From Ruania alkalisoli (GTDB taxonomy: Bacteria; Actinomycetota; Actinomycetes; Actinomycetales; Beutenbergiaceae): a stretch of 64,000 bases of DNA. The position numbers and the translations under genes were made by a program. Location of the stretch: NCBI RefSeq assembly GCF_014960965.1, contig NZ_CP063169.1:591581-655580 (forward strand), given 5' to 3'. Below are positions 1-64,000 of this stretch, piece by piece; position 1 is the first letter of the stretch, and each line of letters starts with the position of its first letter. The notes beneath the pieces are model-generated. The model saw only the letters and a program-made list of their open reading frames with translations, searched no databases and had not been told where the DNA came from.

Positions 1-1715
1 TCTTCGGCACCGCCGGCCACCCCGGGATGACGCACCCGTTCTCCTTCACGCTCGGATCCGCCGATCCCTCCGGTGCCCTCTATCTCGAGGTGGCGGCCGG
101 CGTGACCACCTTCATCCTTGCCGGCCGGTACTTCGAGCTGCGCGCCCGCCGCAACGCCGGTGCGGCCCTGCGAGCGCTGCTCGATCTGGGCGCCAAGGAC
201 GTCGCGATCCGGCACGGCGGTCAGGAGATCCGCCGCCCGGTGAGTGAGCTGGCCGTCGGAGACGAGTTCGTGGTCCGCCCGGGCGAGACCATTGCCACCG
301 ACGGTCAGGTGGTCGAGGGACGCTCCGCCGTCGACGTCTCGATGCTGACCGGAGAATCGGTGCCGGCCGAGGTGGAGGCGGGGGACGCCGTCGTGGGTGC
401 CTCGGTGAACGTGGGCGGCCGGCTCGTGGTGCGTGCGACCCGGATCGGAGCGGACACCCAGCTCGCCCGGATCGCCGCGCTGGTTGAGGAAGCGCAGAAC
501 GGCAAGGCGGCCGTGCAGCGGCTCGCCGATCGCATCTCCGCAGTCTTCGTGCCGATCGTCATCCTGATCGCGTTGGCGACGCTGATCGTGTGGTGGGCCG
601 TCTCGGGCGAACCCGCCAGTGCATTCACAGCGGCGGTGGCCGTGCTCATCATCGCTTGCCCGTGTGCACTCGGACTAGCCACCCCGACGGCGCTGCTCGT
701 CGGTACCGGGAGAGGCGCCCAGCTCGGCATCCTGATCCGCGGCCCCGAGGTGCTCGAGTCCACCCGCGCTGTCGACACTGTCGTCCTGGACAAGACCGGC
801 ACCGTGACCACGGGTGCGATGGCGGTGCGCAGCGTGCACCCGCTCGCCGGCACCAGCGAGGAGGAGGTGCTGCGTCTGGCCGGTGCCGTTGAGCACGCCT
901 CCGAGCACCCGATCGGAGCGGCCGTGGCGCGGGAGGCGCAGGAACGGCTGGGTGAGCTGCCCGCCGTCGCCGACTTCGAGAACCTTGCCGGGCGAGGTGT
1001 GCGCGGAGCGGTGGATGGCACGACGGTGCTCGTCGGGCGGCCGTCGGTGCTCACCGACGAAGGATGGGATGTCACCGGTCTTGACGCTGCCTTCGCACAG
1101 GCATCGACCGGTGGGGCGACCGTTGTCGCGGTCGGTGCCGACGGCGTGCTGCGCGGGCTCATCGAGGTGGGCGACACCGTCAAGGAGACATCCGCCGAGG
1201 CTGTGCGGATGTTGCGCGGGCTCGGGCTCACACCTGTGCTGCTGACGGGTGACAACACGCGCGCCGCCGAGCAGGTGGCGGCCGAGGTGGGGATCGAGGA
1301 GGTCATCGCCGAGGTGCTCCCCGAGGAGAAGGTGAACGAGGTGCGGCGCCTGCAGGAGTCGGGCCGGGTGGTTGCGATGGTCGGTGACGGGGTGAACGAT
1401 GCCGCGGCGCTCGCCACCGCCGACCTGGGGCTGGCGATGGGCACCGGAACGGACGCTGCGATCGAGGCCAGCGACATCACCCTCGTGCGCGGCGACCTGC
1501 GGGCCGCCACCGACGCGGTCCGCCTCTCCCGTCGTACCCTGGGCACCATCAAGGGCAATCTGTTCTGGGCGTTCGCCTACAACGTGGCGGCCATCCCGGT
1601 GGCTGCGCTGGGGTTGCTCAACCCGATGATCGCCGGCGCGGCGATGGCGTTCTCCTCGGTGTTCGTGGTGACGAACAGCCTGCGGTTGCGCGGCTTCCGG
1701 TCCGTCACGCGCTGA
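1..1715 (+). CDS. Heavy-metal (probably copper) translocating P1B-type ATPase, 5' part missing
   Basis: Membrane pump that uses ATP to export a soft metal, most likely Cu(I). The frame is open to the window edge: in-frame codons before the first ATG (27) read FGTAGHPG, so the N-terminal metal-binding domain and first helices lie outside. Visible motifs are the actuator TGES (348-359), the CPC metal-site helix followed by ALGLATP (from 657), the phosphorylation motif DKTGTVT (789-809), the SEHPIG motif of P1B pumps and the hinge GDGVND (1383-1400). Two C-terminal helices follow. CPC plus SEHP is the P1B-1 pattern, but the first helices would help settle the metal. Family assignment is certain; copper is inferred. 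Confidence 0.93.
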
Positions 1716-1913
1716 CGAGTTGCCGCCGCGTGCGGCGCTGCCCAGGCGGGATCGCGGACTGCCATCGAGGTATTCGCCAGCCGTATGCCAGGCGGACAGG
1801 TGCCGGACATCTTCCCTGTATTGACTACCGGGGTTGCCCGCGCATTCCAGCACCCCTGTCGCGCCGATCACCAGCGCGTGGGCGACGTCGTGGCCGGCGC
1901 TGTGGAGATCTTG

Positions 1914-4900
1914 ATGCGTCGCCTTGCCACCTCCGCGATCGGTCTGGCACTCGCTGCAGGCTTGGTTGTGGGCGCTCTCACTCCTGCCGCGGCTGCCGAC
2001 CCGCTCGACGATGTCGAGGGCGCCGGTACAGCTGACTCGCCGTATCTCATCGAGACGGCAGCCGAGTTCGTGGCGGTGGCCGATCAGATCAATACCGGCG
2101 ACGCCGCCTGGATCGATACTCATCTTGAACTCACCGCGAATCTCGACTTCGCTGGGCAGGAGTTCGGTGGCATCGACCGGTTCACCGGTGTGCTCGACGG
2201 AGCCGGGCACAGCATCCGCGACATCGTCTACGGACCGGGCGCGACGAGCAGCGAGTTGGGTCTCTTCCGTGAACTCGATGCCGCCGTCGTGCACGACCTC
2301 ACCCTCGACGGCGTCAGTGCGCAGACCACGGCGGACACACGCGTCGCCGGCATCGCCGTCGTGGCCACGGGCGGAACCCGCATCGAACGCAATGCGATCC
2401 TCGACGCCACGCTCGTGTCCGGGCATCAGTACACGGCGGGTATCACCACGAACGCACAGGACGGCGTCAGTATCGTCGACAACGCGATCGAGGGAGTCTT
2501 CGACTCCGCGCGGTACCCGAGCGCAGTGGTGGGGTATGGGCGTTACGACGTCCAGATCGAACGCAACCTCGTCGACGCCACCGTCGTCTCGGGTGGGTCG
2601 CGTGCCCACGGCGCGATGCTGCTCGGATACGCCGGTGCCTACTCGGACACCTCGAAACCTGAGGTGGAGATCCTCGACAACGTCCTGATCGGGGGCGAGG
2701 TGACCTACCGCGGGGGAGACAGCGGCATCGATCCTGCCCGGGTCGCCGGAGTCATCCGGAGCCCCGGAGTGGTGGCCGAACGCAACCTGGCTGCCGTCTC
2801 CATCCTCGTCGCTGGTGAACGCCCGGAGGCGCCCGGTGAGCTGAACCGCCAGGGCGAGGACGCCACCGCGGAGGAACTACGCCGTCAGGCCACATATGAA
2901 GGGCTTGGCTGGGCCTTCCCTGGCACCTGGCGGTGGGACCAGGATCGCGAAGGACCAGTGCCTTCGCTCTCCGGGACCGGTGCAGACCTGCCCGAACCCG
3001 AGCCGCTGCCCGAACCCGAGCCCGGGGAGGAGCTCACGGGCGTGGACGGACGAGGTACCGAGGCCGACCCCTATCAGATCGCCGATGCCGATGACCTGAT
3101 TGCCATCACCGAGGCAATCAACGGCGACATGGCCACCTACGGCGGCGCGCATGTGCGCCTCACCGCGAATATCGACTTCGGCGGTGGCGTGTTCGCTGGC
3201 ATCGACCACTTCAGCGGTGTACTCGACGGAGCAGGTCACAAGATCTTCAGTATCGGCGACTACGCCGTCCGCGACAACGCGAACGGCGAGCCTCAGCGCG
3301 GCTTCATCCACACGCTGAATGGAGGCACTGTCCGTGACCTCACTATCGATGGACTCCGCGTGACCGACCGTGGGAACGTCCGCGTGGCGGGAATCGCGCT
3401 CGATGCGGTGAACGGCGCCGTGCTCGACGGCAACTCGGTCCTCGATGCCACCCTCATCTCCGGCAGCCAGTACGCGGCAGCGATCGCTGCCAAGGCCGAG
3501 GGTGCCGTCGTCACCGACAACTGGGTCACGGGAACCTACGACAGCGCCCGTTACCCCGCCGCTGTCGTCGGCTACGCCCGGCACGGTTCCGAGATCAGCA
3601 GGAATCTGATCGACGCCACCGTCGTCTCGGGTGGGGCACGTGCACACGGTGCCATGGTGGTTGCCTACCAGGGTGGCGGCAGCGTGGTCGGAACAACCCG
3701 GATCACCGACAATGTGCTCTACGACGGCGAGGTCACCTACCGCGGTGGGCGCACGGCGATCGCACCCGGCCGGGTAGTCGCCATTCACCGCGCTGACGGA
3801 TTCGAGGTCGAGAACAACCTCGCGCGGGAGACGATCCTGGTCGCCGGAGAACTGCCGGACGCCCCCGGGGAGCGCAATATGCACGGCACCGATACCAGCG
3901 CCGCACAACTCGCCCAGCAGGCAACCTATGAGGGGCTCGGCTGGGACTTCTCCGGCCAGTGGACGTGGGACGTGTCCCGCGGTCACCCCGTGCCCGACCG
4001 CGAATACCTCCTGGGCGCCGGTACACGCGAGGTTCCCTTCGAGATCCGCAGCCCCGCTGACCTGCAGATGCTCGCCGATGGCCTCAATGGAGGCGACGCC
4101 ACTCTTGAAGGCGACCGGCAGTTCACCCTCACCAGCGACCTCGACTTCTCCGGTCAGGACCCCTTCACTGGAATCGACCGTTTCGAGGGCGTGCTCGATG
4201 GTCGAGGTCATACCATCACCGGTCTTCGATACGCCCCGAGCGGAGCGCACGACTCGCTCGGACTGGTGCGGACGCTCACAGGAACCATCCGGAACATGCA
4301 GTTCGACGATCTGGTCGTCGGCGACAGCACCGAGCCCGTCGCGGCTGTCGCGGTGCACGCTGCGGGTACAGCCTCTCAGCGTGCCCTCATCGAGATGATC
4401 TCCGTCGACGTCACCGTCGACGCCCCGTCCTCCCCGCTGGCGGGCGGACTCGTGGCCACGGCAGAGAACGCGGACGTGACCTTCAACGAGGTCGACGCCA
4501 CGGTCGCGGCTGAGACTGCAGCGGCGGCCGTGGCCCGGGCCGATGATGGTGCCCTGATCTCGACCCTCCTCGTTCACGGAGAGGTGACCGCAACCGAGGC
4601 GTCCGGCCTCGTGGTCGCCACCGTGCAGGCGGGCGCCGAGGTGACCCGGAACATCGTGCTCGGTCGCGCCGTCACCGATGCCGGCGGTGGTCGCGTGCTC
4701 GGTGACGTCAGTGCAGATGGCTGGGACGCCGCTGAGAACCTGGCGAACGTCGAGACCACGGTCGGTGGCGAGACTGTCACGGGCCCCGGTGAGCGCGGAC
4801 GGCACGGGATCGACGTCAGCGCCGAGGATCTCGCTCTTCGTAGCACCTACGACGAGATCGGCTGGAGCTTCGTGGAGCATTGGCGGTGGGATCCGGAGAC

Positions 4901-7900
4901 GGGCACCGCGTCGATCAAGCACACAGCACCCGAGGAGCTCCCGAACCGCATCACGACGACCTTCCATGGCGACCCCAGTACGCAGCGCGGCTTCTCGTGG
5001 TACCAGACCGTGGACACCGATGACGCGGCCGTGCTGCTCAGCACCGACCCCTCGTTCCCCGTTGGGGAGTCGACCTTCCAGGTCACGGCAGACCAGGCGA
5101 CGACGCGCCACGACGAGTTGCACTACTCGGCGGTCGCCCACGGCCTCGTGCCCGGCAACACGTACTACTACCGCGTCGGCGACTCTCTCACCGGGGTCTG
5201 GAGCGCCACCGGCGAGTTCGTGACTCCGACGTCGGGGAGTGAGGACTTCACCTTCATCGACCTGACCGACACTCAGGCCAAGGCCGAAGAGGAAGCGGCG
5301 TTGGCCGCCACGACGCTGCGCCACGCTCTGGCGACCGTGCCCGAGGCCGAGTTCATGGTGCACAACGGCGACGTGGTGCAGGACGGTCATATCGAGGACG
5401 ACTGGTCCGACATGCTCGGTGCCGCGCAGGACAGCCTGCTCGCCACCACCATCGCCCCAGCCGCCGGCAACCATGAAGACCGGAACAACTCCTTCGTCGA
5501 CCACTTCACGCTGGAGGCCCCGAACGGTCAGAGCACCGAGACCGGCGCCTACTACGCCTACCGCTACCAGGGCGCTCACTTCATGGTTCTCAACACCAAC
5601 GAGGATCCCGAGGAAGGGATCTCCGACGATCAGCTCCGCTGGCTGCGCGAGGAGGCACAGGCGGCACGCACAGACGGAGCCGACTGGTTGTTGCTCGTCA
5701 TGCACAAGGGTCTGTACACGGCAGGCACTCATGCGACCGATGCCGACGTCCACGCGATGCGCGAGAAGTTGGTGCCGGTGATCGATGAGATCGGGATCGA
5801 CCTCGTGTTCCAGGGCCACGATCACTACATGTCGCGCACTGAGGTGCTTCGCCACGATCCTGATGGCGCGGCGTTTGCAAGCCCGGTGGAGGCCTCGGTC
5901 ATCACCGAGATCGTCGACGGGCACCGGTTCGAGTACACCGTCGATCCGGACGGGACGCTCTACTTCATGCCCAATACAGCGGGCGCCAAGCACTACGCGC
6001 AGATCGCCGAGGCGGAGATCTTCGACCTGGAGTCCTATCTCCGGCTCTTCGACCGACTCGGTACGCCGCGTGCCGGCACGGCCGAGACCTTCACCGCGGT
6101 CGACGTCACTGAGGAGCGGTTGACTGTCGAGGTGTACAACATCACCGATGGGGGCCAGCCGCGGCTCTCCGAAGGGTTCGGTATCGACCGTCAGCTGACC
6201 GGTGTCGAGCAAATGATCGAGGGCCTGCCTGCCGCCGAGAGCCTCAGCCTCGACGACCAGGTGCTTGTCGAGGCAGCGAGAGAGGGTGTCGCCGCCCTCA
6301 CCAGCGGCCAGCGGGATGCGCTCGACCTCGCGCGACTGGAGGCTGCAGAACTGAGGTTGCGTGAGCTGCGCGGGCTCGTCTCCACCGATGGCATCACCCT
6401 GGCGTGGGCTGACCCCGAGGCGACCGCGCGCGAGCCGATCACCGTCCGCAACGAGACTGCGCGTGAGTTCCGTGATGTACCCGTGCGGCTGACCCTCGCC
6501 GACAGCCCCGGCGTCACCGGGGACGAACTCGCCTTCGCCGCCGCGGACGGCGCCTTGCTCGATTATGAGGTCGAGCACTGGAACCCGGGTGGCTCCAGCA
6601 CCGTCTGGGTGCGGATGCCGCGACTAGCGGCTGGCTCGATCACTGTGCTGTGGGCCTACTACGGCGGCGGCGATGAGGGCAACGACCCCGCCGAGGTATG
6701 GAACGCCGACTACGCACTCGTCGAGCACTTCGACGAGGCCACGACGGCTGGCCAGACCCGGGTCGACTCCACCGGGCAGCACACCGGCACCCTCTTCGGG
6801 GCCGATCTGAGTGTGGAGGCGACCGCGGGTGGGGCGCTCGCGAGCCGCTTCGAGGGGTCCCTCCTGCAGTACCCGGGCAACGTAGGAGGGGGGCACCAGA
6901 CCATCTCCGTGAGCGGGATCTACTCGTTCACCGACGAGGACGTCCTCGCGGGCGGCCAGGACGGCACGATCGTCGCCAAAGAGGACCCGGCTGGCGGCAC
7001 GCCGTCGGCGTTCCTGCAACGCCTGAGCGGGGGAGAGGGGGCGGTGCGGACGACCCTGGGCTCCTCGGAGTTCATGGCCGCCGTTCCGGCCGACGGCGAA
7101 CCGCACCTGGTCACCCAGCTCTATGACGGCATGACCTACGCGGTGTTCGTCGACGGCGTGCAGCAGTACGAGACGATGGCCGAACGCCGGCCGACGCGAA
7201 GCGACTTCGGCGTCCTGACAACCATCGGTGCGCTATCGGCAGAGGGCGACTCGCTCGTCGCGCCGTTCCAAGGCACCATCGAGGAGGTGCAGATCGCGAG
7301 CGCTCCCGTCCTGCCCGAATTCGAGCAGTTCCGGTATGCGAACTACTTCGGAGACGCCGTCCGCTACGGCGAACGCACCGAGCGCTCGCAGGACGGGCTG
7401 TCCCTGATCGCTGATAGCGCCGCCCCGGATGCTGAGATCGAGGCGGGGCTCGTCCCGATCACCGGTGCGCTCTCCCACGGAGCCGAGATCACGGCCACCG
7501 TCGGAGATCGCATCGTCTTCCAGGAGACCGTCGACGCGGGCGCCTTCACGCTCGACGTGCCGGTCCACCTGCCCGGTGATCAGAATGTCTCGTTGGTGGC
7601 GGCCCTCGGTGACGACGCGGCTGAAGCCACCGTTTCCCTCAGCGTGACCGACAGGGTGGCTCCGGAACAGCCTGAGGTGGACACCGAGCGGGTCGATTCC
7701 GCCGCGGACCAGGTACGCCTGAGCGCCACGCCGCTCAGCGACGGTCGTGAGCCCGTTGAGGCACGCTTCTTCATGAACGAGGCGATAGACCTGACCGAGG
7801 CGAACGTGAGTGTGCGTACCGGAGCCACCGAAGACCGGGTGCCCACGTCACTGACACCCGAGTCCGGCGAGGCGGCTGAAGACCTCCTACCGGAGACAGT

Positions 7901-9632
7901 CGGCGAGGATGCGAATCCCTACCAGATTTACTCCATCGCGCTGACCCCAGAGCAGGCAGAGGAGGAGACATTCCATCTCACCTGGACCGGAACCGGCGAC
8001 GACCGTCGCATCTCCGCCTGGGTCTGGGACCACACGGCCGGGAGCTGGTTGGTCAAGGACAGTGATGCGGACATCTCCGGAGGTGAGGTCTCGCTGGACA
8101 TCACCGCCCTAGCGAAAGAGAACGCTGTCGGGCCCGAGGCTGAGCTCCAGTTGCTGATCTGGCGAGGTCTCGTGGCTGAGCCGTTCGGAGACCGTGTACA
8201 CGAGCAATACCCGGACCGGGCCGATTTCGACTGGGGCTTCAGCCACGTGCCGGACACCCAGCTCTACGCCGAGTCCACACCGTGGATGATGACCGAGATG
8301 TTCGAGCACCTCGTCGACAACGCCGACGAACGCCAAACCGAGCTCGTGATCCATGCCGGTGACTGGGTCAACCGTGAGTACCTGCGGGACGAGTACCAGT
8401 GGCGCGACGCGGAACCATCAGCCCGTGCACTCGAGGAGGCCGGCATCCCGCTGATGGTCTCGTGGGGCAACCACGACTACTCCGAGGACCGCAACGGTCG
8501 CCTGATGCTCGAGCAGTATTTCCCGATGTCCCGATTCCAGGAAAACGTCGAGGACACTCCCTTCACCTTCGGCGGGCACTACGACATCGACAACTATTAC
8601 TACACGGCCGAGATCGAGGGGGCGCCGTTGTTGTTCCTCGCGCTCAGCTACTGGTCGGCGAACACCGACGACGACCCCGGGATCCAGTGGGCGAGGGAAG
8701 CCATCGAAGCACATCCGGATCACACGGTGATCCTGGCCACGCACGACTACATGTTCGCCCGTGACGCGAGCGACCCGTACACCAACCCGCGGATCAACGA
8801 TCAACTCGTCGATCCTTATCCGAACGTGGCGCTTGTGCTTGCCGGTCATAACTCCGGAAGCTACGTGGCTGCTCGGGAGACCGATCACGGCACCACCTCC
8901 TACGGTCTGCTCACCGACTACCAGACGCGCCCCTGGGGTGGCCACGAGTTCTACAAAAACCTCAGTGTGGATGCGGAGAACGGTCTTCTGTACGTGAACA
9001 CGTACTCGCCGTGGCTGGACTCATGGACCTCGGACGGGCGTTGGCATTCCCCCATCTCCTCGGAGAACGTGCCCGGGTTCCACGGTGACGACTCGGAGAA
9101 CTTCGTCCTCGAGCTCGACCTCGGTGGAACAGGCGATGACCGTACTCTCGGCGCCCTCGGGCTCACCCTGGACGTCGGCGCACCGATACCAGTGGGTGAG
9201 GCGCAGACGGTTGTCGGCACAGATACTGCGGACGTCATCGTCGCTGATCTGGCACCGCAGGCCCGGCACTCGTGGTTCGCCGAGGTGACAGATGCTGCGG
9301 GGAACGTGACGCGCAGTGTCACCACGGTGTTCTCGCTGGCGGCTCTGTCGGAGCCGACCCCAGATCCGGAACCCACTGAGCCGGGCGACCCGGGCGACGG
9401 GCAGGATGGCACCGACCCCGGTGATGGGCAGGGTGGCGCAGACCCGGGTGATGGGCAGGGTGGCGCAGACCCCGGTGATGGCGGGCAGACGGACGGCTCC
9501 GGTTCGGACGGTGAACTCTCCGAGACCGGGACCGGCTTGCCGATGCTTCTCTGCCTCGTTGCCCTGGGCTTGCTCGTGAGCGGGGCCGCAGTGCTGATGA
9601 TCAGACGACACCGGCGGCCTGGTCAGGGCTGA
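1914..9632 (+). CDS. Giant secreted wall-anchored protein with two metallophosphatase domains
   Basis: Predicted surface phosphoesterase of 2,572 residues. ATG 1914 is chosen because GGAG lies 6 nt upstream and a signal peptide (MRRLATSAIG..., cleavage after TPAAAA) begins there; the frame is open further upstream to 1785. Order of parts: three beta-helix/GLUG-like repeats (residues about 36-1000), a fibronectin-like purple-acid-phosphatase N-domain (about 1005-1105), metallophosphatase 1 (about 1110-1310: DLTDTQ, NGDVVQDG, GNHED, MHKG, GHDHY), a DUF2341-like sandwich (about 1490-1590), a LamG-like domain (about 1600-1815), Ig-like spacer, metallophosphatase 2 (about 2110-2320: PDTQ, AGDW, GNHDY, THDY, AGHN), a 9-residue DPGDGQGGA linker repeat, and the sorting tail LSETG (2535-2539)-hydrophobic-RRHRR. 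Substrate unknown. Domain calls are by eye. Confidence 0.85.
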   Translation: MRRLATSAIGLALAAGLVVGALTPAAAADPLDDVEGAGTADSPYLIETAAEFVAVADQINTGDAAWIDTHLELTANLDFAGQEFGGIDRFTGVLDGAGHSIRDIVYGPGATSSELGLFRELDAAVVHDLTLDGVSAQTTADTRVAGIAVVATGGTRIERNAILDATLVSGHQYTAGITTNAQDGVSIVDNAIEGVFDSARYPSAVVGYGRYDVQIERNLVDATVVSGGSRAHGAMLLGYAGAYSDTSKPEVEILDNVLIGGEVTYRGGDSGIDPARVAGVIRSPGVVAERNLAAVSILVAGERPEAPGELNRQGEDATAEELRRQATYEGLGWAFPGTWRWDQDREGPVPSLSGTGADLPEPEPLPEPEPGEELTGVDGRGTEADPYQIADADDLIAITEAINGDMATYGGAHVRLTANIDFGGGVFAGIDHFSGVLDGAGHKIFSIGDYAVRDNANGEPQRGFIHTLNGGTVRDLTIDGLRVTDRGNVRVAGIALDAVNGAVLDGNSVLDATLISGSQYAAAIAAKAEGAVVTDNWVTGTYDSARYPAAVVGYARHGSEISRNLIDATVVSGGARAHGAMVVAYQGGGSVVGTTRITDNVLYDGEVTYRGGRTAIAPGRVVAIHRADGFEVENNLARETILVAGELPDAPGERNMHGTDTSAAQLAQQATYEGLGWDFSGQWTWDVSRGHPVPDREYLLGAGTREVPFEIRSPADLQMLADGLNGGDATLEGDRQFTLTSDLDFSGQDPFTGIDRFEGVLDGRGHTITGLRYAPSGAHDSLGLVRTLTGTIRNMQFDDLVVGDSTEPVAAVAVHAAGTASQRALIEMISVDVTVDAPSSPLAGGLVATAENADVTFNEVDATVAAETAAAAVARADDGALISTLLVHGEVTATEASGLVVATVQAGAEVTRNIVLGRAVTDAGGGRVLGDVSADGWDAAENLANVETTVGGETVTGPGERGRHGIDVSAEDLALRSTYDEIGWSFVEHWRWDPETGTASIKHTAPEELPNRITTTFHGDPSTQRGFSWYQTVDTDDAAVLLSTDPSFPVGESTFQVTADQATTRHDELHYSAVAHGLVPGNTYYYRVGDSLTGVWSATGEFVTPTSGSEDFTFIDLTDTQAKAEEEAALAATTLRHALATVPEAEFMVHNGDVVQDGHIEDDWSDMLGAAQDSLLATTIAPAAGNHEDRNNSFVDHFTLEAPNGQSTETGAYYAYRYQGAHFMVLNTNEDPEEGISDDQLRWLREEAQAARTDGADWLLLVMHKGLYTAGTHATDADVHAMREKLVPVIDEIGIDLVFQGHDHYMSRTEVLRHDPDGAAFASPVEASVITEIVDGHRFEYTVDPDGTLYFMPNTAGAKHYAQIAEAEIFDLESYLRLFDRLGTPRAGTAETFTAVDVTEERLTVEVYNITDGGQPRLSEGFGIDRQLTGVEQMIEGLPAAESLSLDDQVLVEAAREGVAALTSGQRDALDLARLEAAELRLRELRGLVSTDGITLAWADPEATAREPITVRNETAREFRDVPVRLTLADSPGVTGDELAFAAADGALLDYEVEHWNPGGSSTVWVRMPRLAAGSITVLWAYYGGGDEGNDPAEVWNADYALVEHFDEATTAGQTRVDSTGQHTGTLFGADLSVEATAGGALASRFEGSLLQYPGNVGGGHQTISVSGIYSFTDEDVLAGGQDGTIVAKEDPAGGTPSAFLQRLSGGEGAVRTTLGSSEFMAAVPADGEPHLVTQLYDGMTYAVFVDGVQQYETMAERRPTRSDFGVLTTIGALSAEGDSLVAPFQGTIEEVQIASAPVLPEFEQFRYANYFGDAVRYGERTERSQDGLSLIADSAAPDAEIEAGLVPITGALSHGAEITATVGDRIVFQETVDAGAFTLDVPVHLPGDQNVSLVAALGDDAAEATVSLSVTDRVAPEQPEVDTERVDSAADQVRLSATPLSDGREPVEARFFMNEAIDLTEANVSVRTGATEDRVPTSLTPESGEAAEDLLPETVGEDANPYQIYSIALTPEQAEEETFHLTWTGTGDDRRISAWVWDHTAGSWLVKDSDADISGGEVSLDITALAKENAVGPEAELQLLIWRGLVAEPFGDRVHEQYPDRADFDWGFSHVPDTQLYAESTPWMMTEMFEHLVDNADERQTELVIHAGDWVNREYLRDEYQWRDAEPSARALEEAGIPLMVSWGNHDYSEDRNGRLMLEQYFPMSRFQENVEDTPFTFGGHYDIDNYYYTAEIEGAPLLFLALSYWSANTDDDPGIQWAREAIEAHPDHTVILATHDYMFARDASDPYTNPRINDQLVDPYPNVALVLAGHNSGSYVAARETDHGTTSYGLLTDYQTRPWGGHEFYKNLSVDAENGLLYVNTYSPWLDSWTSDGRWHSPISSENVPGFHGDDSENFVLELDLGGTGDDRTLGALGLTLDVGAPIPVGEAQTVVGTDTADVIVADLAPQARHSWFAEVTDAAGNVTRSVTTVFSLAALSEPTPDPEPTEPGDPGDGQDGTDPGDGQGGADPGDGQGGADPGDGGQTDGSGSDGELSETGTGLPMLLCLVALGLLVSGAAVLMIRRHRRPGQG
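2019..4900 (+). repeat. Three tandem roughly 1-kb coding repeats (beta-helix/GLUG-like) in the giant phosphatase
   Basis: Units start near 2019, 3048 and 4013. Each opens with G-x-GT-(4)-P-(Y/F)-x-I and then has L-T-(A/S)-(N/D)-(I/L)-DF, GID-(R/H)-F-x-GVLDG-x-GH. Units 1 and 2 also share the VSGG-(S/A)-RAHGAM and EVTYRGG segments and a YEGLGW-(A/D)-F end; unit 3 is more divergent. Confidence 0.8.
9387..9488 (+). repeat. 27-bp tandem repeat encoding the DPGDGQGGA wall-spanning linker
   Basis: Units begin at 9387, 9414, 9441 and 9468 (the last partial) and encode DPGDGQDGT, DPGDGQGGA, DPGDGQGGA and DPGDGGQ. They sit just before the sorting signal, where flexible Pro/Gly linkers span the cell wall. 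Units 2 and 3 are nearly identical in DNA, so copy number may vary between strains. Confidence 0.85.
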
Positions 9633-9644
9633 TCCGTCCGCAGC

Positions 9645-9682
9645 ATGGGTGGTGCCGACTCAGGCGGGTCGGCACCACCCAT
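9645..9682. terminator. Bidirectional hairpin between convergent genes
   Basis: Perfect 15-bp inverted repeat ATGGGTGGTGCCGAC / GTCGGCACCACCCAT with an 8-nt loop, placed between the stop codons of the giant phosphatase (+) and the lipid kinase (-). No U-tract is needed for such hairpins in high-GC actinobacteria. Confidence 0.75.
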
Positions 9683-9732
9683 GCGCCTGTGACGGCGGGT
9701 GCGGCACTCGGCCCGCCAGATTCCTCGGTGGC

Positions 9733-10698
9733 CTACGTGCAGATCAGCAGCGACGCCTGCTGCACCTGCGCGTGCAGAGCGACGACCTTGCCCAGGTACT
9801 CGCCGTCCACCTGAAAGTGCTCCGGACGGCTCAGCACGACCCGCACGTCCTTCGCGCGGCGCAACTGGACCGCTTCCCCGGTCCGCAACGGCCGGCGCCG
9901 GCCGGTCCGGCGGCGGACCTGACGCACCAGCGAGTTCTCCTGCACGAACCAGGACGCGACCTCACTCCAGGTGCGCGCATCGTCGGCGTGCAGCATCAGG
10001 ACGTCGAGCTCGCCGTCGTCCACCTCGGCGTCCGGCAGCAGCACCAGCCCGGCGGGAAGAGCGCCACCGTTGGCAATGGCCAAGGTGAGCAGCCGGGCCT
10101 CTTGCGGCGCTGCGCCGTCGAGTGAGTGGGTCACATCCAGCCGGTCTGGGCGGGTGACACCCCGGGTCACCCCGGCCACGTACGCCAGCCACCCCAGGTG
10201 TGCCTTCGCCTCGCTGGAGGTGTGCACCACCATCTGGGCGTCCACACCGAAACCGGCCAGGACCAGAAAGGTCCTGCTCGTGCGGTCCCCGTCCGCCAGG
10301 TCCACCCTCACCCGGCCGGTGTCGACCCGCCGGTGCATCCCCGAGAACGAGACACGCAGCGCGGCCACCTGGTCCAGCACCGGCAGGCCCACGTTGCGGG
10401 CGAACAGATTCGTCGACCCGACGGGCCATACCCCGAGCGGCTGGTCTGTGCCGACAAGCATCTCCGCGACGGCCCGCACGGTCCCGTCACCGCCGGCAGC
10501 GATCACCACGTCCGCCTCGCCGGCGGATGCCTCGGTCAGGCGCCTACGCAGGGAGGCTGCGTCGTCATCGGCCTGGGTGGGCACCCAGACGGACGGGCCC
10601 CACCCGGCGCGCCGCTCCTCACGTGCCACGATGCGCCGCCAGCGCTCACCGGTGAGCTTCTCCGGGTGGTAGACGACGGCAGCCATCGGTGGCGTCAT
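9733..10698 (-). CDS. Diacylglycerol-kinase-family lipid kinase (copy 1)
   Basis: Cytosolic kinase of the DAGK/YegS/BmrU family, which phosphorylates diacylglycerol or a related lipid. The 321-residue protein has the nucleotide-binding GGDGT motif at residues 69-73 and GSTNLFARN at about 94-102 where most relatives have GTGN. ATG 10698 is preceded by GGGAG. Transcribed divergently from the ribokinase gene. A second member lies at 27165-28277 with a canonical GTGN. Family certain, lipid substrate unknown. Confidence 0.88.
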   Translation of the reverse strand: MTPPMAAVVYHPEKLTGERWRRIVAREERRAGWGPSVWVPTQADDDAASLRRRLTEASAGEADVVIAAGGDGTVRAVAEMLVGTDQPLGVWPVGSTNLFARNVGLPVLDQVAALRVSFSGMHRRVDTGRVRVDLADGDRTSRTFLVLAGFGVDAQMVVHTSSEAKAHLGWLAYVAGVTRGVTRPDRLDVTHSLDGAAPQEARLLTLAIANGGALPAGLVLLPDAEVDDGELDVLMLHADDARTWSEVASWFVQENSLVRQVRRRTGRRRPLRTGEAVQLRRAKDVRVVLSRPEHFQVDGEYLGKVVALHAQVQQASLLICT

Positions 10699-10812
10699 CG
10701 TGTCTCCCTCCCAAGCCCCGGCTTCTGGTGCCAGTATCCGTCATCGGGCGGGTGGTGCGTGCGTTCTGGCGTAGTCTTCCCCGGTACGGCAGACGGAGGA
10801 GAAGGAGAAGTG

Positions 10813-11724
10813 ATGGGCGTCGTCGTGGTGGGTTCGGCGAATATGGACGTGGTGGCACGAGTACCGCGCATCCCCGGGCCGGGTGAGACGCTCCTGGCGC
10901 GATCCTTCTCCCGCGGTGGCGGCGGCAAGGGCGCCAATCAGGCGGTGGCGGCAGCCCGTGCTGGTGGCGTCGAGACGGCGTTCGTCGGCGCGCTCGGGTC
11001 GGACGGGGACGGCCAGTCGTTACGGGAGTCGCTCACCGGTTCCGGAGTCGACATGAGCGTCGTGGCCCAGTCCGGCGAGCCGACCGGCACGGCCCTGATC
11101 TCGGTGGCCGACGACGGGGAGAACGCGATCGTCGTCGTCGGGGGCGCCAATGCCGACTTCACCGCGCTCGATGCCCGCCAGCAGCAGGTGATCGGGGCCG
11201 CGGACGTGCTGCTCGCCCAGCTCGAGATCGACGCCGACGTTGTCCTCGCGGCCGCGCAGGCCCGCCGCGAGGGGGCGGTATTCGTGCTGAACGCCGCACC
11301 CTCGCAGCCGCTGTCGGAGGCGATGTGGGCGCAGCTGGACGTTCTGGTCGTCAACGAGCATGAGGCCGCCGACCTGGCCGTCGCGCTCGGTGCGCCGGAC
11401 CGGGAGCTCGACGGCGCCGTCGACCTCCTGGCCGGAAGAGTCGGATCGCTTGTGGTGACCCTCGGCGGGGAGGGCTCCCTCGTGGTCGAGGGCGGTGAGC
11501 GCACACGGGTACCGGCCGTACCGGTCACTCCGGTGGACACCACCGGCGCCGGGGACACCTTCGTCGGCGTCCTCGGGGCGCGTCTGGCCCTGGGCGACTC
11601 GCTCGTGGAGGCCGCCCGGTGGGGGTCAGTCGCGGCAGCACTGGCCGTTCAGCGTCCGGGCGCCCAGGATGGCGTCCCATCCGCTGCCGAGGTGCGCACG
11701 GCGTACACGAGCGGACAGAACTAA
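10813..11724 (+). CDS. rbsK: Ribokinase (PfkB family)
   Basis: Phosphorylates D-ribose to ribose-5-phosphate. The 303-residue protein opens with VVVGSANMD (sugar site), has GGGGKGANQAVAAARAGG-type motif 1 at residues 35-52 and motif 2 DTTGAGDTFVG with the catalytic Asp at 248. Start: ATG 10813 (or the adjoining GTG 10810) follows GGAGGAGAAGGAGAAG, a strong ribosome site; the frame is open far upstream but without coding character. No ribose transporter or repressor is adjacent, so other PfkB sugars are possible. Its stop codon lies inside a copy of the palindromic repeat. Confidence 0.85.
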   Translation: MGVVVVGSANMDVVARVPRIPGPGETLLARSFSRGGGGKGANQAVAAARAGGVETAFVGALGSDGDGQSLRESLTGSGVDMSVVAQSGEPTGTALISVADDGENAIVVVGGANADFTALDARQQQVIGAADVLLAQLEIDADVVLAAAQARREGAVFVLNAAPSQPLSEAMWAQLDVLVVNEHEAADLAVALGAPDRELDGAVDLLAGRVGSLVVTLGGEGSLVVEGGERTRVPAVPVTPVDTTGAGDTFVGVLGARLALGDSLVEAARWGSVAAALAVQRPGAQDGVPSAAEVRTAYTSGQN

Positions 11725-11786
11725 CGGCCCACGAGATCTCCGTGCCACATGTGGCACGCGGGTCCCCTCGGCCGTCGGTTCCGTTC
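11715..11786. repeat. Interspersed palindromic element, copy A
   Basis: Outer arms ACAGAACTAACGGC and GCCGTCGGTTCCGT pair at 11 of 14 positions around a perfect 18-bp core palindrome CGTGCCACATGTGGCACG (11741-11758). It lies between the convergent ribokinase and patatin genes, where it may act as a terminator. Two other family members are at 18911-18976 and 19688-21059 (split by an IS). Confidence 0.7.
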
Positions 11787-11797
11787 GGGGTGGTGAC

Positions 11798-13384
11798 TCA
11801 GGGGAGCCAGGCGGGAGCGGGCAGATCGTACGGATGGGCCTCCCAGCCCCGCCACCAGCCGTCCGCCCCAGGCGGCAGCAACGCCGGGTCGGCGGCCACG
11901 ACGGCGTCCCGCAGGTCGACCTTCAGTCTTGCCACCAGGTCGAGGTCGGGGGAAGCCTCCTCACCCGACTCCGTGCGGAGCGCATCGGAGTGGCCCTCGG
12001 CTGACTCCGGCTGCAGGACGGCATTCTCCACCGCCCAGATCCGCCGCCGGAGCTCGATGATCGCGCGGGTGGCCGCTCGTTGCGTGGCGGAGGCGGCCGT
12101 GCAGACCTCGGCAGCGCGGATCCAGCCGTAGTCCATCGCGATGCGGATGAGGCCGGGGTCCACGGTGAGGATGTCGTGGATGTCGAGTTCGGGCTGGATG
12201 ACGATGGCTCCGGCGGCCTCGGCGCGGCGGACCTCATCGGCCTGAATCTCGTCGGTCATCACCCCGAAGCCGGCGCGCATCACGATCTCCAGCATGTCCT
12301 TGTCCGCGAAGCTCGATGCCGGGCTGAGCCCGGGTGGTGAGGCGACTACGGCGTAGCACCGGGTGACGCCCAGGTGATCGACAGCCACTTCCACAGGCAG
12401 GGACTCCCGGGCTCCGCCGTCGACGTAGTGCTCTGATCCGAGACGGATGGGTGCGAACACGCTCGGGATCGCACAGGAGGCACGGATGGCTGTCACGAGG
12501 TCGACCACCGGTTCGCCCGGGACGGGTTGATCGAGCCGGTCCCGGATCTCACCGGTCTCGGTCACATACCGCAACTCACCCGATTCCAGCGCGACCGCAG
12601 CGATACGCAGCTTCACCCCGGAGCCGGCCACTCGAGTGGGGTCGAACATGGTCGGGTCGACGAGGCGTTCTACCAGCGGCCCCGGGCGGAATGCCGCACG
12701 CTCGGTCTGGGCCCCGCTCAGGATGAGGTCGACGTCGGTGCTGGTGCGTCCCGCCTCCCACAGCGTGGCCATGGTGTCGAGGACGTTCGTTACCGACCAT
12801 GACAGGCTCTGCTCCGGCGGTGTGCGCTGCTGGGTGACTGCGTCCGGAGTGCGGCGGCGTTCGCGCGACTCGGAACGGCTCGCGCGGTTGTCACGGGAAC
12901 CGGCCATGCGAGCCGTGCGACCCGGGTTGCGGGTGCGGCCGGCCTGAGCGGCTCGCGCGTCCCGATGACGCAGCGCCATGACCTTGCGCCAGGTGGGCAT
13001 GTGCTCGTTCAGCTTGGTGAACCACTCCAGCTCGGCGAACATGTCCGCTGAACTCTCCATGCTCAGCCACAACTGCCGTAGTTCGCCCACAGCCTGGTGC
13101 TGCTGGGTGCGAGTGGGATGCTGGGCCAGGACAGCCGCGAGGATCGACCCGGCAGAGGTTCCGGTGATCACAGCCGGGGTGATGCCCTCGCGATCGTAGA
13201 GGTAGTCTAGTGCGCCGATCTCGAAGCTGGAGCGGGCCCCACCTCCGGCGATCGCCAGGCCGACGATCTCGCGCTGCGGTGGTTTCGGCCGGGGCGGGAC
13301 CTGCCCGCCCAAGGCTGTGATGAGTCGATGGCGCAGGTGGTCGAGGGGACCGGACGGGCCAGGCATGAACTCAGCGTAGGTCAC
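11798..13384 (-). CDS. Patatin-like phospholipase
   Basis: Lipid acyl hydrolase with a Ser-Asp dyad. Of 528 residues, the N-terminal part carries the oxyanion loop GGGARS (47-52), the nucleophile elbow GTSAG with Ser77, and the DGG motif with Asp322 in YVDGGARES. A basic, low-complexity insert (about residues 140-195, rich in Arg and Ser) interrupts the domain and is probably disordered. Start GTG 13384 has GAGGA just upstream; ATG 13366 (MPGPSG) is an alternative. No signal peptide is seen, so it is probably cytoplasmic or membrane-associated. Substrate unknown. Confidence 0.85.
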   Translation of the reverse strand: MTYAEFMPGPSGPLDHLRHRLITALGGQVPPRPKPPQREIVGLAIAGGGARSSFEIGALDYLYDREGITPAVITGTSAGSILAAVLAQHPTRTQQHQAVGELRQLWLSMESSADMFAELEWFTKLNEHMPTWRKVMALRHRDARAAQAGRTRNPGRTARMAGSRDNRASRSESRERRRTPDAVTQQRTPPEQSLSWSVTNVLDTMATLWEAGRTSTDVDLILSGAQTERAAFRPGPLVERLVDPTMFDPTRVAGSGVKLRIAAVALESGELRYVTETGEIRDRLDQPVPGEPVVDLVTAIRASCAIPSVFAPIRLGSEHYVDGGARESLPVEVAVDHLGVTRCYAVVASPPGLSPASSFADKDMLEIVMRAGFGVMTDEIQADEVRRAEAAGAIVIQPELDIHDILTVDPGLIRIAMDYGWIRAAEVCTAASATQRAATRAIIELRRRIWAVENAVLQPESAEGHSDALRTESGEEASPDLDLVARLKVDLRDAVVAADPALLPPGADGWWRGWEAHPYDLPAPAWLP

Positions 13385-13609
13385 ATGTTCCTCACGTGTC
13401 CGGCAGACGGAGGGGAGCAGGCGGCCCGCCCGGTTCCATCCGCACCGGCATAGCGTCCATCATGTGAGCCCAACGATCTTGCAGACCGGACGGACCGGTT
13501 GCGGGCAGCACCCCGAGGGTGTTTCGGTGGAGTGGTCCCCAGGCGCCACGCGTGTAGTGAGCACGTACTGCTCGTCAGCGTCTATGCCGAAGGAACGAGA
13601 GGGAGCATC

Positions 13610-13891
13610 ATGCTCACCCTGACCGAGAACGCCCAGACCGCGATCAAGTCGATCACCGAGCAGGCCGGGCTCCCGGCCGAGGGTGGCGTCCGGATCGCGA
13701 TGGCCGAAAGTGGCACCGAGCTCCAGCTGTCGCTGGTCCCGGAGCCGCAGAACGAGGACCAGGTGATCGAGGAGGACGGTGCCCGCGTCTTCGTCGCCAC
13801 CGAGACCTCGGAACTGCTCGACACGCAGCAGCTCGACGCCAATCAGAGCGCCGAGGGCACCGGCTTCACGCTCACCAACCAGGAGGGCTGA
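13610..13891 (+). CDS. HesB/IscA-like small protein lacking cysteines
   Basis: A 93-residue protein beginning MLTLTENAQTAIKSI, the typical opening of the HesB/IscA iron-sulfur biogenesis fold, but with no cysteine anywhere, so it cannot hold a cluster in the way A-type carriers do. It is rich in Glu and Gln in the second half. Such Cys-less members are known in actinobacteria without a firm function. ATG 13610 follows AACGAGAGGGAGC. Monocistronic, ending in a 19-bp hairpin. Confidence 0.75.
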   Translation: MLTLTENAQTAIKSITEQAGLPAEGGVRIAMAESGTELQLSLVPEPQNEDQVIEEDGARVFVATETSELLDTQQLDANQSAEGTGFTLTNQEG

Positions 13892-13905
13892 CCCCCACCC
13901 GCGAG

Positions 13906-13965
13906 AATCGCTCGTCGATCTGGCTGCCGACCGAACGGGTCGAACCGCCAGATCGACGAGCGATT
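13906..13965. terminator. Hairpin between convergent HesB-like and DUF255 genes
   Basis: Perfect 19-bp inverted repeat AATCGCTCGTCGATCTGGC (13906-13924) / GCCAGATCGACGAGCGATT (13947-13965). The 22-nt loop contains a second small stem CGACC/GGTCG. It ends one base before the DUF255 stop codon. Confidence 0.75.
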
Positions 13966-15990
13966 TCAGTTCGGGCCGCCGGCGAGCTGTCGGCGCAGAT
14001 CCGCCACAGACGTCACTGGCAGGTCGCAGGTGAAGCCGCGGCACACATAGGCCGCGGACCGGCCGCCCACGAGGCCGCGTCCTTCGAGCAGCGGGTGGGT
14101 GGTGTCAGGGCCCGCTGCGAGCACCAGGCCCGGACTTGTCGCAGCCCGCGCGACGGCGAGCATCTCGCGCGCGCTGGCATCCTCGCCGACCACGGCCACC
14201 TGCAGCGGACCGGCGACGGCCGCCTCGGCGACCGCGAGGAACCAGCCCGCGAACCGAGGATCAGCGCTGACCGTCCGCGCCCCGGTAGCCAGTGCCCGTT
14301 CTGCCTCCTCCCGTCGCGTCCCGGTCAGCGCCGAGTACGTCAGCAACGCCCCCGCCAACGACGACGTCCCGCACGGTTCGGCGTTGTCGGTCACCCCTTG
14401 TAGTCGCAGCACCAGGCGCTCGGCGTCGGTCGCGGTGTCGTAGAAACCCCCGCCCGGGGCGGAGAACTGGTCGACGGCGGAGCTCAGGATCTCCCCAGCC
14501 GCATTCAGCCACTGCATCTGCCCGGTCGCCTGATGCAGGGCGAGCAACCCCTCGGCGAGATTGCCGTAGTCGTCGGCCACCCCGGCCGGTTCGCCTGGGC
14601 GACCCTCGCGGGAGGCTCGGAGCACGCGGACCTGGCCCTGCGCCGTCGTGGGGTGCTGAGTGTGCGCAGCGAGCAGCAGCTCGGCGCACGCGGTCGCCGC
14701 CTCCACCCACTCCGGCTCCTCCAGCAGCGCCCCTGCCTCGGCCAGTGCCGCGATCACCAGCCCGTTCCACGAGGTGACCACCTTGTCGTCCCTCGCCGGC
14801 TGCGGGCGCCGGGCCCTCGCCGTCAGCAAGGCTTCCCGCCACGCCGGCCACTCGGGAGGTGGCTCGGCCATCATCTGCAGCGTGGACGCGCCGCCCTCGA
14901 ACGTCCCTGACTCGGTGACTCCCAGCAACTCGGCGGCACGAGCGCCGTCGGCGGCTCCGAGAACCTCGGCCAGCTGCGCCGGGGTCCACACATACGTCAG
15001 GCCCTCGACGCCGTCTGTATCGGCATCGAGGGAGGCGGCGAAGGCGCCCTCGGGGGTGCGCATCTCCCGCAGGAGGAACTCGGCCGTCTCACCTACCACG
15101 CGGCGGGCGAGCGGGTCGCCGGTGGTTTGGTACCAGTGCAGGTAGACCCGCAGCAGCAGCGCATTGTCGTAGAGCATCTTCTCGAAGTGCGGCACCACCC
15201 AGGCCGCGTCCACGCTGTAGCGGGCGAACCCGCCGGCGAGCTGGTCGTAGATCCCGCCGTGGGCCATCGCTGTGCACGTCCGGTTGACCAGCTCCAGCGC
15301 CGCCTCGCTGCCCGTGCGGGCGTGGTGGCGCAGGAGGTGCTCGAGCGTCATCGACGGCGGGAACTTCGGGGAGGAACCGAACCCGCCGTGGCGGGTGTCG
15401 GCATGAGCAGCCAGGCGCCCGACGGCGGAGGCCAGCATGGTCTCGTCCGGCACCTGGGCGCGCGGGGCGCCGGGATCGTTGGGGTTGCCGGGATCGGTGG
15501 CGGCCTCGGTGGCTTCCCGCAGCCGGCGGGTGATCTGCTCGGCTCCGGTGAGGATCTCCTCGCGCCGCTCGGACCACACCTCGCTGATCGCCTGCAGCAG
15601 ACTGAGGAACTGCGTGCGCGGGAAGTAGGTGCCGCAGTAGAACGGCTCACCGGCGGGGGTGAGGAGGCAGGTCATCGGCCACCCGCCCTGACCGGTCATC
15701 GCCTGCGTGGCCTGCATGTACACCGCGTCGACGTCCGGGCGCTCCTCCCGGTCCACCTTCACGGGAACGAAGTGCTCGTTCATCACGGCCGCGACCTGCT
15801 CGTCCTCGAAGGACTCGTGGGCCATCACATGGCACCAGTGGCAGGCGGCGTATCCGACGGAGAGGAGGATGGGCACCTCGCGCTGCTTCGCCTCGGCGAA
15901 TGCCGCCTCACCCCATTCGTGCCAGTGCACGGGGTTGTCTGCGTGCTGGAGCAGGTAGGGGCTGGTGGCCTGGCTGAGGCGGTTGGGCAT
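13966..15990 (-). CDS. Thioredoxin-fold DUF255 protein (YyaL/spermatogenesis-associated protein 20 family)
   Basis: A 674-residue protein with an N-terminal thioredoxin-like domain followed by an (alpha/alpha)6-barrel-like region as in AGE-type epimerases. The N-terminus [19 protein letters not shown] and the redox-type motif CHWCHVM are diagnostic. ATG 15990 (MPNRLSQ) is chosen; an in-frame ATG at 16017 adds nine non-conserved residues. The start lies inside the upstream EamA gene, so both overlap by 166 nt in different frames on the same strand. Biochemical role of the family is poorly defined. Confidence 0.9.
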
Positions 15991-16973
15991 ACATCCAGCG
16001 TGACATGCTGGCTCCACTCATCCCGGTGGCGAGGGTGCCGATGCTGGTGGTCGCTTCCGATGGGGTTGAGCTGACCGGCAACGAGAGCCGCCAGAGCGAG
16101 GATGAAGCCGGCGAGCTGGGCCGGCGTGAAGGCCTCGCTGAGCGCGAGCGCTCCGATGAGCGCCGCGACCAGCGGGGAGAGCAGGCCCAGCAACGCGATC
16201 GCGGTCACGGGCAACCGTCCGATGCCGCGGATCCAGAGGGCGTAGGCGATGAAACCACCGACGCTGCCCAGCCACAGGTATCCACCGATGGCAGGGGCGT
16301 CGATGACGGGCGGTAGTCCGTCGACCAGAATCGTCAGCGGCAGCAGGATGAGCCCGCCCGCAGTGAGTTGCCAGCCAGTGAAGGCCAGTGGACCCACGTT
16401 CTCGGGGCGGCCCCAATGCTTGGTCAACGCCACGCCGAGGGCCATGCAACCGGCCGCCATGAGCCCTGCAGCGATACCGGCCCCATCGAGGGCGGCGGCC
16501 GGTCCGAGGGCGACGAGCCCGACCCCGACGATGCCCGCGCCGCCCCAGCCGATCCGCCAGAACGAGGGGGGTTCACGGAGCACGGCCACGGCCAACCCAG
16601 CCACGATCAGCGGTTGGACGGCACCGAGTGTTGCGGCGACACCACCCGGAAGACGCTCGGCCGCAACGAAGAGCAGCGGGAGAAAGGCACCGATGTTCAG
16701 GGCCCCCAGAACACCTGCCTTCCACCACCATTGACCGCGGGGAAGGGTGCGGGTGAGCAGTATCAAGACCAGCCCGCCGGGAAGCGCTCGCATCAGTGCT
16801 GCGAAGATCGGGTGGTCGGGTGGGAGCAACTCCGTGGTCACCGCGTAGGTGGTGCCCCATGCGGCAGGTGCGAGCGCGGTCGCGGCGATCAGCGCCGCCG
16901 TGGAGATCCGCAGCGGGGCTCTCGTCGGGGGCCGAGGCGTTTCACCTGGTGCGCGAGCTGCGTCAGTGGTCAT
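15825..16973 (-). CDS. EamA/DMT-family transporter with an unusual C-terminal tail
   Basis: Inner-membrane exporter of the drug/metabolite superfamily, with about ten helices in two EamA repeats (for example [17 protein letters not shown] at the start and [19 protein letters not shown] late). ATG 16973 is chosen; the frame continues upstream without coding character. The normal domain ends near 16050 (GQLNPIG), but no stop occurs until 15825, giving a tail of about 75 polar residues that reads through the first 166 nt of the DUF255 gene in another frame. Divergent from a LysR gene, its likely regulator. Substrate unknown. Confidence 0.85.
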
Positions 16974-17052
16974 GCGGGAAGTCTCGGTCCGGCCCAATCG
17001 ATATGTCCAATACATCGTTGCGATGACATCAATCGTGTAGCACGATGAATCG
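16974..17052. promoter_or_regulatory. Divergent EamA/LysR promoter region with inverted-repeat operator candidate
   Basis: The 79-bp gap holds the inverted repeat CATCG-TTG-CGATG (17013-17025) and nearby related half-sites (GATGACATC). LysR regulators typically bind such sites between themselves and a divergent target. Operator assignment is inferred. Confidence 0.5.
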
Positions 17053-17928
17053 ATGGAGTTCCGCCAGATCAGGTATGTCCTCGCCGTGGCTGAGACCCGC
17101 AACTTCACCCGGGCCGCAGCTCAGTGTTACGTGGCGCAGTCGGCCCTGAGTCACCAGGTCAAAGCGCTCGAACGGGAACTGGGCGTGCCACTGTTCGCGC
17201 GCAGTAGCCGTCGCGTGGAACTCACTCCTGCAGGTGAGGCCTTCCTGCCCGCTGCACGGCGCTGCCTGGCCGAGGCCGAACACGCGGCAACCGAGGCGGC
17301 TGCGGCAGTCGGCGAGGTGCGCGGGCGGCTGGCAATCGGCATCATCCCCACTGTCGCTGCTGTCGACATTCCGGCGACCTTGCAGCGATTCCGTGGCCTG
17401 CACCCGCGGGTGCGAGTGAGCCTGCGCGTGGGAGCCAGCCACGAGATGGCCGCCGCCGTAGCCGCCGGGGACCTCGACATCGCCTTCCTCGGCCTACCGG
17501 TGAACGACCGTCCCCGCGGGGTGTCGGCGCGTGAGCTGGCCCGCCAGGACCTGGTCGCCGTCGTTCCGGCCGGCCATCCCTATGCCGACCAGGGCACCGC
17601 CACCCTTCATGACCTCGCCACGTCACCGTTCGCCGACTTTCCCGCCGGCAGCCCGGGCCGCAGCCAGAGCGATGAGGCCTTCGCGGCTGCGAAACTGGAG
17701 CGGGATGTCGCCTATGAGGTCTCCTCGGCTGAGCTGATGGTGCAGATCGTGAGTCAGGGGCTCGCGGTCGCCTTTCTGCCCGCACCGATCGTGCGCATCG
17801 ATCCCGGCATTCGCGTTCTCACCGTCGCGGACGGTCCGAGCAGGGTCGAGCACCTCGTCTGGAGCGAGTTCAATCCAGCGGTGGCCACGAGAGCCTTCCT
17901 GGCCGTGTTGGAGCTCGATGGGCCGTAG
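17053..17928 (+). CDS. LysR-family transcriptional regulator
   Basis: A 291-residue DNA-binding regulator. Residues 1-60 form the winged helix-turn-helix (MEFRQIRYVLAVAETRNFT... SALSHQVKALERELGVPLFAR); the rest is a periplasmic-binding-like effector domain (WSEFNPAVATRAFL near the end). Its divergent position to the EamA exporter, only 79 bp away, suggests it controls that gene in response to the exported or a related compound. Ends 20 bp before the convergent methyltransferase. Confidence 0.92.
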   Translation: MEFRQIRYVLAVAETRNFTRAAAQCYVAQSALSHQVKALERELGVPLFARSSRRVELTPAGEAFLPAARRCLAEAEHAATEAAAAVGEVRGRLAIGIIPTVAAVDIPATLQRFRGLHPRVRVSLRVGASHEMAAAVAAGDLDIAFLGLPVNDRPRGVSARELARQDLVAVVPAGHPYADQGTATLHDLATSPFADFPAGSPGRSQSDEAFAAAKLERDVAYEVSSAELMVQIVSQGLAVAFLPAPIVRIDPGIRVLTVADGPSRVEHLVWSEFNPAVATRAFLAVLELDGP

Positions 17929-17948
17929 AGTTTCGCCGGCCGCTGCGA

Positions 17949-18857
17949 TCAGAGTGCCGGCTTGCGCGCCACGATCGAGAGGGTCATCGGTACCCGCTCG
18001 CGCCACGGCTGCGGGAGCACGAACGCGTCGCCGTCTTGCACCATCACCGGCAGCGCCTGCCACGGCAACGTGTCGTGCTCACCGACTGCGACCAGCTGCA
18101 GACCCGCATCCAGCAGCGCCTGCAGCGTCTCTGACACCGGATGTGGCCACTCGAAGTTGCGGGTAGAGGTGATCTGGTCGTGATCGCCATCCACGTAGGT
18201 GGCGCCGTCGTCGTACGTGAATGCCCGGCCCTCGGGCAGTGACCAGTACCGGTTCCCCACACGGACGTCGTCGGTAACCAGATCGTCCATCGTGGCCAGC
18301 ATCGGGTGCTGGTCCCGGAAGAAGAACGTGCCACCCGGGCGCAGCAACGCGGCAATCGCGCGCGCCCAGGCACGGAGGTCTTGCACCCAGCAAATCGTCC
18401 CGATCGAGGTGTGCACGTGATCGAACGTCTCTCCGACGGCGGAACCCGCCTGCGTCACCTCGCTCTCCACCCAGCGGGCCTCCAGCCCGCACCGGTCGGC
18501 CAGCTCGCGCGCGTGCCCGAGGGACACCGGGGACAGGTCCACGCCGGTCACGCGAGCCCCGAGCCGGGCCATAGAGAGAGTGTCGGTGCCGATGTGGCAC
18601 TGCAGGTGGCAGACGTCGAGGCCGTCCAGGAGTTGGTCCGGTCGATCGGCCCGCTCCCCGAGGTGCGGGGCGAGCAGGCCCATGTCCTCTCGGATCACCG
18701 AGGAGATACGGGTCGGGTCAGCGGCGAAGCCGTCCAGGTCGTAGGCGTTACTCGCGGCATGGACGTTCGCGCGGTCGTCCCAGTTGGCGCGGTTGGCGGT
18801 GTAGGCCTCGGCGGTGGTCGCATCGGTCTCGACGATCGGGTCGGTCGGCAGGCTCAT
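17949..18857 (-). CDS. Class I SAM-dependent methyltransferase
   Basis: A 302-residue methyltransferase with motif I CHLQCHIGTDTLSMARLGA and the adenosine-binding acidic VTGVDLSP; LLRPGGTFFFRDQHPML is motif post-III. ATG 18857 (MSLPTDP) is chosen over the in-frame codon at 18941, which lies in the palindromic repeat. Substrate cannot be read from sequence. It is divergent from the metallo-hydrolase gene. Confidence 0.82.
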   Translation of the reverse strand: MSLPTDPIVETDATTAEAYTANRANWDDRANVHAASNAYDLDGFAADPTRISSVIREDMGLLAPHLGERADRPDQLLDGLDVCHLQCHIGTDTLSMARLGARVTGVDLSPVSLGHARELADRCGLEARWVESEVTQAGSAVGETFDHVHTSIGTICWVQDLRAWARAIAALLRPGGTFFFRDQHPMLATMDDLVTDDVRVGNRYWSLPEGRAFTYDDGATYVDGDHDQITSTRNFEWPHPVSETLQALLDAGLQLVAVGEHDTLPWQALPVMVQDGDAFVLPQPWRERVPMTLSIVARKPAL

Positions 18858-18910
18858 GGAGGTCAGCCTGGCATGTACCCAGGTTGGGGCACACCGGAAA
18901 TTCGGACCAA

Positions 18911-18976
18911 GCCGACGGCCCTCAGCGTCGCTGTGCCACATATGGCACGGACCCGCTGGGTGCCGTTAGTTCTGTG
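18911..18976. repeat. Interspersed palindromic element, copy B
   Basis: GACGGCCCTCAGCG ... GTGCCACATATGGCAC ... CGCTGGGTGCCGTTAGTTCTG. The centre is identical to the rejoined copy C. Unlike the other two copies it lies between divergent genes (methyltransferase and metallo-hydrolase), so it may affect expression of either. Confidence 0.7.
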
Positions 18977-19023
18977 CCGGCGGGCACTCGCGGAGCATCA
19001 ACCCGCGGCCTACGCTCGGCGGT

Positions 19024-19680
19024 ATGGAGATCGTGCACCGTGGCCACGCCTGCCTGGATGTGACCAGCCGGGGCATGCGGGTACTCATCGACCCTGGGAG
19101 CTACTCGCACGTGCCCTCACTCGCTGGGGTCGATGCGCTCGTGCTGACCCATTCCCACGCCGATCATGCCGATCTTGAGGTCGCTCGCCGCGTGCATCAC
19201 GAAAGTCCGCAGGCGGTGCTGCTCGCACCCCCGGATCTCGCTGCCACGTGGCAAGCCGAAGGACTACCGGTGGAGGCGGTGCGGCCTGGCACTGCCGTGA
19301 CCATCGGCACGGTGGCGCTCGCGTTCACGGGCGGTCGCCACGCGGTGGTGCACCGGGATCTGCCGGTGGTCGACAACGTCGGCGTGCTCGTGGACGGCAC
19401 GCTCTACCACCCGGGCGACTCCTTCGACCTGCCGGAGGCGCCGGTGCGGGTGCTGGCCGTGCCGGTGAGCGGCCCCTGGTTGAAGCTCGGCGAAGTACTG
19501 GACTTCGTGGCGCAGGTACGGGCCAGCACGGTGCTCCCCATCCACGAGGTGCACCTGTCCGAGATCGGCAAGCGAATGGTGCTCGCGCGCGTCGAGCATG
19601 TGACCGCCGAGTACGGCGGCCGGTTCGTCACTGGCCGCTGGCAGGAATCGACGGACAAGTCGCCCACCAGTCGGGACTAG
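19024..19680 (+). CDS. Metallo-beta-lactamase-fold hydrolase (UlaG-like)
   Basis: A 218-residue zinc hydrolase. HTHSHADHADLE-type motif (residues about 40-47: THSHADHAD) binds the metals; further His in PGDSFDLPE context (HPGDSF) and the C-terminal IHEVH complete the usual set. Related to UlaG and YfiR-type MBL proteins that act on phosphodiesters or lactones. A TACGCT -10 box ends 7 nt before the ATG, consistent with a leaderless transcript. Substrate unknown. Confidence 0.85.
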   Translation: MEIVHRGHACLDVTSRGMRVLIDPGSYSHVPSLAGVDALVLTHSHADHADLEVARRVHHESPQAVLLAPPDLAATWQAEGLPVEAVRPGTAVTIGTVALAFTGGRHAVVHRDLPVVDNVGVLVDGTLYHPGDSFDLPEAPVRVLAVPVSGPWLKLGEVLDFVAQVRASTVLPIHEVHLSEIGKRMVLARVEHVTAEYGGRFVTGRWQESTDKSPTSRD

Positions 19681-19728
19681 GCAAGCCGTGTACACAACTG
19701 ACGGCCCTCAGCGTCGCTGTGCCACATA

Positions 19729-21019
19729 GGCGGTGTCAGACGATGAGTGCACTGTGCTGGTCGTGTGGATGGGGTTGCTGTGGTTCGGGTGTTGTCGTGG
19801 GAGTTCAGGGTTGAGGCGCTGTCCAGGGTCGAGGATGGTGAGGCGTTGGCGTCGGTGGCACGACGGATGGGGTTCAACAAGGAAACTCTCAGGGATTGGG
19901 TGGCCGAGTATGGGTACCGGTTCCGCTCGGGCCGTCACGGGGGCGGGGCTCGCCCTCGGGTCGAGTTCGCTGATGGCTGGCAGACTCGGCCGGTGGTGCA
20001 CACAGGTCATGGACGCCGGTTGGATATCTACCATCGAACGCTGATCGAGGTGTATCGGGCCCAGGGCAAGACTCATGCCCAGATCGCTGGGCTGGTGGGC
20101 TGCTCGGCCTCGACGATCACTCGCGAGATCAACAAGCATCGAACCGCTGGCGGGCACTATTTCGCCCGCCGCGCCCAGGTGGGGGCGGATCGGCTCAAGC
20201 GGCGCCCCAAGATGGCGAAGCTGGAGCAGAACACCCACCTGCGCCGGGTCGTGGTGGAGTGCTTGAATAAGCACTTCTCCCCGGGACAGGTAGTTTTGCA
20301 CCTGCGGCGCCACTACCTCGACCGTGAGGACATGCGAGTGTCACACGAGACGATCTATCAAGCACTGTATGTGCAGGGGCGCGGCAGTCTGCGCGAGGAG
20401 ATCCGGCGCGAGAAGGCCCTACGAACCGGCCGGACGACGCGGATCCCGCGATCACGGCTCACCACGGGCCGCACCCGCAGTTGGGTGGAGGGCTGTCATA
20501 TCTCGACCCGACCCGCTGAGGCGGCCGACCGGGCCGTTCCCGGGCATTGGGAGGGTGATCTCGTGCTCGGGGCCAAGAACCAGTCCGCGATCATCACCCT
20601 GGTCGAACGTGCTTCACGCTTCACCTTGATCCGGCGTCTTCCTGCCGATCACCTCACCGGAACCGTCACCGCAGAACTCGTCGCGATGATGAGCTCACTA
20701 CCGCAAGCCCTGCGTAAGAGCCTGACCTGGGACCAAGGCGATGAACTCGCTCGACACCGCGACTTCACGATAGCCACCAACATGGCGGTCTACTTCTGCG
20801 ACCCGCACTCACCATGGCAGCGTGGCACCAACGAGAACACGAACGGCCTGATCCGGGAGTTCTTCCCCAAAGGCATCAACTTCCGCACCGTCTTTGACGC
20901 CGACATCCACACCGCCCAGGACCTCCTCAACATCCGACCCCGCGCGACCCTCGACGGGATGACACCGGCAGAGAAACTCGACCAACTCATCACCAGTGCA
21001 CTCACCACTTGACACCGCC
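19729..21019 (+). mobile_element. Complete IS30-family insertion sequence, 1,291 bp
   Basis: Ends are inverted repeats: GGCGGTGTCA then ATGAGTGCACTG at the left, and GGCGGTGTCA then GTGAGTGCACTG on the complementary right end. Flanked by a 4-bp direct repeat CATA (19725-19728 and 21020-21023). Contains one intact transposase gene. The element seems recent: both ends, the duplication and the gene are undamaged. Confidence 0.93.
19747..21012 (+). CDS. IS30-family DDE transposase
   Basis: 421 residues if read from GTG 19747; a GTG start some 35 nt later (VVRVLSWEF) is also possible. The N-terminus has a helix-turn-helix (HAQIAGLVGCSASTITREI). The integrase core shows the DDE triad: Asp in GHWEGDLVLG, Asp in LTWDQGDE and Glu in QRGTNENTNGLIREFFPKG, all typical of IS30. 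The gene fills the element and its stop lies 7 nt inside the right inverted repeat end. No frameshift is seen, so it is probably active. Confidence 0.95.
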   Translation: MHCAGRVDGVAVVRVLSWEFRVEALSRVEDGEALASVARRMGFNKETLRDWVAEYGYRFRSGRHGGGARPRVEFADGWQTRPVVHTGHGRRLDIYHRTLIEVYRAQGKTHAQIAGLVGCSASTITREINKHRTAGGHYFARRAQVGADRLKRRPKMAKLEQNTHLRRVVVECLNKHFSPGQVVLHLRRHYLDREDMRVSHETIYQALYVQGRGSLREEIRREKALRTGRTTRIPRSRLTTGRTRSWVEGCHISTRPAEAADRAVPGHWEGDLVLGAKNQSAIITLVERASRFTLIRRLPADHLTGTVTAELVAMMSSLPQALRKSLTWDQGDELARHRDFTIATNMAVYFCDPHSPWQRGTNENTNGLIREFFPKGINFRTVFDADIHTAQDLLNIRPRATLDGMTPAEKLDQLITSALTT

Positions 21020-21062
21020 CATATGGCACGGACCCGCTGAGCGCCGTCAGTTCTGTACAGAC

Positions 21063-22742
21063 CTACTCGCCCAGCGCGGCCGAGACCACGTCCTTGGCTG
21101 CCGACTGCACCTGCTCGAGGTGCTCGGCCGAGACGAAGGACTCGGCGTAGATCTTGTACACGTCCTCGGTGCCGGAGGGGCGAGCCGCGAACCAGGCATC
21201 AGCGGTGGTCACCTTCAACCCCCCGATGGCAGCGCCATTGCCCGGCGCCTCCACGAGCGAGGCCGTGATCGGCTGTCCAGCGAGTTCGGTGCTGGTGACG
21301 TCCTCGGCCGACAAAGCCGCGAGCTTGGTCTTCTCCTCCCGGGAGGCCGGTGCGTCCACCCGGGCGTACCAGCTCTCCCCGAACTCGGCCACCTGCTCCT
21401 CGTGCAGCTGACTGGGGGAGCGGCCGGTCACCGCGAGGATCTCCGCCGCGAGCAGCGACAACAAGATGCCGTCCTTGTCCGTGGTCCACACCGACCCGTC
21501 CCGGCGCAGGAACGAGGCGCCAGCGGATTCCTCGCCGCCGAAGCCGAGCGAGCCCTGCAACAGCCCCGGCACGAAGTGCTTGAACCCGACCGGCACCTCC
21601 ACCAGTCGTCGCCCCGTGGCGCCCACCACCCGGTCGATCAGGGCAGAGGAGACCAGCGTCTTGCCGACACCCGCGTCTGCAGCCCATTCGGGGCGATTCC
21701 GGAACAGGTAATCGATCGCCACAGCCAGGTAGTGGTTGGGGTTCATGAGCCCACCGTCGCCGGTCACGATCCCGTGCCGGTCGGCATCGGCGTCGTTGCC
21801 GGTGGCGATGTCGAACGGTGGTGCGCCACCTTCTCCCCGCATCTTCTGCACCAGCGAGGTCATCGCCGAAGGAGAGGAGCAGTCCATCCGGATCTTGCCG
21901 TCCCAGTCCAGTGTCATGAACGACCAGCGCGGATCCACGTGCGGGTTCACCACGGTCAGGTCCAGATTGTGGCGTTCGGCGATCGCGGCCCAGTACTCGA
22001 CGGCGGCACCGCCGAGCGGGTCCGCCCCGATCCGCACCCCGGCCTCCCGGATCGCATCGAGGTCGAGTACTGCCTCCAGATCGTCCACGTACGTCAGCAG
22101 ATAGTCGTGCCTGTGCACGTTCGGGGAATCGAGCGCCTGTGCGTACGGCATCCGCGGTACCGACGAGACGCCGCTGCGCAGCAACTCGTTCGCGCGGGCC
22201 GCGATCGCTGAGGTCGCCTCGGACCCGGCCGGACCACCGTGCGGCGGGTTGTATTTGAAGCCCCCGTCTCGCGGGGGGTTGTGCGAGGGGGTTACCACGA
22301 TCCCGTCGGCCAATCCCGGACCGCGTGTGCGCACCCCCTCGCTGGAACCCGCACCGTTGTGCCGCAGGATCGAGTGCGAGAGCGCAGGGGTGGGGGTGTA
22401 GGAGTCGCGGGCGTCGATGCGCACCTCAACACCGGCGGCGGCCAGCACCTCCAGCGCTGTGCGCTGCGCCGGATCGGACAGCGCATGCGTGTCCCGCCCC
22501 AGGTAGAGCGGACCGTCGATGCCCTGAGAGGCCCGGTACTCCACGATCGCCTGGGTGATCGCGACGATGTGCGCCTCGTTGAATGCCGAGTCCAGGCTCG
22601 ACCCGCGGTGTCCCGAGGTCCCGAACACCACCTGCTGAGCGGGATCGTCGACGTCCGGGGTGCGGTCGTAGTAGGCGGAGACCACGGCATCGACGTCGAT
22701 CAGGTCCTCAGGAAGGGCTACCTGCCCAGCGCGGGAATGCAT
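21063..22742 (-). CDS. pgm: Phosphoglucomutase, alpha-D-glucose-phosphate specific
   Basis: Interconverts glucose-1-phosphate and glucose-6-phosphate, linking glycogen and cell-envelope sugar synthesis to glycolysis. 559 residues, the usual length. Motifs: FGTSGHRG near residue 40, catalytic serine loop TPSHNPP (151-157, Ser153), metal loop NDADADRHG and C-terminal phosphate-binding [15 protein letters not shown]. Ends 4 bp from palindrome copy C carrying the IS. Divergent from the DUF5926 gene. Confidence 0.95.
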
Positions 22743-22826
22743 GACGCCATCGTGCCACTCGCGCCGCCTGGAAGCAGCCTCGAAGCGATGCGAACGTCAC
22801 AGCGCCGGTCTCGATAGGGTGAAGCC

Positions 22827-23726
22827 ATGGCAAAGCGCAAGAAGCAAGGCCCGGTGAACGAGAAGGTCGCCGCACGGCGTGCTGCCCGCAAGGCGGCCAA
22901 GGCAGCGGGAGGTGCCGTCGCACCACGGCGATCCTTCGAGGGGCTTCCCGGCGAAGCCGACTGGGTGGCGATGCGCGAGGTCGTCCCAGCCGCCAGCGCG
23001 ACAGCCCGTACCACCGCCGAGCACGGCTCCCGCGATGTCACGGTCGTCACCGTGCTTCCGGGTCTGCTGCCCGCGATGCACCGTGAGGACGGCCAGATCC
23101 TCGTCGCCCTCCAGAACGTCACGTCCAGCGGTGATCCGAGTCGGGACGTGGCCGCGGCATTGCTGCAGGTACTCGATTCCGAGCCCGGGACGAGCCTCAC
23201 CCATCTCGATCTGCCGGGTCCGGGGCCGCGCCTGCAGGACGTGCTCGACCTCGACGCCCCGTTCGAGGTGACGCTGCACGAGACCTTCGACTTCGTCCTT
23301 CCACCGGACAGTGATCCCAGCCCCGAGGTGAACGATGCGCTGGAGGAGTTCGCCGGGGCGATCGTGCCCACCGTCAAACTCTCCTCCGTCGAGGGTGCGT
23401 ATTGGTGCCGGATGGGTGCGCGGGAGTTCCTGCGCTGGTCCCGCACGGAGGACGAGGAGCAGCTCCTCGATGCCCTGGCCCGTCTGCACGCCGAGCGCCA
23501 CTCCGCCGTCGACGATGGTGCCCGGTTCATCGGAGCGTTCCGCTCCTGCGGACTGGTGGTCCCGGTGTGGGAACTCGAGCCGGGGACCGAGGCGGAGGAA
23601 CTGGAGAAGCCGGCCCCGCAGTTCGAGGCGAGACTCGCCGAGGCGCTGGCCGTGACCGACCCGTTGAACGCCGAAGAACGGCGGGCCCGGGCGGGTATCG
23701 TGTCGCGCCAAGTCACACTTCGCTGA
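22827..23726 (+). CDS. DUF5926 family protein
   Basis: A 299-residue protein restricted, as far as known, to actinobacteria; function unknown. The N-terminal 30 residues are strongly basic (MAKRKKQGPVNEKVAARRAARKA in two stretches), suggesting nucleic-acid or ribosome contact; the remainder is acidic and globular with no transmembrane segment. TAGGGT ends 6 nt before the ATG, consistent with a leaderless mRNA. The glycosyltransferase follows 18 bp downstream but has its own -10 box. Confidence 0.82.
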   Translation: MAKRKKQGPVNEKVAARRAARKAAKAAGGAVAPRRSFEGLPGEADWVAMREVVPAASATARTTAEHGSRDVTVVTVLPGLLPAMHREDGQILVALQNVTSSGDPSRDVAAALLQVLDSEPGTSLTHLDLPGPGPRLQDVLDLDAPFEVTLHETFDFVLPPDSDPSPEVNDALEEFAGAIVPTVKLSSVEGAYWCRMGAREFLRWSRTEDEEQLLDALARLHAERHSAVDDGARFIGAFRSCGLVVPVWELEPGTEAEELEKPAPQFEARLAEALAVTDPLNAEERRARAGIVSRQVTLR

Positions 23727-23744
23727 CGACGTTAGGCTGAGGGC

Positions 23745-24770
23745 GTGAGCCGGGTGTCGGGCGAGGGGATCAATCCCCTACGGATCATCCGTCGCCGTGC
23801 GCCTGAGACCGGTCCGATCCCGGTGCCACCAGCCGATCCCGATCATCAGCGGGTCGCCGCTGTCATCCCTGCCAAGGACGAGGCTGCCCGTATCGCCGCG
23901 ACCGTGCGTGCCGTCCGGGCGATCCCGTACGTCGACCTGGTGCTGGTGGTCGACGACGGCAGCGAGGACGATACGCAGCATCTCGCACGCTCTGCCGGTG
24001 CGGTGGTGGTGCGCCACTCGCACAACCGCGGCAAGGCGTCAGCGATGGAGACCGGTGCCGCTGTCGTCGCCATGCGTGACATCGAAGACGGTCCTGCCCG
24101 GCTGCTGCTGTTCGTCGACGCGGACCTGGGCGCGACCGCCGTGAACGCTGCACCGCTCGTGCCGCCGGTGGTCACCGGCCGGGCCGACCTGTCGATCGCG
24201 ACCCTGCCGAAACAGTCCGGTGCCGGGGGCCGCGGCATCGTCACGGGTCTGGCGCGCCGCGCCATCCAGCGCGCCACCGGATGGGCGCCCAGCCAGCCCC
24301 TCTCCGGGCAGCGTTGCATGACTCGCGCTGCGTTCGACGCCGCCACGCCCCTCGCGCACGGATGGGGGGTCGAGACCGGCATGACGATGGACGTCCTGAT
24401 GCAGGGCTTCGCCGTGGTCGAGGTGCCATGTGACCTGCGGCACCGCGCCACCGGCAACGACCTGGCCGGGCAGCTGCACCGCGCCGGCCAGTACCGCGAT
24501 GTGGCGATGGCCATCGCCGCCCGCCGGTTCCGCCACTACAAGCAGAAGGTCACCCGCGACGCGGCCGAGCCGGGGCCCGATCTCGACCAGGCCGATACTG
24601 ACGGGACTCTGATCGACCAGGGCGATGGTCGTACCGGCGACAGCACCGGCGACCACCCAGCGCCATCGGGGCCACAGACGCCGGCCCCGCCACAGGAGCC
24701 CGGGCGCCGCTCCCGTTCGCTCAGGCGGGCGGTGGAGTCTTCCCGACGGCGCAGGTCGCGTCCTCGTTGA
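23745..24770 (+). CDS. Family 2 glycosyltransferase
   Basis: A 341-residue inverting glycosyltransferase with a GT-A fold: VAAVIPAKDEAARI, VLVVDDGSEDDT and the metal-binding LLFVDADLGA (DxD). Resembles glucosyl-3-phosphoglycerate-synthase or polyprenol-phosphate-mannose-synthase relatives; no transmembrane segment is visible. GTG 23745 is preceded by TAGGCT with 6-nt spacing and no ribosome site, suggesting leaderless translation. The last 70 residues are Pro/Arg-rich and overlap the 3' end of the convergent membrane-protein gene by 50 bp. Confidence 0.82.
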   Translation: MSRVSGEGINPLRIIRRRAPETGPIPVPPADPDHQRVAAVIPAKDEAARIAATVRAVRAIPYVDLVLVVDDGSEDDTQHLARSAGAVVVRHSHNRGKASAMETGAAVVAMRDIEDGPARLLLFVDADLGATAVNAAPLVPPVVTGRADLSIATLPKQSGAGGRGIVTGLARRAIQRATGWAPSQPLSGQRCMTRAAFDAATPLAHGWGVETGMTMDVLMQGFAVVEVPCDLRHRATGNDLAGQLHRAGQYRDVAMAIAARRFRHYKQKVTRDAAEPGPDLDQADTDGTLIDQGDGRTGDSTGDHPAPSGPQTPAPPQEPGRRSRSLRRAVESSRRRRSRPR

Positions 24771-27078
24771 CCTGGGCTTCGCGTAGCCCCAGCATCCAGG
24801 TGGCGCAGGCCGCGATCAGCAGCGGCACGCCGTGCGCCACCCCGAGCGCCGGGATCGCGATTCCGGAGTCGTTGACGGCCAGGCCGAGTCCGAGCGCGAT
24901 CGCCAGGGCGATCAGCCCTGGTCGCAGCATGGGCGCCTGACGTCCCATCAGCGAGATCGGGTTGCCTCCGGAGAGCCAGGCGAAGTCGCCGCCACCCGGT
25001 GAGGTCAGCGCCACCCGGATCGGCCGGGACAGCACGAGTAGCACCGTGAGCACTCCGCAGATGGCAAGGATCGTCAGGGGCCGGTTTCCGAACAGGATGG
25101 AGATGTTCTGGTCGAGCTTGCGCCACACCACATCCCACAGCCCACCGTCGAGCACGGTCTGGAAGAACCGGCCCAGGTGCGTCGGGTCTGGGCGCAACCA
25201 GTCCACGAACGCGATAGCCATCGTCGCCACGGCCGCACCGACGAGCACCATCACCACCCGCTGCCACGTCAGCCGTACCCCGGCGGCGAGCAGGGCCAGT
25301 ACGGCGAAGGCCGGCAACAGCGCAGGCGGGCCCCCGAAGTCGGCGCCCAGGCCAGGCGCCCCGTCGAGCACCACCACGACCGCCCCGACGGCGAGGGTGA
25401 CCCCCGCGGCCAGCCTCCGGCGGCCTGCCCGCACCAGCGGGTTGGTGACCGCGATGGTCACCAGCAGCGACGCCGTCGTGAACAGGGCGAACGTGGTGTT
25501 GTTCATCCCGTAGAAGCGCCCCGCCACCAGCGTGGGCACTCCCATGACGGCGGAGAGCTGCAGCGTCGCTCCGGTGGCGACGTCCACAGCGAGCACGAGC
25601 GCCGTCAGGCCCGCGACCACGGTGACCGACCCGAAGAGGTGACGACGCCATGGCCCGGCTAGAGACGCCGTCACGATGATCGTGACGATGGCCGCTGTGA
25701 TGCCGAGCAGCGCCAGCATCGGCGTCCCGGCACGCCACCAGGGCAGCAGATTCGTCAGGTACGAGGCCACGGGAATACTGGCGATCCCGAGGGCTACGGC
25801 ACGCAGGACCCGCAGGGCCGGTTCGCGTTGGGCCAGCACTCGCCTCAGGGCGCGGCTGCCCGGGAGGCGGCCGAGATGGTCGGCCGTCCAGGCGCGCAGG
25901 CGCGCGGCAGCGGGGCGCTTCAGCGCCAGGGCCACGACGGCGAAGAGCACCAGGTTCAGGGCCACCAGCCCGGCGTAGAACACGGGCACGATGGGGCGGA
26001 CGACGCCGGCGTGCACGGCGTTGTCCTCCAGCTGGGCGCGGCGATCTTCTGCGGAGGATCCGGGATCGGGTAGCACCTGAGTGACGGCGCCGATGGCCGA
26101 TCCGGTCGGCCCGGCGTCCTCGATGTCCAGCAGCCGCAGCAGGGTCGGCAGCAGATCGGTGGTGAGAACGAACCCATCCTGGCGGGTGGAGGGGGAGGTG
26201 AGCAGCCCGGGCTCCACGCCGGGGCCGGTCAGCGCAAGGACGCGCAGGCCAGGCGTGTAGCCATCATCGGCCAGGCCCGCCAGCAGCACCGTGGGCTCTG
26301 CCGACTCTGCCGGCGTCCCTGGGAGGCCCTCGAGCACGTCGGCCACCCGGCGCTCGATCACCCGCAGCTGGTCCTCACGATAGGTTTGCGTGCTCGTGGA
26401 GAGGGTGAAGCCGTCCTCGCCGGTGCGCAGGGACCCGGCGTCGATCATCAGCAGATCGGCGCGAGTGAGGGTGTCGCTGGTCCAGCGTGTGAGGTCGGTG
26501 CCGGTCAAGGTGGTGTGCTCGGTGACGATGCCGGCGGAATCTGCCGCCGCGATCGCCGCCCCGGGCCCGATGCTCGCCGCGGTGACGTCACCGGCGGCCA
26601 GCAGCTCACCGAACAGCCCGGGCTCGGCCTGGAAGTTCTGCGATGCCAGCTCGGCTGAGTACTCCTCCCAGCCAGGGACCTGACCGGCCGAGGGCTCCAG
26701 GAGGAACCGGCACTGCCCCTGACTATCGGGCCCCTCGAGATCGGCGGCGCGCGTGCCGGTGCTCAGGGCGAGCCAGCCATCCGCCGGGCAGGTGAAGGAC
26801 CGCACGCTGCGGACCACCAGGGATCCCACCGCCTGCTCGGTGAGAGACGCGAGTGCGGGGGTCGTCGCAGGGTCGATGTCCGACCATGCCAGCCCGCCGA
26901 CGCCGATCACCACGACCGGCCCGGCGGACGCGGTGGCTGGCTGCGGGGCGGCATGGGCCGGGACGGCGATCCCGCAGGCGATCAGCACACCGACCAGGAC
27001 CGCCAGGATCGAGTTGCCAGCTGCGGCTCGTGCGCGTTGGCCGGCACGGACCACAGGTGGCAACTCGTGTGTAGTCAT
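24721..27078 (-). CDS. Large membrane protein with extracytoplasmic alkaline-phosphatase-like domain
   Basis: 785 residues. After an N-terminal signal/anchor (SILAVLVGVLIACGIAVPAHA), about 350 residues look like an alkaline-phosphatase/sulfatase-superfamily fold: VVVIGVGGLAWSDIDPATTPAL at the start and DLLMIDAGSL in the middle. The metal ligands are not clearly conserved. The C-terminal half has about ten hydrophobic helices. Possibly an envelope-glycan or phosphoglycan enzyme, given the convergent glycosyltransferase and upstream lipid kinase; that is inference. TAGGCT lies 8 nt before the ATG. Confidence 0.7.
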   Translation of the reverse strand: MTTHELPPVVRAGQRARAAAGNSILAVLVGVLIACGIAVPAHAAPQPATASAGPVVVIGVGGLAWSDIDPATTPALASLTEQAVGSLVVRSVRSFTCPADGWLALSTGTRAADLEGPDSQGQCRFLLEPSAGQVPGWEEYSAELASQNFQAEPGLFGELLAAGDVTAASIGPGAAIAAADSAGIVTEHTTLTGTDLTRWTSDTLTRADLLMIDAGSLRTGEDGFTLSTSTQTYREDQLRVIERRVADVLEGLPGTPAESAEPTVLLAGLADDGYTPGLRVLALTGPGVEPGLLTSPSTRQDGFVLTTDLLPTLLRLLDIEDAGPTGSAIGAVTQVLPDPGSSAEDRRAQLEDNAVHAGVVRPIVPVFYAGLVALNLVLFAVVALALKRPAAARLRAWTADHLGRLPGSRALRRVLAQREPALRVLRAVALGIASIPVASYLTNLLPWWRAGTPMLALLGITAAIVTIIVTASLAGPWRRHLFGSVTVVAGLTALVLAVDVATGATLQLSAVMGVPTLVAGRFYGMNNTTFALFTTASLLVTIAVTNPLVRAGRRRLAAGVTLAVGAVVVVLDGAPGLGADFGGPPALLPAFAVLALLAAGVRLTWQRVVMVLVGAAVATMAIAFVDWLRPDPTHLGRFFQTVLDGGLWDVVWRKLDQNISILFGNRPLTILAICGVLTVLLVLSRPIRVALTSPGGGDFAWLSGGNPISLMGRQAPMLRPGLIALAIALGLGLAVNDSGIAIPALGVAHGVPLLIAACATWMLGLREAQVNEDATCAVGKTPPPA

Positions 27079-27164
27079 CGCCGATCAGCCTACGGTTGCG
27101 GGTGTGGAGGAACGGTGAGGGCCCAGCGGAGAGTTCAGTAAGAGGTCTCGCGATCTCTCAGAGT

Positions 27165-28277
27165 TCAGCGGGTGCGCACCCGCAACCCGCCTGGCTGCAC
27201 GCGTGCGGTCACGCCGGTCGCCTCACCGATGAGATCGCCGTCGATCTGCACGTGCTCGGGCTGTTCGCACGTGACCGACACCTCCCGCCCGCGCCAGAAC
27301 TCGATCGAACTGGCCGAGACCGGCAGGTCGCGGCGGAAGCCGAGCCCCTGCGCCACCACCTTCCCGAACAGCGAAGCCCAGCCGAACACCCCACCCCGGG
27401 TGTCCAGTGCCGCCACGTCGAGCCATCCGTCGTTCAGCTCGGCATCGGGCAGCAGCACGATCCCGCCGGGCAGCCGGCCGCAGTTCGCGAACAGCAGGCT
27501 GCGCACCTTCAGGGGCCGCACCTCCCCCTCGCCCACGCGCATCCGCAACTTCAGCTTGCGGCCGTGCAGGTGACGAGCGCCGGCGAGGAAGTAGGCGAAC
27601 CAGCCCACCTTCGACTTCAGTTCGTCATCGGCACCCGCCACCATGGCGGCGTCGAAGCCGATGCCCGCCATCACCAGGAAGAGGTGCTCGTCCTCCTCGG
27701 TGCTCAGGTCCGGGCCCTCATCCTCGGCAGGATCGAGCCGCCGCGGGCGGATCCAGCCGATGTCGATCGGATGGTCACTGCCCCCGAGCGCAGTCCGCAC
27801 CAGCGACGCCGTGCCCTCCAGCGGCAGATCAAGGTTGCGGGCCAGCAGATTCCCAGTGCCCATCGGCAGCAACGCCATCGGGATGTCCGAGCCCGCCAGC
27901 GCGGTCGCCACGGCACGCACCGTGCCGTCGCCGCCGGCAGCCACCACCACCGATGCCCCGGCAGCCAACGCCTCGCGTGCCTGCCCGACTCCCGGATCCT
28001 CCGGTGTGGTCTCGAACCACAGCGGCTCCGGTAGTGCGAGCTCCTCGGCGATCTGGATCGCCATGCGGCGCAATCCCGCCGGATCGTTGGCCTTCGCCGG
28101 GTTCACCACGAACGCCGGCGGGCCCTGCGAGGGCACCCGGTCCGGTTCCGGGGGGCTGATCAGCGGTTCGACCCGGGCGCCCCGCTCCCGGATCCGCTTC
28201 AGCACCAGCAGTCCCACCACCAAGGCGGCGATCGCCACTGCCAGCGCCACCAGACTCACCGTCTGTTCCCAGGTCAT
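27165..28277 (-). CDS. Diacylglycerol-kinase-family lipid kinase (copy 2), membrane anchored
   Basis: 370 residues. Begins with one transmembrane helix (MTWEQTVSLVALAVAIAALV), then the DAGK catalytic domain: FVVNPAKAN, VVAAGGDGTVRAVATAL and the canonical MGTGNLLARNLDLPL. Paralogous to the product at 9733-10698, which lacks the anchor and has GSTN instead of GTGN. ATG 28277 is chosen; TACCGT ends 7 nt upstream (leaderless pattern). It precedes the 785-residue membrane-protein gene on the same strand by 86 bp. Divergent from serS. Confidence 0.88.
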   Translation of the reverse strand: MTWEQTVSLVALAVAIAALVVGLLVLKRIRERGARVEPLISPPEPDRVPSQGPPAFVVNPAKANDPAGLRRMAIQIAEELALPEPLWFETTPEDPGVGQAREALAAGASVVVAAGGDGTVRAVATALAGSDIPMALLPMGTGNLLARNLDLPLEGTASLVRTALGGSDHPIDIGWIRPRRLDPAEDEGPDLSTEEDEHLFLVMAGIGFDAAMVAGADDELKSKVGWFAYFLAGARHLHGRKLKLRMRVGEGEVRPLKVRSLLFANCGRLPGGIVLLPDAELNDGWLDVAALDTRGGVFGWASLFGKVVAQGLGFRRDLPVSASSIEFWRGREVSVTCEQPEHVQIDGDLIGEATGVTARVQPGGLRVRTR

Positions 28278-28302
28278 GACCTGAACGGTAGCCCGTCCCC
28301 GA

Positions 28303-28314
28303 TAGTCTCGGGGG
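28303..28314 (+). promoter_or_regulatory. -10 box TAGTCT of a leaderless serS mRNA, within a small hairpin
   Basis: TAGTCT (28303-28308) followed by six bases and GTG 28315, with no ribosome-binding site. The same bases form CCCCGA-TAGTC-TCGGGG (28297-28313). TANNNT at this distance places the transcript start at the G of GTG. Confidence 0.6.
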
Positions 28315-29592
28315 GTGATCGACCTGAAGAGCCTGCGTGAGGATCCGGACGTCGCCCGAGCCAGCCAGCGGGCCCGGGGTGAGGACCCCGAGCTGGTGGA
28401 CCGGGTGCTGGCAGCCGACGAACGCCGTCGGGCGCTGCTGACTGCCTTCGAGCAGCAGCGAGCCGAGCAGAAGGAGGTCTCCCGCTCCGTGGGGAAGGCC
28501 TCGCCGGAGGAACGCGAGCACATCCTCGCCAAGGCGAAGGCGCTCGCCGAGCAGGTCAAGGCCGCCGAGGCGGAGGCGGGCGCTGCTCAGAGTGAGCTGG
28601 ACGAGCTGCTCGCGCAGTTGCCGAACCTCGTGCTCGACGGCGTCCCTTCCGGTGGTGAGGACGATTACGTCGTCCTGAAGGAAGTGGGCACGCCGCGGGA
28701 CTTCGCCGCTGAGGGTTTCGAGCCGGCAGACCACCTCGACATCGGGAACGGCCTCGGCGGGATCGACACCGAACGTGGCGCGAAAGTCTCCGGTGCGCGG
28801 TTCTATTACCTCACCGGTATCGGCGCCCGACTGGAGCTGGCGCTGCTGAACGCTGCGATGGACACGGCTCTCGCAGCGGGGTTCACCCCGGTGATCACCC
28901 CGACGCTGGTCAAGCCCGAGATCATGGCCGGTACCGGGTTCCTCGGCGCGCACGCAGATGAGATCTACCGGTTGGAGGCCGACGACCTGTACCTGGTGGG
29001 GACTTCGGAGGTGGCGCTCGCCGGGTACCACGCGGGCGAGATCATCGACCTGAGCGATGGTCCCAAGCGGTATGCCGGCTGGTCGGCGTGCTACCGCCGC
29101 GAGGCCGGCTCCTATGGCAAGGACACTCGCGGCATCATCCGGGTGCACCAGTTCCACAAGGTGGAGATGTTCTCCTACGTCCGGGTCGAGGACGCCGAAG
29201 CCGAGCATCAGCGTCTGCTCGGCTGGGAGGAGCAGATGCTTGCCCTCGTGGACCTGCCCTACCGGGTGATCGACACCGCCGCCGGTGACCTGGGTTCCAG
29301 TGCCGCCCGCAAGTTTGACTGCGAGGCGTGGCTGCCGAGCCAGCAGCGATACCTGGAGCTGACCTCCACCTCCAACTGCACGACCTTCCAGGCCCGCCGC
29401 CTGGGTGTGCGCGAACGCGGCGAGCGGGGCACCCACCCGGTGGCCACCCTGAACGGCACCCTTGGGACGACCCGCTGGATCGTGGCGATCCTGGAGAACC
29501 ACCAGAACGCCGACGGGTCGGTGCGCGTGCCGGAGGGTCTGCGCCCCTACCTGGGCGGGCTCGAGGTGCTCGAACCGGTCACTGCTCGATGA
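28315..29592 (+). CDS. serS: Seryl-tRNA synthetase
   Basis: Charges tRNA-Ser with serine; class II synthetase of 425 residues. An N-terminal coiled-coil arm (about residues 30-100) is followed by motif 2 ([28 protein letters not shown]) and motif 3 ([17 protein letters not shown]). GTG 28315 is used: the protein then opens with the typical [10 protein letters not shown]. It overlaps the following HAD gene by ATGA. Both tRNA-Ser genes of this window lie 6-7 kb downstream. Confidence 0.97.
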
Positions 29593-30455
29593 ACCCGATG
29601 AGCGTCCGGGATGCAGGCGTGCGGCCGGTCACCGGGCCCGAGGGCAGGTCCGCACTGGCCCGGCTCCGGGAGGCGCCGGAGCAACTGGTGGCGCTCGACA
29701 TCGACGGGACGATCCTGGGGCACGACCAGAGCCTGAGCGCGAACGTGACCGACGCCGTCGGGGCGTTGCGTGAGGCCGGTGCGCACGTGGTGCTCTCCAC
29801 CGGGCGCTCCATCCAGGCGGTGCTTCCCGTGGCTGAGGAACTCGGGATCACCGATGCGTGGGCGGTGTGCTCCAACGGCGCAGTGACCGTGCGGCTGGCC
29901 GAGGGTGGTTTCACGATCGACGACGTCGTCACCTTCGATCCGGCGCCGACACTGCGATTGCTGCGTGAGCACCTGCCGGAGGGCATCTTCGCCGTGGAGG
30001 ACCTGGGACGTGGCTTCCTGCTCTCGGCGCCGTTCCCCGATGGCGAGCTGACCGGAGAGCTGCGGGTGGTGGGCTTCGAGGAGCTGTGCGCCACCCCGGC
30101 TTCCCGCGTGACGCTCCGGGCTCCGGGCCTGGGATCGGACGACTTCCACGAGCTCGTCGACCGGTCGGGCCTGCACGGGGTGAGCTACGCCGTCGGGTGG
30201 ACCGCCTGGCTGGACATCGCCCCCGAGGGGGTCTCCAAGGCGTCTGCGCTGGAGCGGGTGCGTGTGCGCCTGGGCGTCCCGTCGACGGCGACACTCGCCG
30301 CTGGCGATGGGCGCAACGATATCGAGATGCTCTCCTGGGCTCAGGTGGGTGTGGCGATGGGCGGGGCGGATGCCGATACCCGGGCGGCCGCCGACTTCGA
30401 CGCAGCGCCGGTGAGCGAGGATGGGTTGGTGCCGGTGCTGACGGCGCTGGTCTGA
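29589..30455 (+). CDS. HAD-superfamily hydrolase (Cof type)
   Basis: A 288-residue phosphatase with motif I LDIDGTIL (nucleophile Asp37), motif II LSTGRS and motif [13 protein letters not shown], plus the Cof-type C2 cap. ATG 29589 overlaps the serS stop as ATGA, so the two are translationally coupled; this pairing is common in actinobacteria. Likely a sugar-phosphate or nucleotide phosphatase; exact substrate unknown. Confidence 0.88.
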
Positions 30456-30540
30456 GGGCTGCCTGAGCCCAGAGGGCGCCAATGACAGCGCCGGCCGGTT
30501 CTGCTGCACACTGGATCTCATCGACGACGAGGAGCACACC

Positions 30541-31485
30541 GTGAAGACGTTCACCCTGCCCGGTACCCAGATCACCGCACCGAATGTGGTGCTCGGTCTG
30601 ATGCGGATCGCCGAGAAGAGCGACGAGGAGATCCGCACCCTGGTGGCCACCGCGCGTGAGGCCGGGATCGACTTCATCGACCATGCCGACATCTACGGCC
30701 GTGACCACGGCTGCGAGGAACGCTTCGGTGCGGCGATGCAGCTCACCGGCTCCCAGCGCGAGGAGCTGACGATCCAGACCAAGTGCGGGATCGTGCCGGG
30801 GCAGAACGGTCGACCGACTCATTTTGATTTCTCCTACGAGCACATCGTGGCGCAGGTGGAGGGGTCGTTGCGGGCGCTGCGCACCGACTACCTCGACATC
30901 CTGTTGCTGCACCGGCCCGATGCGCTGGTGGAACCGGAGGAGGTGGCGCGTGCCTTTGACGAACTGCAGGCCACGGGCAAGGTGCGTCACTTCGGCGTCT
31001 CCAACCACACGCCTCGTCAGATCGACCTGCTGAAGACGGCGGTCATGCAGCCGCTGGTGGCGAATCAGGTCCAGCTCTCGATCACGCACTCGCCGATCGT
31101 GGCGCAGCCGCTGGCGATGAACATGCAGGGCGAGGACCAGTCGATCGTGCGGGACGGCGGAGGCCTCGTCGAGTACTCCCGGCTGCACGACATCACCCTG
31201 CAGGCGTGGTCACCGTTCCAGGCGGGCTTCTTCGACGGGGTGTTCCTAGGATCGGAACGCTACCCGGAGCTGAACGCCGTGATCGATCGGCTGGCCGCCG
31301 AGTACGGGGTACCGCCCATCGCGATCGCGGTGGCCTGGATCACCCGGCACCCGGCGCGCATGCAGGTGGTGCTCGGTACCACCACGCCGGAGCGGGTGAC
31401 AGGTGCGGCGCAGGGCTCGGACATCCCGCTGACGCGGGCGCAGTGGTACGAGTTGCTGCATGCGGCGGGATATCTGATTCCCTAG
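30541..31485 (+). CDS. Aldo/keto reductase (YdhF-like)
   Basis: A 314-residue NADPH-dependent oxidoreductase. Active-site DHADIYG with Tyr52, Asp47, then TKCGI (Lys) and LLLHRPD (His) complete the catalytic set; GVSNHTPRQIDLL and the C-terminal LGTTTPERVTGA bind cofactor. GTG 30541 follows GACGAGGAG. Substrate unknown. Converges with the proteasome-activator gene. Confidence 0.92.
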   Translation: MKTFTLPGTQITAPNVVLGLMRIAEKSDEEIRTLVATAREAGIDFIDHADIYGRDHGCEERFGAAMQLTGSQREELTIQTKCGIVPGQNGRPTHFDFSYEHIVAQVEGSLRALRTDYLDILLLHRPDALVEPEEVARAFDELQATGKVRHFGVSNHTPRQIDLLKTAVMQPLVANQVQLSITHSPIVAQPLAMNMQGEDQSIVRDGGGLVEYSRLHDITLQAWSPFQAGFFDGVFLGSERYPELNAVIDRLAAEYGVPPIAIAVAWITRHPARMQVVLGTTTPERVTGAAQGSDIPLTRAQWYELLHAAGYLIP

Positions 31486-31528
31486 CTGCCTCGCGGGCCG
31501 GATCGCTCCGTCATCACAGGCACTGACA

Positions 31529-32266
31529 TCACAGGTACTGACCTGTGCCGTGGTGCGGCTCGCTGCCCTCCTGCTTCTGCAGCCCCAGCGCCTGACCGGG
31601 GTGGACGCCGGGAGGCAGTGCCTTGCGCATCTGGGAGAGCTGGTTCTGGGCGGCCATCTGCTGGGCCACCAACGCCGTCTGGATCCCGTGGAACAGGCCC
31701 TCGAGCCAGCCCACCAGCTGCGCCTGGGCGATCCGCAGCTCGGCGTCAGAAGGAGCACGGTCGTCGGTGAACGGCAGGGTGATCCGGTGCAGCTCGGCGA
31801 TGAGGTCCTCGTTGAGTCCGTCCTCGAGCTCGTGCAGGGACCGTTCGTGGATCTCAGCCATGCGTTCGCGTGCGGCCTCGTCCAGCGGGGCGCTCCGCAC
31901 CTCGTCCAGGAGTTGCTTGATCATCGTGCCGATGCGCATGACCTTCGCGGGTTCCTCCACCATGGCGGAGGGGTCGCGGGCGTCGTCGGCGGAGGCGACG
32001 CCCAGGCCTTCGGAGGAGGAGACGACCACGCGAGGGCTCTTCTCCTCAGCACTGGCGGGATCGGACTGCTCGGACTGCACGGACTGCTCGGACTGCTCGG
32101 ACTCGCTGGGCACGCCTTGGTCAGTCTTGTCCTGGTCGGTCTTGTCCCGGTCGGTCTCCCCTTGGATGGTCTGGTCCTGATCCGGCTCGTCAGCGCTCGC
32201 GTTCTCGTGCGCGGACTGTTCGGCCGTGTCGGGCGGGATGTTCTCGTCTCGACTCGCGGATTCCAT
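31529..32266 (-). CDS. bpa: Bacterial proteasome activator (Bpa/PafE family, DUF2587)
   Basis: ATP-independent ring that opens the 20S proteasome gate. The helical core (residues about 105-215: VMRIGTMIKQLLDEVR, GWLEGLFHGIQTALVAQQ) matches the family, and the protein ends in GQYL, the C-terminal motif that docks into the proteasome alpha ring. At 245 residues it is longer than the mycobacterial protein because the first 100 residues are an acidic, disordered stretch with DKTDQ and SEQSEQS repeats. Presence implies a proteasome locus elsewhere in the genome. Confidence 0.93.
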   Translation of the reverse strand: MESASRDENIPPDTAEQSAHENASADEPDQDQTIQGETDRDKTDQDKTDQGVPSESEQSEQSVQSEQSDPASAEEKSPRVVVSSSEGLGVASADDARDPSAMVEEPAKVMRIGTMIKQLLDEVRSAPLDEAARERMAEIHERSLHELEDGLNEDLIAELHRITLPFTDDRAPSDAELRIAQAQLVGWLEGLFHGIQTALVAQQMAAQNQLSQMRKALPPGVHPGQALGLQKQEGSEPHHGTGQYL

Positions 32267-32342
32267 GGCACCATCATGCCTGCTCCCGGTTCGTGGGGAC
32301 GGGGAAGATCAGGCCCACGAGCAGAAGCACTAGCCTTCGGGT

Positions 32343-33578
32343 ATGAACTGGTTGACCAACGCCGCTCACGCCCGCTGGCTGGAGAACGAGACCGATGCCC
32401 TGCTGGACTTCGCTTCCGGCGCGATGGTGGAGGAAGGTTTCGCCTACCTCAGCAGCGAAGGCGAGCAGATTCCGGCCGAGGGGAGCCAGCTGTGGCTCAC
32501 CTGCCGAATGATCCACTGCTTCGCACTCGGGTCCCTCCTGGGGCGGCCTGGTTCGGCCACGATGGTCGACCACGGCCTGCGGGCTCTGTCCGGGCACTTC
32601 CGTGACGACGTCAACGGCGGCTGGTATGCCCAGGTGGGTCCGGACGGGCCGATGGATGACACCAAGGCGGCCTACGCGCACGCCTTCGTGATCCTTGCTG
32701 GAGCCAGCGCTGCATCTGCGGGCCGCCCAGGTGGCAAGGAACTGCTGGAGGAAGCCCTGACCGTCTCCCTCCAGCGGTTCTGGCGGGAGGACGAAGGCAT
32801 GGTCGTGGAGTCCTACGACCGGACTTTCACCGATCTGGAGGACTACCGCGGCGTCAACGCGAACATGCACACCGTCGAGGCCTATCTCGCCGCCGCTGAC
32901 GTGACCGGCGACGACACCTGGCTCGAGCGGGCCACCCGCATCTCCCGCCGTGTGGTGGACGATTTCGCACGCAACCAGTCCTGGCGGATCCCCGAGCACT
33001 TCGACGCCAACTGGCAGCCGCTGCTCGACTACAACATGGACTCCCCGTCCGATCCTTTCCGGCCGGCAGGGGCCACGATCGGGCACTGGTTCGAGTGGTC
33101 CAGGCTGGTGCTGCACGTGCGGGCCGCGTGGGCTGCCCGCGGTGTCTCGGCCGAGGACTGGATGCTCGAAGGCGCCCAGGCACTGTTCGACCTCGGCGTC
33201 ACCGAGGGATGGGATGTGGACGGCGCCGACGGCTTCGTCTACACGGTCGACTGGGACGGCAAGCCACTTGTGCGGGAGCGGATGCACTGGGTGGTGACCG
33301 AGGCGCTCGCAGCCGCCGCAGCGCTGTACCGGGTGACTGGGGACGCGAACCTCGCCGCCTGGTACCAGCTGTGGTGGGAGTACGCGGCCGTGCACCTGAT
33401 CGACACCGAGAACGGCTCCTGGGTGCACGAGCTCGCCCCGGACAACGGGCCCAGCGCCACCGTGTGGGCCGGGAAGCCGGACACGTACCACGCGGTCCAG
33501 GCGACACTGATCCCGCGCCTGCCCCTGACCCCGGTGCTGGCTCCGGCGCTCGCGCAGGGCTTGCTCGATACGCACTGA
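32343..33578 (+). CDS. AGE-family sugar epimerase/isomerase
   Basis: A 411-residue (alpha/alpha)6-barrel enzyme of the N-acylglucosamine 2-epimerase family, the branch of YihS/mannose isomerases. Seen motifs: RMIHCFALG, GGWYAQVGPDGP, YAHAFVILA, NANMHTVEAYLAAADVTGD and PGATIGHWFEWSRLVL-like segment (GHWFEWSRL), which hold the active-site His and Arg residues. Probably interconverts a ketose and aldose such as fructose and mannose or a sulfoquinovose pair; which one is not decided. TAGCCT ends 6 nt before the ATG (leaderless pattern). Confidence 0.85.
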   Translation: MNWLTNAAHARWLENETDALLDFASGAMVEEGFAYLSSEGEQIPAEGSQLWLTCRMIHCFALGSLLGRPGSATMVDHGLRALSGHFRDDVNGGWYAQVGPDGPMDDTKAAYAHAFVILAGASAASAGRPGGKELLEEALTVSLQRFWREDEGMVVESYDRTFTDLEDYRGVNANMHTVEAYLAAADVTGDDTWLERATRISRRVVDDFARNQSWRIPEHFDANWQPLLDYNMDSPSDPFRPAGATIGHWFEWSRLVLHVRAAWAARGVSAEDWMLEGAQALFDLGVTEGWDVDGADGFVYTVDWDGKPLVRERMHWVVTEALAAAAALYRVTGDANLAAWYQLWWEYAAVHLIDTENGSWVHELAPDNGPSATVWAGKPDTYHAVQATLIPRLPLTPVLAPALAQGLLDTH

Positions 33579-33591
33579 CGCTGAGCCGGCT

Positions 33592-33669
33592 GTACTCCCA
33601 CTGCCGGTCGTACTCCCACTGCCGGCTGTACTCCCACTGCCGCCCGTACACCCACTGCCGCCCGTACAC
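33592..33669. repeat. 18-bp minisatellite, about 4.4 copies
   Basis: Units of 18 bp begin at 33592, 33610, 33628, 33646 and 33664 with the core GTACTCCCACTGCCG; the last two read GTACACCCA. Lies 14 bp after the AGE-family stop codon and directly before a long hairpin. It is non-coding on the best reading. Confidence 0.85.
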
Positions 33670-33733
33670 CCACCGGGGGTGAAGTTGATGTCGATGATGG
33701 GCCCATAACCGACGTCAACTTCACCCCCGGTGG
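33670..33733. terminator. Long hairpin between convergent AGE-family and oxidoreductase genes
   Basis: 24-nt arms (33670-33693 and 33710-33733) beginning CCACCGGGGGTGAAGTTGA, pairing with a single T/C difference, and a 16-nt loop. Works on either strand. Confidence 0.75.
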
Positions 33734-33786
33734 AGATCCGGTCGGTCCTTGTGTCCGGCAGGCGCCCCCGACGGCGTTCCCCCGCC

Positions 33787-34797
33787 TCAGGGGAGGAGTA
33801 GCACCTTCCCGAACACCTCGCCTTCGGCCATCATTCGGTGTGCCTCGGCCGCTTCGGCCAGTGGCACCCGTGCGTGCACGACCGGGCGGACCTTGCCCTC
33901 GGTGACCAGTGGCCAAGCACGCTTGCGGAGGTCGGTGAGGATCGCCGTCTTCTGCTCGGTTGGGCGCTGGCGCAGCACCGTGCCGTGGATCGATAGCCAC
34001 CGGGTGAGCAGCCGAGCCAGGTTCAGTTCGCCGGTGGCTCCCTTCTGCATGCCGAGGACCACGAGGTGGCCGAACGGGGCCAGCACGTCGATGTTCTGGT
34101 GCAGGTACTTCGCCCCGACGACGTCCAGCACCACGTCGGCGCCCGCGCCGCCGGTCTCGGCGCGCGTGATCTCGACGAAGTCCTCGTTGCGGTGGTCGAT
34201 GGCGCGGTGGGCCCCCAGCTCGGCGCACCGGGCGGTGCGGTCGGGGCCACCGGCCGTGGTGAGTACGCGGGCACCGAGGGCGGTCAGCACCTGGATCGCG
34301 GCGGTACCCACACCGCCGGAGCCGCCGTGGACGAGGCTCGTGATGCCGGGGAGGGCGTGCGGGGCCAGGCCGACCGTGGCAGGCAACTCGGGGACTGCGA
34401 TCAGGTTCGACCAGAGTGTCGCCAGGGCCTCGGGAAGTCCCGCAGCGTCGACGAGGTCGAGGCCATCCGGGACCGGAAGCAGATGCTCGGCACGGGCGAG
34501 CGCCTGCTCGGCGTACCCTCCGCCGTCGACGAGGGCGCAGACCCGGTCGCCCACGTGATGACCGGTGACGCCGTCGCCGAGCGTGGCGATCGTTCCGGAG
34601 ACCTCCAGGCCCGGCCAGTCGGGCGCACCCGCGGGCGGCGGGTGCAGACCTTTGAGCTGCAACAGGTCGGCCCGGTTCACTCCGGCGGCTGCCACATCGA
34701 TCAGCACCTCGCCCGGCCCGGGCGAGAGGGTGGGGACATCGGATCCGGTCAGCGTGGCGGCCGAGGACTCGGGGGAGGAGATCAGCATCGCGCGCAT
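33787..34797 (-). CDS. NAD(P)H:quinone oxidoreductase, zinc-independent MDR family
   Basis: A 336-residue medium-chain dehydrogenase/reductase of the quinone-reductase (PIG3/QOR) branch: GVNRADLLQLKG, PGLEVSGTI, the nucleotide-binding VHGGSGGVGTAAIQ and C-terminal GKVLLLP. It has no zinc-ligand cysteine cluster. ATG 34797 has TAGGGT 6 nt upstream (34804-34809 on the complementary strand), consistent with leaderless translation. Confidence 0.88.
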   Translation of the reverse strand: MRAMLISSPESSAATLTGSDVPTLSPGPGEVLIDVAAAGVNRADLLQLKGLHPPPAGAPDWPGLEVSGTIATLGDGVTGHHVGDRVCALVDGGGYAEQALARAEHLLPVPDGLDLVDAAGLPEALATLWSNLIAVPELPATVGLAPHALPGITSLVHGGSGGVGTAAIQVLTALGARVLTTAGGPDRTARCAELGAHRAIDHRNEDFVEITRAETGGAGADVVLDVVGAKYLHQNIDVLAPFGHLVVLGMQKGATGELNLARLLTRWLSIHGTVLRQRPTEQKTAILTDLRKRAWPLVTEGKVRPVVHARVPLAEAAEAHRMMAEGEVFGKVLLLP

Positions 34798-34912
34798 GGC
34801 TCCACCCTACGAACGCGGCACGCGTGCGCACACCCGGAGCGGCCCGGCGAGAGGAGCCGTCGGGTTACCGGTTTGGGCCTCCTCGTCGGTGTGGGACAGA
34901 ATGGGGTCACCA

Positions 34913-34998
34913 GGAGGGTTGACAGAGCGGCCGAATGTGACGGTCTTGAAAACCGTTGTGCCTCAACAGCACCAAGGGTTCGAATCCCTTACCCTCCG
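34913..34998 (+). tRNA. tRNA-Ser (anticodon UGA)
   Basis: Acceptor GGAGGGT (34913-34919) pairs with ACCCTCC (34991-34997), discriminator G. Anticodon stem ACGGT/ACCGT encloses CTTGAAA with TGA at 34947-34949. A long variable arm and GGTTCGAATCC T-loop mark class II tRNA-Ser. CCA follows in the DNA (34999-35001). Confidence 0.96.
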
Positions 34999-35039
34999 CC
35001 AGGTTCCGGCGTACGGTGGCAGACAGGAGGGATGCCATC

Positions 35040-35432
35040 GTGCCGCGCGGATGGGAATGGTTCAGGTTTGCCGCCGGAGTGGTCGTTGCACCGGGGATGG
35101 CCCATGGCGTCGTGTGGTGGGCCTCCTGGTTGACACCGCTGACGATGGCGGTGGCGCTCGTGGTCTTGGTCGCTGTGGTGATCGTTGCGCTGGTGCATGA
35201 GCAGCGCGCAGCGGGGCAACGGACCGTGCCTCAGCAACGGCGCCGCGAACGTGTGAATCTCGCGTTCGGCCGCGGTATGGCGCTGGGTGGGATGGGAGCT
35301 CTCCTCGCTTCACTGCTCGGGGTGCCATGGCTTGAGTCAGCCCAGGTGGCGTGCGTGGTGATCGCTGGGGGTGGAGCGGGTATGGCCGGCGGCGCGCGAG
35401 TGCGTCTGGGCCGCCTGGAGACGGCGACATGA
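35040..35432 (+). CDS. Small membrane protein of unknown function
   Basis: 130 residues with about four hydrophobic helices: FAAGVVVAPGMAHGVVWWA, MAVALVVLVAVVIVALV, ALGGMGALLASLLGVPW and ACVVIAGGGAGMAGGA, with a basic loop (RTVPQQRRRERV) in the middle. GTG 35040 is chosen because AGGAGG lies about 9 nt upstream; the longer frame would run into the tRNA. I do not recognise the family. Confidence 0.6.
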   Translation: MPRGWEWFRFAAGVVVAPGMAHGVVWWASWLTPLTMAVALVVLVAVVIVALVHEQRAAGQRTVPQQRRRERVNLAFGRGMALGGMGALLASLLGVPWLESAQVACVVIAGGGAGMAGGARVRLGRLETAT

Positions 35433-35503
35433 CAGCGTTCCCGGCGCCTCGGGAGGGGTGGTTCGCATCATCCCGGTGAGCCCGTTATCCTGGTGGGCAC
35501 CTA

Positions 35504-35592
35504 GGAGACGTCGCATAGTCTGGTCTAGTGCGCATCCCTGCTAAGGATGTGAAGGGGCAACCCTTCCGTGGGTTCAAATCCCACCGTCTCCG
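35504..35592 (+). tRNA. tRNA-Ser (anticodon GCU)
   Basis: Acceptor GGAGACG (35504-35510) pairs with CGTCTCC (35585-35591), discriminator G. Anticodon stem CATCC/GGATG with loop CTGCTAA gives GCT. Long variable arm as in tRNA-Ser. CCA is not encoded. The last 14 bases of the gene are part of the downstream 110-bp tandem duplication. Confidence 0.95.
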
Positions 35593-35798
35593 CCCTGTGA
35601 TGAAGCCCCGCCCACGCGTTTCGGGCGGGGCTTCATCACATATCTGGCTTGTGGGATTTGGGAGGAGCGAGCGCCAGCGAGGGACGGCTCCCACCGTCTC
35701 CGCCCTGTGATGAAGCCCCGCCCACGCGTTTCGGGCGGGGCTTCATCACGTGCTGCAGAGGGGATTTGAGAGGAGCGTCAGCGACGAGCGACGGCTCC
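35579..35798 (+). repeat. 110-bp tandem duplication of tRNA-Ser 3' end plus terminator
   Basis: 61 bp from 35579 to 35639 recur without change at 35689-35749. Each copy contains the last 14 bases of the tRNA and a hairpin GTGATGAAGCCCCGCCC / GGGCGGGGCTTCATCAC (17-bp stem, 9-nt loop). After these the two units are only similar (GGGATTTGGGAGGAGCGA versus GGGATTTGAGAGGAGCGT). Confidence 0.9.
35597..35749 (+). terminator. Two identical intrinsic terminators after tRNA-Ser(GCU)
   Basis: Stems 35597-35613/35623-35639 and 35707-35723/35733-35749, both 17 bp and perfect. They end the tRNA transcript; the second is the product of the duplication. Confidence 0.8.
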
Positions 35799-36085
35799 CG
35801 CGGCCTCCGTGTGACGCGATGGGCATGCAGCAGCGTGCGCATCACCCCGGCTGATTGCCTTACCACGGAGATGTCATGTTCGTCACATCCGAGGGTCGTC
35901 CCCGGAGCGTGAATCGTGGCGTTTAGCCCGCAATCGTGCGGGTCAGCGCGCCTCGCGGCCGCTGCTGCCACCTTCCCTCGCTGGTAGTTGAACGAATGAG
36001 AAGTCGTGTGACGCTGTCCTTAACTCCTGCCCAGCCAGTCAATCGGGCGGGGCATTCCACACTCTCCGGGGGAAGGTCCATCACT
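35799..36085. other. Intergenic stretch before the giant adhesin
   Basis: Apart from the duplication remnant at its left end, no gene, repeat or clear promoter box is visible here. The adhesin frame is open through 35936-36085 but without coding character. Confidence 0.5.
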
Positions 36086-39000
36086 GTGCTGCGCGCAACG
36101 AACTCGCCACACCGAGGTATCCGACGGGTGCTCGCGAGCGCCCTTGCGCTCCTACTGACCGGCGGTGCGGTGATCGCCGGAACGACGCCCGCCGTCGCGG
36201 ACGTCGGCGATCCGCAATACCTGACCGTCGACAAGCGCGTCAGTGCGGACGAGATCTCCGTAGATGAGCCGTTCACCTACACGATCGAAGTGAACTGCTC
36301 CGAGGCGACCTGCCTCGAGGCGCACCTGCAGGACCAGTTCCCGGCAGAGCTGGATGGCTACGCCCTGCAGAACGTGACCATCACCCCGTCTTCGTCCGCC
36401 GTGCCGCGGGACGTCACGTGGACCGTCGACGGAGCCGAGACCTCACAGCCGAGCGTGCTGACCGATGACACGGTGCTCGACATCCACTTCCAGCAGGAGG
36501 GCACCAACCCCGAGGGGACTGGACTCGAGTTCGGCACCCGCGTGAGCGTCAGCATCACCCTCCAGGCACCGGAGAAGGCCCCGGGCGAGTACGCGTTCAC
36601 CAACACCGCCACCACCGAGGCGTCCAACTCCAACCCGGATTCCTCCGACGCCACCACCACGCTGATGGTCCCGTCCGTGCTCGACGTCGACGTCACCAAG
36701 GACTGGGCTCCTGCTGAGGAGACCTTCACCCCCGGCGCCGAGTCCACCATCAGCCTCGGCGTGACGAACACATCCAACGGCCCGGTCGAAACCCTCACCA
36801 TCCAGGAGCCGCAGAACGCTCCCGACGGCGCCACCTCCCTCGACCCCAGCAACCCGTTCACCCTCACCGACCTCGCCGGACCCGACGGCTTCTCCGCGAC
36901 CATGCCCCCCGGTGCCGAGCAGGCGCAGGTGGACGTGTACGTGCTGCAGTCCGACGGCAGCTACGGCTGGGAGACCGGTACGCCCGACGCCACCCCCGCG
37001 CTGCCCGTCGGCGTCGACCCCGGTGACGTCGCCGGTATCCGGATCACCTACACCGGTGCGGCGATCGAACGGCAGGCGAGCTCCGCCGTCGAGCTGGACC
37101 TCGCCCTGCGCGAGACCCACCGCGACACCGGCGACGACCTCTCCGTGGCCACGCACACAGTGGACAACACCACGGTCGGAAGCGCCGCCGTCGCCGATCG
37201 TGACCCGGCCACCGCTACCGCCGACGCCAGCTACACGGTGACCCCGCCGGCCCTGGGTGTGGAGACCAGCAAGAACATCAGCCCGAACCGGATCGCCGCT
37301 GGTGACAGCGCCGAGGCCACCCTCACCGGGACAAACGCCTCCGACATCCCGGTGGCCGAACTGCGTCTGGCCGACCTCGACTACTTCACCGCCGACCTCA
37401 CCTTCGATGGCTTCACGGCGGCACCCAGCTGGCCGGCGGGCGCCACCGGCGCCGAGGTGATCTACCACCCGCTTGACGGTTCCGACCCGGTCAGCATCCC
37501 GTTCGCTGACGGCGAGACACCTGCCGCGCCGGCCGAGCCGATCTCTGGCTTCGAGCTGGTGTTCACAGCCGACGCACCCGGGATCGAGCCGGCTGCGAGC
37601 ACGAGCGCCGACTTCGTGATCGGCTCGACCGAGGCTGCCGTCAGCACCGGTGAGACGCTCCCCACCACGAACACCGTCGACACCAGCATCACCACGTTCA
37701 ACGACCGCACCGCCGAGGCGAGCGACGACGCGAACCTCACATTGGTGGCCCCGGCCGTCGAGGTCGAACTCACCAAGACGATCCGCCCGGGCGCCACCGT
37801 GCGCCCCGGTGAGGATGTCGTCACCGAACTGCGCTCGAACCTGACCACCACCTCGGATTACGTCACGGCCACTCAGATCGTGGTCGAGGACTCCCTCACC
37901 GGTGACGGCGGCTTCTGGGACGCCTTCAACGTCGACTCCGTGGCACCCACCCAGGTGCCGAGCAACACCGACCTGACCGTCGAGGTGCAGTTGCCCGACG
38001 GTAGCTGGACGTCCGTGGCCGTCTTCGACGCCCAGGCCGGTCCCTTCCTCGCCTCGCTCAGCCAGGCCGAGATCGCCGCCGCGCTCCCCGGCGGCGTGAC
38101 CACCGAGGACCTCACCGGCATCCGGTTCATCTTCGACAACGCCGACGGGTTCGCCGCCGACACCACCGTGACCCCCTACGTGGTCTCCACCGCACGCGAC
38201 GCGCTGCGCTCGGGCGGTGAGATCACCGAGGACGGTGTGGACGTGGAGAACCTCGCCACCACCACCGGTACGGGTGAGACCGAGGCGGGTACCCCGCTCA
38301 CCGACACGGATGAGGACGTCGACTCCGCCGGCGTCGCGCCCCAACCGGGCGGACCCGGACCCGGAGTCGGCATCGACAAGTCCTGGGACCGGGCCACCAT
38401 TCCGGCCCAGACCGACCAGCAGGCGGGTACCACCCTCTCCTGGCGTGTCTCGCCCGGATTCGAGCAGGTGGTCATCAGCGACCCCGCCGCGCCCGTGCCC
38501 GGCGATGTGTCCGACACCGTGTACGACACCTTCGACCTGGTCCAGCTCGACCCGATCGCCGGCAGTGACGAGCCGTACAGCAACGGCTGGTTCCTGAAGT
38601 ACGACACCATCACCGCCGTCGAGCTTTACGACGGCACCAGCTGGCAGACCGTGGCCGAGCCAGCGGACGGCTGGCAGTCGAACGGTGCCTTTGTGGGCTA
38701 CACCCTCACCACGGACGAGCGGGCCTCCACGGTGGCGATGCGGATCGTCCTCGAAGAGAACACCGCCGCCCGCGAGGCAGCGGCCACCGCCGGTGGTGCC
38801 TACGACCCGTACGCGCCGACCCCCGGCACCGGCGTGGCGACCAGCAGCGTCGACCGTACCTTCGACCAGACCTGGCGCCTGCGCGACCAGTTGCGCTCCG
38901 ACGGATCCTGGATCACCGATGAGGCGGTCTACAACGCCGGTGAATCCGGCGTGGTGGACAACACCACCAGCGTCACCGGCACGCCCATCGGCGGGGGCGA

Positions 39001-42000
39001 CCCCGTGACCGACAGCGACAACGCGGTGATCACCATCACCACCACGCCGCCGGGGGTGCAGGTCGGCAAGAGTGTGGATCCCACCAGCGAGCTATACGTG
39101 CCGATGGAAGGCACCACCGAGCCCGGTGACTACCCGACGGCGACGTTCACGCTCACCGCGCGTAACGACTCGGTGACCCCCGCCTCCTACGTGCGCCTCA
39201 TGGACCCGCCCGCATGCACCGATGCCGAGAGCATCTCCGTCTGCCAGAGCGAGGCGAGTGAGGCCGGTGCCCTCGCCGACCCGTTCACCGCCGACATCGA
39301 CTGGCTGCGGGAGGGGAGTCCGTTCGACCGGTTCAACCTGACCGGTCTCGACATCTCCGCCGGGATCGCCGACCAGGTGGATCTCGCCGAGAGCGTCGTG
39401 TGGCTGCTGCACGAGGACGGCACCACCAGCCAGGTCACGGCCGAGGAGGCCACCGCGCGCACCGCGCAGGAGCTGGCCGATGTGATCGGCCTGAGCGTGA
39501 CCTACGCCGGTGCAGATCTGGCGACGATCACCTCAGACAACACGCTCACCGTGGTGCTCGAGACCCAACTGCGCACCACCCTGCGGTCTACCGGTGAGCT
39601 CCAGGTGCTCTCGGCGAACGACCACCTGCAGATCCCGAACCGGGTATTCGCCCAGTCCTACGACCCGCTGCTCAACGACGGTGCACTCACCGGCGCCAAC
39701 GCGAGTGCCGCCGTCGGGCTCACCGGCGGGGACATCAACGTGGCCCCCTCCAAGTCGGTCTCCCCGGATGCGCTCACCGAGCCCACCCGAGACGAGCCGG
39801 TCACGGTCACCCTGGGGGCGGACCAGGGCACCGACCCGGTGAGCACGCTGGCACCGGCCGAGGTGCGCCTCACCGATGACGTCACGACGTCGCCGGACTT
39901 CTGGAACACCTTCAACCTCACCGGCCTCGGGGAGATCACTGCTCCCGACGGCGCAGACCAGGTCGCGATCGGGGTGTACGGACCGTTCGGTACCGACGGC
40001 GAGCTGGAGTGGGTGAGCGGCGCGCCTACCGGTATCGACACGGCCGCCCTGCCGGATGTGGACCTCACCGAGGTGCAGGGTGTCCGGTTCGCGTTCTCCC
40101 GCGCAGACGGCGAGTTCTTCTCCGACGATGTGCCGGCGCCGGGCTGGTCGGCCAACGCCGCGTTCACCGTGCAGCTGCGCGAGGACTACCGTGACTCCGG
40201 CGAGGCCGTGCAGCTCGAGGGAGAGGTGACCAACACCGTCACCGTCATCAGTGACCGGTTGAACGGAGAAAGCTCCGAGGCCAAGGCGACGGACGCCGTC
40301 GTGGGCCTGAGCGAAGGCACCGCCGAGCTCGAGGTGAACAAACTCGCCAACGACGGCAACCGCACGGCAACTGTGGGCGACCTGGTGCCGTGGGACCTGA
40401 CCGTGCACAACTCCGGAACCGGATACCTGGACCTCACCGAGGTGCGGGATGCACTCCCGGAGCACCTCGCCTACCTCGGCGACGAGCCCACCTACACCGC
40501 CGACGACGACGGCGCGCTCAGTGAGGACGTCACGCTGACCCAGGAGGGTGAGGAGCTGGTCTTCACCTGGCCCGAGGGTGAGAACCGGATGCTGCCGGGG
40601 GAGACGTTCACCATCCGGGTGCTGCTCGAACTTCAGCCGGGCCTGAGTTCCGGAGAACGCACCACGAACACGATGGTCGCCTCCACCGTTCAGACGCTGG
40701 AACGGTGCGAGAACGTCGTCTCCGGTGGGTCCACCACCGACGACTGGGCCGGTGATCCCACGACCTGTGGCGCCACCGACTACGTTCAGCCCGCCCAGGG
40801 GACCAACCTCTACACCCTCAAGGGTGTGCGCGGGGAGCTGGAGGGTGCGCACCACAGCTCCTCGGTGGACCGGCTGTGCGAGCCGACGCTGACGGCCACC
40901 GGCGGCGACTACTACCGCGCACCGTGTGCCGCCAACAGCGTGATCGGCGGGACCGACGACTGGGTGCTGCAGACCGTGAACGCCGGCACCACCGATATCA
41001 CCGAGATGGTGGTCTTCGACCAGCTACCCGTGGCCGGGGACCTCTCCCTGGTCGCGGGCAGCGACCGCGGCTCGGTGTACCGGCCGCAGCTGCTGGACAA
41101 CCTGCTGGTGACCGCCCCCGAGGGCACCGAGACCGTCATCGAGGTGACCACCAGCGACGACGTCTGCGTGGGCACCTGGTCGGAGGTCACCACGGCCGAG
41201 CCCTGCACCGCCAGCGGTGAGGAGTGGACTGAGCTGACCGACGGCACCGACCTCTCGCAGGTGTCCGGCCTGCGGATCTGGCTGGACTTCAGTGCCACGG
41301 CTGCGGGTGCTCTCGTGCCCGGACAGGGCGTGGACGTGACCTACTCCAGCGAGAACGTCCCGGCCACTGATGTCGATCCGAGCGGTGCCCCGGTGGACGT
41401 GCCGGTGACCGACACGTACGCGTGGAACCAGTTCGGGGTCAAGTACCAGGTGGCGGGCGAGGACCGCTACGAGAGGCTCGCACCGTCCCCCGTGGGCGTG
41501 CACCTGCGTACGGGCTCGCTCGAGGTGGTCAAGGACGTGACCGGCCCCGCTGCCGGCTACGCCGCGCAGGAGTTCCTGGCCGACCTGGTCTGCACCGTGC
41601 AAGGAGCGCCGCTCGACATGGGCGAGTACTCCACGCTGACCCTCATCGACGGTGAATCGGTCCGGGTGGACGGCATCCCACTCGGGTCAGAGTGCGTGGT
41701 CACCGAGCAGGGTGAGGTCGGCGAGTTCGGCGAGACCAGCCGGGAACCGGGTTCGGTCACCCTCGACATCACCGAGATGACCGGTACCGAGGACGAGGTT
41801 CCTGCTGCTCAGGTGGGCCAGCTCGGCAATGACTACCAGTACGCCGGCCTCAGCGTCACCAAGAATGTCGACACCCAGGCCACCTCCGGTGAGCTCGGAC
41901 CGTTCGACTTCACCCTGACGTGTACTACGGCACTGGGCGTTCCGGTCGACTTCGGCAACGGCGCGACGGAGCTCGCGTTCACGCTTGCCGACGGCGAGAC

Positions 42001-43288
42001 GTTCGACGCGCCGGCCGGCACTATTCCTGCTGGTTCCGACTGTGTGCTCACCGAAGCCGACGCCGCCCAGGACGAGGTGGTGATCGTCGGCACCAACGTC
42101 ACCGACAACGGCGACGGGTCGGCCACGATCGGCGTCGATGTCACCGGCGCCGAGGTCGAGGTGACCAACGGGTACGACGCGGGTGTGCTGTCGGTGACCA
42201 AGGTTGCCGAAGGAGACGGGGCCGACCTGTACGGCACCGGGCCGTTCGGTTTCGAGGCCGTCTGCACCTACGACGGGCAGACCCTGCTCGAGGAGTCCTT
42301 CGAACTCGCGGCCGGCGGGGAGCGCTCGTTCGGCACCTACCCGGCCGGCACCGAGTGCGTCGTCACCGAGACCGCGACCGGGGGAGCGAACGCCTCGGCG
42401 CTCGATCCTGCTGATGGTGTGGTCACCATCGCGGGCCCGGAGACCGACGACGAGAACGTGGGCACCGTGGGCGTGACCGCCACGAACACCTTCGTCCTCG
42501 GTGAGGTCGCCATCGAGAAGGTCGTCGATGGGCCGGGTGCTGAGCTCTATGGCGCCGGTCCGTTCACCGCGCAGGCGGTCTGTACCTGGGACCGCGACGG
42601 CGAGCAGGTGAGCGTCGAGCTGCCGAACGACGGTCTCATTCAGCTCAATGCTGCGAACGGTTACGCCGCCACCATCGGCGACCTGCTGGTGGGCACGGAG
42701 TGCGTAGTGACCGAGGTTGCCGACGGCGGAGCTACCGCAACGCAGATCCTCCCGGCCGACGGGGTGGTCACCGTGGGAGAAGAGACCGCTGTGGTCACAC
42801 TGACCAACACCTTCGACGTGACGTCACTGACGGTGACCAAGCAGATCGAGGGTGAGCCTGCCGGTGAGGCGAGCTTCGCCGTCACCCTGGTCTGTTCCTG
42901 GATGGTGGACGGCGAGGAACGCGACGTCGAGATCCCCGGTGGTGCAGTGCGTGAACTGCAGGCTCCAGATGACCTGACGGTCACCTACCAGGACCTGCCG
43001 ATCGGCGCCGACTGTGTGGTGAACGAGTCCGAGACCGGTGGTGCGGACGCGACCACGATCACCGTGACGGCCGCTGGTGAGGAGGTCACTACCGAGGGCG
43101 ACTCGGCTGAACTGACCACGCTCGCCGACGCCGGTACCACGGTCACGGTGACCAACGTCTTCGACCCGGAGCCGGGCGCCGGTGACCTGCCGGGCACGGG
43201 CACCGAACCGGTGTGGTGGATCGCCGGTGCGGCGCTGCTCATGCTGGCCGGAGGCATCCTGCTGGGGGTGCGACGGCGACAGATCTGA
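36086..43288 (+). CDS. Giant LPXTG-anchored adhesin-like protein with DUF5979 repeats
   Basis: About 2,400 residues. GTG 36086 is chosen: GGGGGAAGG lies 9 nt upstream and the product then starts with a signal peptide (HRGIRRVLASALALLLTGG, cleavage after TPAVA); ATG 35996 and GTG 35936 are in frame. The first 1,400 residues are repeated beta-sandwich modules with alternating V-x-(K/D) starts and NTV/TTV ends; a DUF11-like module (LEVNKLANDG...) follows, then five DUF5979-like domains from about 41510, each opening with V-x-K, carrying one Cys pair and closing with TN-(T/G/V)-(F/Y). Lys and Asn at these places suggest internal isopeptide bonds. Ends LPGTG (2368-2372), helix, RRRQI. Wall-attached adhesion or stalk role is inferred. 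Confidence 0.87.
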   Translation: MLRATNSPHRGIRRVLASALALLLTGGAVIAGTTPAVADVGDPQYLTVDKRVSADEISVDEPFTYTIEVNCSEATCLEAHLQDQFPAELDGYALQNVTITPSSSAVPRDVTWTVDGAETSQPSVLTDDTVLDIHFQQEGTNPEGTGLEFGTRVSVSITLQAPEKAPGEYAFTNTATTEASNSNPDSSDATTTLMVPSVLDVDVTKDWAPAEETFTPGAESTISLGVTNTSNGPVETLTIQEPQNAPDGATSLDPSNPFTLTDLAGPDGFSATMPPGAEQAQVDVYVLQSDGSYGWETGTPDATPALPVGVDPGDVAGIRITYTGAAIERQASSAVELDLALRETHRDTGDDLSVATHTVDNTTVGSAAVADRDPATATADASYTVTPPALGVETSKNISPNRIAAGDSAEATLTGTNASDIPVAELRLADLDYFTADLTFDGFTAAPSWPAGATGAEVIYHPLDGSDPVSIPFADGETPAAPAEPISGFELVFTADAPGIEPAASTSADFVIGSTEAAVSTGETLPTTNTVDTSITTFNDRTAEASDDANLTLVAPAVEVELTKTIRPGATVRPGEDVVTELRSNLTTTSDYVTATQIVVEDSLTGDGGFWDAFNVDSVAPTQVPSNTDLTVEVQLPDGSWTSVAVFDAQAGPFLASLSQAEIAAALPGGVTTEDLTGIRFIFDNADGFAADTTVTPYVVSTARDALRSGGEITEDGVDVENLATTTGTGETEAGTPLTDTDEDVDSAGVAPQPGGPGPGVGIDKSWDRATIPAQTDQQAGTTLSWRVSPGFEQVVISDPAAPVPGDVSDTVYDTFDLVQLDPIAGSDEPYSNGWFLKYDTITAVELYDGTSWQTVAEPADGWQSNGAFVGYTLTTDERASTVAMRIVLEENTAAREAAATAGGAYDPYAPTPGTGVATSSVDRTFDQTWRLRDQLRSDGSWITDEAVYNAGESGVVDNTTSVTGTPIGGGDPVTDSDNAVITITTTPPGVQVGKSVDPTSELYVPMEGTTEPGDYPTATFTLTARNDSVTPASYVRLMDPPACTDAESISVCQSEASEAGALADPFTADIDWLREGSPFDRFNLTGLDISAGIADQVDLAESVVWLLHEDGTTSQVTAEEATARTAQELADVIGLSVTYAGADLATITSDNTLTVVLETQLRTTLRSTGELQVLSANDHLQIPNRVFAQSYDPLLNDGALTGANASAAVGLTGGDINVAPSKSVSPDALTEPTRDEPVTVTLGADQGTDPVSTLAPAEVRLTDDVTTSPDFWNTFNLTGLGEITAPDGADQVAIGVYGPFGTDGELEWVSGAPTGIDTAALPDVDLTEVQGVRFAFSRADGEFFSDDVPAPGWSANAAFTVQLREDYRDSGEAVQLEGEVTNTVTVISDRLNGESSEAKATDAVVGLSEGTAELEVNKLANDGNRTATVGDLVPWDLTVHNSGTGYLDLTEVRDALPEHLAYLGDEPTYTADDDGALSEDVTLTQEGEELVFTWPEGENRMLPGETFTIRVLLELQPGLSSGERTTNTMVASTVQTLERCENVVSGGSTTDDWAGDPTTCGATDYVQPAQGTNLYTLKGVRGELEGAHHSSSVDRLCEPTLTATGGDYYRAPCAANSVIGGTDDWVLQTVNAGTTDITEMVVFDQLPVAGDLSLVAGSDRGSVYRPQLLDNLLVTAPEGTETVIEVTTSDDVCVGTWSEVTTAEPCTASGEEWTELTDGTDLSQVSGLRIWLDFSATAAGALVPGQGVDVTYSSENVPATDVDPSGAPVDVPVTDTYAWNQFGVKYQVAGEDRYERLAPSPVGVHLRTGSLEVVKDVTGPAAGYAAQEFLADLVCTVQGAPLDMGEYSTLTLIDGESVRVDGIPLGSECVVTEQGEVGEFGETSREPGSVTLDITEMTGTEDEVPAAQVGQLGNDYQYAGLSVTKNVDTQATSGELGPFDFTLTCTTALGVPVDFGNGATELAFTLADGETFDAPAGTIPAGSDCVLTEADAAQDEVVIVGTNVTDNGDGSATIGVDVTGAEVEVTNGYDAGVLSVTKVAEGDGADLYGTGPFGFEAVCTYDGQTLLEESFELAAGGERSFGTYPAGTECVVTETATGGANASALDPADGVVTIAGPETDDENVGTVGVTATNTFVLGEVAIEKVVDGPGAELYGAGPFTAQAVCTWDRDGEQVSVELPNDGLIQLNAANGYAATIGDLLVGTECVVTEVADGGATATQILPADGVVTVGEETAVVTLTNTFDVTSLTVTKQIEGEPAGEASFAVTLVCSWMVDGEERDVEIPGGAVRELQAPDDLTVTYQDLPIGADCVVNESETGGADATTITVTAAGEEVTTEGDSAELTTLADAGTTVTVTNVFDPEPGAGDLPGTGTEPVWWIAGAALLMLAGGILLGVRRRQI

Positions 43289-43339
43289 TCACGCTCCCCC
43301 GAGCCTGATCACGGGTTGCACCATGGTGCGGCCGATCCG

Positions 43340-43375
43340 CAGGCGTGCCCCATCCGACAGGGTGGGGCACGCCTG
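43340..43375 (+). terminator. Hairpin after the adhesin gene
   Basis: CAGGCGTGCCCCA / TGGGGCACGCCTG, 13-bp perfect stem with a 10-nt loop, 52 bp after the stop codon. Confidence 0.75.
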
Positions 43376-43469
43376 TGGCGTTTGGTGCGTCCTCCAGGAG
43401 CAGATGTGTCCTCGTTTATCCACCGCTCGATCTGGGCGCGGTTCCGCAACGTGAGTGCTTCGCAAGGAA

Positions 43470-43518
43470 TGAAAGTGTGTTTCACACAATTGACATTGTC
43501 GTGGAACAATCACTAATC
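43470..43518 (+). promoter_or_regulatory. Promoter with RpiR-type operator in front of the discoidin/glycosidase-like gene
   Basis: The palindrome TGAAAGTGTGTTTCA (43470-43484) is followed by -35 TTGACA (43490-43495) and, after 16 bp, -10 ACTAAT (43512-43517). A further inverted repeat ATTGT-N6-ACAAT fills the spacer. The same TGAAA-N5-TTTCA pattern is in the promoter of the nearby RpiR gene. Confidence 0.65.
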
Positions 43519-43572
43519 TCATCGTGACAGTGGCGAAGGCGTCACGAGAGCACAGTCACAAGGGAGAGGCTC

Positions 43573-46362
43573 ATGCGGGATCGAACCCGACGGGTGTCCG
43601 GATCGAAGAGAGCGGCAGGGACAGGGCTGATTGCTGCGCTCGTGGGCTCGTTGCTGGTGGGTGCTGCCGCACCTGCATTCGCAGCGCCGGACCCGACGTC
43701 CGTGGATTCCTATGCGCCTGAGGGGACCGCCAACCTCGCCCTGGCAGGTCTCGTCACGGTGAGCAGCTCCCAGGGCGGCGCGTCTCCGGATGTCCTCAAC
43801 GACGGCGAATCGGGCAGTCCCGAACTCGGCGTGTGGGTCGCCGCTGAGACCGGACCCGATGCCGGCGGCTTCGTCCAGGTGGATCTGCCGCAGGAGGCCG
43901 AGATGTCCAGAGTCGTGGTCTTCCCTCGCGGCGACCCGGGCTTCTACGGCGTCTACTACCCGATCGACTTCACCGTCAGTGTGCTCGACGCCCAGGGCGA
44001 GACCGTCGTCGAGGAGCGGATCGAGCACGAGGACAGCGCCGAAGCGGTGGTGAGTGAGCCCGACGTCGTCGACTTCGACGGGCCCGTGACAGGCGTCGCG
44101 GTGCGGATCGACGTCACGACGCGGCAGTCCCGTGAGGGCGGGGTGCTGCAATTCTCCGAGATCGCCGTCTTCGGGATCGGGCAGGAGGCGCCCGACTATC
44201 AGCCAGATGGCACCGACAACCTCTCCCTGACCGCATCGGTCACCGCCTCCTCCAGCTATGAGCAGCCGGGCGAGTCCTGGTCGGCACGCTTCGCCATCGA
44301 CGGCGATACCGGGCGAACCAGCGGCTGGAGCACCGATCCCTACGCGCGCGTCCAGGACCCGAGCACGAGCGCCAGCCTGCTGCTTCAGCTGCAGTGCGCA
44401 TCGGATCTGTCCCGGGTGGTCGTGTTCCCGAGAGACAAGTCCTTCCCCCGCGACTATCGCATCGAGACTTCCGACGACGCTGTCACGTGGACAACAGTCG
44501 CCGAGAGTCTCGACAACCCGCCGAACCAGTCCGAACCGCAGGTCTTTGACCTGGCGGCTGGGACCACGGCCCGCTACGTACGGCTGTTCGTGGACACCCG
44601 CAACGGACCCGCCGGCGTGGACGGCTATCTCGTCCAGCTCGCCGAGATCGCGGTCTACGGCCAGGGCGCAGGCTGTGTGAACCAGGTGAAGCCGGCATTG
44701 CTGCTGGAGCCGGGTGCGAGCGATGACACATGGTTCGCCGACACCGCGGAAGACGGTCAGTACGACGTGACCTCCTCGGCGCCGGAGGTTGCCACCGTCG
44801 GCGCCGACGGCACGATCACCGCCGTCGCACCGGGGCAGGCGACTATCACGTTGGTGGCCGGTGAGACCACGCTGAGCGTGCCGGTGGAGGTCGCAGCCGA
44901 CGTCGAACGCATCGGTGACGACTTCGCGATCACCGTCTTCTGGGCCCCGCTGCCCGAGTACGTCAACGACGAGCAGTACGACTATCTCGCCGACGCCGGG
45001 ATCGACATCGTGCAGGCTTCGCAGCTGACGGCCACGCGGGAGATCAATCTGGAGATGGCCCGCCTCTCTCACGAGCGTGGGATGCAGACCATCGTCCAGG
45101 ATCAGTCGGCCACCGGTGCGTTCACCACCTGGTCGGAGCAAGAGGCCGGCGACTGGGCGCAGAGCTATACCAACGTGCCCGGAGTGGGTGGCTTCTACCT
45201 GATCGACGAGCCCGCTGACGCGACGCAGTACGCCACCGCATTCAACGGCATCCGCGATGCTGCTCCGGAGTACTACCCGCACCTCAACTTCTTCCCCTAC
45301 GGCTATTACGGCGGCGCCGATCAGAGCGATGCCGCGATGTGGGCCTGGCTCGATGCCACTGCACCGCACGCGATCGATGAACCCGACTACCTCATGTATG
45401 ACCTGTATCCCTTCCTGATCGAGGGCACGAACTACGAGGGACTGTTCACCAACCTCGACACGGTGCGCGAGGTGGGCCTCGAGTACGACATCAAGACCGC
45501 CATGTACCTGCAGAGCGTCGGGATCCCGGGCGCCTACCGTCGTACCAACCCCACCGAGATCACCTACGAGGCGAACCTCGCCATGGCGTACGGGTACAAG
45601 CAGCTGTCCTACTTCACCTGGTGGACGCCGACCGACCGGGGTGAGCCGTTCACCGATGCGATCATGACCGCAGACGGACGGCCGACCGACCTGTATGGCC
45701 CGGTCCGTGAGCTCAACGCGCAGATCCACGCCCTCGGCCCGACGCTCATGCGATTGGATGCCCGGGAGGTGTACCTGGCGGGGAACACCCATGGTCAGCA
45801 GCCCGTGCCGGAGGGTTTCTTCGTCCAGCCACAGAGCGAAGGTGACCTGGTGCTCTCGCACATGGTCGACCGCACGAACGGTGATGAGTACCTGTTCGTG
45901 GTGAACAACAGCTTCACGGATGGTCAGGACGCTGCGCTCGCGTTCACCGACCCGCAGACGAGGCTGCAGGAGGTGAGCCGCGCTGACGGTTCGCTCGGTT
46001 CTGTGTTCGACCTAGCGACGGGAGACGGAGCTACGGCAGTGCTGGAGCGGAGTTTCGCCCCCGGGGAGGGTGTGCTCTACCGGATCGCGACGGATGACCT
46101 GCAGGAGCCTGAGCCCACGGAGCCTCCGACCGAGCAGCCCACGGAGCAGCCCACCGGGCCGGGTGAGGAACCCACGGGTTCACCGTCGCAGCAGCCGGCC
46201 GATGGCGAGGACGGCGGTCCCGTGACCGGCGGTGGCTCGAACGACGGTCTGCCTGCCACCGGTGCTCAGGACCTGGCTGCCCTGGCCGCGCTGGCTGCGA
46301 TGGTCACGGTCGGTGGCGTGCTGCTGGTCCGCCGGGGGCAGGTTTCCCGCCGAGCCGGGTGA
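43573..46362 (+). CDS. Secreted, wall-anchored protein with discoidin domains and glycosidase-like barrel
   Basis: 929 residues. ATG 43573 follows GGGAGAGG. Signal peptide (to AAPAFAA, about residue 38); two F5/8-type C (discoidin) carbohydrate-binding domains (about 50-210 and 215-370, each ending FSEIAVFG / LAEIAVYG); a bacterial Ig-like BIG2 domain (about 375-450: TSSAPEVATVGADGTITAVAPG); a TIM-barrel-like catalytic region (about 455-760) with GGFYLIDEPAD and YKQLSYFTWWTP; a beta domain; Pro/Thr-Glu linker and LPATG (893-897) sorting tail. Glycoside hydrolase activity is inferred from the barrel and carbohydrate-binding modules; the family is not identified. It overlaps the convergent RpiR gene by 59 bp. 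Confidence 0.8.
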   Translation: MRDRTRRVSGSKRAAGTGLIAALVGSLLVGAAAPAFAAPDPTSVDSYAPEGTANLALAGLVTVSSSQGGASPDVLNDGESGSPELGVWVAAETGPDAGGFVQVDLPQEAEMSRVVVFPRGDPGFYGVYYPIDFTVSVLDAQGETVVEERIEHEDSAEAVVSEPDVVDFDGPVTGVAVRIDVTTRQSREGGVLQFSEIAVFGIGQEAPDYQPDGTDNLSLTASVTASSSYEQPGESWSARFAIDGDTGRTSGWSTDPYARVQDPSTSASLLLQLQCASDLSRVVVFPRDKSFPRDYRIETSDDAVTWTTVAESLDNPPNQSEPQVFDLAAGTTARYVRLFVDTRNGPAGVDGYLVQLAEIAVYGQGAGCVNQVKPALLLEPGASDDTWFADTAEDGQYDVTSSAPEVATVGADGTITAVAPGQATITLVAGETTLSVPVEVAADVERIGDDFAITVFWAPLPEYVNDEQYDYLADAGIDIVQASQLTATREINLEMARLSHERGMQTIVQDQSATGAFTTWSEQEAGDWAQSYTNVPGVGGFYLIDEPADATQYATAFNGIRDAAPEYYPHLNFFPYGYYGGADQSDAAMWAWLDATAPHAIDEPDYLMYDLYPFLIEGTNYEGLFTNLDTVREVGLEYDIKTAMYLQSVGIPGAYRRTNPTEITYEANLAMAYGYKQLSYFTWWTPTDRGEPFTDAIMTADGRPTDLYGPVRELNAQIHALGPTLMRLDAREVYLAGNTHGQQPVPEGFFVQPQSEGDLVLSHMVDRTNGDEYLFVVNNSFTDGQDAALAFTDPQTRLQEVSRADGSLGSVFDLATGDGATAVLERSFAPGEGVLYRIATDDLQEPEPTEPPTEQPTEQPTGPGEEPTGSPSQQPADGEDGGPVTGGGSNDGLPATGAQDLAALAALAAMVTVGGVLLVRRGQVSRRAG

Positions 46363-47251
46363 CTGCCTCGCGAGCCCGGCGGGCGTGCTCCTGCGAACGT
46401 TCCTGGTCGTGCCAGGAGACGAGCAGGTAGAGCAGGTCGGCGGCGAAGACCTGGGTGTGCGAGGCGGTCAGCTGACCCAGATCGCGGTAGTCATCCGGTG
46501 GTGCGGTGCGGATGAGCAGGTCGGCCAGGTCCGCGAGCGGTGAACGGTCATCGCTGGTGATGGCGATGGTTGCCGCACCGGCGTCGCGGGCTACGGTCAG
46601 CATCGTGATCGTCTCGGTTGTCACGCCCGAGTTGGAGACGCCCACGGCGACGGACGAACTGCTCAAACAGGCTGCGCTCATCGCTCCCATGTGCAGGTCG
46701 GACCAGCTGCGTGCGTTGATGCCGACCTGAAACAGCCGCTCCACGAGCCCGCTGGCCACCGAACCTGATCCGCCGACGCCGTAGACGTCCACCCGCGAGC
46801 TCTCGGCGATCAGCTGCGCCGCCTCGCGGACCTGACGTAGGTCAGTGAGGTCGGCCGAGGCCTGCAGCGCTTGGACGTGAGTCGAGAGAAAGGTCTTCAG
46901 CAGCTCTTGGTCGTCCATCTCCGGGTGCACCATGGCTCCGGGCTCGCCGGCCAGGCCGTCTTGTGCGACGGAACGACCGACATCGGCCGCTGCTCCGACT
47001 CGTAGTTGGAGGTAGCCGCCATAGCCGAGAACCTTGCAGAACCGGCTCAGTGTGGGCGGTGAGACCCCAGCCCGGGCAGCCAGGCCAGAACTCGAGAGGT
47101 TGATGGGTAGCTCCGGGTTCTCCAGCAGCAGTGCTGCGAGGCTGGCCATGCCGCGCGTCAGTCGTGGTTGGGCCGCCTGGAGTCGTGCCCTCAGGCCGAA
47201 ATCGGCCGGGAACGTCGACGGTTCGTCTCCTGGATCGCGCGGATGCCCCAT
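46304..47251 (-). CDS. RpiR/MurR-family sugar-responsive regulator
   Basis: A 315-residue repressor or activator. N-terminal helix-turn-helix of RpiR type (LARLTRGMASLAALLLENP..., AARAGVSPPTLSRFCKVLGY) followed by a SIS sugar-phosphate-binding domain (VDVYGVGGSGSVA, SSSVAVGVSNSGVTTETITML). ATG 47251 is chosen; GGGAGA lies 10 nt upstream. Its probable operator is in its own promoter and also at 43470-43484, so the neighbouring surface glycosidase-like gene is a likely target. Confidence 0.9.
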   Translation of the reverse strand: MGHPRDPGDEPSTFPADFGLRARLQAAQPRLTRGMASLAALLLENPELPINLSSSGLAARAGVSPPTLSRFCKVLGYGGYLQLRVGAAADVGRSVAQDGLAGEPGAMVHPEMDDQELLKTFLSTHVQALQASADLTDLRQVREAAQLIAESSRVDVYGVGGSGSVASGLVERLFQVGINARSWSDLHMGAMSAACLSSSSVAVGVSNSGVTTETITMLTVARDAGAATIAITSDDRSPLADLADLLIRTAPPDDYRDLGQLTASHTQVFAADLLYLLVSWHDQERSQEHARRAREAVTRLGGKPAPGGPAARHRP

Positions 47252-47315
47252 TCGCACTATTCTCCCTGTCCTGAAAGTGATTTTCAAGACGGGATGGCGT
47301 GCGTACGCTGAGGTC
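47252..47315. promoter_or_regulatory. Divergent promoter of rpiR-like and ligD-like genes with operator
   Basis: TGAAAGTGATTTTCA (47272-47286) is a 15-bp TGAAA-N5-TTTCA palindrome, extended to GTC...GAC with one mismatch. On the minus strand TTGAAA inside it, 17 bp and GAGAAT make the regulator's promoter; on the plus strand it covers the -35 region of the TACGCT box (47304-47309) used by the downstream ATG 47316. Confidence 0.65.
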
Positions 47316-48242
47316 ATGGCCGATGACGCCGCCGAACTCACTGTCGGAGATCGCACGATCCGCATCTCCCACCCGGACCGGGTCATGTTCCCCGCCCGCG
47401 GGGAGACCAAACTCGACCTTGCCCACTACTACCTCGCCGTCGGTGACGGCATCACCCGGGCGCTGCGCGAACGGCCATGCATGCTGCACCGGTTCCCCAC
47501 CGGGGTGAGCGGCGAGAAGGTGCACCAGAAGCGCCTGCCGCGAGGGGCGCCGTCGTGGGTGGAGACGGTGCAGGTGTATTTCCCCCGGTACAAACGTACG
47601 GCGGACGAGTTGTGCGTGACCGAACCTGCCAGCGTGATCTGGGCGGTGCAGATGGGCACCGTGGAGTTCCACCCCTGGAACTCCCGCCGCGAGCATGTGG
47701 AAGAACCCGATGAGTGGCGCATCGATCTCGATCCGATGCCGGACTGCCCGTTCGACCGGGTGCGCCGGGTCGCTCACGTCGCCCACGAGATCCTCGACGA
47801 GCTCGGCATCACCGGCTACCCCAAGACGTCCGGCGGATCCGGCCTGCACATCTACGTACGGATCGAGCCCCGGTGGGGCTTCGATGAGGTCAGGACGGCG
47901 GCTCTCGCCTTCGCGCGCGAGGTCGCCCGGCGTGCTCCCGACGACGTCACGACCGAGTGGTGGCGCAAGGACAGGGACCCGGCGTCCGTCTTCGTGGACT
48001 ACAACCAGAACGCACGTGACCACACGATGGCCGCCGCCTATTCGGTACGCGGCAACCCCGAAGCCACCGTGTCCACTCCGATCGCCTGGGACGAGATCGC
48101 CGAGGTCGACCCCCGAGAGCTGACCCTCGCCACCGTGCCGGACCGGTTCGCCCGCCTCGGGGACCTGCATGCCCGCATCGACGAGGTCGCCCACACGATC
48201 GAACCGTTGCTGGAGTGGGCCGAGCGCGACGAGAAGTCCTGA
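47316..48242 (+). CDS. LigD-type DNA polymerase/primase domain protein (stand-alone)
   Basis: A 308-residue archaeo-eukaryotic-primase-like polymerase, as found in the end-joining ligase LigD, here without ligase or nuclease domains. Motifs: WIDLDP-type catalytic RIDLDP (137-140), TSGGSGLHIYV (172-178 SGGSGLH) and VFVDYNQNARDHTMAAAYS. Probably fills gaps during Ku-dependent end joining; no ku or ligase gene is adjacent. TACGCT ends 6 nt before the ATG (leaderless). Confidence 0.9.
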   Translation: MADDAAELTVGDRTIRISHPDRVMFPARGETKLDLAHYYLAVGDGITRALRERPCMLHRFPTGVSGEKVHQKRLPRGAPSWVETVQVYFPRYKRTADELCVTEPASVIWAVQMGTVEFHPWNSRREHVEEPDEWRIDLDPMPDCPFDRVRRVAHVAHEILDELGITGYPKTSGGSGLHIYVRIEPRWGFDEVRTAALAFAREVARRAPDDVTTEWWRKDRDPASVFVDYNQNARDHTMAAAYSVRGNPEATVSTPIAWDEIAEVDPRELTLATVPDRFARLGDLHARIDEVAHTIEPLLEWAERDEKS

Positions 48243-48267
48243 CACACGCCCGTCATCTTCGCCCGGT

Positions 48268-48310
48268 TACTGTGGCGATCATGTTCGTTCACTCCCAGGC
48301 GGTCGCGTGA
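48268..48310 (+). promoter_or_regulatory. Leaderless nine-codon upstream ORF coupled to the transporter gene
   Basis: TACTGT (48268-48273), 7 nt, then ATG 48281 opens MFVHSQAVA-stop. Its TGA (48308-48310) overlaps the GTG start (48307) of the transporter as GTGA. The transporter has no evident ribosome site of its own, so translation may be handed over from the leader. Confidence 0.5.
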
Positions 48311-49269
48311 AGCGGCTCCGCGGACTCTGGTCGGCGATCGACCCCTTCGTGCTCCTCATCCTGACCGCGCTCGTGCTGGGCTTGGTGCTGCCCTTGTCGG
48401 GGCCCGTGCTCGATGGCGTCACGACCGTGGGCGATGTGGCGATCTTCGTGTTGTTCTTGGTGTACGGCATGCGCTTGCGCACCACCGAGGTGCTCGGGGG
48501 CCTGCGGAACTGGCGGCTGCAGGGCGGCATCCTCGCTTCCACGTACCTGCTCTTCCCGGCACTGGGGGTGCTGATCGGCTGGGCCACCGAGCCGCTGGTG
48601 GGGGCTGCCTTCGCCGCCGGTCTGCTGTACCTGAGCCTGCTGCCCTCCACGGTGCAGTCTTCGGTCGCCTTCGTCTCCGTCGCGCGCGGGAACGTGGCCG
48701 GGGCGATCTGCGCGGCGACGGTCTCTAATGTCGTCGGGATGGTGCTCACCCCGCTGCTGGTGCTGTGGCTGATGGGCGCCTCTGGGGCGACCGGCTGGGG
48801 TGGTCTGCAGTCAGTGCTGCTGCAGTTGCTGCTGCCGTTCGTGATCGGCCAGCTGCTGCAGCCGTTCGTGGGGGAGTGGGTGCGGGCGCACGCCCACCTG
48901 ACCAAGGTGCTCGACCGGGGCACTGTGGTGCTGCTGGTGTTCGGAGCCGTCGCCCATGCCACGGCCGACGGCGTCTGGGGCCAGGTCACGCCCCTCACCC
49001 TGGTGGTGCTGCTCGCCGTCAGCGCCTTCCTCCTGACGGCGGTGCTCGCCGCGACCTGGTGGGGCGGTCAGGGCCTCGGGTTGGATGTCGAGGACCGCAT
49101 CGCGCTGCTCATGTGCGGGTCGAAGAAGTCTCTGGCCACCGGGTTGCCGATGGCGCTGGTGCTGTTCCCTGCCGCGACGGCCGCAACGATCGCGGTGCCG
49201 GTGATCATCTTCCACCAGCTGCAGCTCGTGGTGTGCGCGGCACTAGCCCGGCGGTTTGCTGCCCGCTGA
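48307..49269 (+). CDS. Bile acid:sodium symporter-like (SBF/SLC10A7 branch) membrane transporter
   Basis: 320 residues with about ten transmembrane helices. Opens VKRLRGLWSAIDPFVLLILTALVLG and contains LLPSTVQSSVAFVSVARGN and CGSKKSLATGLPMA, signatures of the SBF-like (SLC10A7-type) branch. GTG 48307 is the start that gives the conserved N-terminus. In bacteria substrates are organic acids and are unknown here. Confidence 0.88.
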   Translation: MKRLRGLWSAIDPFVLLILTALVLGLVLPLSGPVLDGVTTVGDVAIFVLFLVYGMRLRTTEVLGGLRNWRLQGGILASTYLLFPALGVLIGWATEPLVGAAFAAGLLYLSLLPSTVQSSVAFVSVARGNVAGAICAATVSNVVGMVLTPLLVLWLMGASGATGWGGLQSVLLQLLLPFVIGQLLQPFVGEWVRAHAHLTKVLDRGTVVLLVFGAVAHATADGVWGQVTPLTLVVLLAVSAFLLTAVLAATWWGGQGLGLDVEDRIALLMCGSKKSLATGLPMALVLFPAATAATIAVPVIIFHQLQLVVCAALARRFAAR

Positions 49270-49288
49270 CCGGGCGGACGCGGGCAGG

Positions 49289-50596
49289 TCAGGTGAGTAC
49301 GGTCCGCACCACCCGGCCGGAGGCGAGTACACCGAGCAGCACCAGGGTGCATGCCCCGGCGACGCTCAGCGCGAACTGGATGAGCACCGGTGCGGCGGTG
49401 ACGAAGGCGAAACCGAGTGCCGGGACCATGAACAGCAGCGCGGAGGCGGTGGCCAGTCCCACGGCAACCGCCAGTGGCACGAGAGTCTCCTGCAGGCGGG
49501 CGGCGTCGAGCACGCGCCGATCCGTGCCCGCCAGTCGCAGCGCCCGGTACTCCCCGGCCTGGTCGATCACCCGGCCCGCCTGCATCACCCCGGTTGAGAC
49601 GGCCGCGACCACGCCCGCGATCGCGAGCGTCAGGAAGCCCCCGGTCGACATGTCGCGGGCCATCTGGTCGCCCTGATCGCCACTGAACATCGCGATGGCG
49701 GCCGTCATTCCAGCGATGAACGTCGCCAGCGCGACGCCCCCGACGCTGCGCCACGCTGTGCGCGGGGAGTCGATGATGCGCCGAGCCGCGATCAACGTGG
49801 CGGGCGTGCGGGCCCGCCATGCAGCGAATCGGCCGATCAGACCCATGACCCACGGCCCGAGTGCGTTCATCATCGCGAACCCGCCGACAACAAGGACCAC
49901 CAGCACACCGAGACCCGCCTGGCCGCTGTTCAGGAGAACGGCGAACGCACCGCCGAACGCGACCATGGGGAGCACGCGTGACCAGTGCAGCGGACTGGGC
50001 GACGTCCGTGCGGCCACGCCGAGCGGTGTGATCGCGACCTTCCGCAGGCTCCCGCCCGCAGAGAACAGCGCCACCAGAGTCACCACAGCGACGATCGCCA
50101 CATAGACCCACCACGGGGCGACGAGCTCGCCGTAGCTGAACGGCACGCCTTGGAACGAGATCTGCAGCACCAGCGGGATCAGCGCGAATGTCCCGGCGGT
50201 TCCGAGGAGAGCTCCGGTCAGCGCCTGGCCCGTCGCATCGAGGATCGTCAACAGGGATACCTGCCCGGTGGTGGCGCCCGCGAGACGCAGGGCGGCCAAT
50301 CGTTCGTCCCGCCGTGCGACGGCGAGCCGGGCCGCGGCGCCACCGAGTGTGATCAGCGGGACCATCAGCAGCGCCGAGGCGGTCCCGGCCAGCGTGATGT
50401 AGAAGCCGGCCTCGTCCGCTGCCCCCGGTGCCTGCCCACGTTCGACGAATGCCAGGAGGCCCCCGAGCACGACTCCGGTGACTGCCGTCGTGACAGCGAA
50501 CGCCAGCACGGCCAGTGCCGTGGTGAGGCGCTGCGGATCGCCGCTCCCGGCGGTGCGCCGGCGTAGCAGCAACCACAGGTCGACTGCCGCCTTCAT
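49289..50596 (-). CDS. FtsX-like ABC transporter permease
   Basis: 435 residues with FtsX/MacB-type architecture: an N-terminal helix (LTTALAVLAFAVTTAVTG), two sets of helices and the FtsX signature regions (RLAVARRDERLAALRLAGATTGQV; EYRALRLAGTDRRVLDAARLQE). ATG 50596 overlaps the stop of the ATPase gene as ATGA, so the two are co-translated. Likely exports a peptide or lipid, or provides antibiotic resistance; no sensor kinase is adjacent. Confidence 0.88.
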   Translation of the reverse strand: MKAAVDLWLLLRRRTAGSGDPQRLTTALAVLAFAVTTAVTGVVLGGLLAFVERGQAPGAADEAGFYITLAGTASALLMVPLITLGGAAARLAVARRDERLAALRLAGATTGQVSLLTILDATGQALTGALLGTAGTFALIPLVLQISFQGVPFSYGELVAPWWVYVAIVAVVTLVALFSAGGSLRKVAITPLGVAARTSPSPLHWSRVLPMVAFGGAFAVLLNSGQAGLGVLVVLVVGGFAMMNALGPWVMGLIGRFAAWRARTPATLIAARRIIDSPRTAWRSVGGVALATFIAGMTAAIAMFSGDQGDQMARDMSTGGFLTLAIAGVVAAVSTGVMQAGRVIDQAGEYRALRLAGTDRRVLDAARLQETLVPLAVAVGLATASALLFMVPALGFAFVTAAPVLIQFALSVAGACTLVLLGVLASGRVVRTVLT

Positions 50597-51321
50597 CGGG
50601 TGGCCCGGACGTCGTCGGGGGATGACGCTTCGCGCCGGTGCTCGGCCACGATCCGACCGTCCTGCATCTGAACGGTGCGCTCGCACCAGCGGGCCACCTG
50701 CGGATCATGGGTGACGATCACCAGCGCCGCCCCGGTGGCGCGGGTGGCGTCGGTGAGCACTCGCAGCACCTCGGCTCCGGTCTGCTGGTCGAGTGCGCCG
50801 GTGGGTTCGTCGGCGAACACCACACCCGGCGAGCCCACCAACGCGCGCGCGATCGCGACGCGTTGGGCCTGGCCGCCCGAGAGTTCGCCCGGGCGTCGGT
50901 TCGCCATTCCGGCGAGGCCAAGGAACTCCAGCCAGCGCTGTGCGGTCTGGACCGCAGAAGCGCGTGGGACGCCGCCGAGCATCAGCGGCAGGGCCGCGTT
51001 CTCCTCGGCCGGGAGCTCCGGAAGCAGCTGCCCGGATTGGAAGACGAACCCGAAGTCGGTGCGGCGCAGGGCGGTGCGGGCGGCGTCGGAGAGCGAGGCC
51101 AGGTTCTGGCCCGCCCAGAGCACCTCGCCCTGGGTCGGCGTGAGCACACCGGCGAGGCAGTGCAGGAGCGTCGTCTTGCCGGAGCCGGAGGGGCCCATGA
51201 CGGCGACCGACTCACCTGGGGCGATGGTCAGGTCGACGCCGGCGAGCGCCGTGGTGGTGACGCCGTCGGTGCCGTAGGTCTTCACCAGATGGTGGGCGGT
51301 GAGAGGGGTGCGTGTGGTCAT
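50593..51321 (-). CDS. ABC transporter ATPase (LolD/MacB type)
   Basis: 242 residues: Walker A GPSGSGKT (43-50), Q-loop FVFQSGQLLPEL, signature LSGGQAQRVAIARAL (from 147), Walker B VVFADEPTGALD (167-178) and H-loop IVTHD. First gene of a two-gene operon with the FtsX-like permease. Confidence 0.95.
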   Translation of the reverse strand: MTTRTPLTAHHLVKTYGTDGVTTTALAGVDLTIAPGESVAVMGPSGSGKTTLLHCLAGVLTPTQGEVLWAGQNLASLSDAARTALRRTDFGFVFQSGQLLPELPAEENAALPLMLGGVPRASAVQTAQRWLEFLGLAGMANRRPGELSGGQAQRVAIARALVGSPGVVFADEPTGALDQQTGAEVLRVLTDATRATGAALVIVTHDPQVARWCERTVQMQDGRIVAEHRREASSPDDVRATR

Positions 51322-51522
51322 GTCCTCACTCTGGCGCCGGTCTCACGGTGGCGGTATCGGCCCCTGGGATCGAGGTTCATCGTGGGGATCCACCCCTGGT
51401 CTGGTGCGATCTGCGACCCTGGGCGGAGGCGAGTGCGGTGGTGCAGTGTGATCGGTCCGACAACGGCTGGATTGGTCAGCGGCGCCCGGGACCGGTAGAG
51501 TGGCACGCGGCCTTGAGCCATG

Positions 51523-51596
51523 AGCGCCCGTAGCTTAATGGATAGAGCATCTGACTACGGATCAGAAGGTTGGGGGTTCGAGTCCCTCCGGGCGCG
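51523..51596 (+). tRNA. tRNA-Arg (anticodon ACG)
   Basis: Acceptor GCGCCCG (51523-51529) pairs with CGGGCGC (51589-51595), discriminator G. Anticodon arm TCTGA-CTACGGA-TCAGA gives ACG at 51557-51559. T-arm GGGTTCGAGTCCC. CCA is not encoded. Confidence 0.96.
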
Positions 51597-51615
51597 CTCG
51601 TTGAGACAGCGACAC

Positions 51616-51650
51616 AGAAGGGCCGGAATCATTGAGATTCCGGCCCTTCT
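51616..51650 (+). terminator. Terminator after tRNA-Arg
   Basis: Perfect 15-bp stem AGAAGGGCCGGAATC / GATTCCGGCCCTTCT with a 5-nt loop ATTGA. Confidence 0.85.
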
Positions 51651-51840
51651 GCGTTGTTGGGTGATCCTGCATCGCTGTACTCCGGCCCCGGGGTGGTTCG
51701 GATGGTGAGGAGCCATCTCCGTCGCCTGTGATGCAGATCACAGGCGATCTCGCGTGAGCATTCCTGCGCTGATGTGTCGTAGATGGTGAGCGTAGTCGTT
51801 GCGGTCTCTCCCCCGGGCCTGCACGTGCGTGCGCTCCAAA

Positions 51841-51870
51841 CCCGGGCGGGCCGTTCGCGGCCCGCCCGGG
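51841..51870 (-). terminator. Terminator of the small membrane protein gene
   Basis: CCCGGGCGGGCC / GGCCCGCCCGGG, 12-bp perfect stem with a 6-nt loop, followed on the minus strand by TTTGG. The 290 bp between tRNA-Arg and this gene hold otherwise nothing recognisable. Confidence 0.75.
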
Positions 51871-51887
51871 GCCATTTCTGGCCTCAA

Positions 51888-52367
51888 TCACTGAGGGGTG
51901 GCGAGGGTGTTCACTCCGAGCGCGGCGAGCGTGCCGAAGGCGACTCCCCAGATTGCGATCGAGGCGATCTGCCAGCCGATCACGGCATTGCGAGATGCGC
52001 CGAAGGAGACCATCGCCATCGACGTGATCTGGCTGGGCAAGACGGTCTGGCCCAGCAGGCTCACGCCAGGGACGCCGAACCTGTCGAACATCCGCTTGAG
52101 CCGCTCACGCCGCGGGCTGTGCTCCGGCTGCCGGTTCTTTGTCGCGGCGTTGCGCACGCGGGAGGCGCCGAGTACGAGGATCACCATCGAGGCGACGTTC
52201 CCCACGATCGCCGCAGGGATCGCGACGAACGGGCTGAGTCCGGCGAGCACGCCGATGACGGAGCCGAAGTAGGACTCCACGAACGGGATCGCGCTCGCGA
52301 GGACTACTCCCAGCCACTGGATCACCGGGGGAAGTCCTTCGGTGAACTCACGCAACGACTCGATCAT
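51888..52367 (-). CDS. Small membrane protein, annotated in relatives as small multidrug efflux protein
   Basis: 159 residues, four hydrophobic segments: LGVVLASAIPFVESYFGSVIG, AIPAAIVGNVASMVILVLG, PGVSLLGQTVLPSQITSMAM and IGWQIASIAIWGVAFGTLAALG, with a polar basic loop between helices 2 and 3. ATG 52367 is chosen because AAGGAG lies 7 nt upstream. The FVESYFGSVIG and GNVASM segments are conserved in actinobacterial proteins with the efflux label, for which I know of no strong biochemical support. Confidence 0.7.
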   Translation of the reverse strand: MIESLREFTEGLPPVIQWLGVVLASAIPFVESYFGSVIGVLAGLSPFVAIPAAIVGNVASMVILVLGASRVRNAATKNRQPEHSPRRERLKRMFDRFGVPGVSLLGQTVLPSQITSMAMVSFGASRNAVIGWQIASIAIWGVAFGTLAALGVNTLATPQ

Positions 52368-52584
52368 GATGGTGCTCCTTCTGGGCAATTGGCCGGGCGA
52401 TTCCGGCCGGCAACGGGTACTAGACCAGGTTCCCGCCGTCGCTGTGCTGGAGGTAGTGCGCCGCCGCACGAGATCGCAGCCGCACTGTCACCTCCCGTCC
52501 ATGACACCCGTCATGTTTGTCGTGTGAGGCGTATCACAGCAGGTTTCGCGTCATGGATCGCTGCTTGCCGGGTCATGAGCAGAT

Positions 52585-53010
52585 ATGAGGGGTGAGCACT
52601 GGGTGAGTGAGGTAGACCAGGTTCCTGGCCTGGTGACATGGCTGCTGTCTCCCGAGCGGCAGGCTGCTGCCGTTCTGGTCAGCATGGCGCGTTCGACCGC
52701 CACGCCGCTGGTCCAGGTGGGCCGGTTGATGTCCGAGCTCGACGGTGTGGCCGAGGTGGTGGTGATCGCCTCGCACGAGGCGGGGGGTGTGCTGCGAGCG
52801 CAGTTTGGGCCCGCGCGCCATCTGTACGGCGGCGCGGCCCGGGTCATTCCCTCACGGAGGTATATCGGGCTGCTTCCGAGGTTGCACCTTCCCTTCGGGT
52901 CTGCTGATAGTGCACGCGTGACTGACGCGATCGTCGCTGACGTGCGCCGACTTCGCGGTGGGGCGGCGGGGATGGTGGCGGCACCAGGGTCGGCCCCGTC
53001 GGGCGGATGA
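52585..53010 (+). CDS. Hypothetical protein
   Basis: 141 residues from ATG 52585; GTG 52603 is an alternative. Soluble, mixed alpha/beta, with VSMARSTATPLVQVGRLMSE, VAEVVVIASHEAGG and HLYGGAARVIPS. The 'evaluate target, then YGGAARV' arrangement resembles the N-terminal part of larger actinobacterial proteins of unknown role, so this could be a truncated relative. No pathway can be named. It has no obvious terminator before the next operon. Confidence 0.55.
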   Translation: MRGEHWVSEVDQVPGLVTWLLSPERQAAAVLVSMARSTATPLVQVGRLMSELDGVAEVVVIASHEAGGVLRAQFGPARHLYGGAARVIPSRRYIGLLPRLHLPFGSADSARVTDAIVADVRRLRGGAAGMVAAPGSAPSGG

Positions 53011-53075
53011 GAGCTCAAGGGCTCCCGGTCCCAGGCTCCTGATGGGGGTTGTCGCGCCGCGTGCGACGTAGAAGT

Positions 53076-53087
53076 CGAAACGTTTCG
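53076..53087. promoter_or_regulatory. LacI-type operator CGAAACGTTTCG upstream of the sugar operon
   Basis: Perfect 12-bp palindrome with the central CG and AAACGTTT core typical of LacI/GalR-family operators, 72 bp before the isomerase ATG. No LacI-family gene is in the window. Confidence 0.6.
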
Positions 53088-53158
53088 TTTTTTCGGCCAT
53101 TCCTAGTAACGTGACGGCTGCACCTGTATCGAGCTGACTCATCGAGGAGAGCCCCCAC

Positions 53159-53896
53159 ATGACCGGAGCACCGATCTCCGTCCAGCTGTACTCCGTCCGC
53201 GAAGCCATGAAGGTTGACATGTCCGCCGCGCTGCGACGGATCGCCGACATCGGCTTCACCGAAGCCGAGGCATTCGGCTTCGCTGATCGGGTGGAGGAAT
53301 TCCAGAAGGCCAAGGACGAGTCAGGGTTGAGCCTGACGTCCGGGCACGCCAAGCTCGTCACGGCCGACGATCCCGCCGCCATTCTCGGGGCTGCCCGCAC
53401 CCTGGGGATGTCCACTCTCATCGACCCGGCCATCCCGGCCGAGCAGTGGGAGACCCGCGAGTCCGTGGAGGGCTTGGCTGCTCGTCTCAACGAGCTCGCC
53501 GTGCAGGGAGCGGACCAGGGCTTGAGGATCGGGTACCACAACCACTGGTGGGAGGTTGCTGAGATCGAGGGCACTCCGGCGCTGGAGATCTTCGCCGCTG
53601 CGCTCGATGAGCGGGTCATCCTCGAAGTTGATACTTACTGGGCCGAGGTAGGCGGCGTCTCCGCCGCCGCGCTGCTGGAGCGGCTCGGGTCGCAGGTCAC
53701 GCACATTCACGTCAAGGACGGCCCGCTCACGCGTGACAACAAGGCACAGCTGCCTGCCGGTGCTGGCCAGGCCCCGGTCGAGGCGATCCTGGCCGCAGCC
53801 CCGAACGCCGTCCGCGTGGTGGAGTTCGACGACTATGACGGCGACGTCTTCGAGGGCATCGCTGCCAGCTTCGCCTACCTCAAGGACCGCGCCTGA
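53159..53896 (+). CDS. Sugar phosphate isomerase/epimerase (AP-endonuclease-2-like TIM barrel)
   Basis: 245-residue TIM barrel of the xylose-isomerase-like superfamily. Metal ligands appear in GHAKL, GYHNHWWE, LEVDTYWAEVGG and HIHVKDGP, with VEFDDYDG near the C-terminus. ATG 53159 follows GAGGAGAG. Forms TGATG-type overlap with the dehydrogenase gene, so the pair probably works on one sugar or inositol derivative (oxidation, then isomerisation). Substrate unknown. Confidence 0.88.
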   Translation: MTGAPISVQLYSVREAMKVDMSAALRRIADIGFTEAEAFGFADRVEEFQKAKDESGLSLTSGHAKLVTADDPAAILGAARTLGMSTLIDPAIPAEQWETRESVEGLAARLNELAVQGADQGLRIGYHNHWWEVAEIEGTPALEIFAAALDERVILEVDTYWAEVGGVSAAALLERLGSQVTHIHVKDGPLTRDNKAQLPAGAGQAPVEAILAAAPNAVRVVEFDDYDGDVFEGIAASFAYLKDRA

Positions 53897-54993
53897 TGCC
53901 CGGCCGTGTGGGAGTCGGCGTCATCGGCGCCGGCGTGATCAGCACCCAGTACCTGACGAACCTGACGACCTTTCCTGACCTCGAGGTGCTCTTCATCGCC
54001 GACCTCGACGTCGAGCGCGCCCAGGCCAAGGCGGAGGAGTTCGGTGTGCCGGGCCATGGCACGGTGGCCGACCTGCTGGCCGTGGACGAGGTCGAGATCG
54101 TCGTGAACCTGACCATCCCGGCGGTGCATGCCGAGGTGGGTCAGCAGATCATCGCCGCTGGTAAGCACCAGTGGAGCGAGAAGCCGTTGGCGTTGGACCG
54201 GGCTTCGGGCCGTCAGCTGCTGGAATCGGCCGAGGCTGCTGGCCTGCGGGTCGCGTGCGCGCCTGACACGGTTCTCGGCTCGGGTCTGCAGACCACGATC
54301 CGGGAGTTGCGGGCCGGGCGGATCGGCACTGCGCTGAATGCTCTGGTTCTGTTCCAGACGCCTGGGCCGCATTCCTGGCACCCGAGCCCGGAGTTCCTCT
54401 TCGATGTCGGTGGCGGGCCGCTGTTCGATATCGGTCCGTATTACCTGACGGCGCTGGTTCACCTACTCGGTCCGGTCGCCTCGGTCAGTGCGACCGCCTC
54501 GACGGCGCAGGCCACCCGGGTGATCGGAGCCGGCCCGAAGGCGGGCACCGAGTTCCCGGTGAACGTGCCCACCCACCACGGCGCGCTCATCCAGTTCGAG
54601 TCCGGTGCCGCGGCCCAGGCGGTGTTCAGCTTCGAGTCCGAGATCAAGCGGACGTTGCTGGAGGTCACGGGTTCAGCCGGTTCGGTCGTGGTGCCCGACC
54701 CCAACAAGTTCGAAGGCGCCACCACGCTCTGGGCGCCCGGGGTCGGCGAGGCCGAGGAGATTCCCTCCGCGGGGGTGACCACCACGCGCGGCACTGGCGT
54801 GGTCGAGCTCGCACGTGCGATCCGCGCCGGTGAGGCTGAGCGCGCATCCGGCGAGATCGCTTTCCACGTGCTCGACGTGATGATCTCCATCGACGAGGCG
54901 GCGGCCTCCGGCACCGCGGTCGAGGTGGGCAGCACAGTCACCGTCCCGGACGCACTCCCGGCCGAGTGGGACCCCACCGCCGCCACCCTCTGA
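53896..54993 (+). CDS. Gfo/Idh/MocA-family oxidoreductase
   Basis: 365-residue NAD(P)-dependent sugar dehydrogenase. Rossmann motif VGVIGAGVISTQYL at the N-terminus, EKPLAL (catalytic Lys, here in WSEKPLALD) and DIGPYYLTAL in the C-terminal domain. Overlaps the isomerase gene by one base. Together with the LacI-type operator it forms a sugar catabolism unit; the transporter is not adjacent unless the SLC1-like gene downstream belongs to it. Confidence 0.92.
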   Translation: MPGRVGVGVIGAGVISTQYLTNLTTFPDLEVLFIADLDVERAQAKAEEFGVPGHGTVADLLAVDEVEIVVNLTIPAVHAEVGQQIIAAGKHQWSEKPLALDRASGRQLLESAEAAGLRVACAPDTVLGSGLQTTIRELRAGRIGTALNALVLFQTPGPHSWHPSPEFLFDVGGGPLFDIGPYYLTALVHLLGPVASVSATASTAQATRVIGAGPKAGTEFPVNVPTHHGALIQFESGAAAQAVFSFESEIKRTLLEVTGSAGSVVVPDPNKFEGATTLWAPGVGEAEEIPSAGVTTTRGTGVVELARAIRAGEAERASGEIAFHVLDVMISIDEAAASGTAVEVGSTVTVPDALPAEWDPTAATL

Positions 54994-55012
54994 GCCGTCA
55001 CGGACCGAACTG

Positions 55013-55051
55013 CGGGCCCGGGCTGTCCACATCATGGACGGCTCGGGCCCG
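55013..55051 (+). terminator. Terminator after the sugar operon
   Basis: CGGGCCCG ... GTCCA / TGGAC ... CGGGCCCG, about 17 bp with two G-U pairs and a 5-nt loop, 20 bp after the dehydrogenase stop. It separates the sugar operon from the symporter gene. Confidence 0.7.
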
Positions 55052-55199
55052 TCGCACGTTCTGGCCGTCCCGCCTGTGCAAGATGCTCTGCGGCTCACGC
55101 ACCAGCGTGGCCGTCCGTGCCCTCCCGACGGCGCCCCATCTGGCCCCGATCGCGAGGTCACACCGAGCATCCGCCTACCCCGCGCGAAAGGCCTGACCC

Positions 55200-56576
55200 G
55201 TGTCGACCGGCACCACCTCTGAAGCTCCACGTCGCTCCCGATTGCGACTTCCCTCGTTCAGCGTCCAGATCATCCTCGGCCTGGTCCTCGGCGCCGTGCT
55301 CGGATGGGTCGCCCTGCAGATGGGTACCGTCGGGGCCGACGAGAACCCGAACTGGCTCACCGAGACCCTCGCCACGATCGGCGGGTCCTTCGTGACCCTC
55401 CTGCGCGCGATCGTCCCCCCGCTGGTCTTCCTGGCGATCGTTGCCTCGATCGCGAACCTCCGGAAGGTCTCCAACGCGGCGCGGCTCGCCGGTCAGACCC
55501 TGCTGTGGTTCGCTATCACCGCGGGTATCTCCGTGGCCATCGGTATGGCGCTCGGCCTCATCACCCGGCCCGGTGAGAACACCTCGATCAGCGCCGACCT
55601 CGCCGAGGCGCCCAGCCGCACGGGTAGCTGGGTCGACTTCCTCACCGGCCTGATCCCCAGCAACGTCCTCGGGCTCGACGCCGGGCTGCGTGGAGACTCG
55701 GTCTCGCTGAACTTCAACGTGCTGCAGATCGTGGTGATCGCCCTCGTCGTGGGGATCGCGGCTCTGCGTTCCGGCCAGAAGGCTGACGCCTTCCTCAGCT
55801 TCAACGCCTCCGCTCTCGCGGTCATCCAGAAGGTGCTGTGGTGGATCATCCGCCTCGCACCGATCGGCACGCTCGGTCTCATCGGGCGGGCGGTGGCCAC
55901 CTATGGGACGGAGCTGTTCGCGCCGTTGGCGACCTTCGCCGTCGCGATCTACATCGGTCTGGCCATCGTGCTGTTCGTGCTCTATCCCGTGCTGCTGCGG
56001 GTCAACGGGCTGCCAGCGCTGCCGTACTACAAGGGCGCGTGGCCGGCCATTCAGCTCGGCTTCGTCTCCCGCTCCTCGATCGGCACCCTGCCGGTGACCG
56101 AGCGGGTGACCGAGCGCAACCTCGGAGTCCCGCGCGAGTACGCCTCGTTCGCCGTGCCGCTGGGGGCGACCACGAAGATGGACGGCTGCGCCGCGATCTA
56201 CCCGGCGATCGCTGCGATCTTCGTCGCCCAGTTCTACGGCATCGACCTGTCGGTCACCGATTACCTGCTCATCGCCTTCGTCTCCGTGGTCGGATCTGCC
56301 GCGACAGCGGGACTCACCGGGGCGCTGGTGATGCTCACCCTGACCCTGTCCACCCTCGGGCTGCCGCTGGAGGGTGTGGGTCTGCTGCTCGCCGTCGATC
56401 CCATCCTGGACATGGGGCGCACGGCCGTGAACGTGGCCGGCCAGGCGCTGGTGCCCACGATCGTGGCCAAGCGGGAGGGCATCCTCGACGAGGATCGCTA
56501 TCGCGCCGGCAACGCCGAGAACCTCTTCGCCGACGAGGCCGTGTCCGACCGGGAACCGGAACCGGCCAACGCCTGA
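55200..56576 (+). CDS. Dicarboxylate/amino acid:cation symporter (SLC1/DAACS family)
   Basis: 458 residues with the SLC1 fold of eight helices and two hairpins. Diagnostic segments: the serine-rich hairpin SRSSIGTLPVTERVTE, GATTKMDGCAAIYPAIAAIF in place of the usual NMDGT, and DPILDMGRTAVNVAGQAL with the Asp and Asn of the substrate site. GTG 55200 is the start. Takes up aspartate, glutamate, C4-dicarboxylates or, in this sequence branch, possibly serine/threonine. Confidence 0.93.
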   Translation: MSTGTTSEAPRRSRLRLPSFSVQIILGLVLGAVLGWVALQMGTVGADENPNWLTETLATIGGSFVTLLRAIVPPLVFLAIVASIANLRKVSNAARLAGQTLLWFAITAGISVAIGMALGLITRPGENTSISADLAEAPSRTGSWVDFLTGLIPSNVLGLDAGLRGDSVSLNFNVLQIVVIALVVGIAALRSGQKADAFLSFNASALAVIQKVLWWIIRLAPIGTLGLIGRAVATYGTELFAPLATFAVAIYIGLAIVLFVLYPVLLRVNGLPALPYYKGAWPAIQLGFVSRSSIGTLPVTERVTERNLGVPREYASFAVPLGATTKMDGCAAIYPAIAAIFVAQFYGIDLSVTDYLLIAFVSVVGSAATAGLTGALVMLTLTLSTLGLPLEGVGLLLAVDPILDMGRTAVNVAGQALVPTIVAKREGILDEDRYRAGNAENLFADEAVSDREPEPANA

Positions 56577-56582
56577 GAGGCG

Positions 56583-56624
56583 ACGCCTCGGGCCGCCGGG
56601 GAACTCCCCAGCGGCCCGAGGCGT
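56583..56624 (+). terminator. Terminator after the symporter gene
   Basis: ACGCCTCGGGCCGC / GCGGCCCGAGGCGT, 14-bp perfect stem and a 14-nt loop, ending 10 bp before the MarR-like start. Confidence 0.8.
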
Positions 56625-56633
56625 TGAGAGGGT

Positions 56634-57164
56634 GTGAGCATGATCGACGACGTCCGAGACATCAGCGCCGACGCCAGCACTGCACTATCCGTGGTGAACG
56701 TCCGTGACGCGGCCCCGGTTGCGGGGGTGAACGAGATCCTCTCCCTGGCTGACGAACTCAGTCGCATCGGCGATGCCGGGTCGCAGCTCGCGCGGGCGAT
56801 CGAGTCCGCCACCGGGCTGCGCGCCGGCGAGGTGCAAGTGCTCGCAGCGGTCGCAGCGGGGGCGGAGCACCACCGGGCGATTGCCAGCACCATCGGTCAG
56901 GTACCCGAGGCAGCGGAAGCCACCGTGGATGGGCTCGCCGAGCGTGGGCTCATCGGGCGGCACTCGCACGAGTCCGATCCCAGCGGAGAACTCGGCCTCG
57001 TCCACGTCTCCCCGAGCGGGCAGGCCGTGCTGGAACAGGTCGAGGCCGTGCGCATTCGCCTCGCCGACGCGCTCTTCGGGGCGCTCGGACTCGAGAAGGC
57101 GCAGGAACTGCGGCGGACCCTGACGGCGGTGGCCGAGATCGTGGAGACGCCCGCCTTGCGCTGA
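56634..57164 (+). CDS. MarR-like winged-helix protein
   Basis: 176 residues; GTG 56634 or ATG 56640. Residues about 55-150 resemble a MarR winged helix (GLRAGEVQVLAAVAAGAEHHRAIA, EATVDGLAERGLIGRHSHESDPSG, GLVHVSPSGQAVLEQ). The first 50 residues are unlike MarR and may form a dimerisation extension. Targets unknown; nearest candidates are the symporter and the esterase genes. Confidence 0.72.
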   Translation: MSMIDDVRDISADASTALSVVNVRDAAPVAGVNEILSLADELSRIGDAGSQLARAIESATGLRAGEVQVLAAVAAGAEHHRAIASTIGQVPEAAEATVDGLAERGLIGRHSHESDPSGELGLVHVSPSGQAVLEQVEAVRIRLADALFGALGLEKAQELRRTLTAVAEIVETPALR

Positions 57165-57228
57165 GGTGCGGGGAGCACCTTGACCACCGTCTTGGCCCCT
57201 TCTACTGTGAATCCATTCAACGGCAAGC

Positions 57229-57250
57229 CCTGACCCGATGACGGGTCAGG
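57229..57250 (+). terminator. Small hairpin between MarR-like and esterase genes
   Basis: CCTGACCCG-ATGA-CGGGTCAGG: 9-bp stem with a 4-nt loop, 26 bp before the esterase ATG. It may be a terminator of the MarR-like gene or a leader structure of the esterase gene. Confidence 0.5.
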
Positions 57251-57275
57251 CGTGGGTGGGCGGAACGGAGCATGT

Positions 57276-57944
57276 ATGACCATCCATCTCGCAGGTGACT
57301 CCACGGTGGCACCCGGCCCGCTCGACGGGTCTGGTGTGATCGGCTGGGGCGGAGTGCTCCAGGAGTTCGTCGACGAGCCGGTCGTCAACCGTGCATTCGG
57401 CGGCGCCACGACCGATTCCTTCGTGGCGCAGGGGAACTGGCAGGCGACCATCGACGCGGTCGAGGTGGGGGACGTCGTCGTGATCCAGTTCGGGCACAAC
57501 GATCAGAAGGACGCCGATCTCGAAGCCGATGGGCGCTACACCGAGAATCTTGGACGGTTCGTCGCCGAGGTGCGCGAACGTGGCGGGTCGCCGGTGCTGG
57601 CGACGTCAGTGGAACGGCTGCTGCGCGATGACGGGGGAGCGGTGAGCGTCTCCCACGGCTCCTACCCGCGGGCCGTGCGCCGCCTCGGACGCCGCCTGGA
57701 CGTCCCGGTGATCGAGCTCACCGCCTTCACCCGGTGGCTCTACGAGTGGCTCGGTACCGAGGCGGGCCCGCTGCTGTTCCCGCACGGCAAGCCGGACCGA
57801 AGCCCGGAGGAAGCCCGCGACACGACCCACTTCGGACTCGCCGGAGCACGGGCAGTGGCCGGCTTCGTCGCCCAGAACCTGCGAGCGATCCGGGGCCAGG
57901 ACGACGACCACGAACCGCTCGGGCTCTGGGTCATGCAGCAGTAG
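57276..57944 (+). CDS. SGNH/GDSL esterase, rhamnogalacturonan acetylesterase-like
   Basis: 222 residues; ATG 57276 has CGGAG 7 nt upstream. Block I LAGDSTVAP (Ser9), block III GHND (73-76) and block V DTTHFG (Asp182, His185) give the full catalytic set of the CE12 family, which removes acetyl groups from pectin-type glycans. No signal peptide is seen, so it is probably intracellular and acts on imported oligosaccharides. Confidence 0.88.
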   Translation: MTIHLAGDSTVAPGPLDGSGVIGWGGVLQEFVDEPVVNRAFGGATTDSFVAQGNWQATIDAVEVGDVVVIQFGHNDQKDADLEADGRYTENLGRFVAEVRERGGSPVLATSVERLLRDDGGAVSVSHGSYPRAVRRLGRRLDVPVIELTAFTRWLYEWLGTEAGPLLFPHGKPDRSPEEARDTTHFGLAGARAVAGFVAQNLRAIRGQDDDHEPLGLWVMQQ

Positions 57945-58044
57945 ATCCGCCCGCCACCGTCCGGAGACTCTCACGAGATGGGCAGTGGGGACGCTCACTC
58001 ACTGCCCGGCCACACGCTATGCCACACTGAACAGGTCGAACTGA

Positions 58045-58178
58045 AGTTCGCGCACTCCGGGGTCGGTGTAATTCCGAACCGGCGGTTACAGTCCGCGACC
58101 CGGCCGCAGCCAGCGGCCGGTTGACCAGGTGAAACTCCTGGACCGACGGTGAAAGTCCGGATGGGAGGAAGTGCGCGC
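58045..58178 (+). ncRNA. FMN riboswitch (RFN element)
   Basis: Conserved blocks in order: GGGGTCGGTGTAATTCCGAA, CCGGCGGTTACAGTCCGCGA, GACCAGGTGAAACTCCTGG and CCGACGGTGAAAGTCCGGAT. Closing stem GCGCACT / AGTGCGC. A smaller hairpin CTGCG-CCCTAG-CGCAG lies just before the GGAGG of ribD, so FMN binding probably blocks translation. Controls the ribD-ribE-ribBA-ribH operon. Confidence 0.96.
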
Positions 58179-58270
58179 GCGGTGGTCGGCTCTTGCGCCG
58201 GAGTAGGTCCGCGTGGGGAGCCGTTCGTCGTCGCCGGCCCCGGGCTGCGCCCTAGCGCAGGAGGAACCCG

Positions 58271-59434
58271 GTGGCCCACCCCGACGGCGGAGCCCACGAT
58301 GCCCGCTCCGGTGACCATGATCGTGTGGTCGCCGCCCTTGAGCGCGCCGTCGAGCTGAGCGCCCGCGGTCTCGGCCGGGTCAGCCCGAACCCTGCCGTGG
58401 GATGCGTGATCCTCGACGCTGAGGGTCACATGGCCGGCGAGGGCTGGCACGCCCGCCCCGGTGGCCCGCATGCCGAGGTTGTTGCGCTGGACGGCGCCCG
58501 CACCCCTTCCAGCGCCGCGGGCGGGACCGCTGTCGTCACTCTCGAGCCGTGCCCCCACACCGGCCGCACGGGCCCATGCACGCAAGCCCTGCTCAAGGCT
58601 GGGATCTCGCGTGTGGTCTATGCCGTCGCCGATCCGCTGCACGAGGGTGGGGGAGAGGTGCTGCAACAGGCAGGCGTGGAGGTGCACGGCCCCGGCAGCG
58701 ACCTCGTGCCCGCCGAGTTCACGCAGTCAGCCGCCTTCGTCAACGAACCCTGGCTGACGGCGCAGCGCACCTCCCGCCCGCACGTCACCTGGAAATTCGC
58801 CGCCACCCTCGACGGCCGGTCCGCGGCCGCCGACGGCACTAGCAGGTGGATCACCGGAGACGAGGTCCGGGCTGACGTGCACCAGCTGCGTGACAGCGTC
58901 GACGCGGTGCTCATCGGGGCAGGCACCCAGCGCACGGACGACCCGCAACTGACCGTCCGGCCGGCGCCGCAGGACGGACGCCAGCCGCTCCGGGTGATCC
59001 TCGACCCGAGCGGTACCACGGCTCCCGGTTCCCGGGTGCTGGACGCCGCAGCGCCGACGCTGCTGGTGCTTGGCACGGATGCACCCGAACCCGATGCCCC
59101 GGACCGCGTGCAGATCGCGCGCGTGCCCAAGGCGATGAAGGAGGCAGGCGGTCTCGACCTGGACTCGGTGCTCGCCACCCTCTACGCCCGCGACGTCCGA
59201 TCGATCCTCCTTGAGGGTGGCCCGAGCCTGGCCGGCTCGTTCCTCGCCGCCGGTCTCGTCGATCGCGTCGTCGCCTACCTCGCTCCCGCACTCCTTGGCG
59301 CCGGCCCGGCAGCCCTCGCCGACGCCGGTGTGGCCACGATCGCCGGCACCCACCGCCTCGAGCCGATCGACGTCACCACCCTCGGCCCCGACATCCGACT
59401 CATCGCCCGCCCGACCCGCCGAACGGACCGTTGA
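58271..59434 (+). CDS. ribD: Bifunctional riboflavin deaminase/reductase
   Basis: Deaminates and reduces the pyrimidine intermediate of riboflavin synthesis. 387 residues: N-terminal zinc deaminase with HAE (67-69) and PCPHTGRTGPC (Cys94, Cys103), C-terminal reductase with TWKFAATLDGRSAA and EGGPSLAGSFLAAGLVD. GTG 58271 follows GGAGG. First gene after the FMN riboswitch. Confidence 0.97.
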   Translation: MAHPDGGAHDARSGDHDRVVAALERAVELSARGLGRVSPNPAVGCVILDAEGHMAGEGWHARPGGPHAEVVALDGARTPSSAAGGTAVVTLEPCPHTGRTGPCTQALLKAGISRVVYAVADPLHEGGGEVLQQAGVEVHGPGSDLVPAEFTQSAAFVNEPWLTAQRTSRPHVTWKFAATLDGRSAAADGTSRWITGDEVRADVHQLRDSVDAVLIGAGTQRTDDPQLTVRPAPQDGRQPLRVILDPSGTTAPGSRVLDAAAPTLLVLGTDAPEPDAPDRVQIARVPKAMKEAGGLDLDSVLATLYARDVRSILLEGGPSLAGSFLAAGLVDRVVAYLAPALLGAGPAALADAGVATIAGTHRLEPIDVTTLGPDIRLIARPTRRTDR

Positions 59435-59491
59435 GCGGACTCCGTGCCCGCCGCCCACTATGCCAACGGCCTCGATCACCAAGGAGAGACC

Positions 59492-60145
59492 ATGTTCACC
59501 GGAATCGTCACCGACCTCGGCACCGTCACCGCCCTCGAACCTGCGCCGGGAGGGGCCCGGCTGCACGTGCAGGGCCGGCTACCCCACGACGTCGCCCTCG
59601 GTGACTCGATCGCCGTCGACGGGGTCTGCGTGACCGTTGCCACCCTGACCACAGTGGATGGTGCCGCACAGGAGCTCGGAAGGGACGCCGTCGTGGAGTT
59701 CACGGCCGACCTCATGCCCGCCACGCTCGGACGCACCACTCTCGGCCAGCGCGAACCCGGAGACAGGGTGAATCTCGAGCCGGCGCTCGCAGCGAACGGG
59801 CGCTTCGGCGGCCACGTGGTGACCGGCCACATCGACGCCGTGGGCACCGTGGTGGGGCGCACCGCCGGCGACCTGGCTGACCGCCTCACCATCGCCGTGC
59901 CCGCGCACCTGGCGCGCTACGTGGTGGCGCAGGGATCGATCGCGATCGACGGCGTCTCCCTCACCGTTGCCGAGCTCGCCGACATCGATGATGGCTGCCT
60001 GGTGACTGTCGGCCTCATCCCCGCGACCCTCGAGGCCACCACCCTCGGGCATCGCACCCCACCGGACCGGGTGAACCTCGAGGTGGACGTGCTCGCCAAA
60101 CAGGTGGAACGTCTGCTCGCTGCCGGGGAGTCCGCTCATGCGTGA
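59492..60145 (+). CDS. ribE: Riboflavin synthase, alpha chain
   Basis: Dismutates two lumazine molecules to riboflavin. 217 residues made of two lumazine-binding barrels: MFTGIVTDLGTVT... and GHVVTGHIDAVGTV... with repeat motif VNLE near each end. ATG 59492 follows AAGGAGAG. It overlaps ribBA by 8 nt. Confidence 0.97.
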   Translation: MFTGIVTDLGTVTALEPAPGGARLHVQGRLPHDVALGDSIAVDGVCVTVATLTTVDGAAQELGRDAVVEFTADLMPATLGRTTLGQREPGDRVNLEPALAANGRFGGHVVTGHIDAVGTVVGRTAGDLADRLTIAVPAHLARYVVAQGSIAIDGVSLTVAELADIDDGCLVTVGLIPATLEATTLGHRTPPDRVNLEVDVLAKQVERLLAAGESAHA

Positions 60146-61484
60146 GGTCGAGAACGCGATCGCGGCGATCGCCGCTGGGCGGATGGTGATCGTCACCGAC
60201 GATGCTGACCGCGAGAACGAGGGTGATCTGGTGGCCGCCGCCGATGCGATCACGCCAGAGATCGTCGCGTTCATGGCCACCCACGGGCGCGGACTGATCT
60301 GCGCGCCGATCACTGCCGAGACCGCCCAGCGGTTGGAACTGGCGCCGATGACCCGCCGCAACACCGAGGCGCATGGGACGGCGTTCACCGTCTCCGTGGA
60401 CGCCGTCTCGGGTATCACCACCGGCATCAGTGCCGCCGATCGCGCCCGCACGATAGCCTTGCTCGCCGACCCGACCACCGCGACCGACGACCTGGCCCGG
60501 CCGGGGCACGTCTTTCCGCTGGTGGCCGACCCTGACGGTGTGCTCGGCCGGGTCGGGCATACCGAGGCGGGTGTGGACCTGGCACGCCTCGCCGGACGCG
60601 CGCCCGCCGCCGTGATCTGCGAGATCCTCACCCCCGACGGCGTTTGTTCCCGTGGCGAGCAGCTGCGCGAGCTGGCCGCAGCTCACGATCTGCCGGTGGT
60701 GAGTGTGGCCGAGCTCGTCGCCTATCGCCGGCGCGAGCCCGGAGCGCGGTCCACCCAGGTGCAGCGTGGAGCCACCCAGGCGCATCGTGCGACGGCCCAG
60801 GTGCATCGTGCGGCGGCAGCCATGCTGCCCACGGCGGCCGGCGCGTTCCGGGCTGTCGTCTTCACCGATCCCGCGGGTACCGAGCACGTGGCCCTGTGCC
60901 ACGGGCTTGACTCTTCCGACCGCTTCGCAGGCGAGGAGGACGTGTTGGTGCGGGTGCACTCGGAATGCCTGACCGGTGAGGCGTTCGGATCGTTGCGCTG
61001 CGACTGCGGCCCCCAGCTCGACGATGCGCTCGCGGCCGTGGCAGCCCGTGGGCGAGGCGCGGTCGTGTACCTGCGTGGCCACGAGGGACGCGGCACCGGG
61101 CTCAGCGCGAAGGTCCGTGCCTACGCACTGCAGGAGCAGGGGCGCGACACGGTCGAGGCGAATCTCGACCAGGGCCTGCCCGCCGACGCCCGTGACTATG
61201 CGGCGGCCGCCGCCATCCTGCTCGATCTCGGCGCCCGGAACGTGCGCCTGAAGTCGAACAACCCGGCCAAATCGGCGGCGCTCGCGCTCGGCGGCGTGAC
61301 GGTACGCGGCCACGAGCCGGCGCCGGCACCGGTCGGCGCCGACAACCTCGCCTACCTACGGACCAAGTCCGAGCGGATGGGGCACGTGCTGCCCTGGCTT
61401 CCAGATGTTGCCGACCCCATCGACTCGGCCGCTTCCAGGATCACCTCCGACGATCCCGCCACCCATGAGAGGACACCCGTATGA
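60138..61484 (+). CDS. ribBA: Bifunctional 3,4-dihydroxy-2-butanone-4-phosphate synthase / GTP cyclohydrolase II
   Basis: Supplies both precursors of riboflavin. 448 residues: RibB domain first ([12 protein letters not shown] at 20-31, [13 protein letters not shown]), RibA domain second ([19 protein letters not shown] zinc site, [12 protein letters not shown]). The linker holds three 7-residue repeats ([21 protein letters not shown] at 60757-60820) not normal for the family. Overlaps both neighbours; ribH starts at ATGA. Confidence 0.97.
60757..60820 (+). repeat. 21-bp tandem repeat in the ribBA linker
   Basis: Three degenerate units of about 21 bp (ACCCAGGTGCAGCGTGGAGCC and variants) encode [14 protein letters not shown] and AQVHRAA between the RibB and RibA domains. 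Confidence 0.7.
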
Positions 61485-61966
61485 GTACCCACGCCCCCCA
61501 CACCGGACCACAGATCCAGGTGCCGCACGTACCCCACCTGAGGGTCGCCGTCGTGGCAGCCCGCTGGCACGAGGAGATCACCACCGGCCTGCTCGATGGG
61601 GCGTTACGGGCGCTCGCGGACGCGGGCATCGAGGAACCGCAGGTGGTGCGGGTGCCAGGCAGCTTCGAACTGCCCGTGGCTGCCGGCCGGCTGGCGCGGG
61701 GAGGGTTCGATGCCGTGGTGGCCCTGGGGATGGTGCTGCAGGGCACCACCGCACATTTCGAGTACGTGTGCCACGGGGTGACGGCGGGGCTCACCCAGGT
61801 GGCCACGTCCACCGGCGTCCCGGTCGGGTTCGGGGTGCTGACGTGCTCGGACGAAGCGCAGGCGCGCGACCGGGCCGGGCTGCCCGGCTCGAGGCAGGAC
61901 GTCGGCTATGAGGCGACAGTGGCGGCGATCAGTACCGCGGTGGCGCTCGCGGGGGCCGGGGTCTGA
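61481..61966 (+). CDS. ribH: 6,7-dimethyl-8-ribityllumazine synthase
   Basis: Joins the ribityl-pyrimidine and the butanone phosphate to lumazine. 161 residues: [26 protein letters not shown] and the active-site region [16 protein letters not shown], followed by [13 protein letters not shown] overlap with ribBA. Last gene of the operon. Confidence 0.96.
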
Positions 61967-62032
61967 TGGCGTTTCTTGCCTTCCCGTCCTCATCTCCCCG
62001 TCCCCACCATCCCGAACCCGCCACCACCTGAG

Positions 62033-62089
62033 CCGAACGCTGAGTTGATCGGCGTCCCGGGCCGATTCGCCGAAGAGCTCAGCGTTCGG
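62033..62089. terminator. Hairpin between convergent ribH and DUF1801 genes
   Basis: CCGAACGCTGAG (62033-62044) and CTCAGCGTTCGG (62078-62089), 12-bp perfect stem, 33-nt loop that contains a smaller CGGCG/CGCCG pairing. Confidence 0.6.
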
Positions 62090-62106
62090 TGCGCGGAATG
62101 TGAGCG

Positions 62107-62583
62107 TCAGCTCACCGCGCGCTCGACCAGAGTGGCGAGCTGCTCCCACGCCGCTTCGGTGGGTTCGGTGAGGGCATAGGCCGTCGGCCACAGTCCGGAG
62201 TTTTCGTCGAGGTTCGCGAGCGTGCTGACGCCGAAGGTGGAGTAGCGCTCCTTGTCCATCTGGCCGCTGCGGAAGAAGCAGACCACCTTGCCGTTGCGGG
62301 CATAGCCGGGCTGCCCGTAGTAGAGCTTGGGTGCCAGCTCCGGCGCTGCGGTTGCGACGATCGCGTGCACCCGCTCGGCGAGCTGGCGATCCCCGTCAGG
62401 CATCTCCGCGATCTTCGCGAGCACATCGGCCTCGTCGGCTGCTGCCTTGGCCTCGGCCTTCTCGGCGCGGCTGCCGCGCCGCGCCTGAGTCTTGAGTTCG
62501 GCGGCGCGTTGCTTGATCGCCTCCCGCTCCTGCTCGGAGAATCCGTCGGCTGGGGCCGTGCTCTTCTTGGCGGATGTGGACAT
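62107..62583 (-). CDS. DUF1801-family protein
   Basis: 158 residues. Residues 1-70 are a charged, Lys/Ala/Glu-rich helix (SEQEREAIKQRAAELKTQ, EKAEAKAAADE); the DUF1801/YdhG-like domain follows (PELAPKLYYGQPGYARNGKVVCFFRSGQ). Members are sometimes called intracellular iron chaperone-like, but that role is not established. ATG 62583 is chosen. Confidence 0.78.
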   Translation of the reverse strand: MSTSAKKSTAPADGFSEQEREAIKQRAAELKTQARRGSRAEKAEAKAAADEADVLAKIAEMPDGDRQLAERVHAIVATAAPELAPKLYYGQPGYARNGKVVCFFRSGQMDKERYSTFGVSTLANLDENSGLWPTAYALTEPTEAAWEQLATLVERAVS

Positions 62584-62737
62584 CGCCGATCCCTTCGTCT
62601 GCGCTGGTGCCATCACCGTAGGCGGAGGTCGGGGCCGTGCACTTCTCGATTCCTGATCGATGGACAGGATGGGCGTCGAACGTTCCGACCGATGCGGCGC
62701 GTGAAGGGGGAATTGCGTCCGTTGTCGAGTGTGGCTG

Positions 62738-63475
62738 TCAGGAGGCCTGGCTGGCGGCGAGCCATCCGGCGAGCCGATCCGGCCGGTCGGTGATGATGCC
62801 GTCCACTCCTGCTGCCACCAACGGTGCCCACTCGGCTGCCTCGCTGGAGGTCCACGTATAGATCTGCATTCCCGCCTCGTGCACGCGGGTGGCGGCCGAC
62901 GGGTCGGCGATCACACTTGCGGAGGACGGGTTGCACGCGACGGCGCCCAGCTCGGCGCAGGTCGCCAGTGCCTGGGTGTCTGCCTCCTGGACCAGCAGGG
63001 CCCGGCGCATGGCGGGCGCCAGGGTTTGCAGGGTGCGCAGCATCTCCACCTCGAAGGACTGCGCGAGCACCCGATCGGTGAGACCGGCTTCCTCAATCTG
63101 TGCCAGCAGCGCTTGTGTCGGCTCTGCGGGCCAGGATCCCTTGAGTTCCAGCAGCAGTTCGAGCTCGGGGTACCGCAGCAGCAGGGAGACGATATCCCCG
63201 AAGAACGGCAGCGCCGTGCCCTCGTAGGCAGGGTCGAACCACTCGCCTGCATCGAGGTGGCGCACATCCATGGCGCGCATCTCTGCGACGATCCCGGCGC
63301 CGTCGGTGGTGCGATCGACACTGGCGTCGTGGATGACCACGGCCGAGCCGTCGACGGCCACCTGGACGTCGATCTCGATCATGTGGGCGCCCGCGAGCGC
63401 GGCAGCGGCGAACGCGGGCAGGGTGTTCTCCGGTGCCACGGACGAGTTGCCCCGGTGGGCGATGATCTGGGTCAT
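62738..63475 (-). CDS. Glycerophosphodiester phosphodiesterase
   Basis: Hydrolyses glycerophosphodiesters to glycerol-3-phosphate and alcohol. 245-residue TIM barrel: IIAHRGNSSVAPENTLPAF, metal ligands in IEIDVQ and IHDASVDRTTDG, and LELLLELKG-type segment. AGGAG precedes ATG 63475. No signal peptide, so cytoplasmic UgpQ type. Confidence 0.92.
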   Translation of the reverse strand: MTQIIAHRGNSSVAPENTLPAFAAAALAGAHMIEIDVQVAVDGSAVVIHDASVDRTTDGAGIVAEMRAMDVRHLDAGEWFDPAYEGTALPFFGDIVSLLLRYPELELLLELKGSWPAEPTQALLAQIEEAGLTDRVLAQSFEVEMLRTLQTLAPAMRRALLVQEADTQALATCAELGAVACNPSSASVIADPSAATRVHEAGMQIYTWTSSEAAEWAPLVAAGVDGIITDRPDRLAGWLAASQAS

Positions 63476-63640
63476 GCGGTGCTCCTGTCTCTCTCGGCAC
63501 CACGGTAGGCGAGGGCGGTGACAGGGGCAGACGGTGGAGCGAAGTGTCGCTGGTCGTTCAGCGAACGTTCATCTAGCTCGACCCTGATCGCCGCGGGGTC
63601 GGCAGTGACAGCGTGATCGACGTGCTTCTAGGGTGAGTGC

Positions 63641-64000
63641 ATGAAGGTCGTCGCGGTGTACTCCACCAAAGGTGGAGCGGGAAAGACGTCGGCAGCGCTC
63701 AACCTGGCCTGGGAGGCAAGTAAGTCCGGCCGGGTGCTGCTGTGGGATCTTGACGCTCAGGGAGCAAGCACGTACCTGACCGGCGTGAAGCCCAAGCTCA
63801 AGGGCGGGGTCGCGAAGCTCCTGACGGGGAGCAACGGGATCTCGGAGGTGGCTCGCAAGGCCGATCTGCCCAGCGTCGACGGTCATCACCGGATCGACGT
63901 CGTCCCCGCTGATGACTCCTACCGCGAGCTCGAGGTGAGGCTTGACGCCGCGAAGGGGTCCCGTCGGCGGCTGCAGAAGGTGCTCAAGGATGCTGCCGGT
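63641..64000 (+). CDS. ParA-family ATPase, 3' part beyond window
   Basis: First 120 residues of a Walker-type partitioning ATPase: the deviant Walker A KGGAGKTS (STKGGAGKTSAALNLA) and switch region LLWDLDAQGAST are plain. Such proteins position chromosomes, plasmids or protein complexes; no parB is visible here. TAGGGT (63629-63634) lies 6 nt before the ATG, the leaderless pattern. Confidence 0.88.
   Translation, partial: MKVVAVYSTKGGAGKTSAALNLAWEASKSGRVLLWDLDAQGASTYLTGVKPKLKGGVAKLLTGSNGISEVARKADLPSVDGHHRIDVVPADDSYRELEVRLDAAKGSRRRLQKVLKDAAG

Follow-up and report, generated by a model that had tools for sequence, protein, structure and literature searches.

What does a surface protein gain from two calcineurin-type phosphoesterase domains of different kinds, placed far apart in one chain? 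The question is raised by a single gene of the soil actinobacterium Ruania alkalisoli, located at 1914-9632 (+) of the 64,000-nucleotide stretch of DNA analyzed here (the window). To our knowledge, few surface calcineurin-like phosphoesterases have been studied. A pair that is fused in two phyla, with one site consistently eroded, offers a test of two-step cutting of phosphate polymers and of enzyme versus clamp.

The gene and its domain organization

The open reading frame encodes 2,572 amino acids from the ATG at 1914, and GGAG is found six bases ahead of this ATG, at 1904-1907. The longest in-frame ATG of the same frame, at 1785, would give 2,615 amino acids. Because the upstream gene encodes a P-type ATPase (truncated at the window edge) and the downstream gene is DAGK-like and on the opposite strand, the two-phosphatase gene appears to stand alone. 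Elsewhere in the window, a second giant frame of 2,450 amino acids at 35936-43288 (+) contains five DUF5979 stretches and is likely a surface protein; adjoining it at 43573-46362 (+) is a 929-amino-acid frame with F5/8 type C and Big_2 domains. An IS-like frame with an HTH and an rve integrase core lies at 19747-21012 (+).

All features of the protein described here are encoded on the plus strand. A signal-peptide-like start, recognized by inspection (residues 1-28; 1914-1997), is followed by three repeats of about 320 residues, delimited by comparison of the units and by a profile of all three: unit 1 (residues 31-353; 2004-2972), which has a weak likeness to the Peptidase_M26 N region, unit 2 (residues 373-698; 3030-4007), and unit 3 (residues 701-1003; 4014-4922). 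Units 1 and 2 are 49% identical (E 1.7e-96), and unit 3 is 32% identical to unit 1 and 35% to unit 2; the Pfam M26_N match stays below its cut-off in the window protein. Next are the N-terminal, FN3-like domain of purple acid phosphatases (PAPs) (Pur_ac_phosph_N, PF16656, 52.7 bits, cut-off 30; residues 1010-1104; 4941-5225), the first calcineurin domain, D1 (5235-6188), and a linker that is helical by eye and aligns with its counterparts in homologs (about residues 1428-1520; 6195-6473). A DUF2341 domain (PF10102, 27.1 bits, cut-off 23.4; residues 1536-1611; 6519-6746) precedes a LamG/concanavalin-like region (residues 1709-1795; 7038-7298) in which Laminin_G_2 reaches 14.0 bits, below its cut-off of 22.9; in homolog L109, Laminin_G_3 reaches 32.4 bits, above its cut-off of 27.6. 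Beta-rich domains, seen as strands in the AF2 model (residues 1893-2095; 7590-8198), lead to the second calcineurin domain, D2 (8232-9008), after which come another beta-rich domain, recognized in the same way (residues 2389-2474; 9078-9335), a stalk rich in Pro, Gly and Asp, and a sortase-type anchor of LSETG, a hydrophobic stretch and an Arg tail (9516-9629). The anchor was recognized by inspection; the NCBIfam LAVTG model NF058582 gives 21.3 bits on this tail, below its cut-off of 27.

The initial annotation had called this a surface protein, and the signal-peptide-like start and the LSETG tail, both read by inspection, bear that out. The DUF2341-like and LamG-like modules that it placed between the two phosphatase domains were also recovered, the latter below cut-off here and above it in L109.

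Two calcineurin domains of different subtype

Pfam Metallophos (PF00149) matches the chain twice (82.7 bits, cut-off 21.5, best stretch 1135-1305), and a scan of the genome gave two calcineurin matches in this frame, at 53.1 and 44.8 bits, both above the Pfam cut-off. A domain search of the product therefore agrees with the initial annotation that both regions are metallophosphatase domains. Their spacing was also as described, with exactly 1,000 residues from one GNH motif to the other. In a global alignment, D1 and D2 agree in 71 of 262 columns (about 27% identity), and their nearest structures in Foldseek differ, so that the assignment to different subtypes likewise held. The possibility that the second domain is a chance match or a mis-call was ruled out by the genome scan, the motifs, the structure model and Foldseek.

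D1 has the fold and the five metal-ligand motifs of the calcineurin superfamily (PF00149): D1119-T-Q1121, G-D1153, G-N1186-H1187, H1264 and G-H1302-D-H1304, with Gln at the His position of motif I (D-x-Q). Each of the 26 fused proteins compared has D-T-Q, GD, GNH, H and GHDH. The model is confident (pLDDT 94.4), and Foldseek leads to plant PAPs, with an E of 8.1e-25 and a TM of 0.77 by model for 3zk4. The description of D1 as PAP-like stands for its fold and its N-terminal PAP domain. It fails for the ligand that gives these enzymes their purple color: the tyrosine of GDxxY is present in 0 of 26 proteins, and Q, E or D takes its place in all 26, also in an alignment with kidney-bean PAP. D1 is very probably a working phosphoesterase.

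The motifs of D2 are D2114-T-Q2116, G-D2150, G-N2186-H2187-D2188, H2277 and G-H2312. All 26 fused proteins compared share motifs I-IV (D-[T/S]-Q, GD, GNHD and H), and motif V of the window protein reads GHNSGS instead of GHxH (8844-8861; motif alignment). The last metal-site His, the second of GHxH, is missing in 26 of 29 fused proteins. It is retained in three (three of 26 in the earlier set), as GHDH; all three are from metagenome-assembled genomes (MAGs), two are near-copies of each other, and L072 and L109 are among them. GHxH is present in 28 of 35 unfused D2 relatives and lost in the other seven. Fisher's test of fused against unfused proteins gives p 1.5e-8 with kinship ignored, a value that is too strong because the rows are related; the D2 tree requires at least five changes of GHxH state.

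Modeled with its flanks, D2 has a pLDDT of 90.7. The best Foldseek match is Lmo2642 (2xmo, E 3.9e-9), followed by mammalian PAPs and Rv0805. TM values are only 0.28-0.33 by model, because the model includes flanking domains that do not align, and 0.44-0.70 by target, the highest (0.70) for Rv0805. The superfamily signature is written DX[H/X]..GD..GNH[D/E]..H..GHX[H/X] (PMC3407115), and since X is permitted at the last His, D2 stays within the calcineurin superfamily, although it does not have the standard two-metal site. In LpxH, Asp8, His10, Asp41 and His197 bind metal 1, Asp41, Asn79, His114 and His195 bind metal 2, and the H10N change, which affects another metal-1 His, is described as abolishing Mn1 binding (PMC5016852). 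By homology to LpxH, D2 would keep all metal-2 ligands, and its metal 1 would retain two Asp residues, with Gln in place of one His and the last His gone. Of the two independent domains proposed initially, two folds are present; two independent active sites are doubtful, because 26 of 29 fused proteins are without the second His of GHxH. Structure prediction, suggested at that time for both active sites, gave confident domain models, with motif V of D2 departing from GHxH as described.

Distribution and evolution of the fused core

Other genomes share this architecture. An intact core of about 1,400 residues, corresponding to residues 1006-2409 of the window protein, is present in at least 29 proteins from Actinomycetota and, in MAGs only, Bacillota. 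This number is a lower bound and comprises the window protein, 25 loci from a scan of a genome collection with two short D1 patterns, and three proteins from a class sample. The scan returned 60 loci: 25 with the whole core, 34 with D1 and without D2 in the fetched stretch, and one (L108) cut by the contig end. Loci with D1 and without D2 are from Paenibacillus and other Bacillales. Because only two short D1 patterns were used, the scan misses members and is blind to D2 alone; the three class-sample members are absent from it. A search of the class sample with D2 found 4 of 394 genomes, including the window's own. Since 29 proteins carry the same core, the pairing is beyond chance, and 997-1,027 residues separate the two GNH motifs in all 26 proteins measured.

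The hosts include Ruania, Georgenia, Oceanitalea, Flaviflexus, Promicromonospora and Isoptericola, as well as Nonomuraea, Spongiactinospora, Nocardioides, Actinophytocola and Microbacterium. Among named relatives, R. rhizosphaerae comes closest, with 93% identity across the core. The four Bacillota members (L072, L073, L107 and L109) are all on MAG contigs, and L072 and L073 are near-copies. The core is sporadic. Of the 8 genomes of the genus Ruania, 3 carry it; in the family the count is 4 of 24 and in the order 8 of 396, both including a split copy in G012, and in the phylum sample the window's own genome is the single one among 396. In the order and phylum samples the best two candidates per genome were scored. 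In G012 the core is split across two frames (L044 and L045), which were counted separately and not joined. LTDTQ, GNH and GHDH were not found by pattern in its D1 piece; its D2 piece has PDTQ, GD and GNHD, with GHIT at motif V. This is described as a decaying or divided copy.

Fused proteins lie on one side of a branch in both phylogenies, with SH-aLRT support of 100 in the D2 tree (65 rows) and 99 in the D1 tree (59 of 96 rows); both trees were built quickly, with no bootstrap, and drew a program warning that long branches meet. A single fused group in each tree fits an origin of the pair by a single fusion. Of the 35 rows treated as unfused in the D2 tree, the entire frame was read in 15 (eight paralogue loci and seven refetched), none of which had a D1 match away from the D2 site; the other 20 were counted as unfused by frame length (336 to 1,428 amino acids), because all frames but one are shorter than the core of about 1,400 residues. 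The identities of five core segments co-vary (r 0.87-0.94, pairwise among 26 proteins). Families are intermixed in the trees, with Nonomuraea beside Promicromonospora, which suggests that the core may have been transferred. An origin in phages was considered and rejected: five phage records gave partial matches of below 60% identity, none spanning most of the core. Weak matches are found in Bacillus phage G gp352 (H17; D1, 24%) and in the fecal, phage-labelled MT835827 (H16; part of D2, 27%). Among plasmids, 44 records match the protein, none of them across more than 80% of it.

Between the window protein and L055, the one pair compared, dN/dS is lowest of seven segments in D2 (0.063) and D1 (0.083), rising to 0.11 in the repeats and the PAP N-terminal domain, 0.19-0.25 in the linkers and 0.42 at the C-terminus. 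For this pair, the value for D2 speaks against D2 being a decaying passenger. One to five copies of the N-terminal repeat of about 320 residues are found ahead of the core in 29 of 29 proteins. By eye, a protein of 2,055 amino acids (L009 3737-9901 (-)) begins in a PHP-like manner; a calcineurin domain and GLUG-like repeats follow. These repeats score 18.7 bits, below the cut-off of 20.5, and look similar to the N-terminal repeats of the window protein.

Variable tails

The C-terminal regions differ among relatives. A sortase-like LxTG tail was found by pattern in 9 of 26 proteins and by eye in two more, a CBM5/12-like Trp motif in seven of 26 by pattern (Pfam confirms CBM_5_12 in L061, the sole one scanned), GDWDG repeats in four of 26, and a dockerin (Pfam Dockerin_1) in L109. 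L062, L068 and L070 have none of these four kinds of tail, the three class-sample members have no evident anchor at the end, and contig ends truncate L056, L070 and L076 at the C-terminus. Relatives with CBM5/12 or a dockerin suggest that in some species the target may be foreign polysaccharide and not the wall of the cell itself. The docking on a glycan with removal of phosphate that the initial annotation envisaged is plausible, because relatives swap CBM5/12, dockerin and sortase-like tails and because ShfP and PhoD offer a precedent (PMC11488536).

Possible function

The explanation that we tentatively prefer, at somewhat below an even chance, is a secreted, wall-tethered, two-site phosphoesterase acting on extracellular phosphate-bearing material. 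D1 would be a working metal hydrolase, with D-x-Q, GD, GNH, H and GHDH all retained. D2 would be of the ShfP/YvnB type, with its metal-2 ligands intact and its metal-1 site one His short, and the modules between and around the two domains would keep them a constant distance apart at the cell surface. Most likely, D2 would engage a phosphodiester polymer, such as a teichoic-acid-like polyol phosphate or a phosphoglycan, by slow cutting or mere holding, while D1 takes phosphate off. Computation shows the fold, the state of the motifs, the conservation of the pair, the single fused group in either tree and the variability of the tails; catalysis, substrate and cooperation are inferred, with differing confidence. 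Catalysis by D1 is highly probable, catalysis by D2 could go either way, a polymer substrate is about evenly balanced, and cooperation of the two sites is somewhat doubtful. An extracellular polymer is the likeliest class of substrate because the docking modules vary. D1 is probably active, and D2, short of the last His yet strongly conserved, would be either an altered-metal enzyme or a clamp for phosphate polymers. Members with GHDH (L072 and L109) and those without it offer a natural comparison.

D2 could instead be a pseudo-phosphatase that binds phosphate or a phosphopolymer without catalysis and keeps D1 on its substrate, which is possible though rather doubtful. Loss of GHxH affects 26 of 29 fused proteins and 7 of 35 unfused ones and, because the motif I His is already Gln, metal 1 would be left, by homology to LpxH (as described in PMC5016852), with only Asp and Gln ligands. 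However, the retention of motifs I-IV in 26 of 26 proteins and the lowest dN/dS go beyond what a mere binding site would require, the signature as given in PMC3407115 tolerates X at the last His, and three fused members keep GHDH. Extended to the whole family, such a view would see an unnamed surface family of two phyla in which an old fusion fixed a register of about 1,000 residues, D2 became a one-metal or non-catalytic phosphopolymer clamp that makes D1 processive on a phosphate polymer, and interchangeable tails (sortase, chitin/cellulose-type CBM and dockerin) address different surfaces; we regard this combination as speculative and unlikely.

The two domains may also be unrelated activities that share secretion and anchoring and scavenge organic phosphate generally, without cooperation. 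Chains with doubled or tripled D1-like domains in Paenibacillus (L078 and L098) fit this idea of dosage rather than division of labor, but the order and the gap of about 1,000 residues are constant in 26 of 26 proteins and there is no clear PHO-box-like signal, and we consider it unlikely. The best upstream PHO-box-like pair failed to exceed the highest of 30 simple shuffles at 19 of 22 loci; it exceeded the shuffles by one step in L060 and L076 and by two in L062 (13 against 11), and the window scored 9 of 14 with no shuffles. The stretch scored runs from 400 bases ahead of the open frame's start, which is not a proven start codon, to 100 bases past it. An ecto-nucleotidase or phosphodiesterase for extracellular or cyclic nucleotides, wall-bound in the manner of YfkN, would have counterparts in the wall-anchored CpdB-like enzymes of Gram-positive bacteria, CdnP and SntA, described in PMC9958556, and Rv0805, one of the Foldseek matches of D2, is described as a cyclic-nucleotide phosphodiesterase. 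Such an enzyme is improbable here: Pfam finds no 5'-nucleotidase C-terminal domain up to E 1, and the CBM5/12 and dockerin tails of relatives suit polysaccharide better than a diffusible nucleotide. Glycan- or scaffold-type tails in relatives count in favor of the preferred two-site phosphoesterase, as do the precedents of ShfP and Rv2577. Against it weigh the missing metal-1 His of D2, the effects of H10N in LpxH and of H1114A/H1116A in ShfP, and the failure of neighboring genes, GH92 co-occurrence and upstream boxes to give a lead to the substrate.

When flanking ORFs, picked in a simple way, were compared all against all across 26 loci (25 plus G012), no group was common to more than five loci. 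The largest group comprises L060, L064, L073, L077 and L107; two groups of three and one of two are confined to Georgenia and Oceanitalea loci. Ten flanking genes that were scanned are of mixed kinds, including GH2 and GH30 enzymes beside L072. About 30 kb before the gene in the same genome, a protein at L010 2511-8087 (+) combines a GH92 alpha-mannosidase with a PAP_N and a calcineurin domain and has a sortase-like tail by eye; it prompted the idea of a phosphomannan substrate, which was not supported, as GH92 and the core do not occur together consistently within the genus. Of its 8 genomes, 4 have GH92 and 3 have the core; G003 has the core without GH92, and G004 and G006 have GH92 without the core, although these are few genomes. 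Another protein of this genome (L011 3872-8140 (-)) joins an NAGPA phosphodiester glycosidase to a calcineurin domain.

Comparison with known systems

The component parts of the protein are known, and the fused pair is new as far as found. The initial annotation knew of no described protein with this order, and no description of the fused pair was found in the open-access literature searched, though such searches can miss papers; a term search of the available text of the ShfP paper (PMC11488536) found no mention of two calcineurin domains. The core merits a family model of its own in annotation.

YfkN of Bacillus subtilis is reportedly a secreted phosphoesterase with several activities in one chain. 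Its domains are of the UshA/CpdB type. A putative sorting motif is described for it (PMC3222306). It thus resembles the window protein in being secreted, in carrying several activities in one chain and in its putative sorting motif, but the UshA/CpdB-type domain is not found in the window protein, and there is no Pfam match up to E 1 to the 5'-nucleotidase C-terminal domain of UshA, CpdB and YfkN. PhoD_N reaches 16 bits against a cut-off of 30, with no match to the PhoD catalytic domain up to E 1. In Paenibacillus, L078 6272-10372 (+) encodes 1,367 amino acids with two D1-like domains and an SLH-like tail by eye, and L098 6266-11791 (+) encodes 1,842 amino acids with three D1-like domains; unlike the window protein, all their domains are of one subtype, and D2 is not found in those loci.

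The plant PAPs (kidney bean 1kbp, lupin PPD1 3zk4 and wheat phytase 6git) share with D1 the fold, the N-terminal FN3-like domain and a profile match; they differ in the tyrosine ligand of GDxxY, which is replaced by Q, E or D in the D1 of all 26 proteins, and in motif I, which reads D-x-Q in D1. Rv2577, described as PAP_N plus MPP with both phosphatase and phosphodiesterase activity (PMC7642983), has the same two-domain unit as D1, but keeps GDxxY and consists of a single unit.

The closest studied protein to D2 is ShfP (YvnB) of B. subtilis, a probable kinship drawn from paralogues, motif spacing and the published description. ShfP has 1,289 amino acids with a lamin tail domain (LTD), seven Ig domains and one calcineurin domain (Updegrove 2024, PMC11488536). 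According to the same source, it is needed for release of signal and nutrient, strains with variants in the phosphoesterase site have glycerol as low as the shfP deletion, the authors suggest lipoteichoic acid as the glycerol source, and the radiation of surface calcineurin proteins is vast, with fusions to LamG, FN3 (Pur_ac_phosph_N), SLH and NAGPA. Both proteins are large and secreted and combine calcineurin with beta-sandwich domains. The window protein differs in having two catalytic domains instead of one with an LTD, to which it has no match up to E 1, and in the missing second His of D2; LTD-calcineurin paralogues (L013 and L038) are present in its own genome. H1114A/H1116A is among the changes of ShfP reported to fail partly or wholly to complement (PMC11188070); on our reading H1114 and H1116 would be its GHxH, and D2 would be without an equivalent of the second. 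Residue spacings are 36/34/83/34 in ShfP, as taken from the reported mutated positions, and 36/36/91/35 in D2. In the ShfP family the calcineurin domain is inserted in an Ig-like domain, and the model of D2 shows beta-rich regions on both sides.
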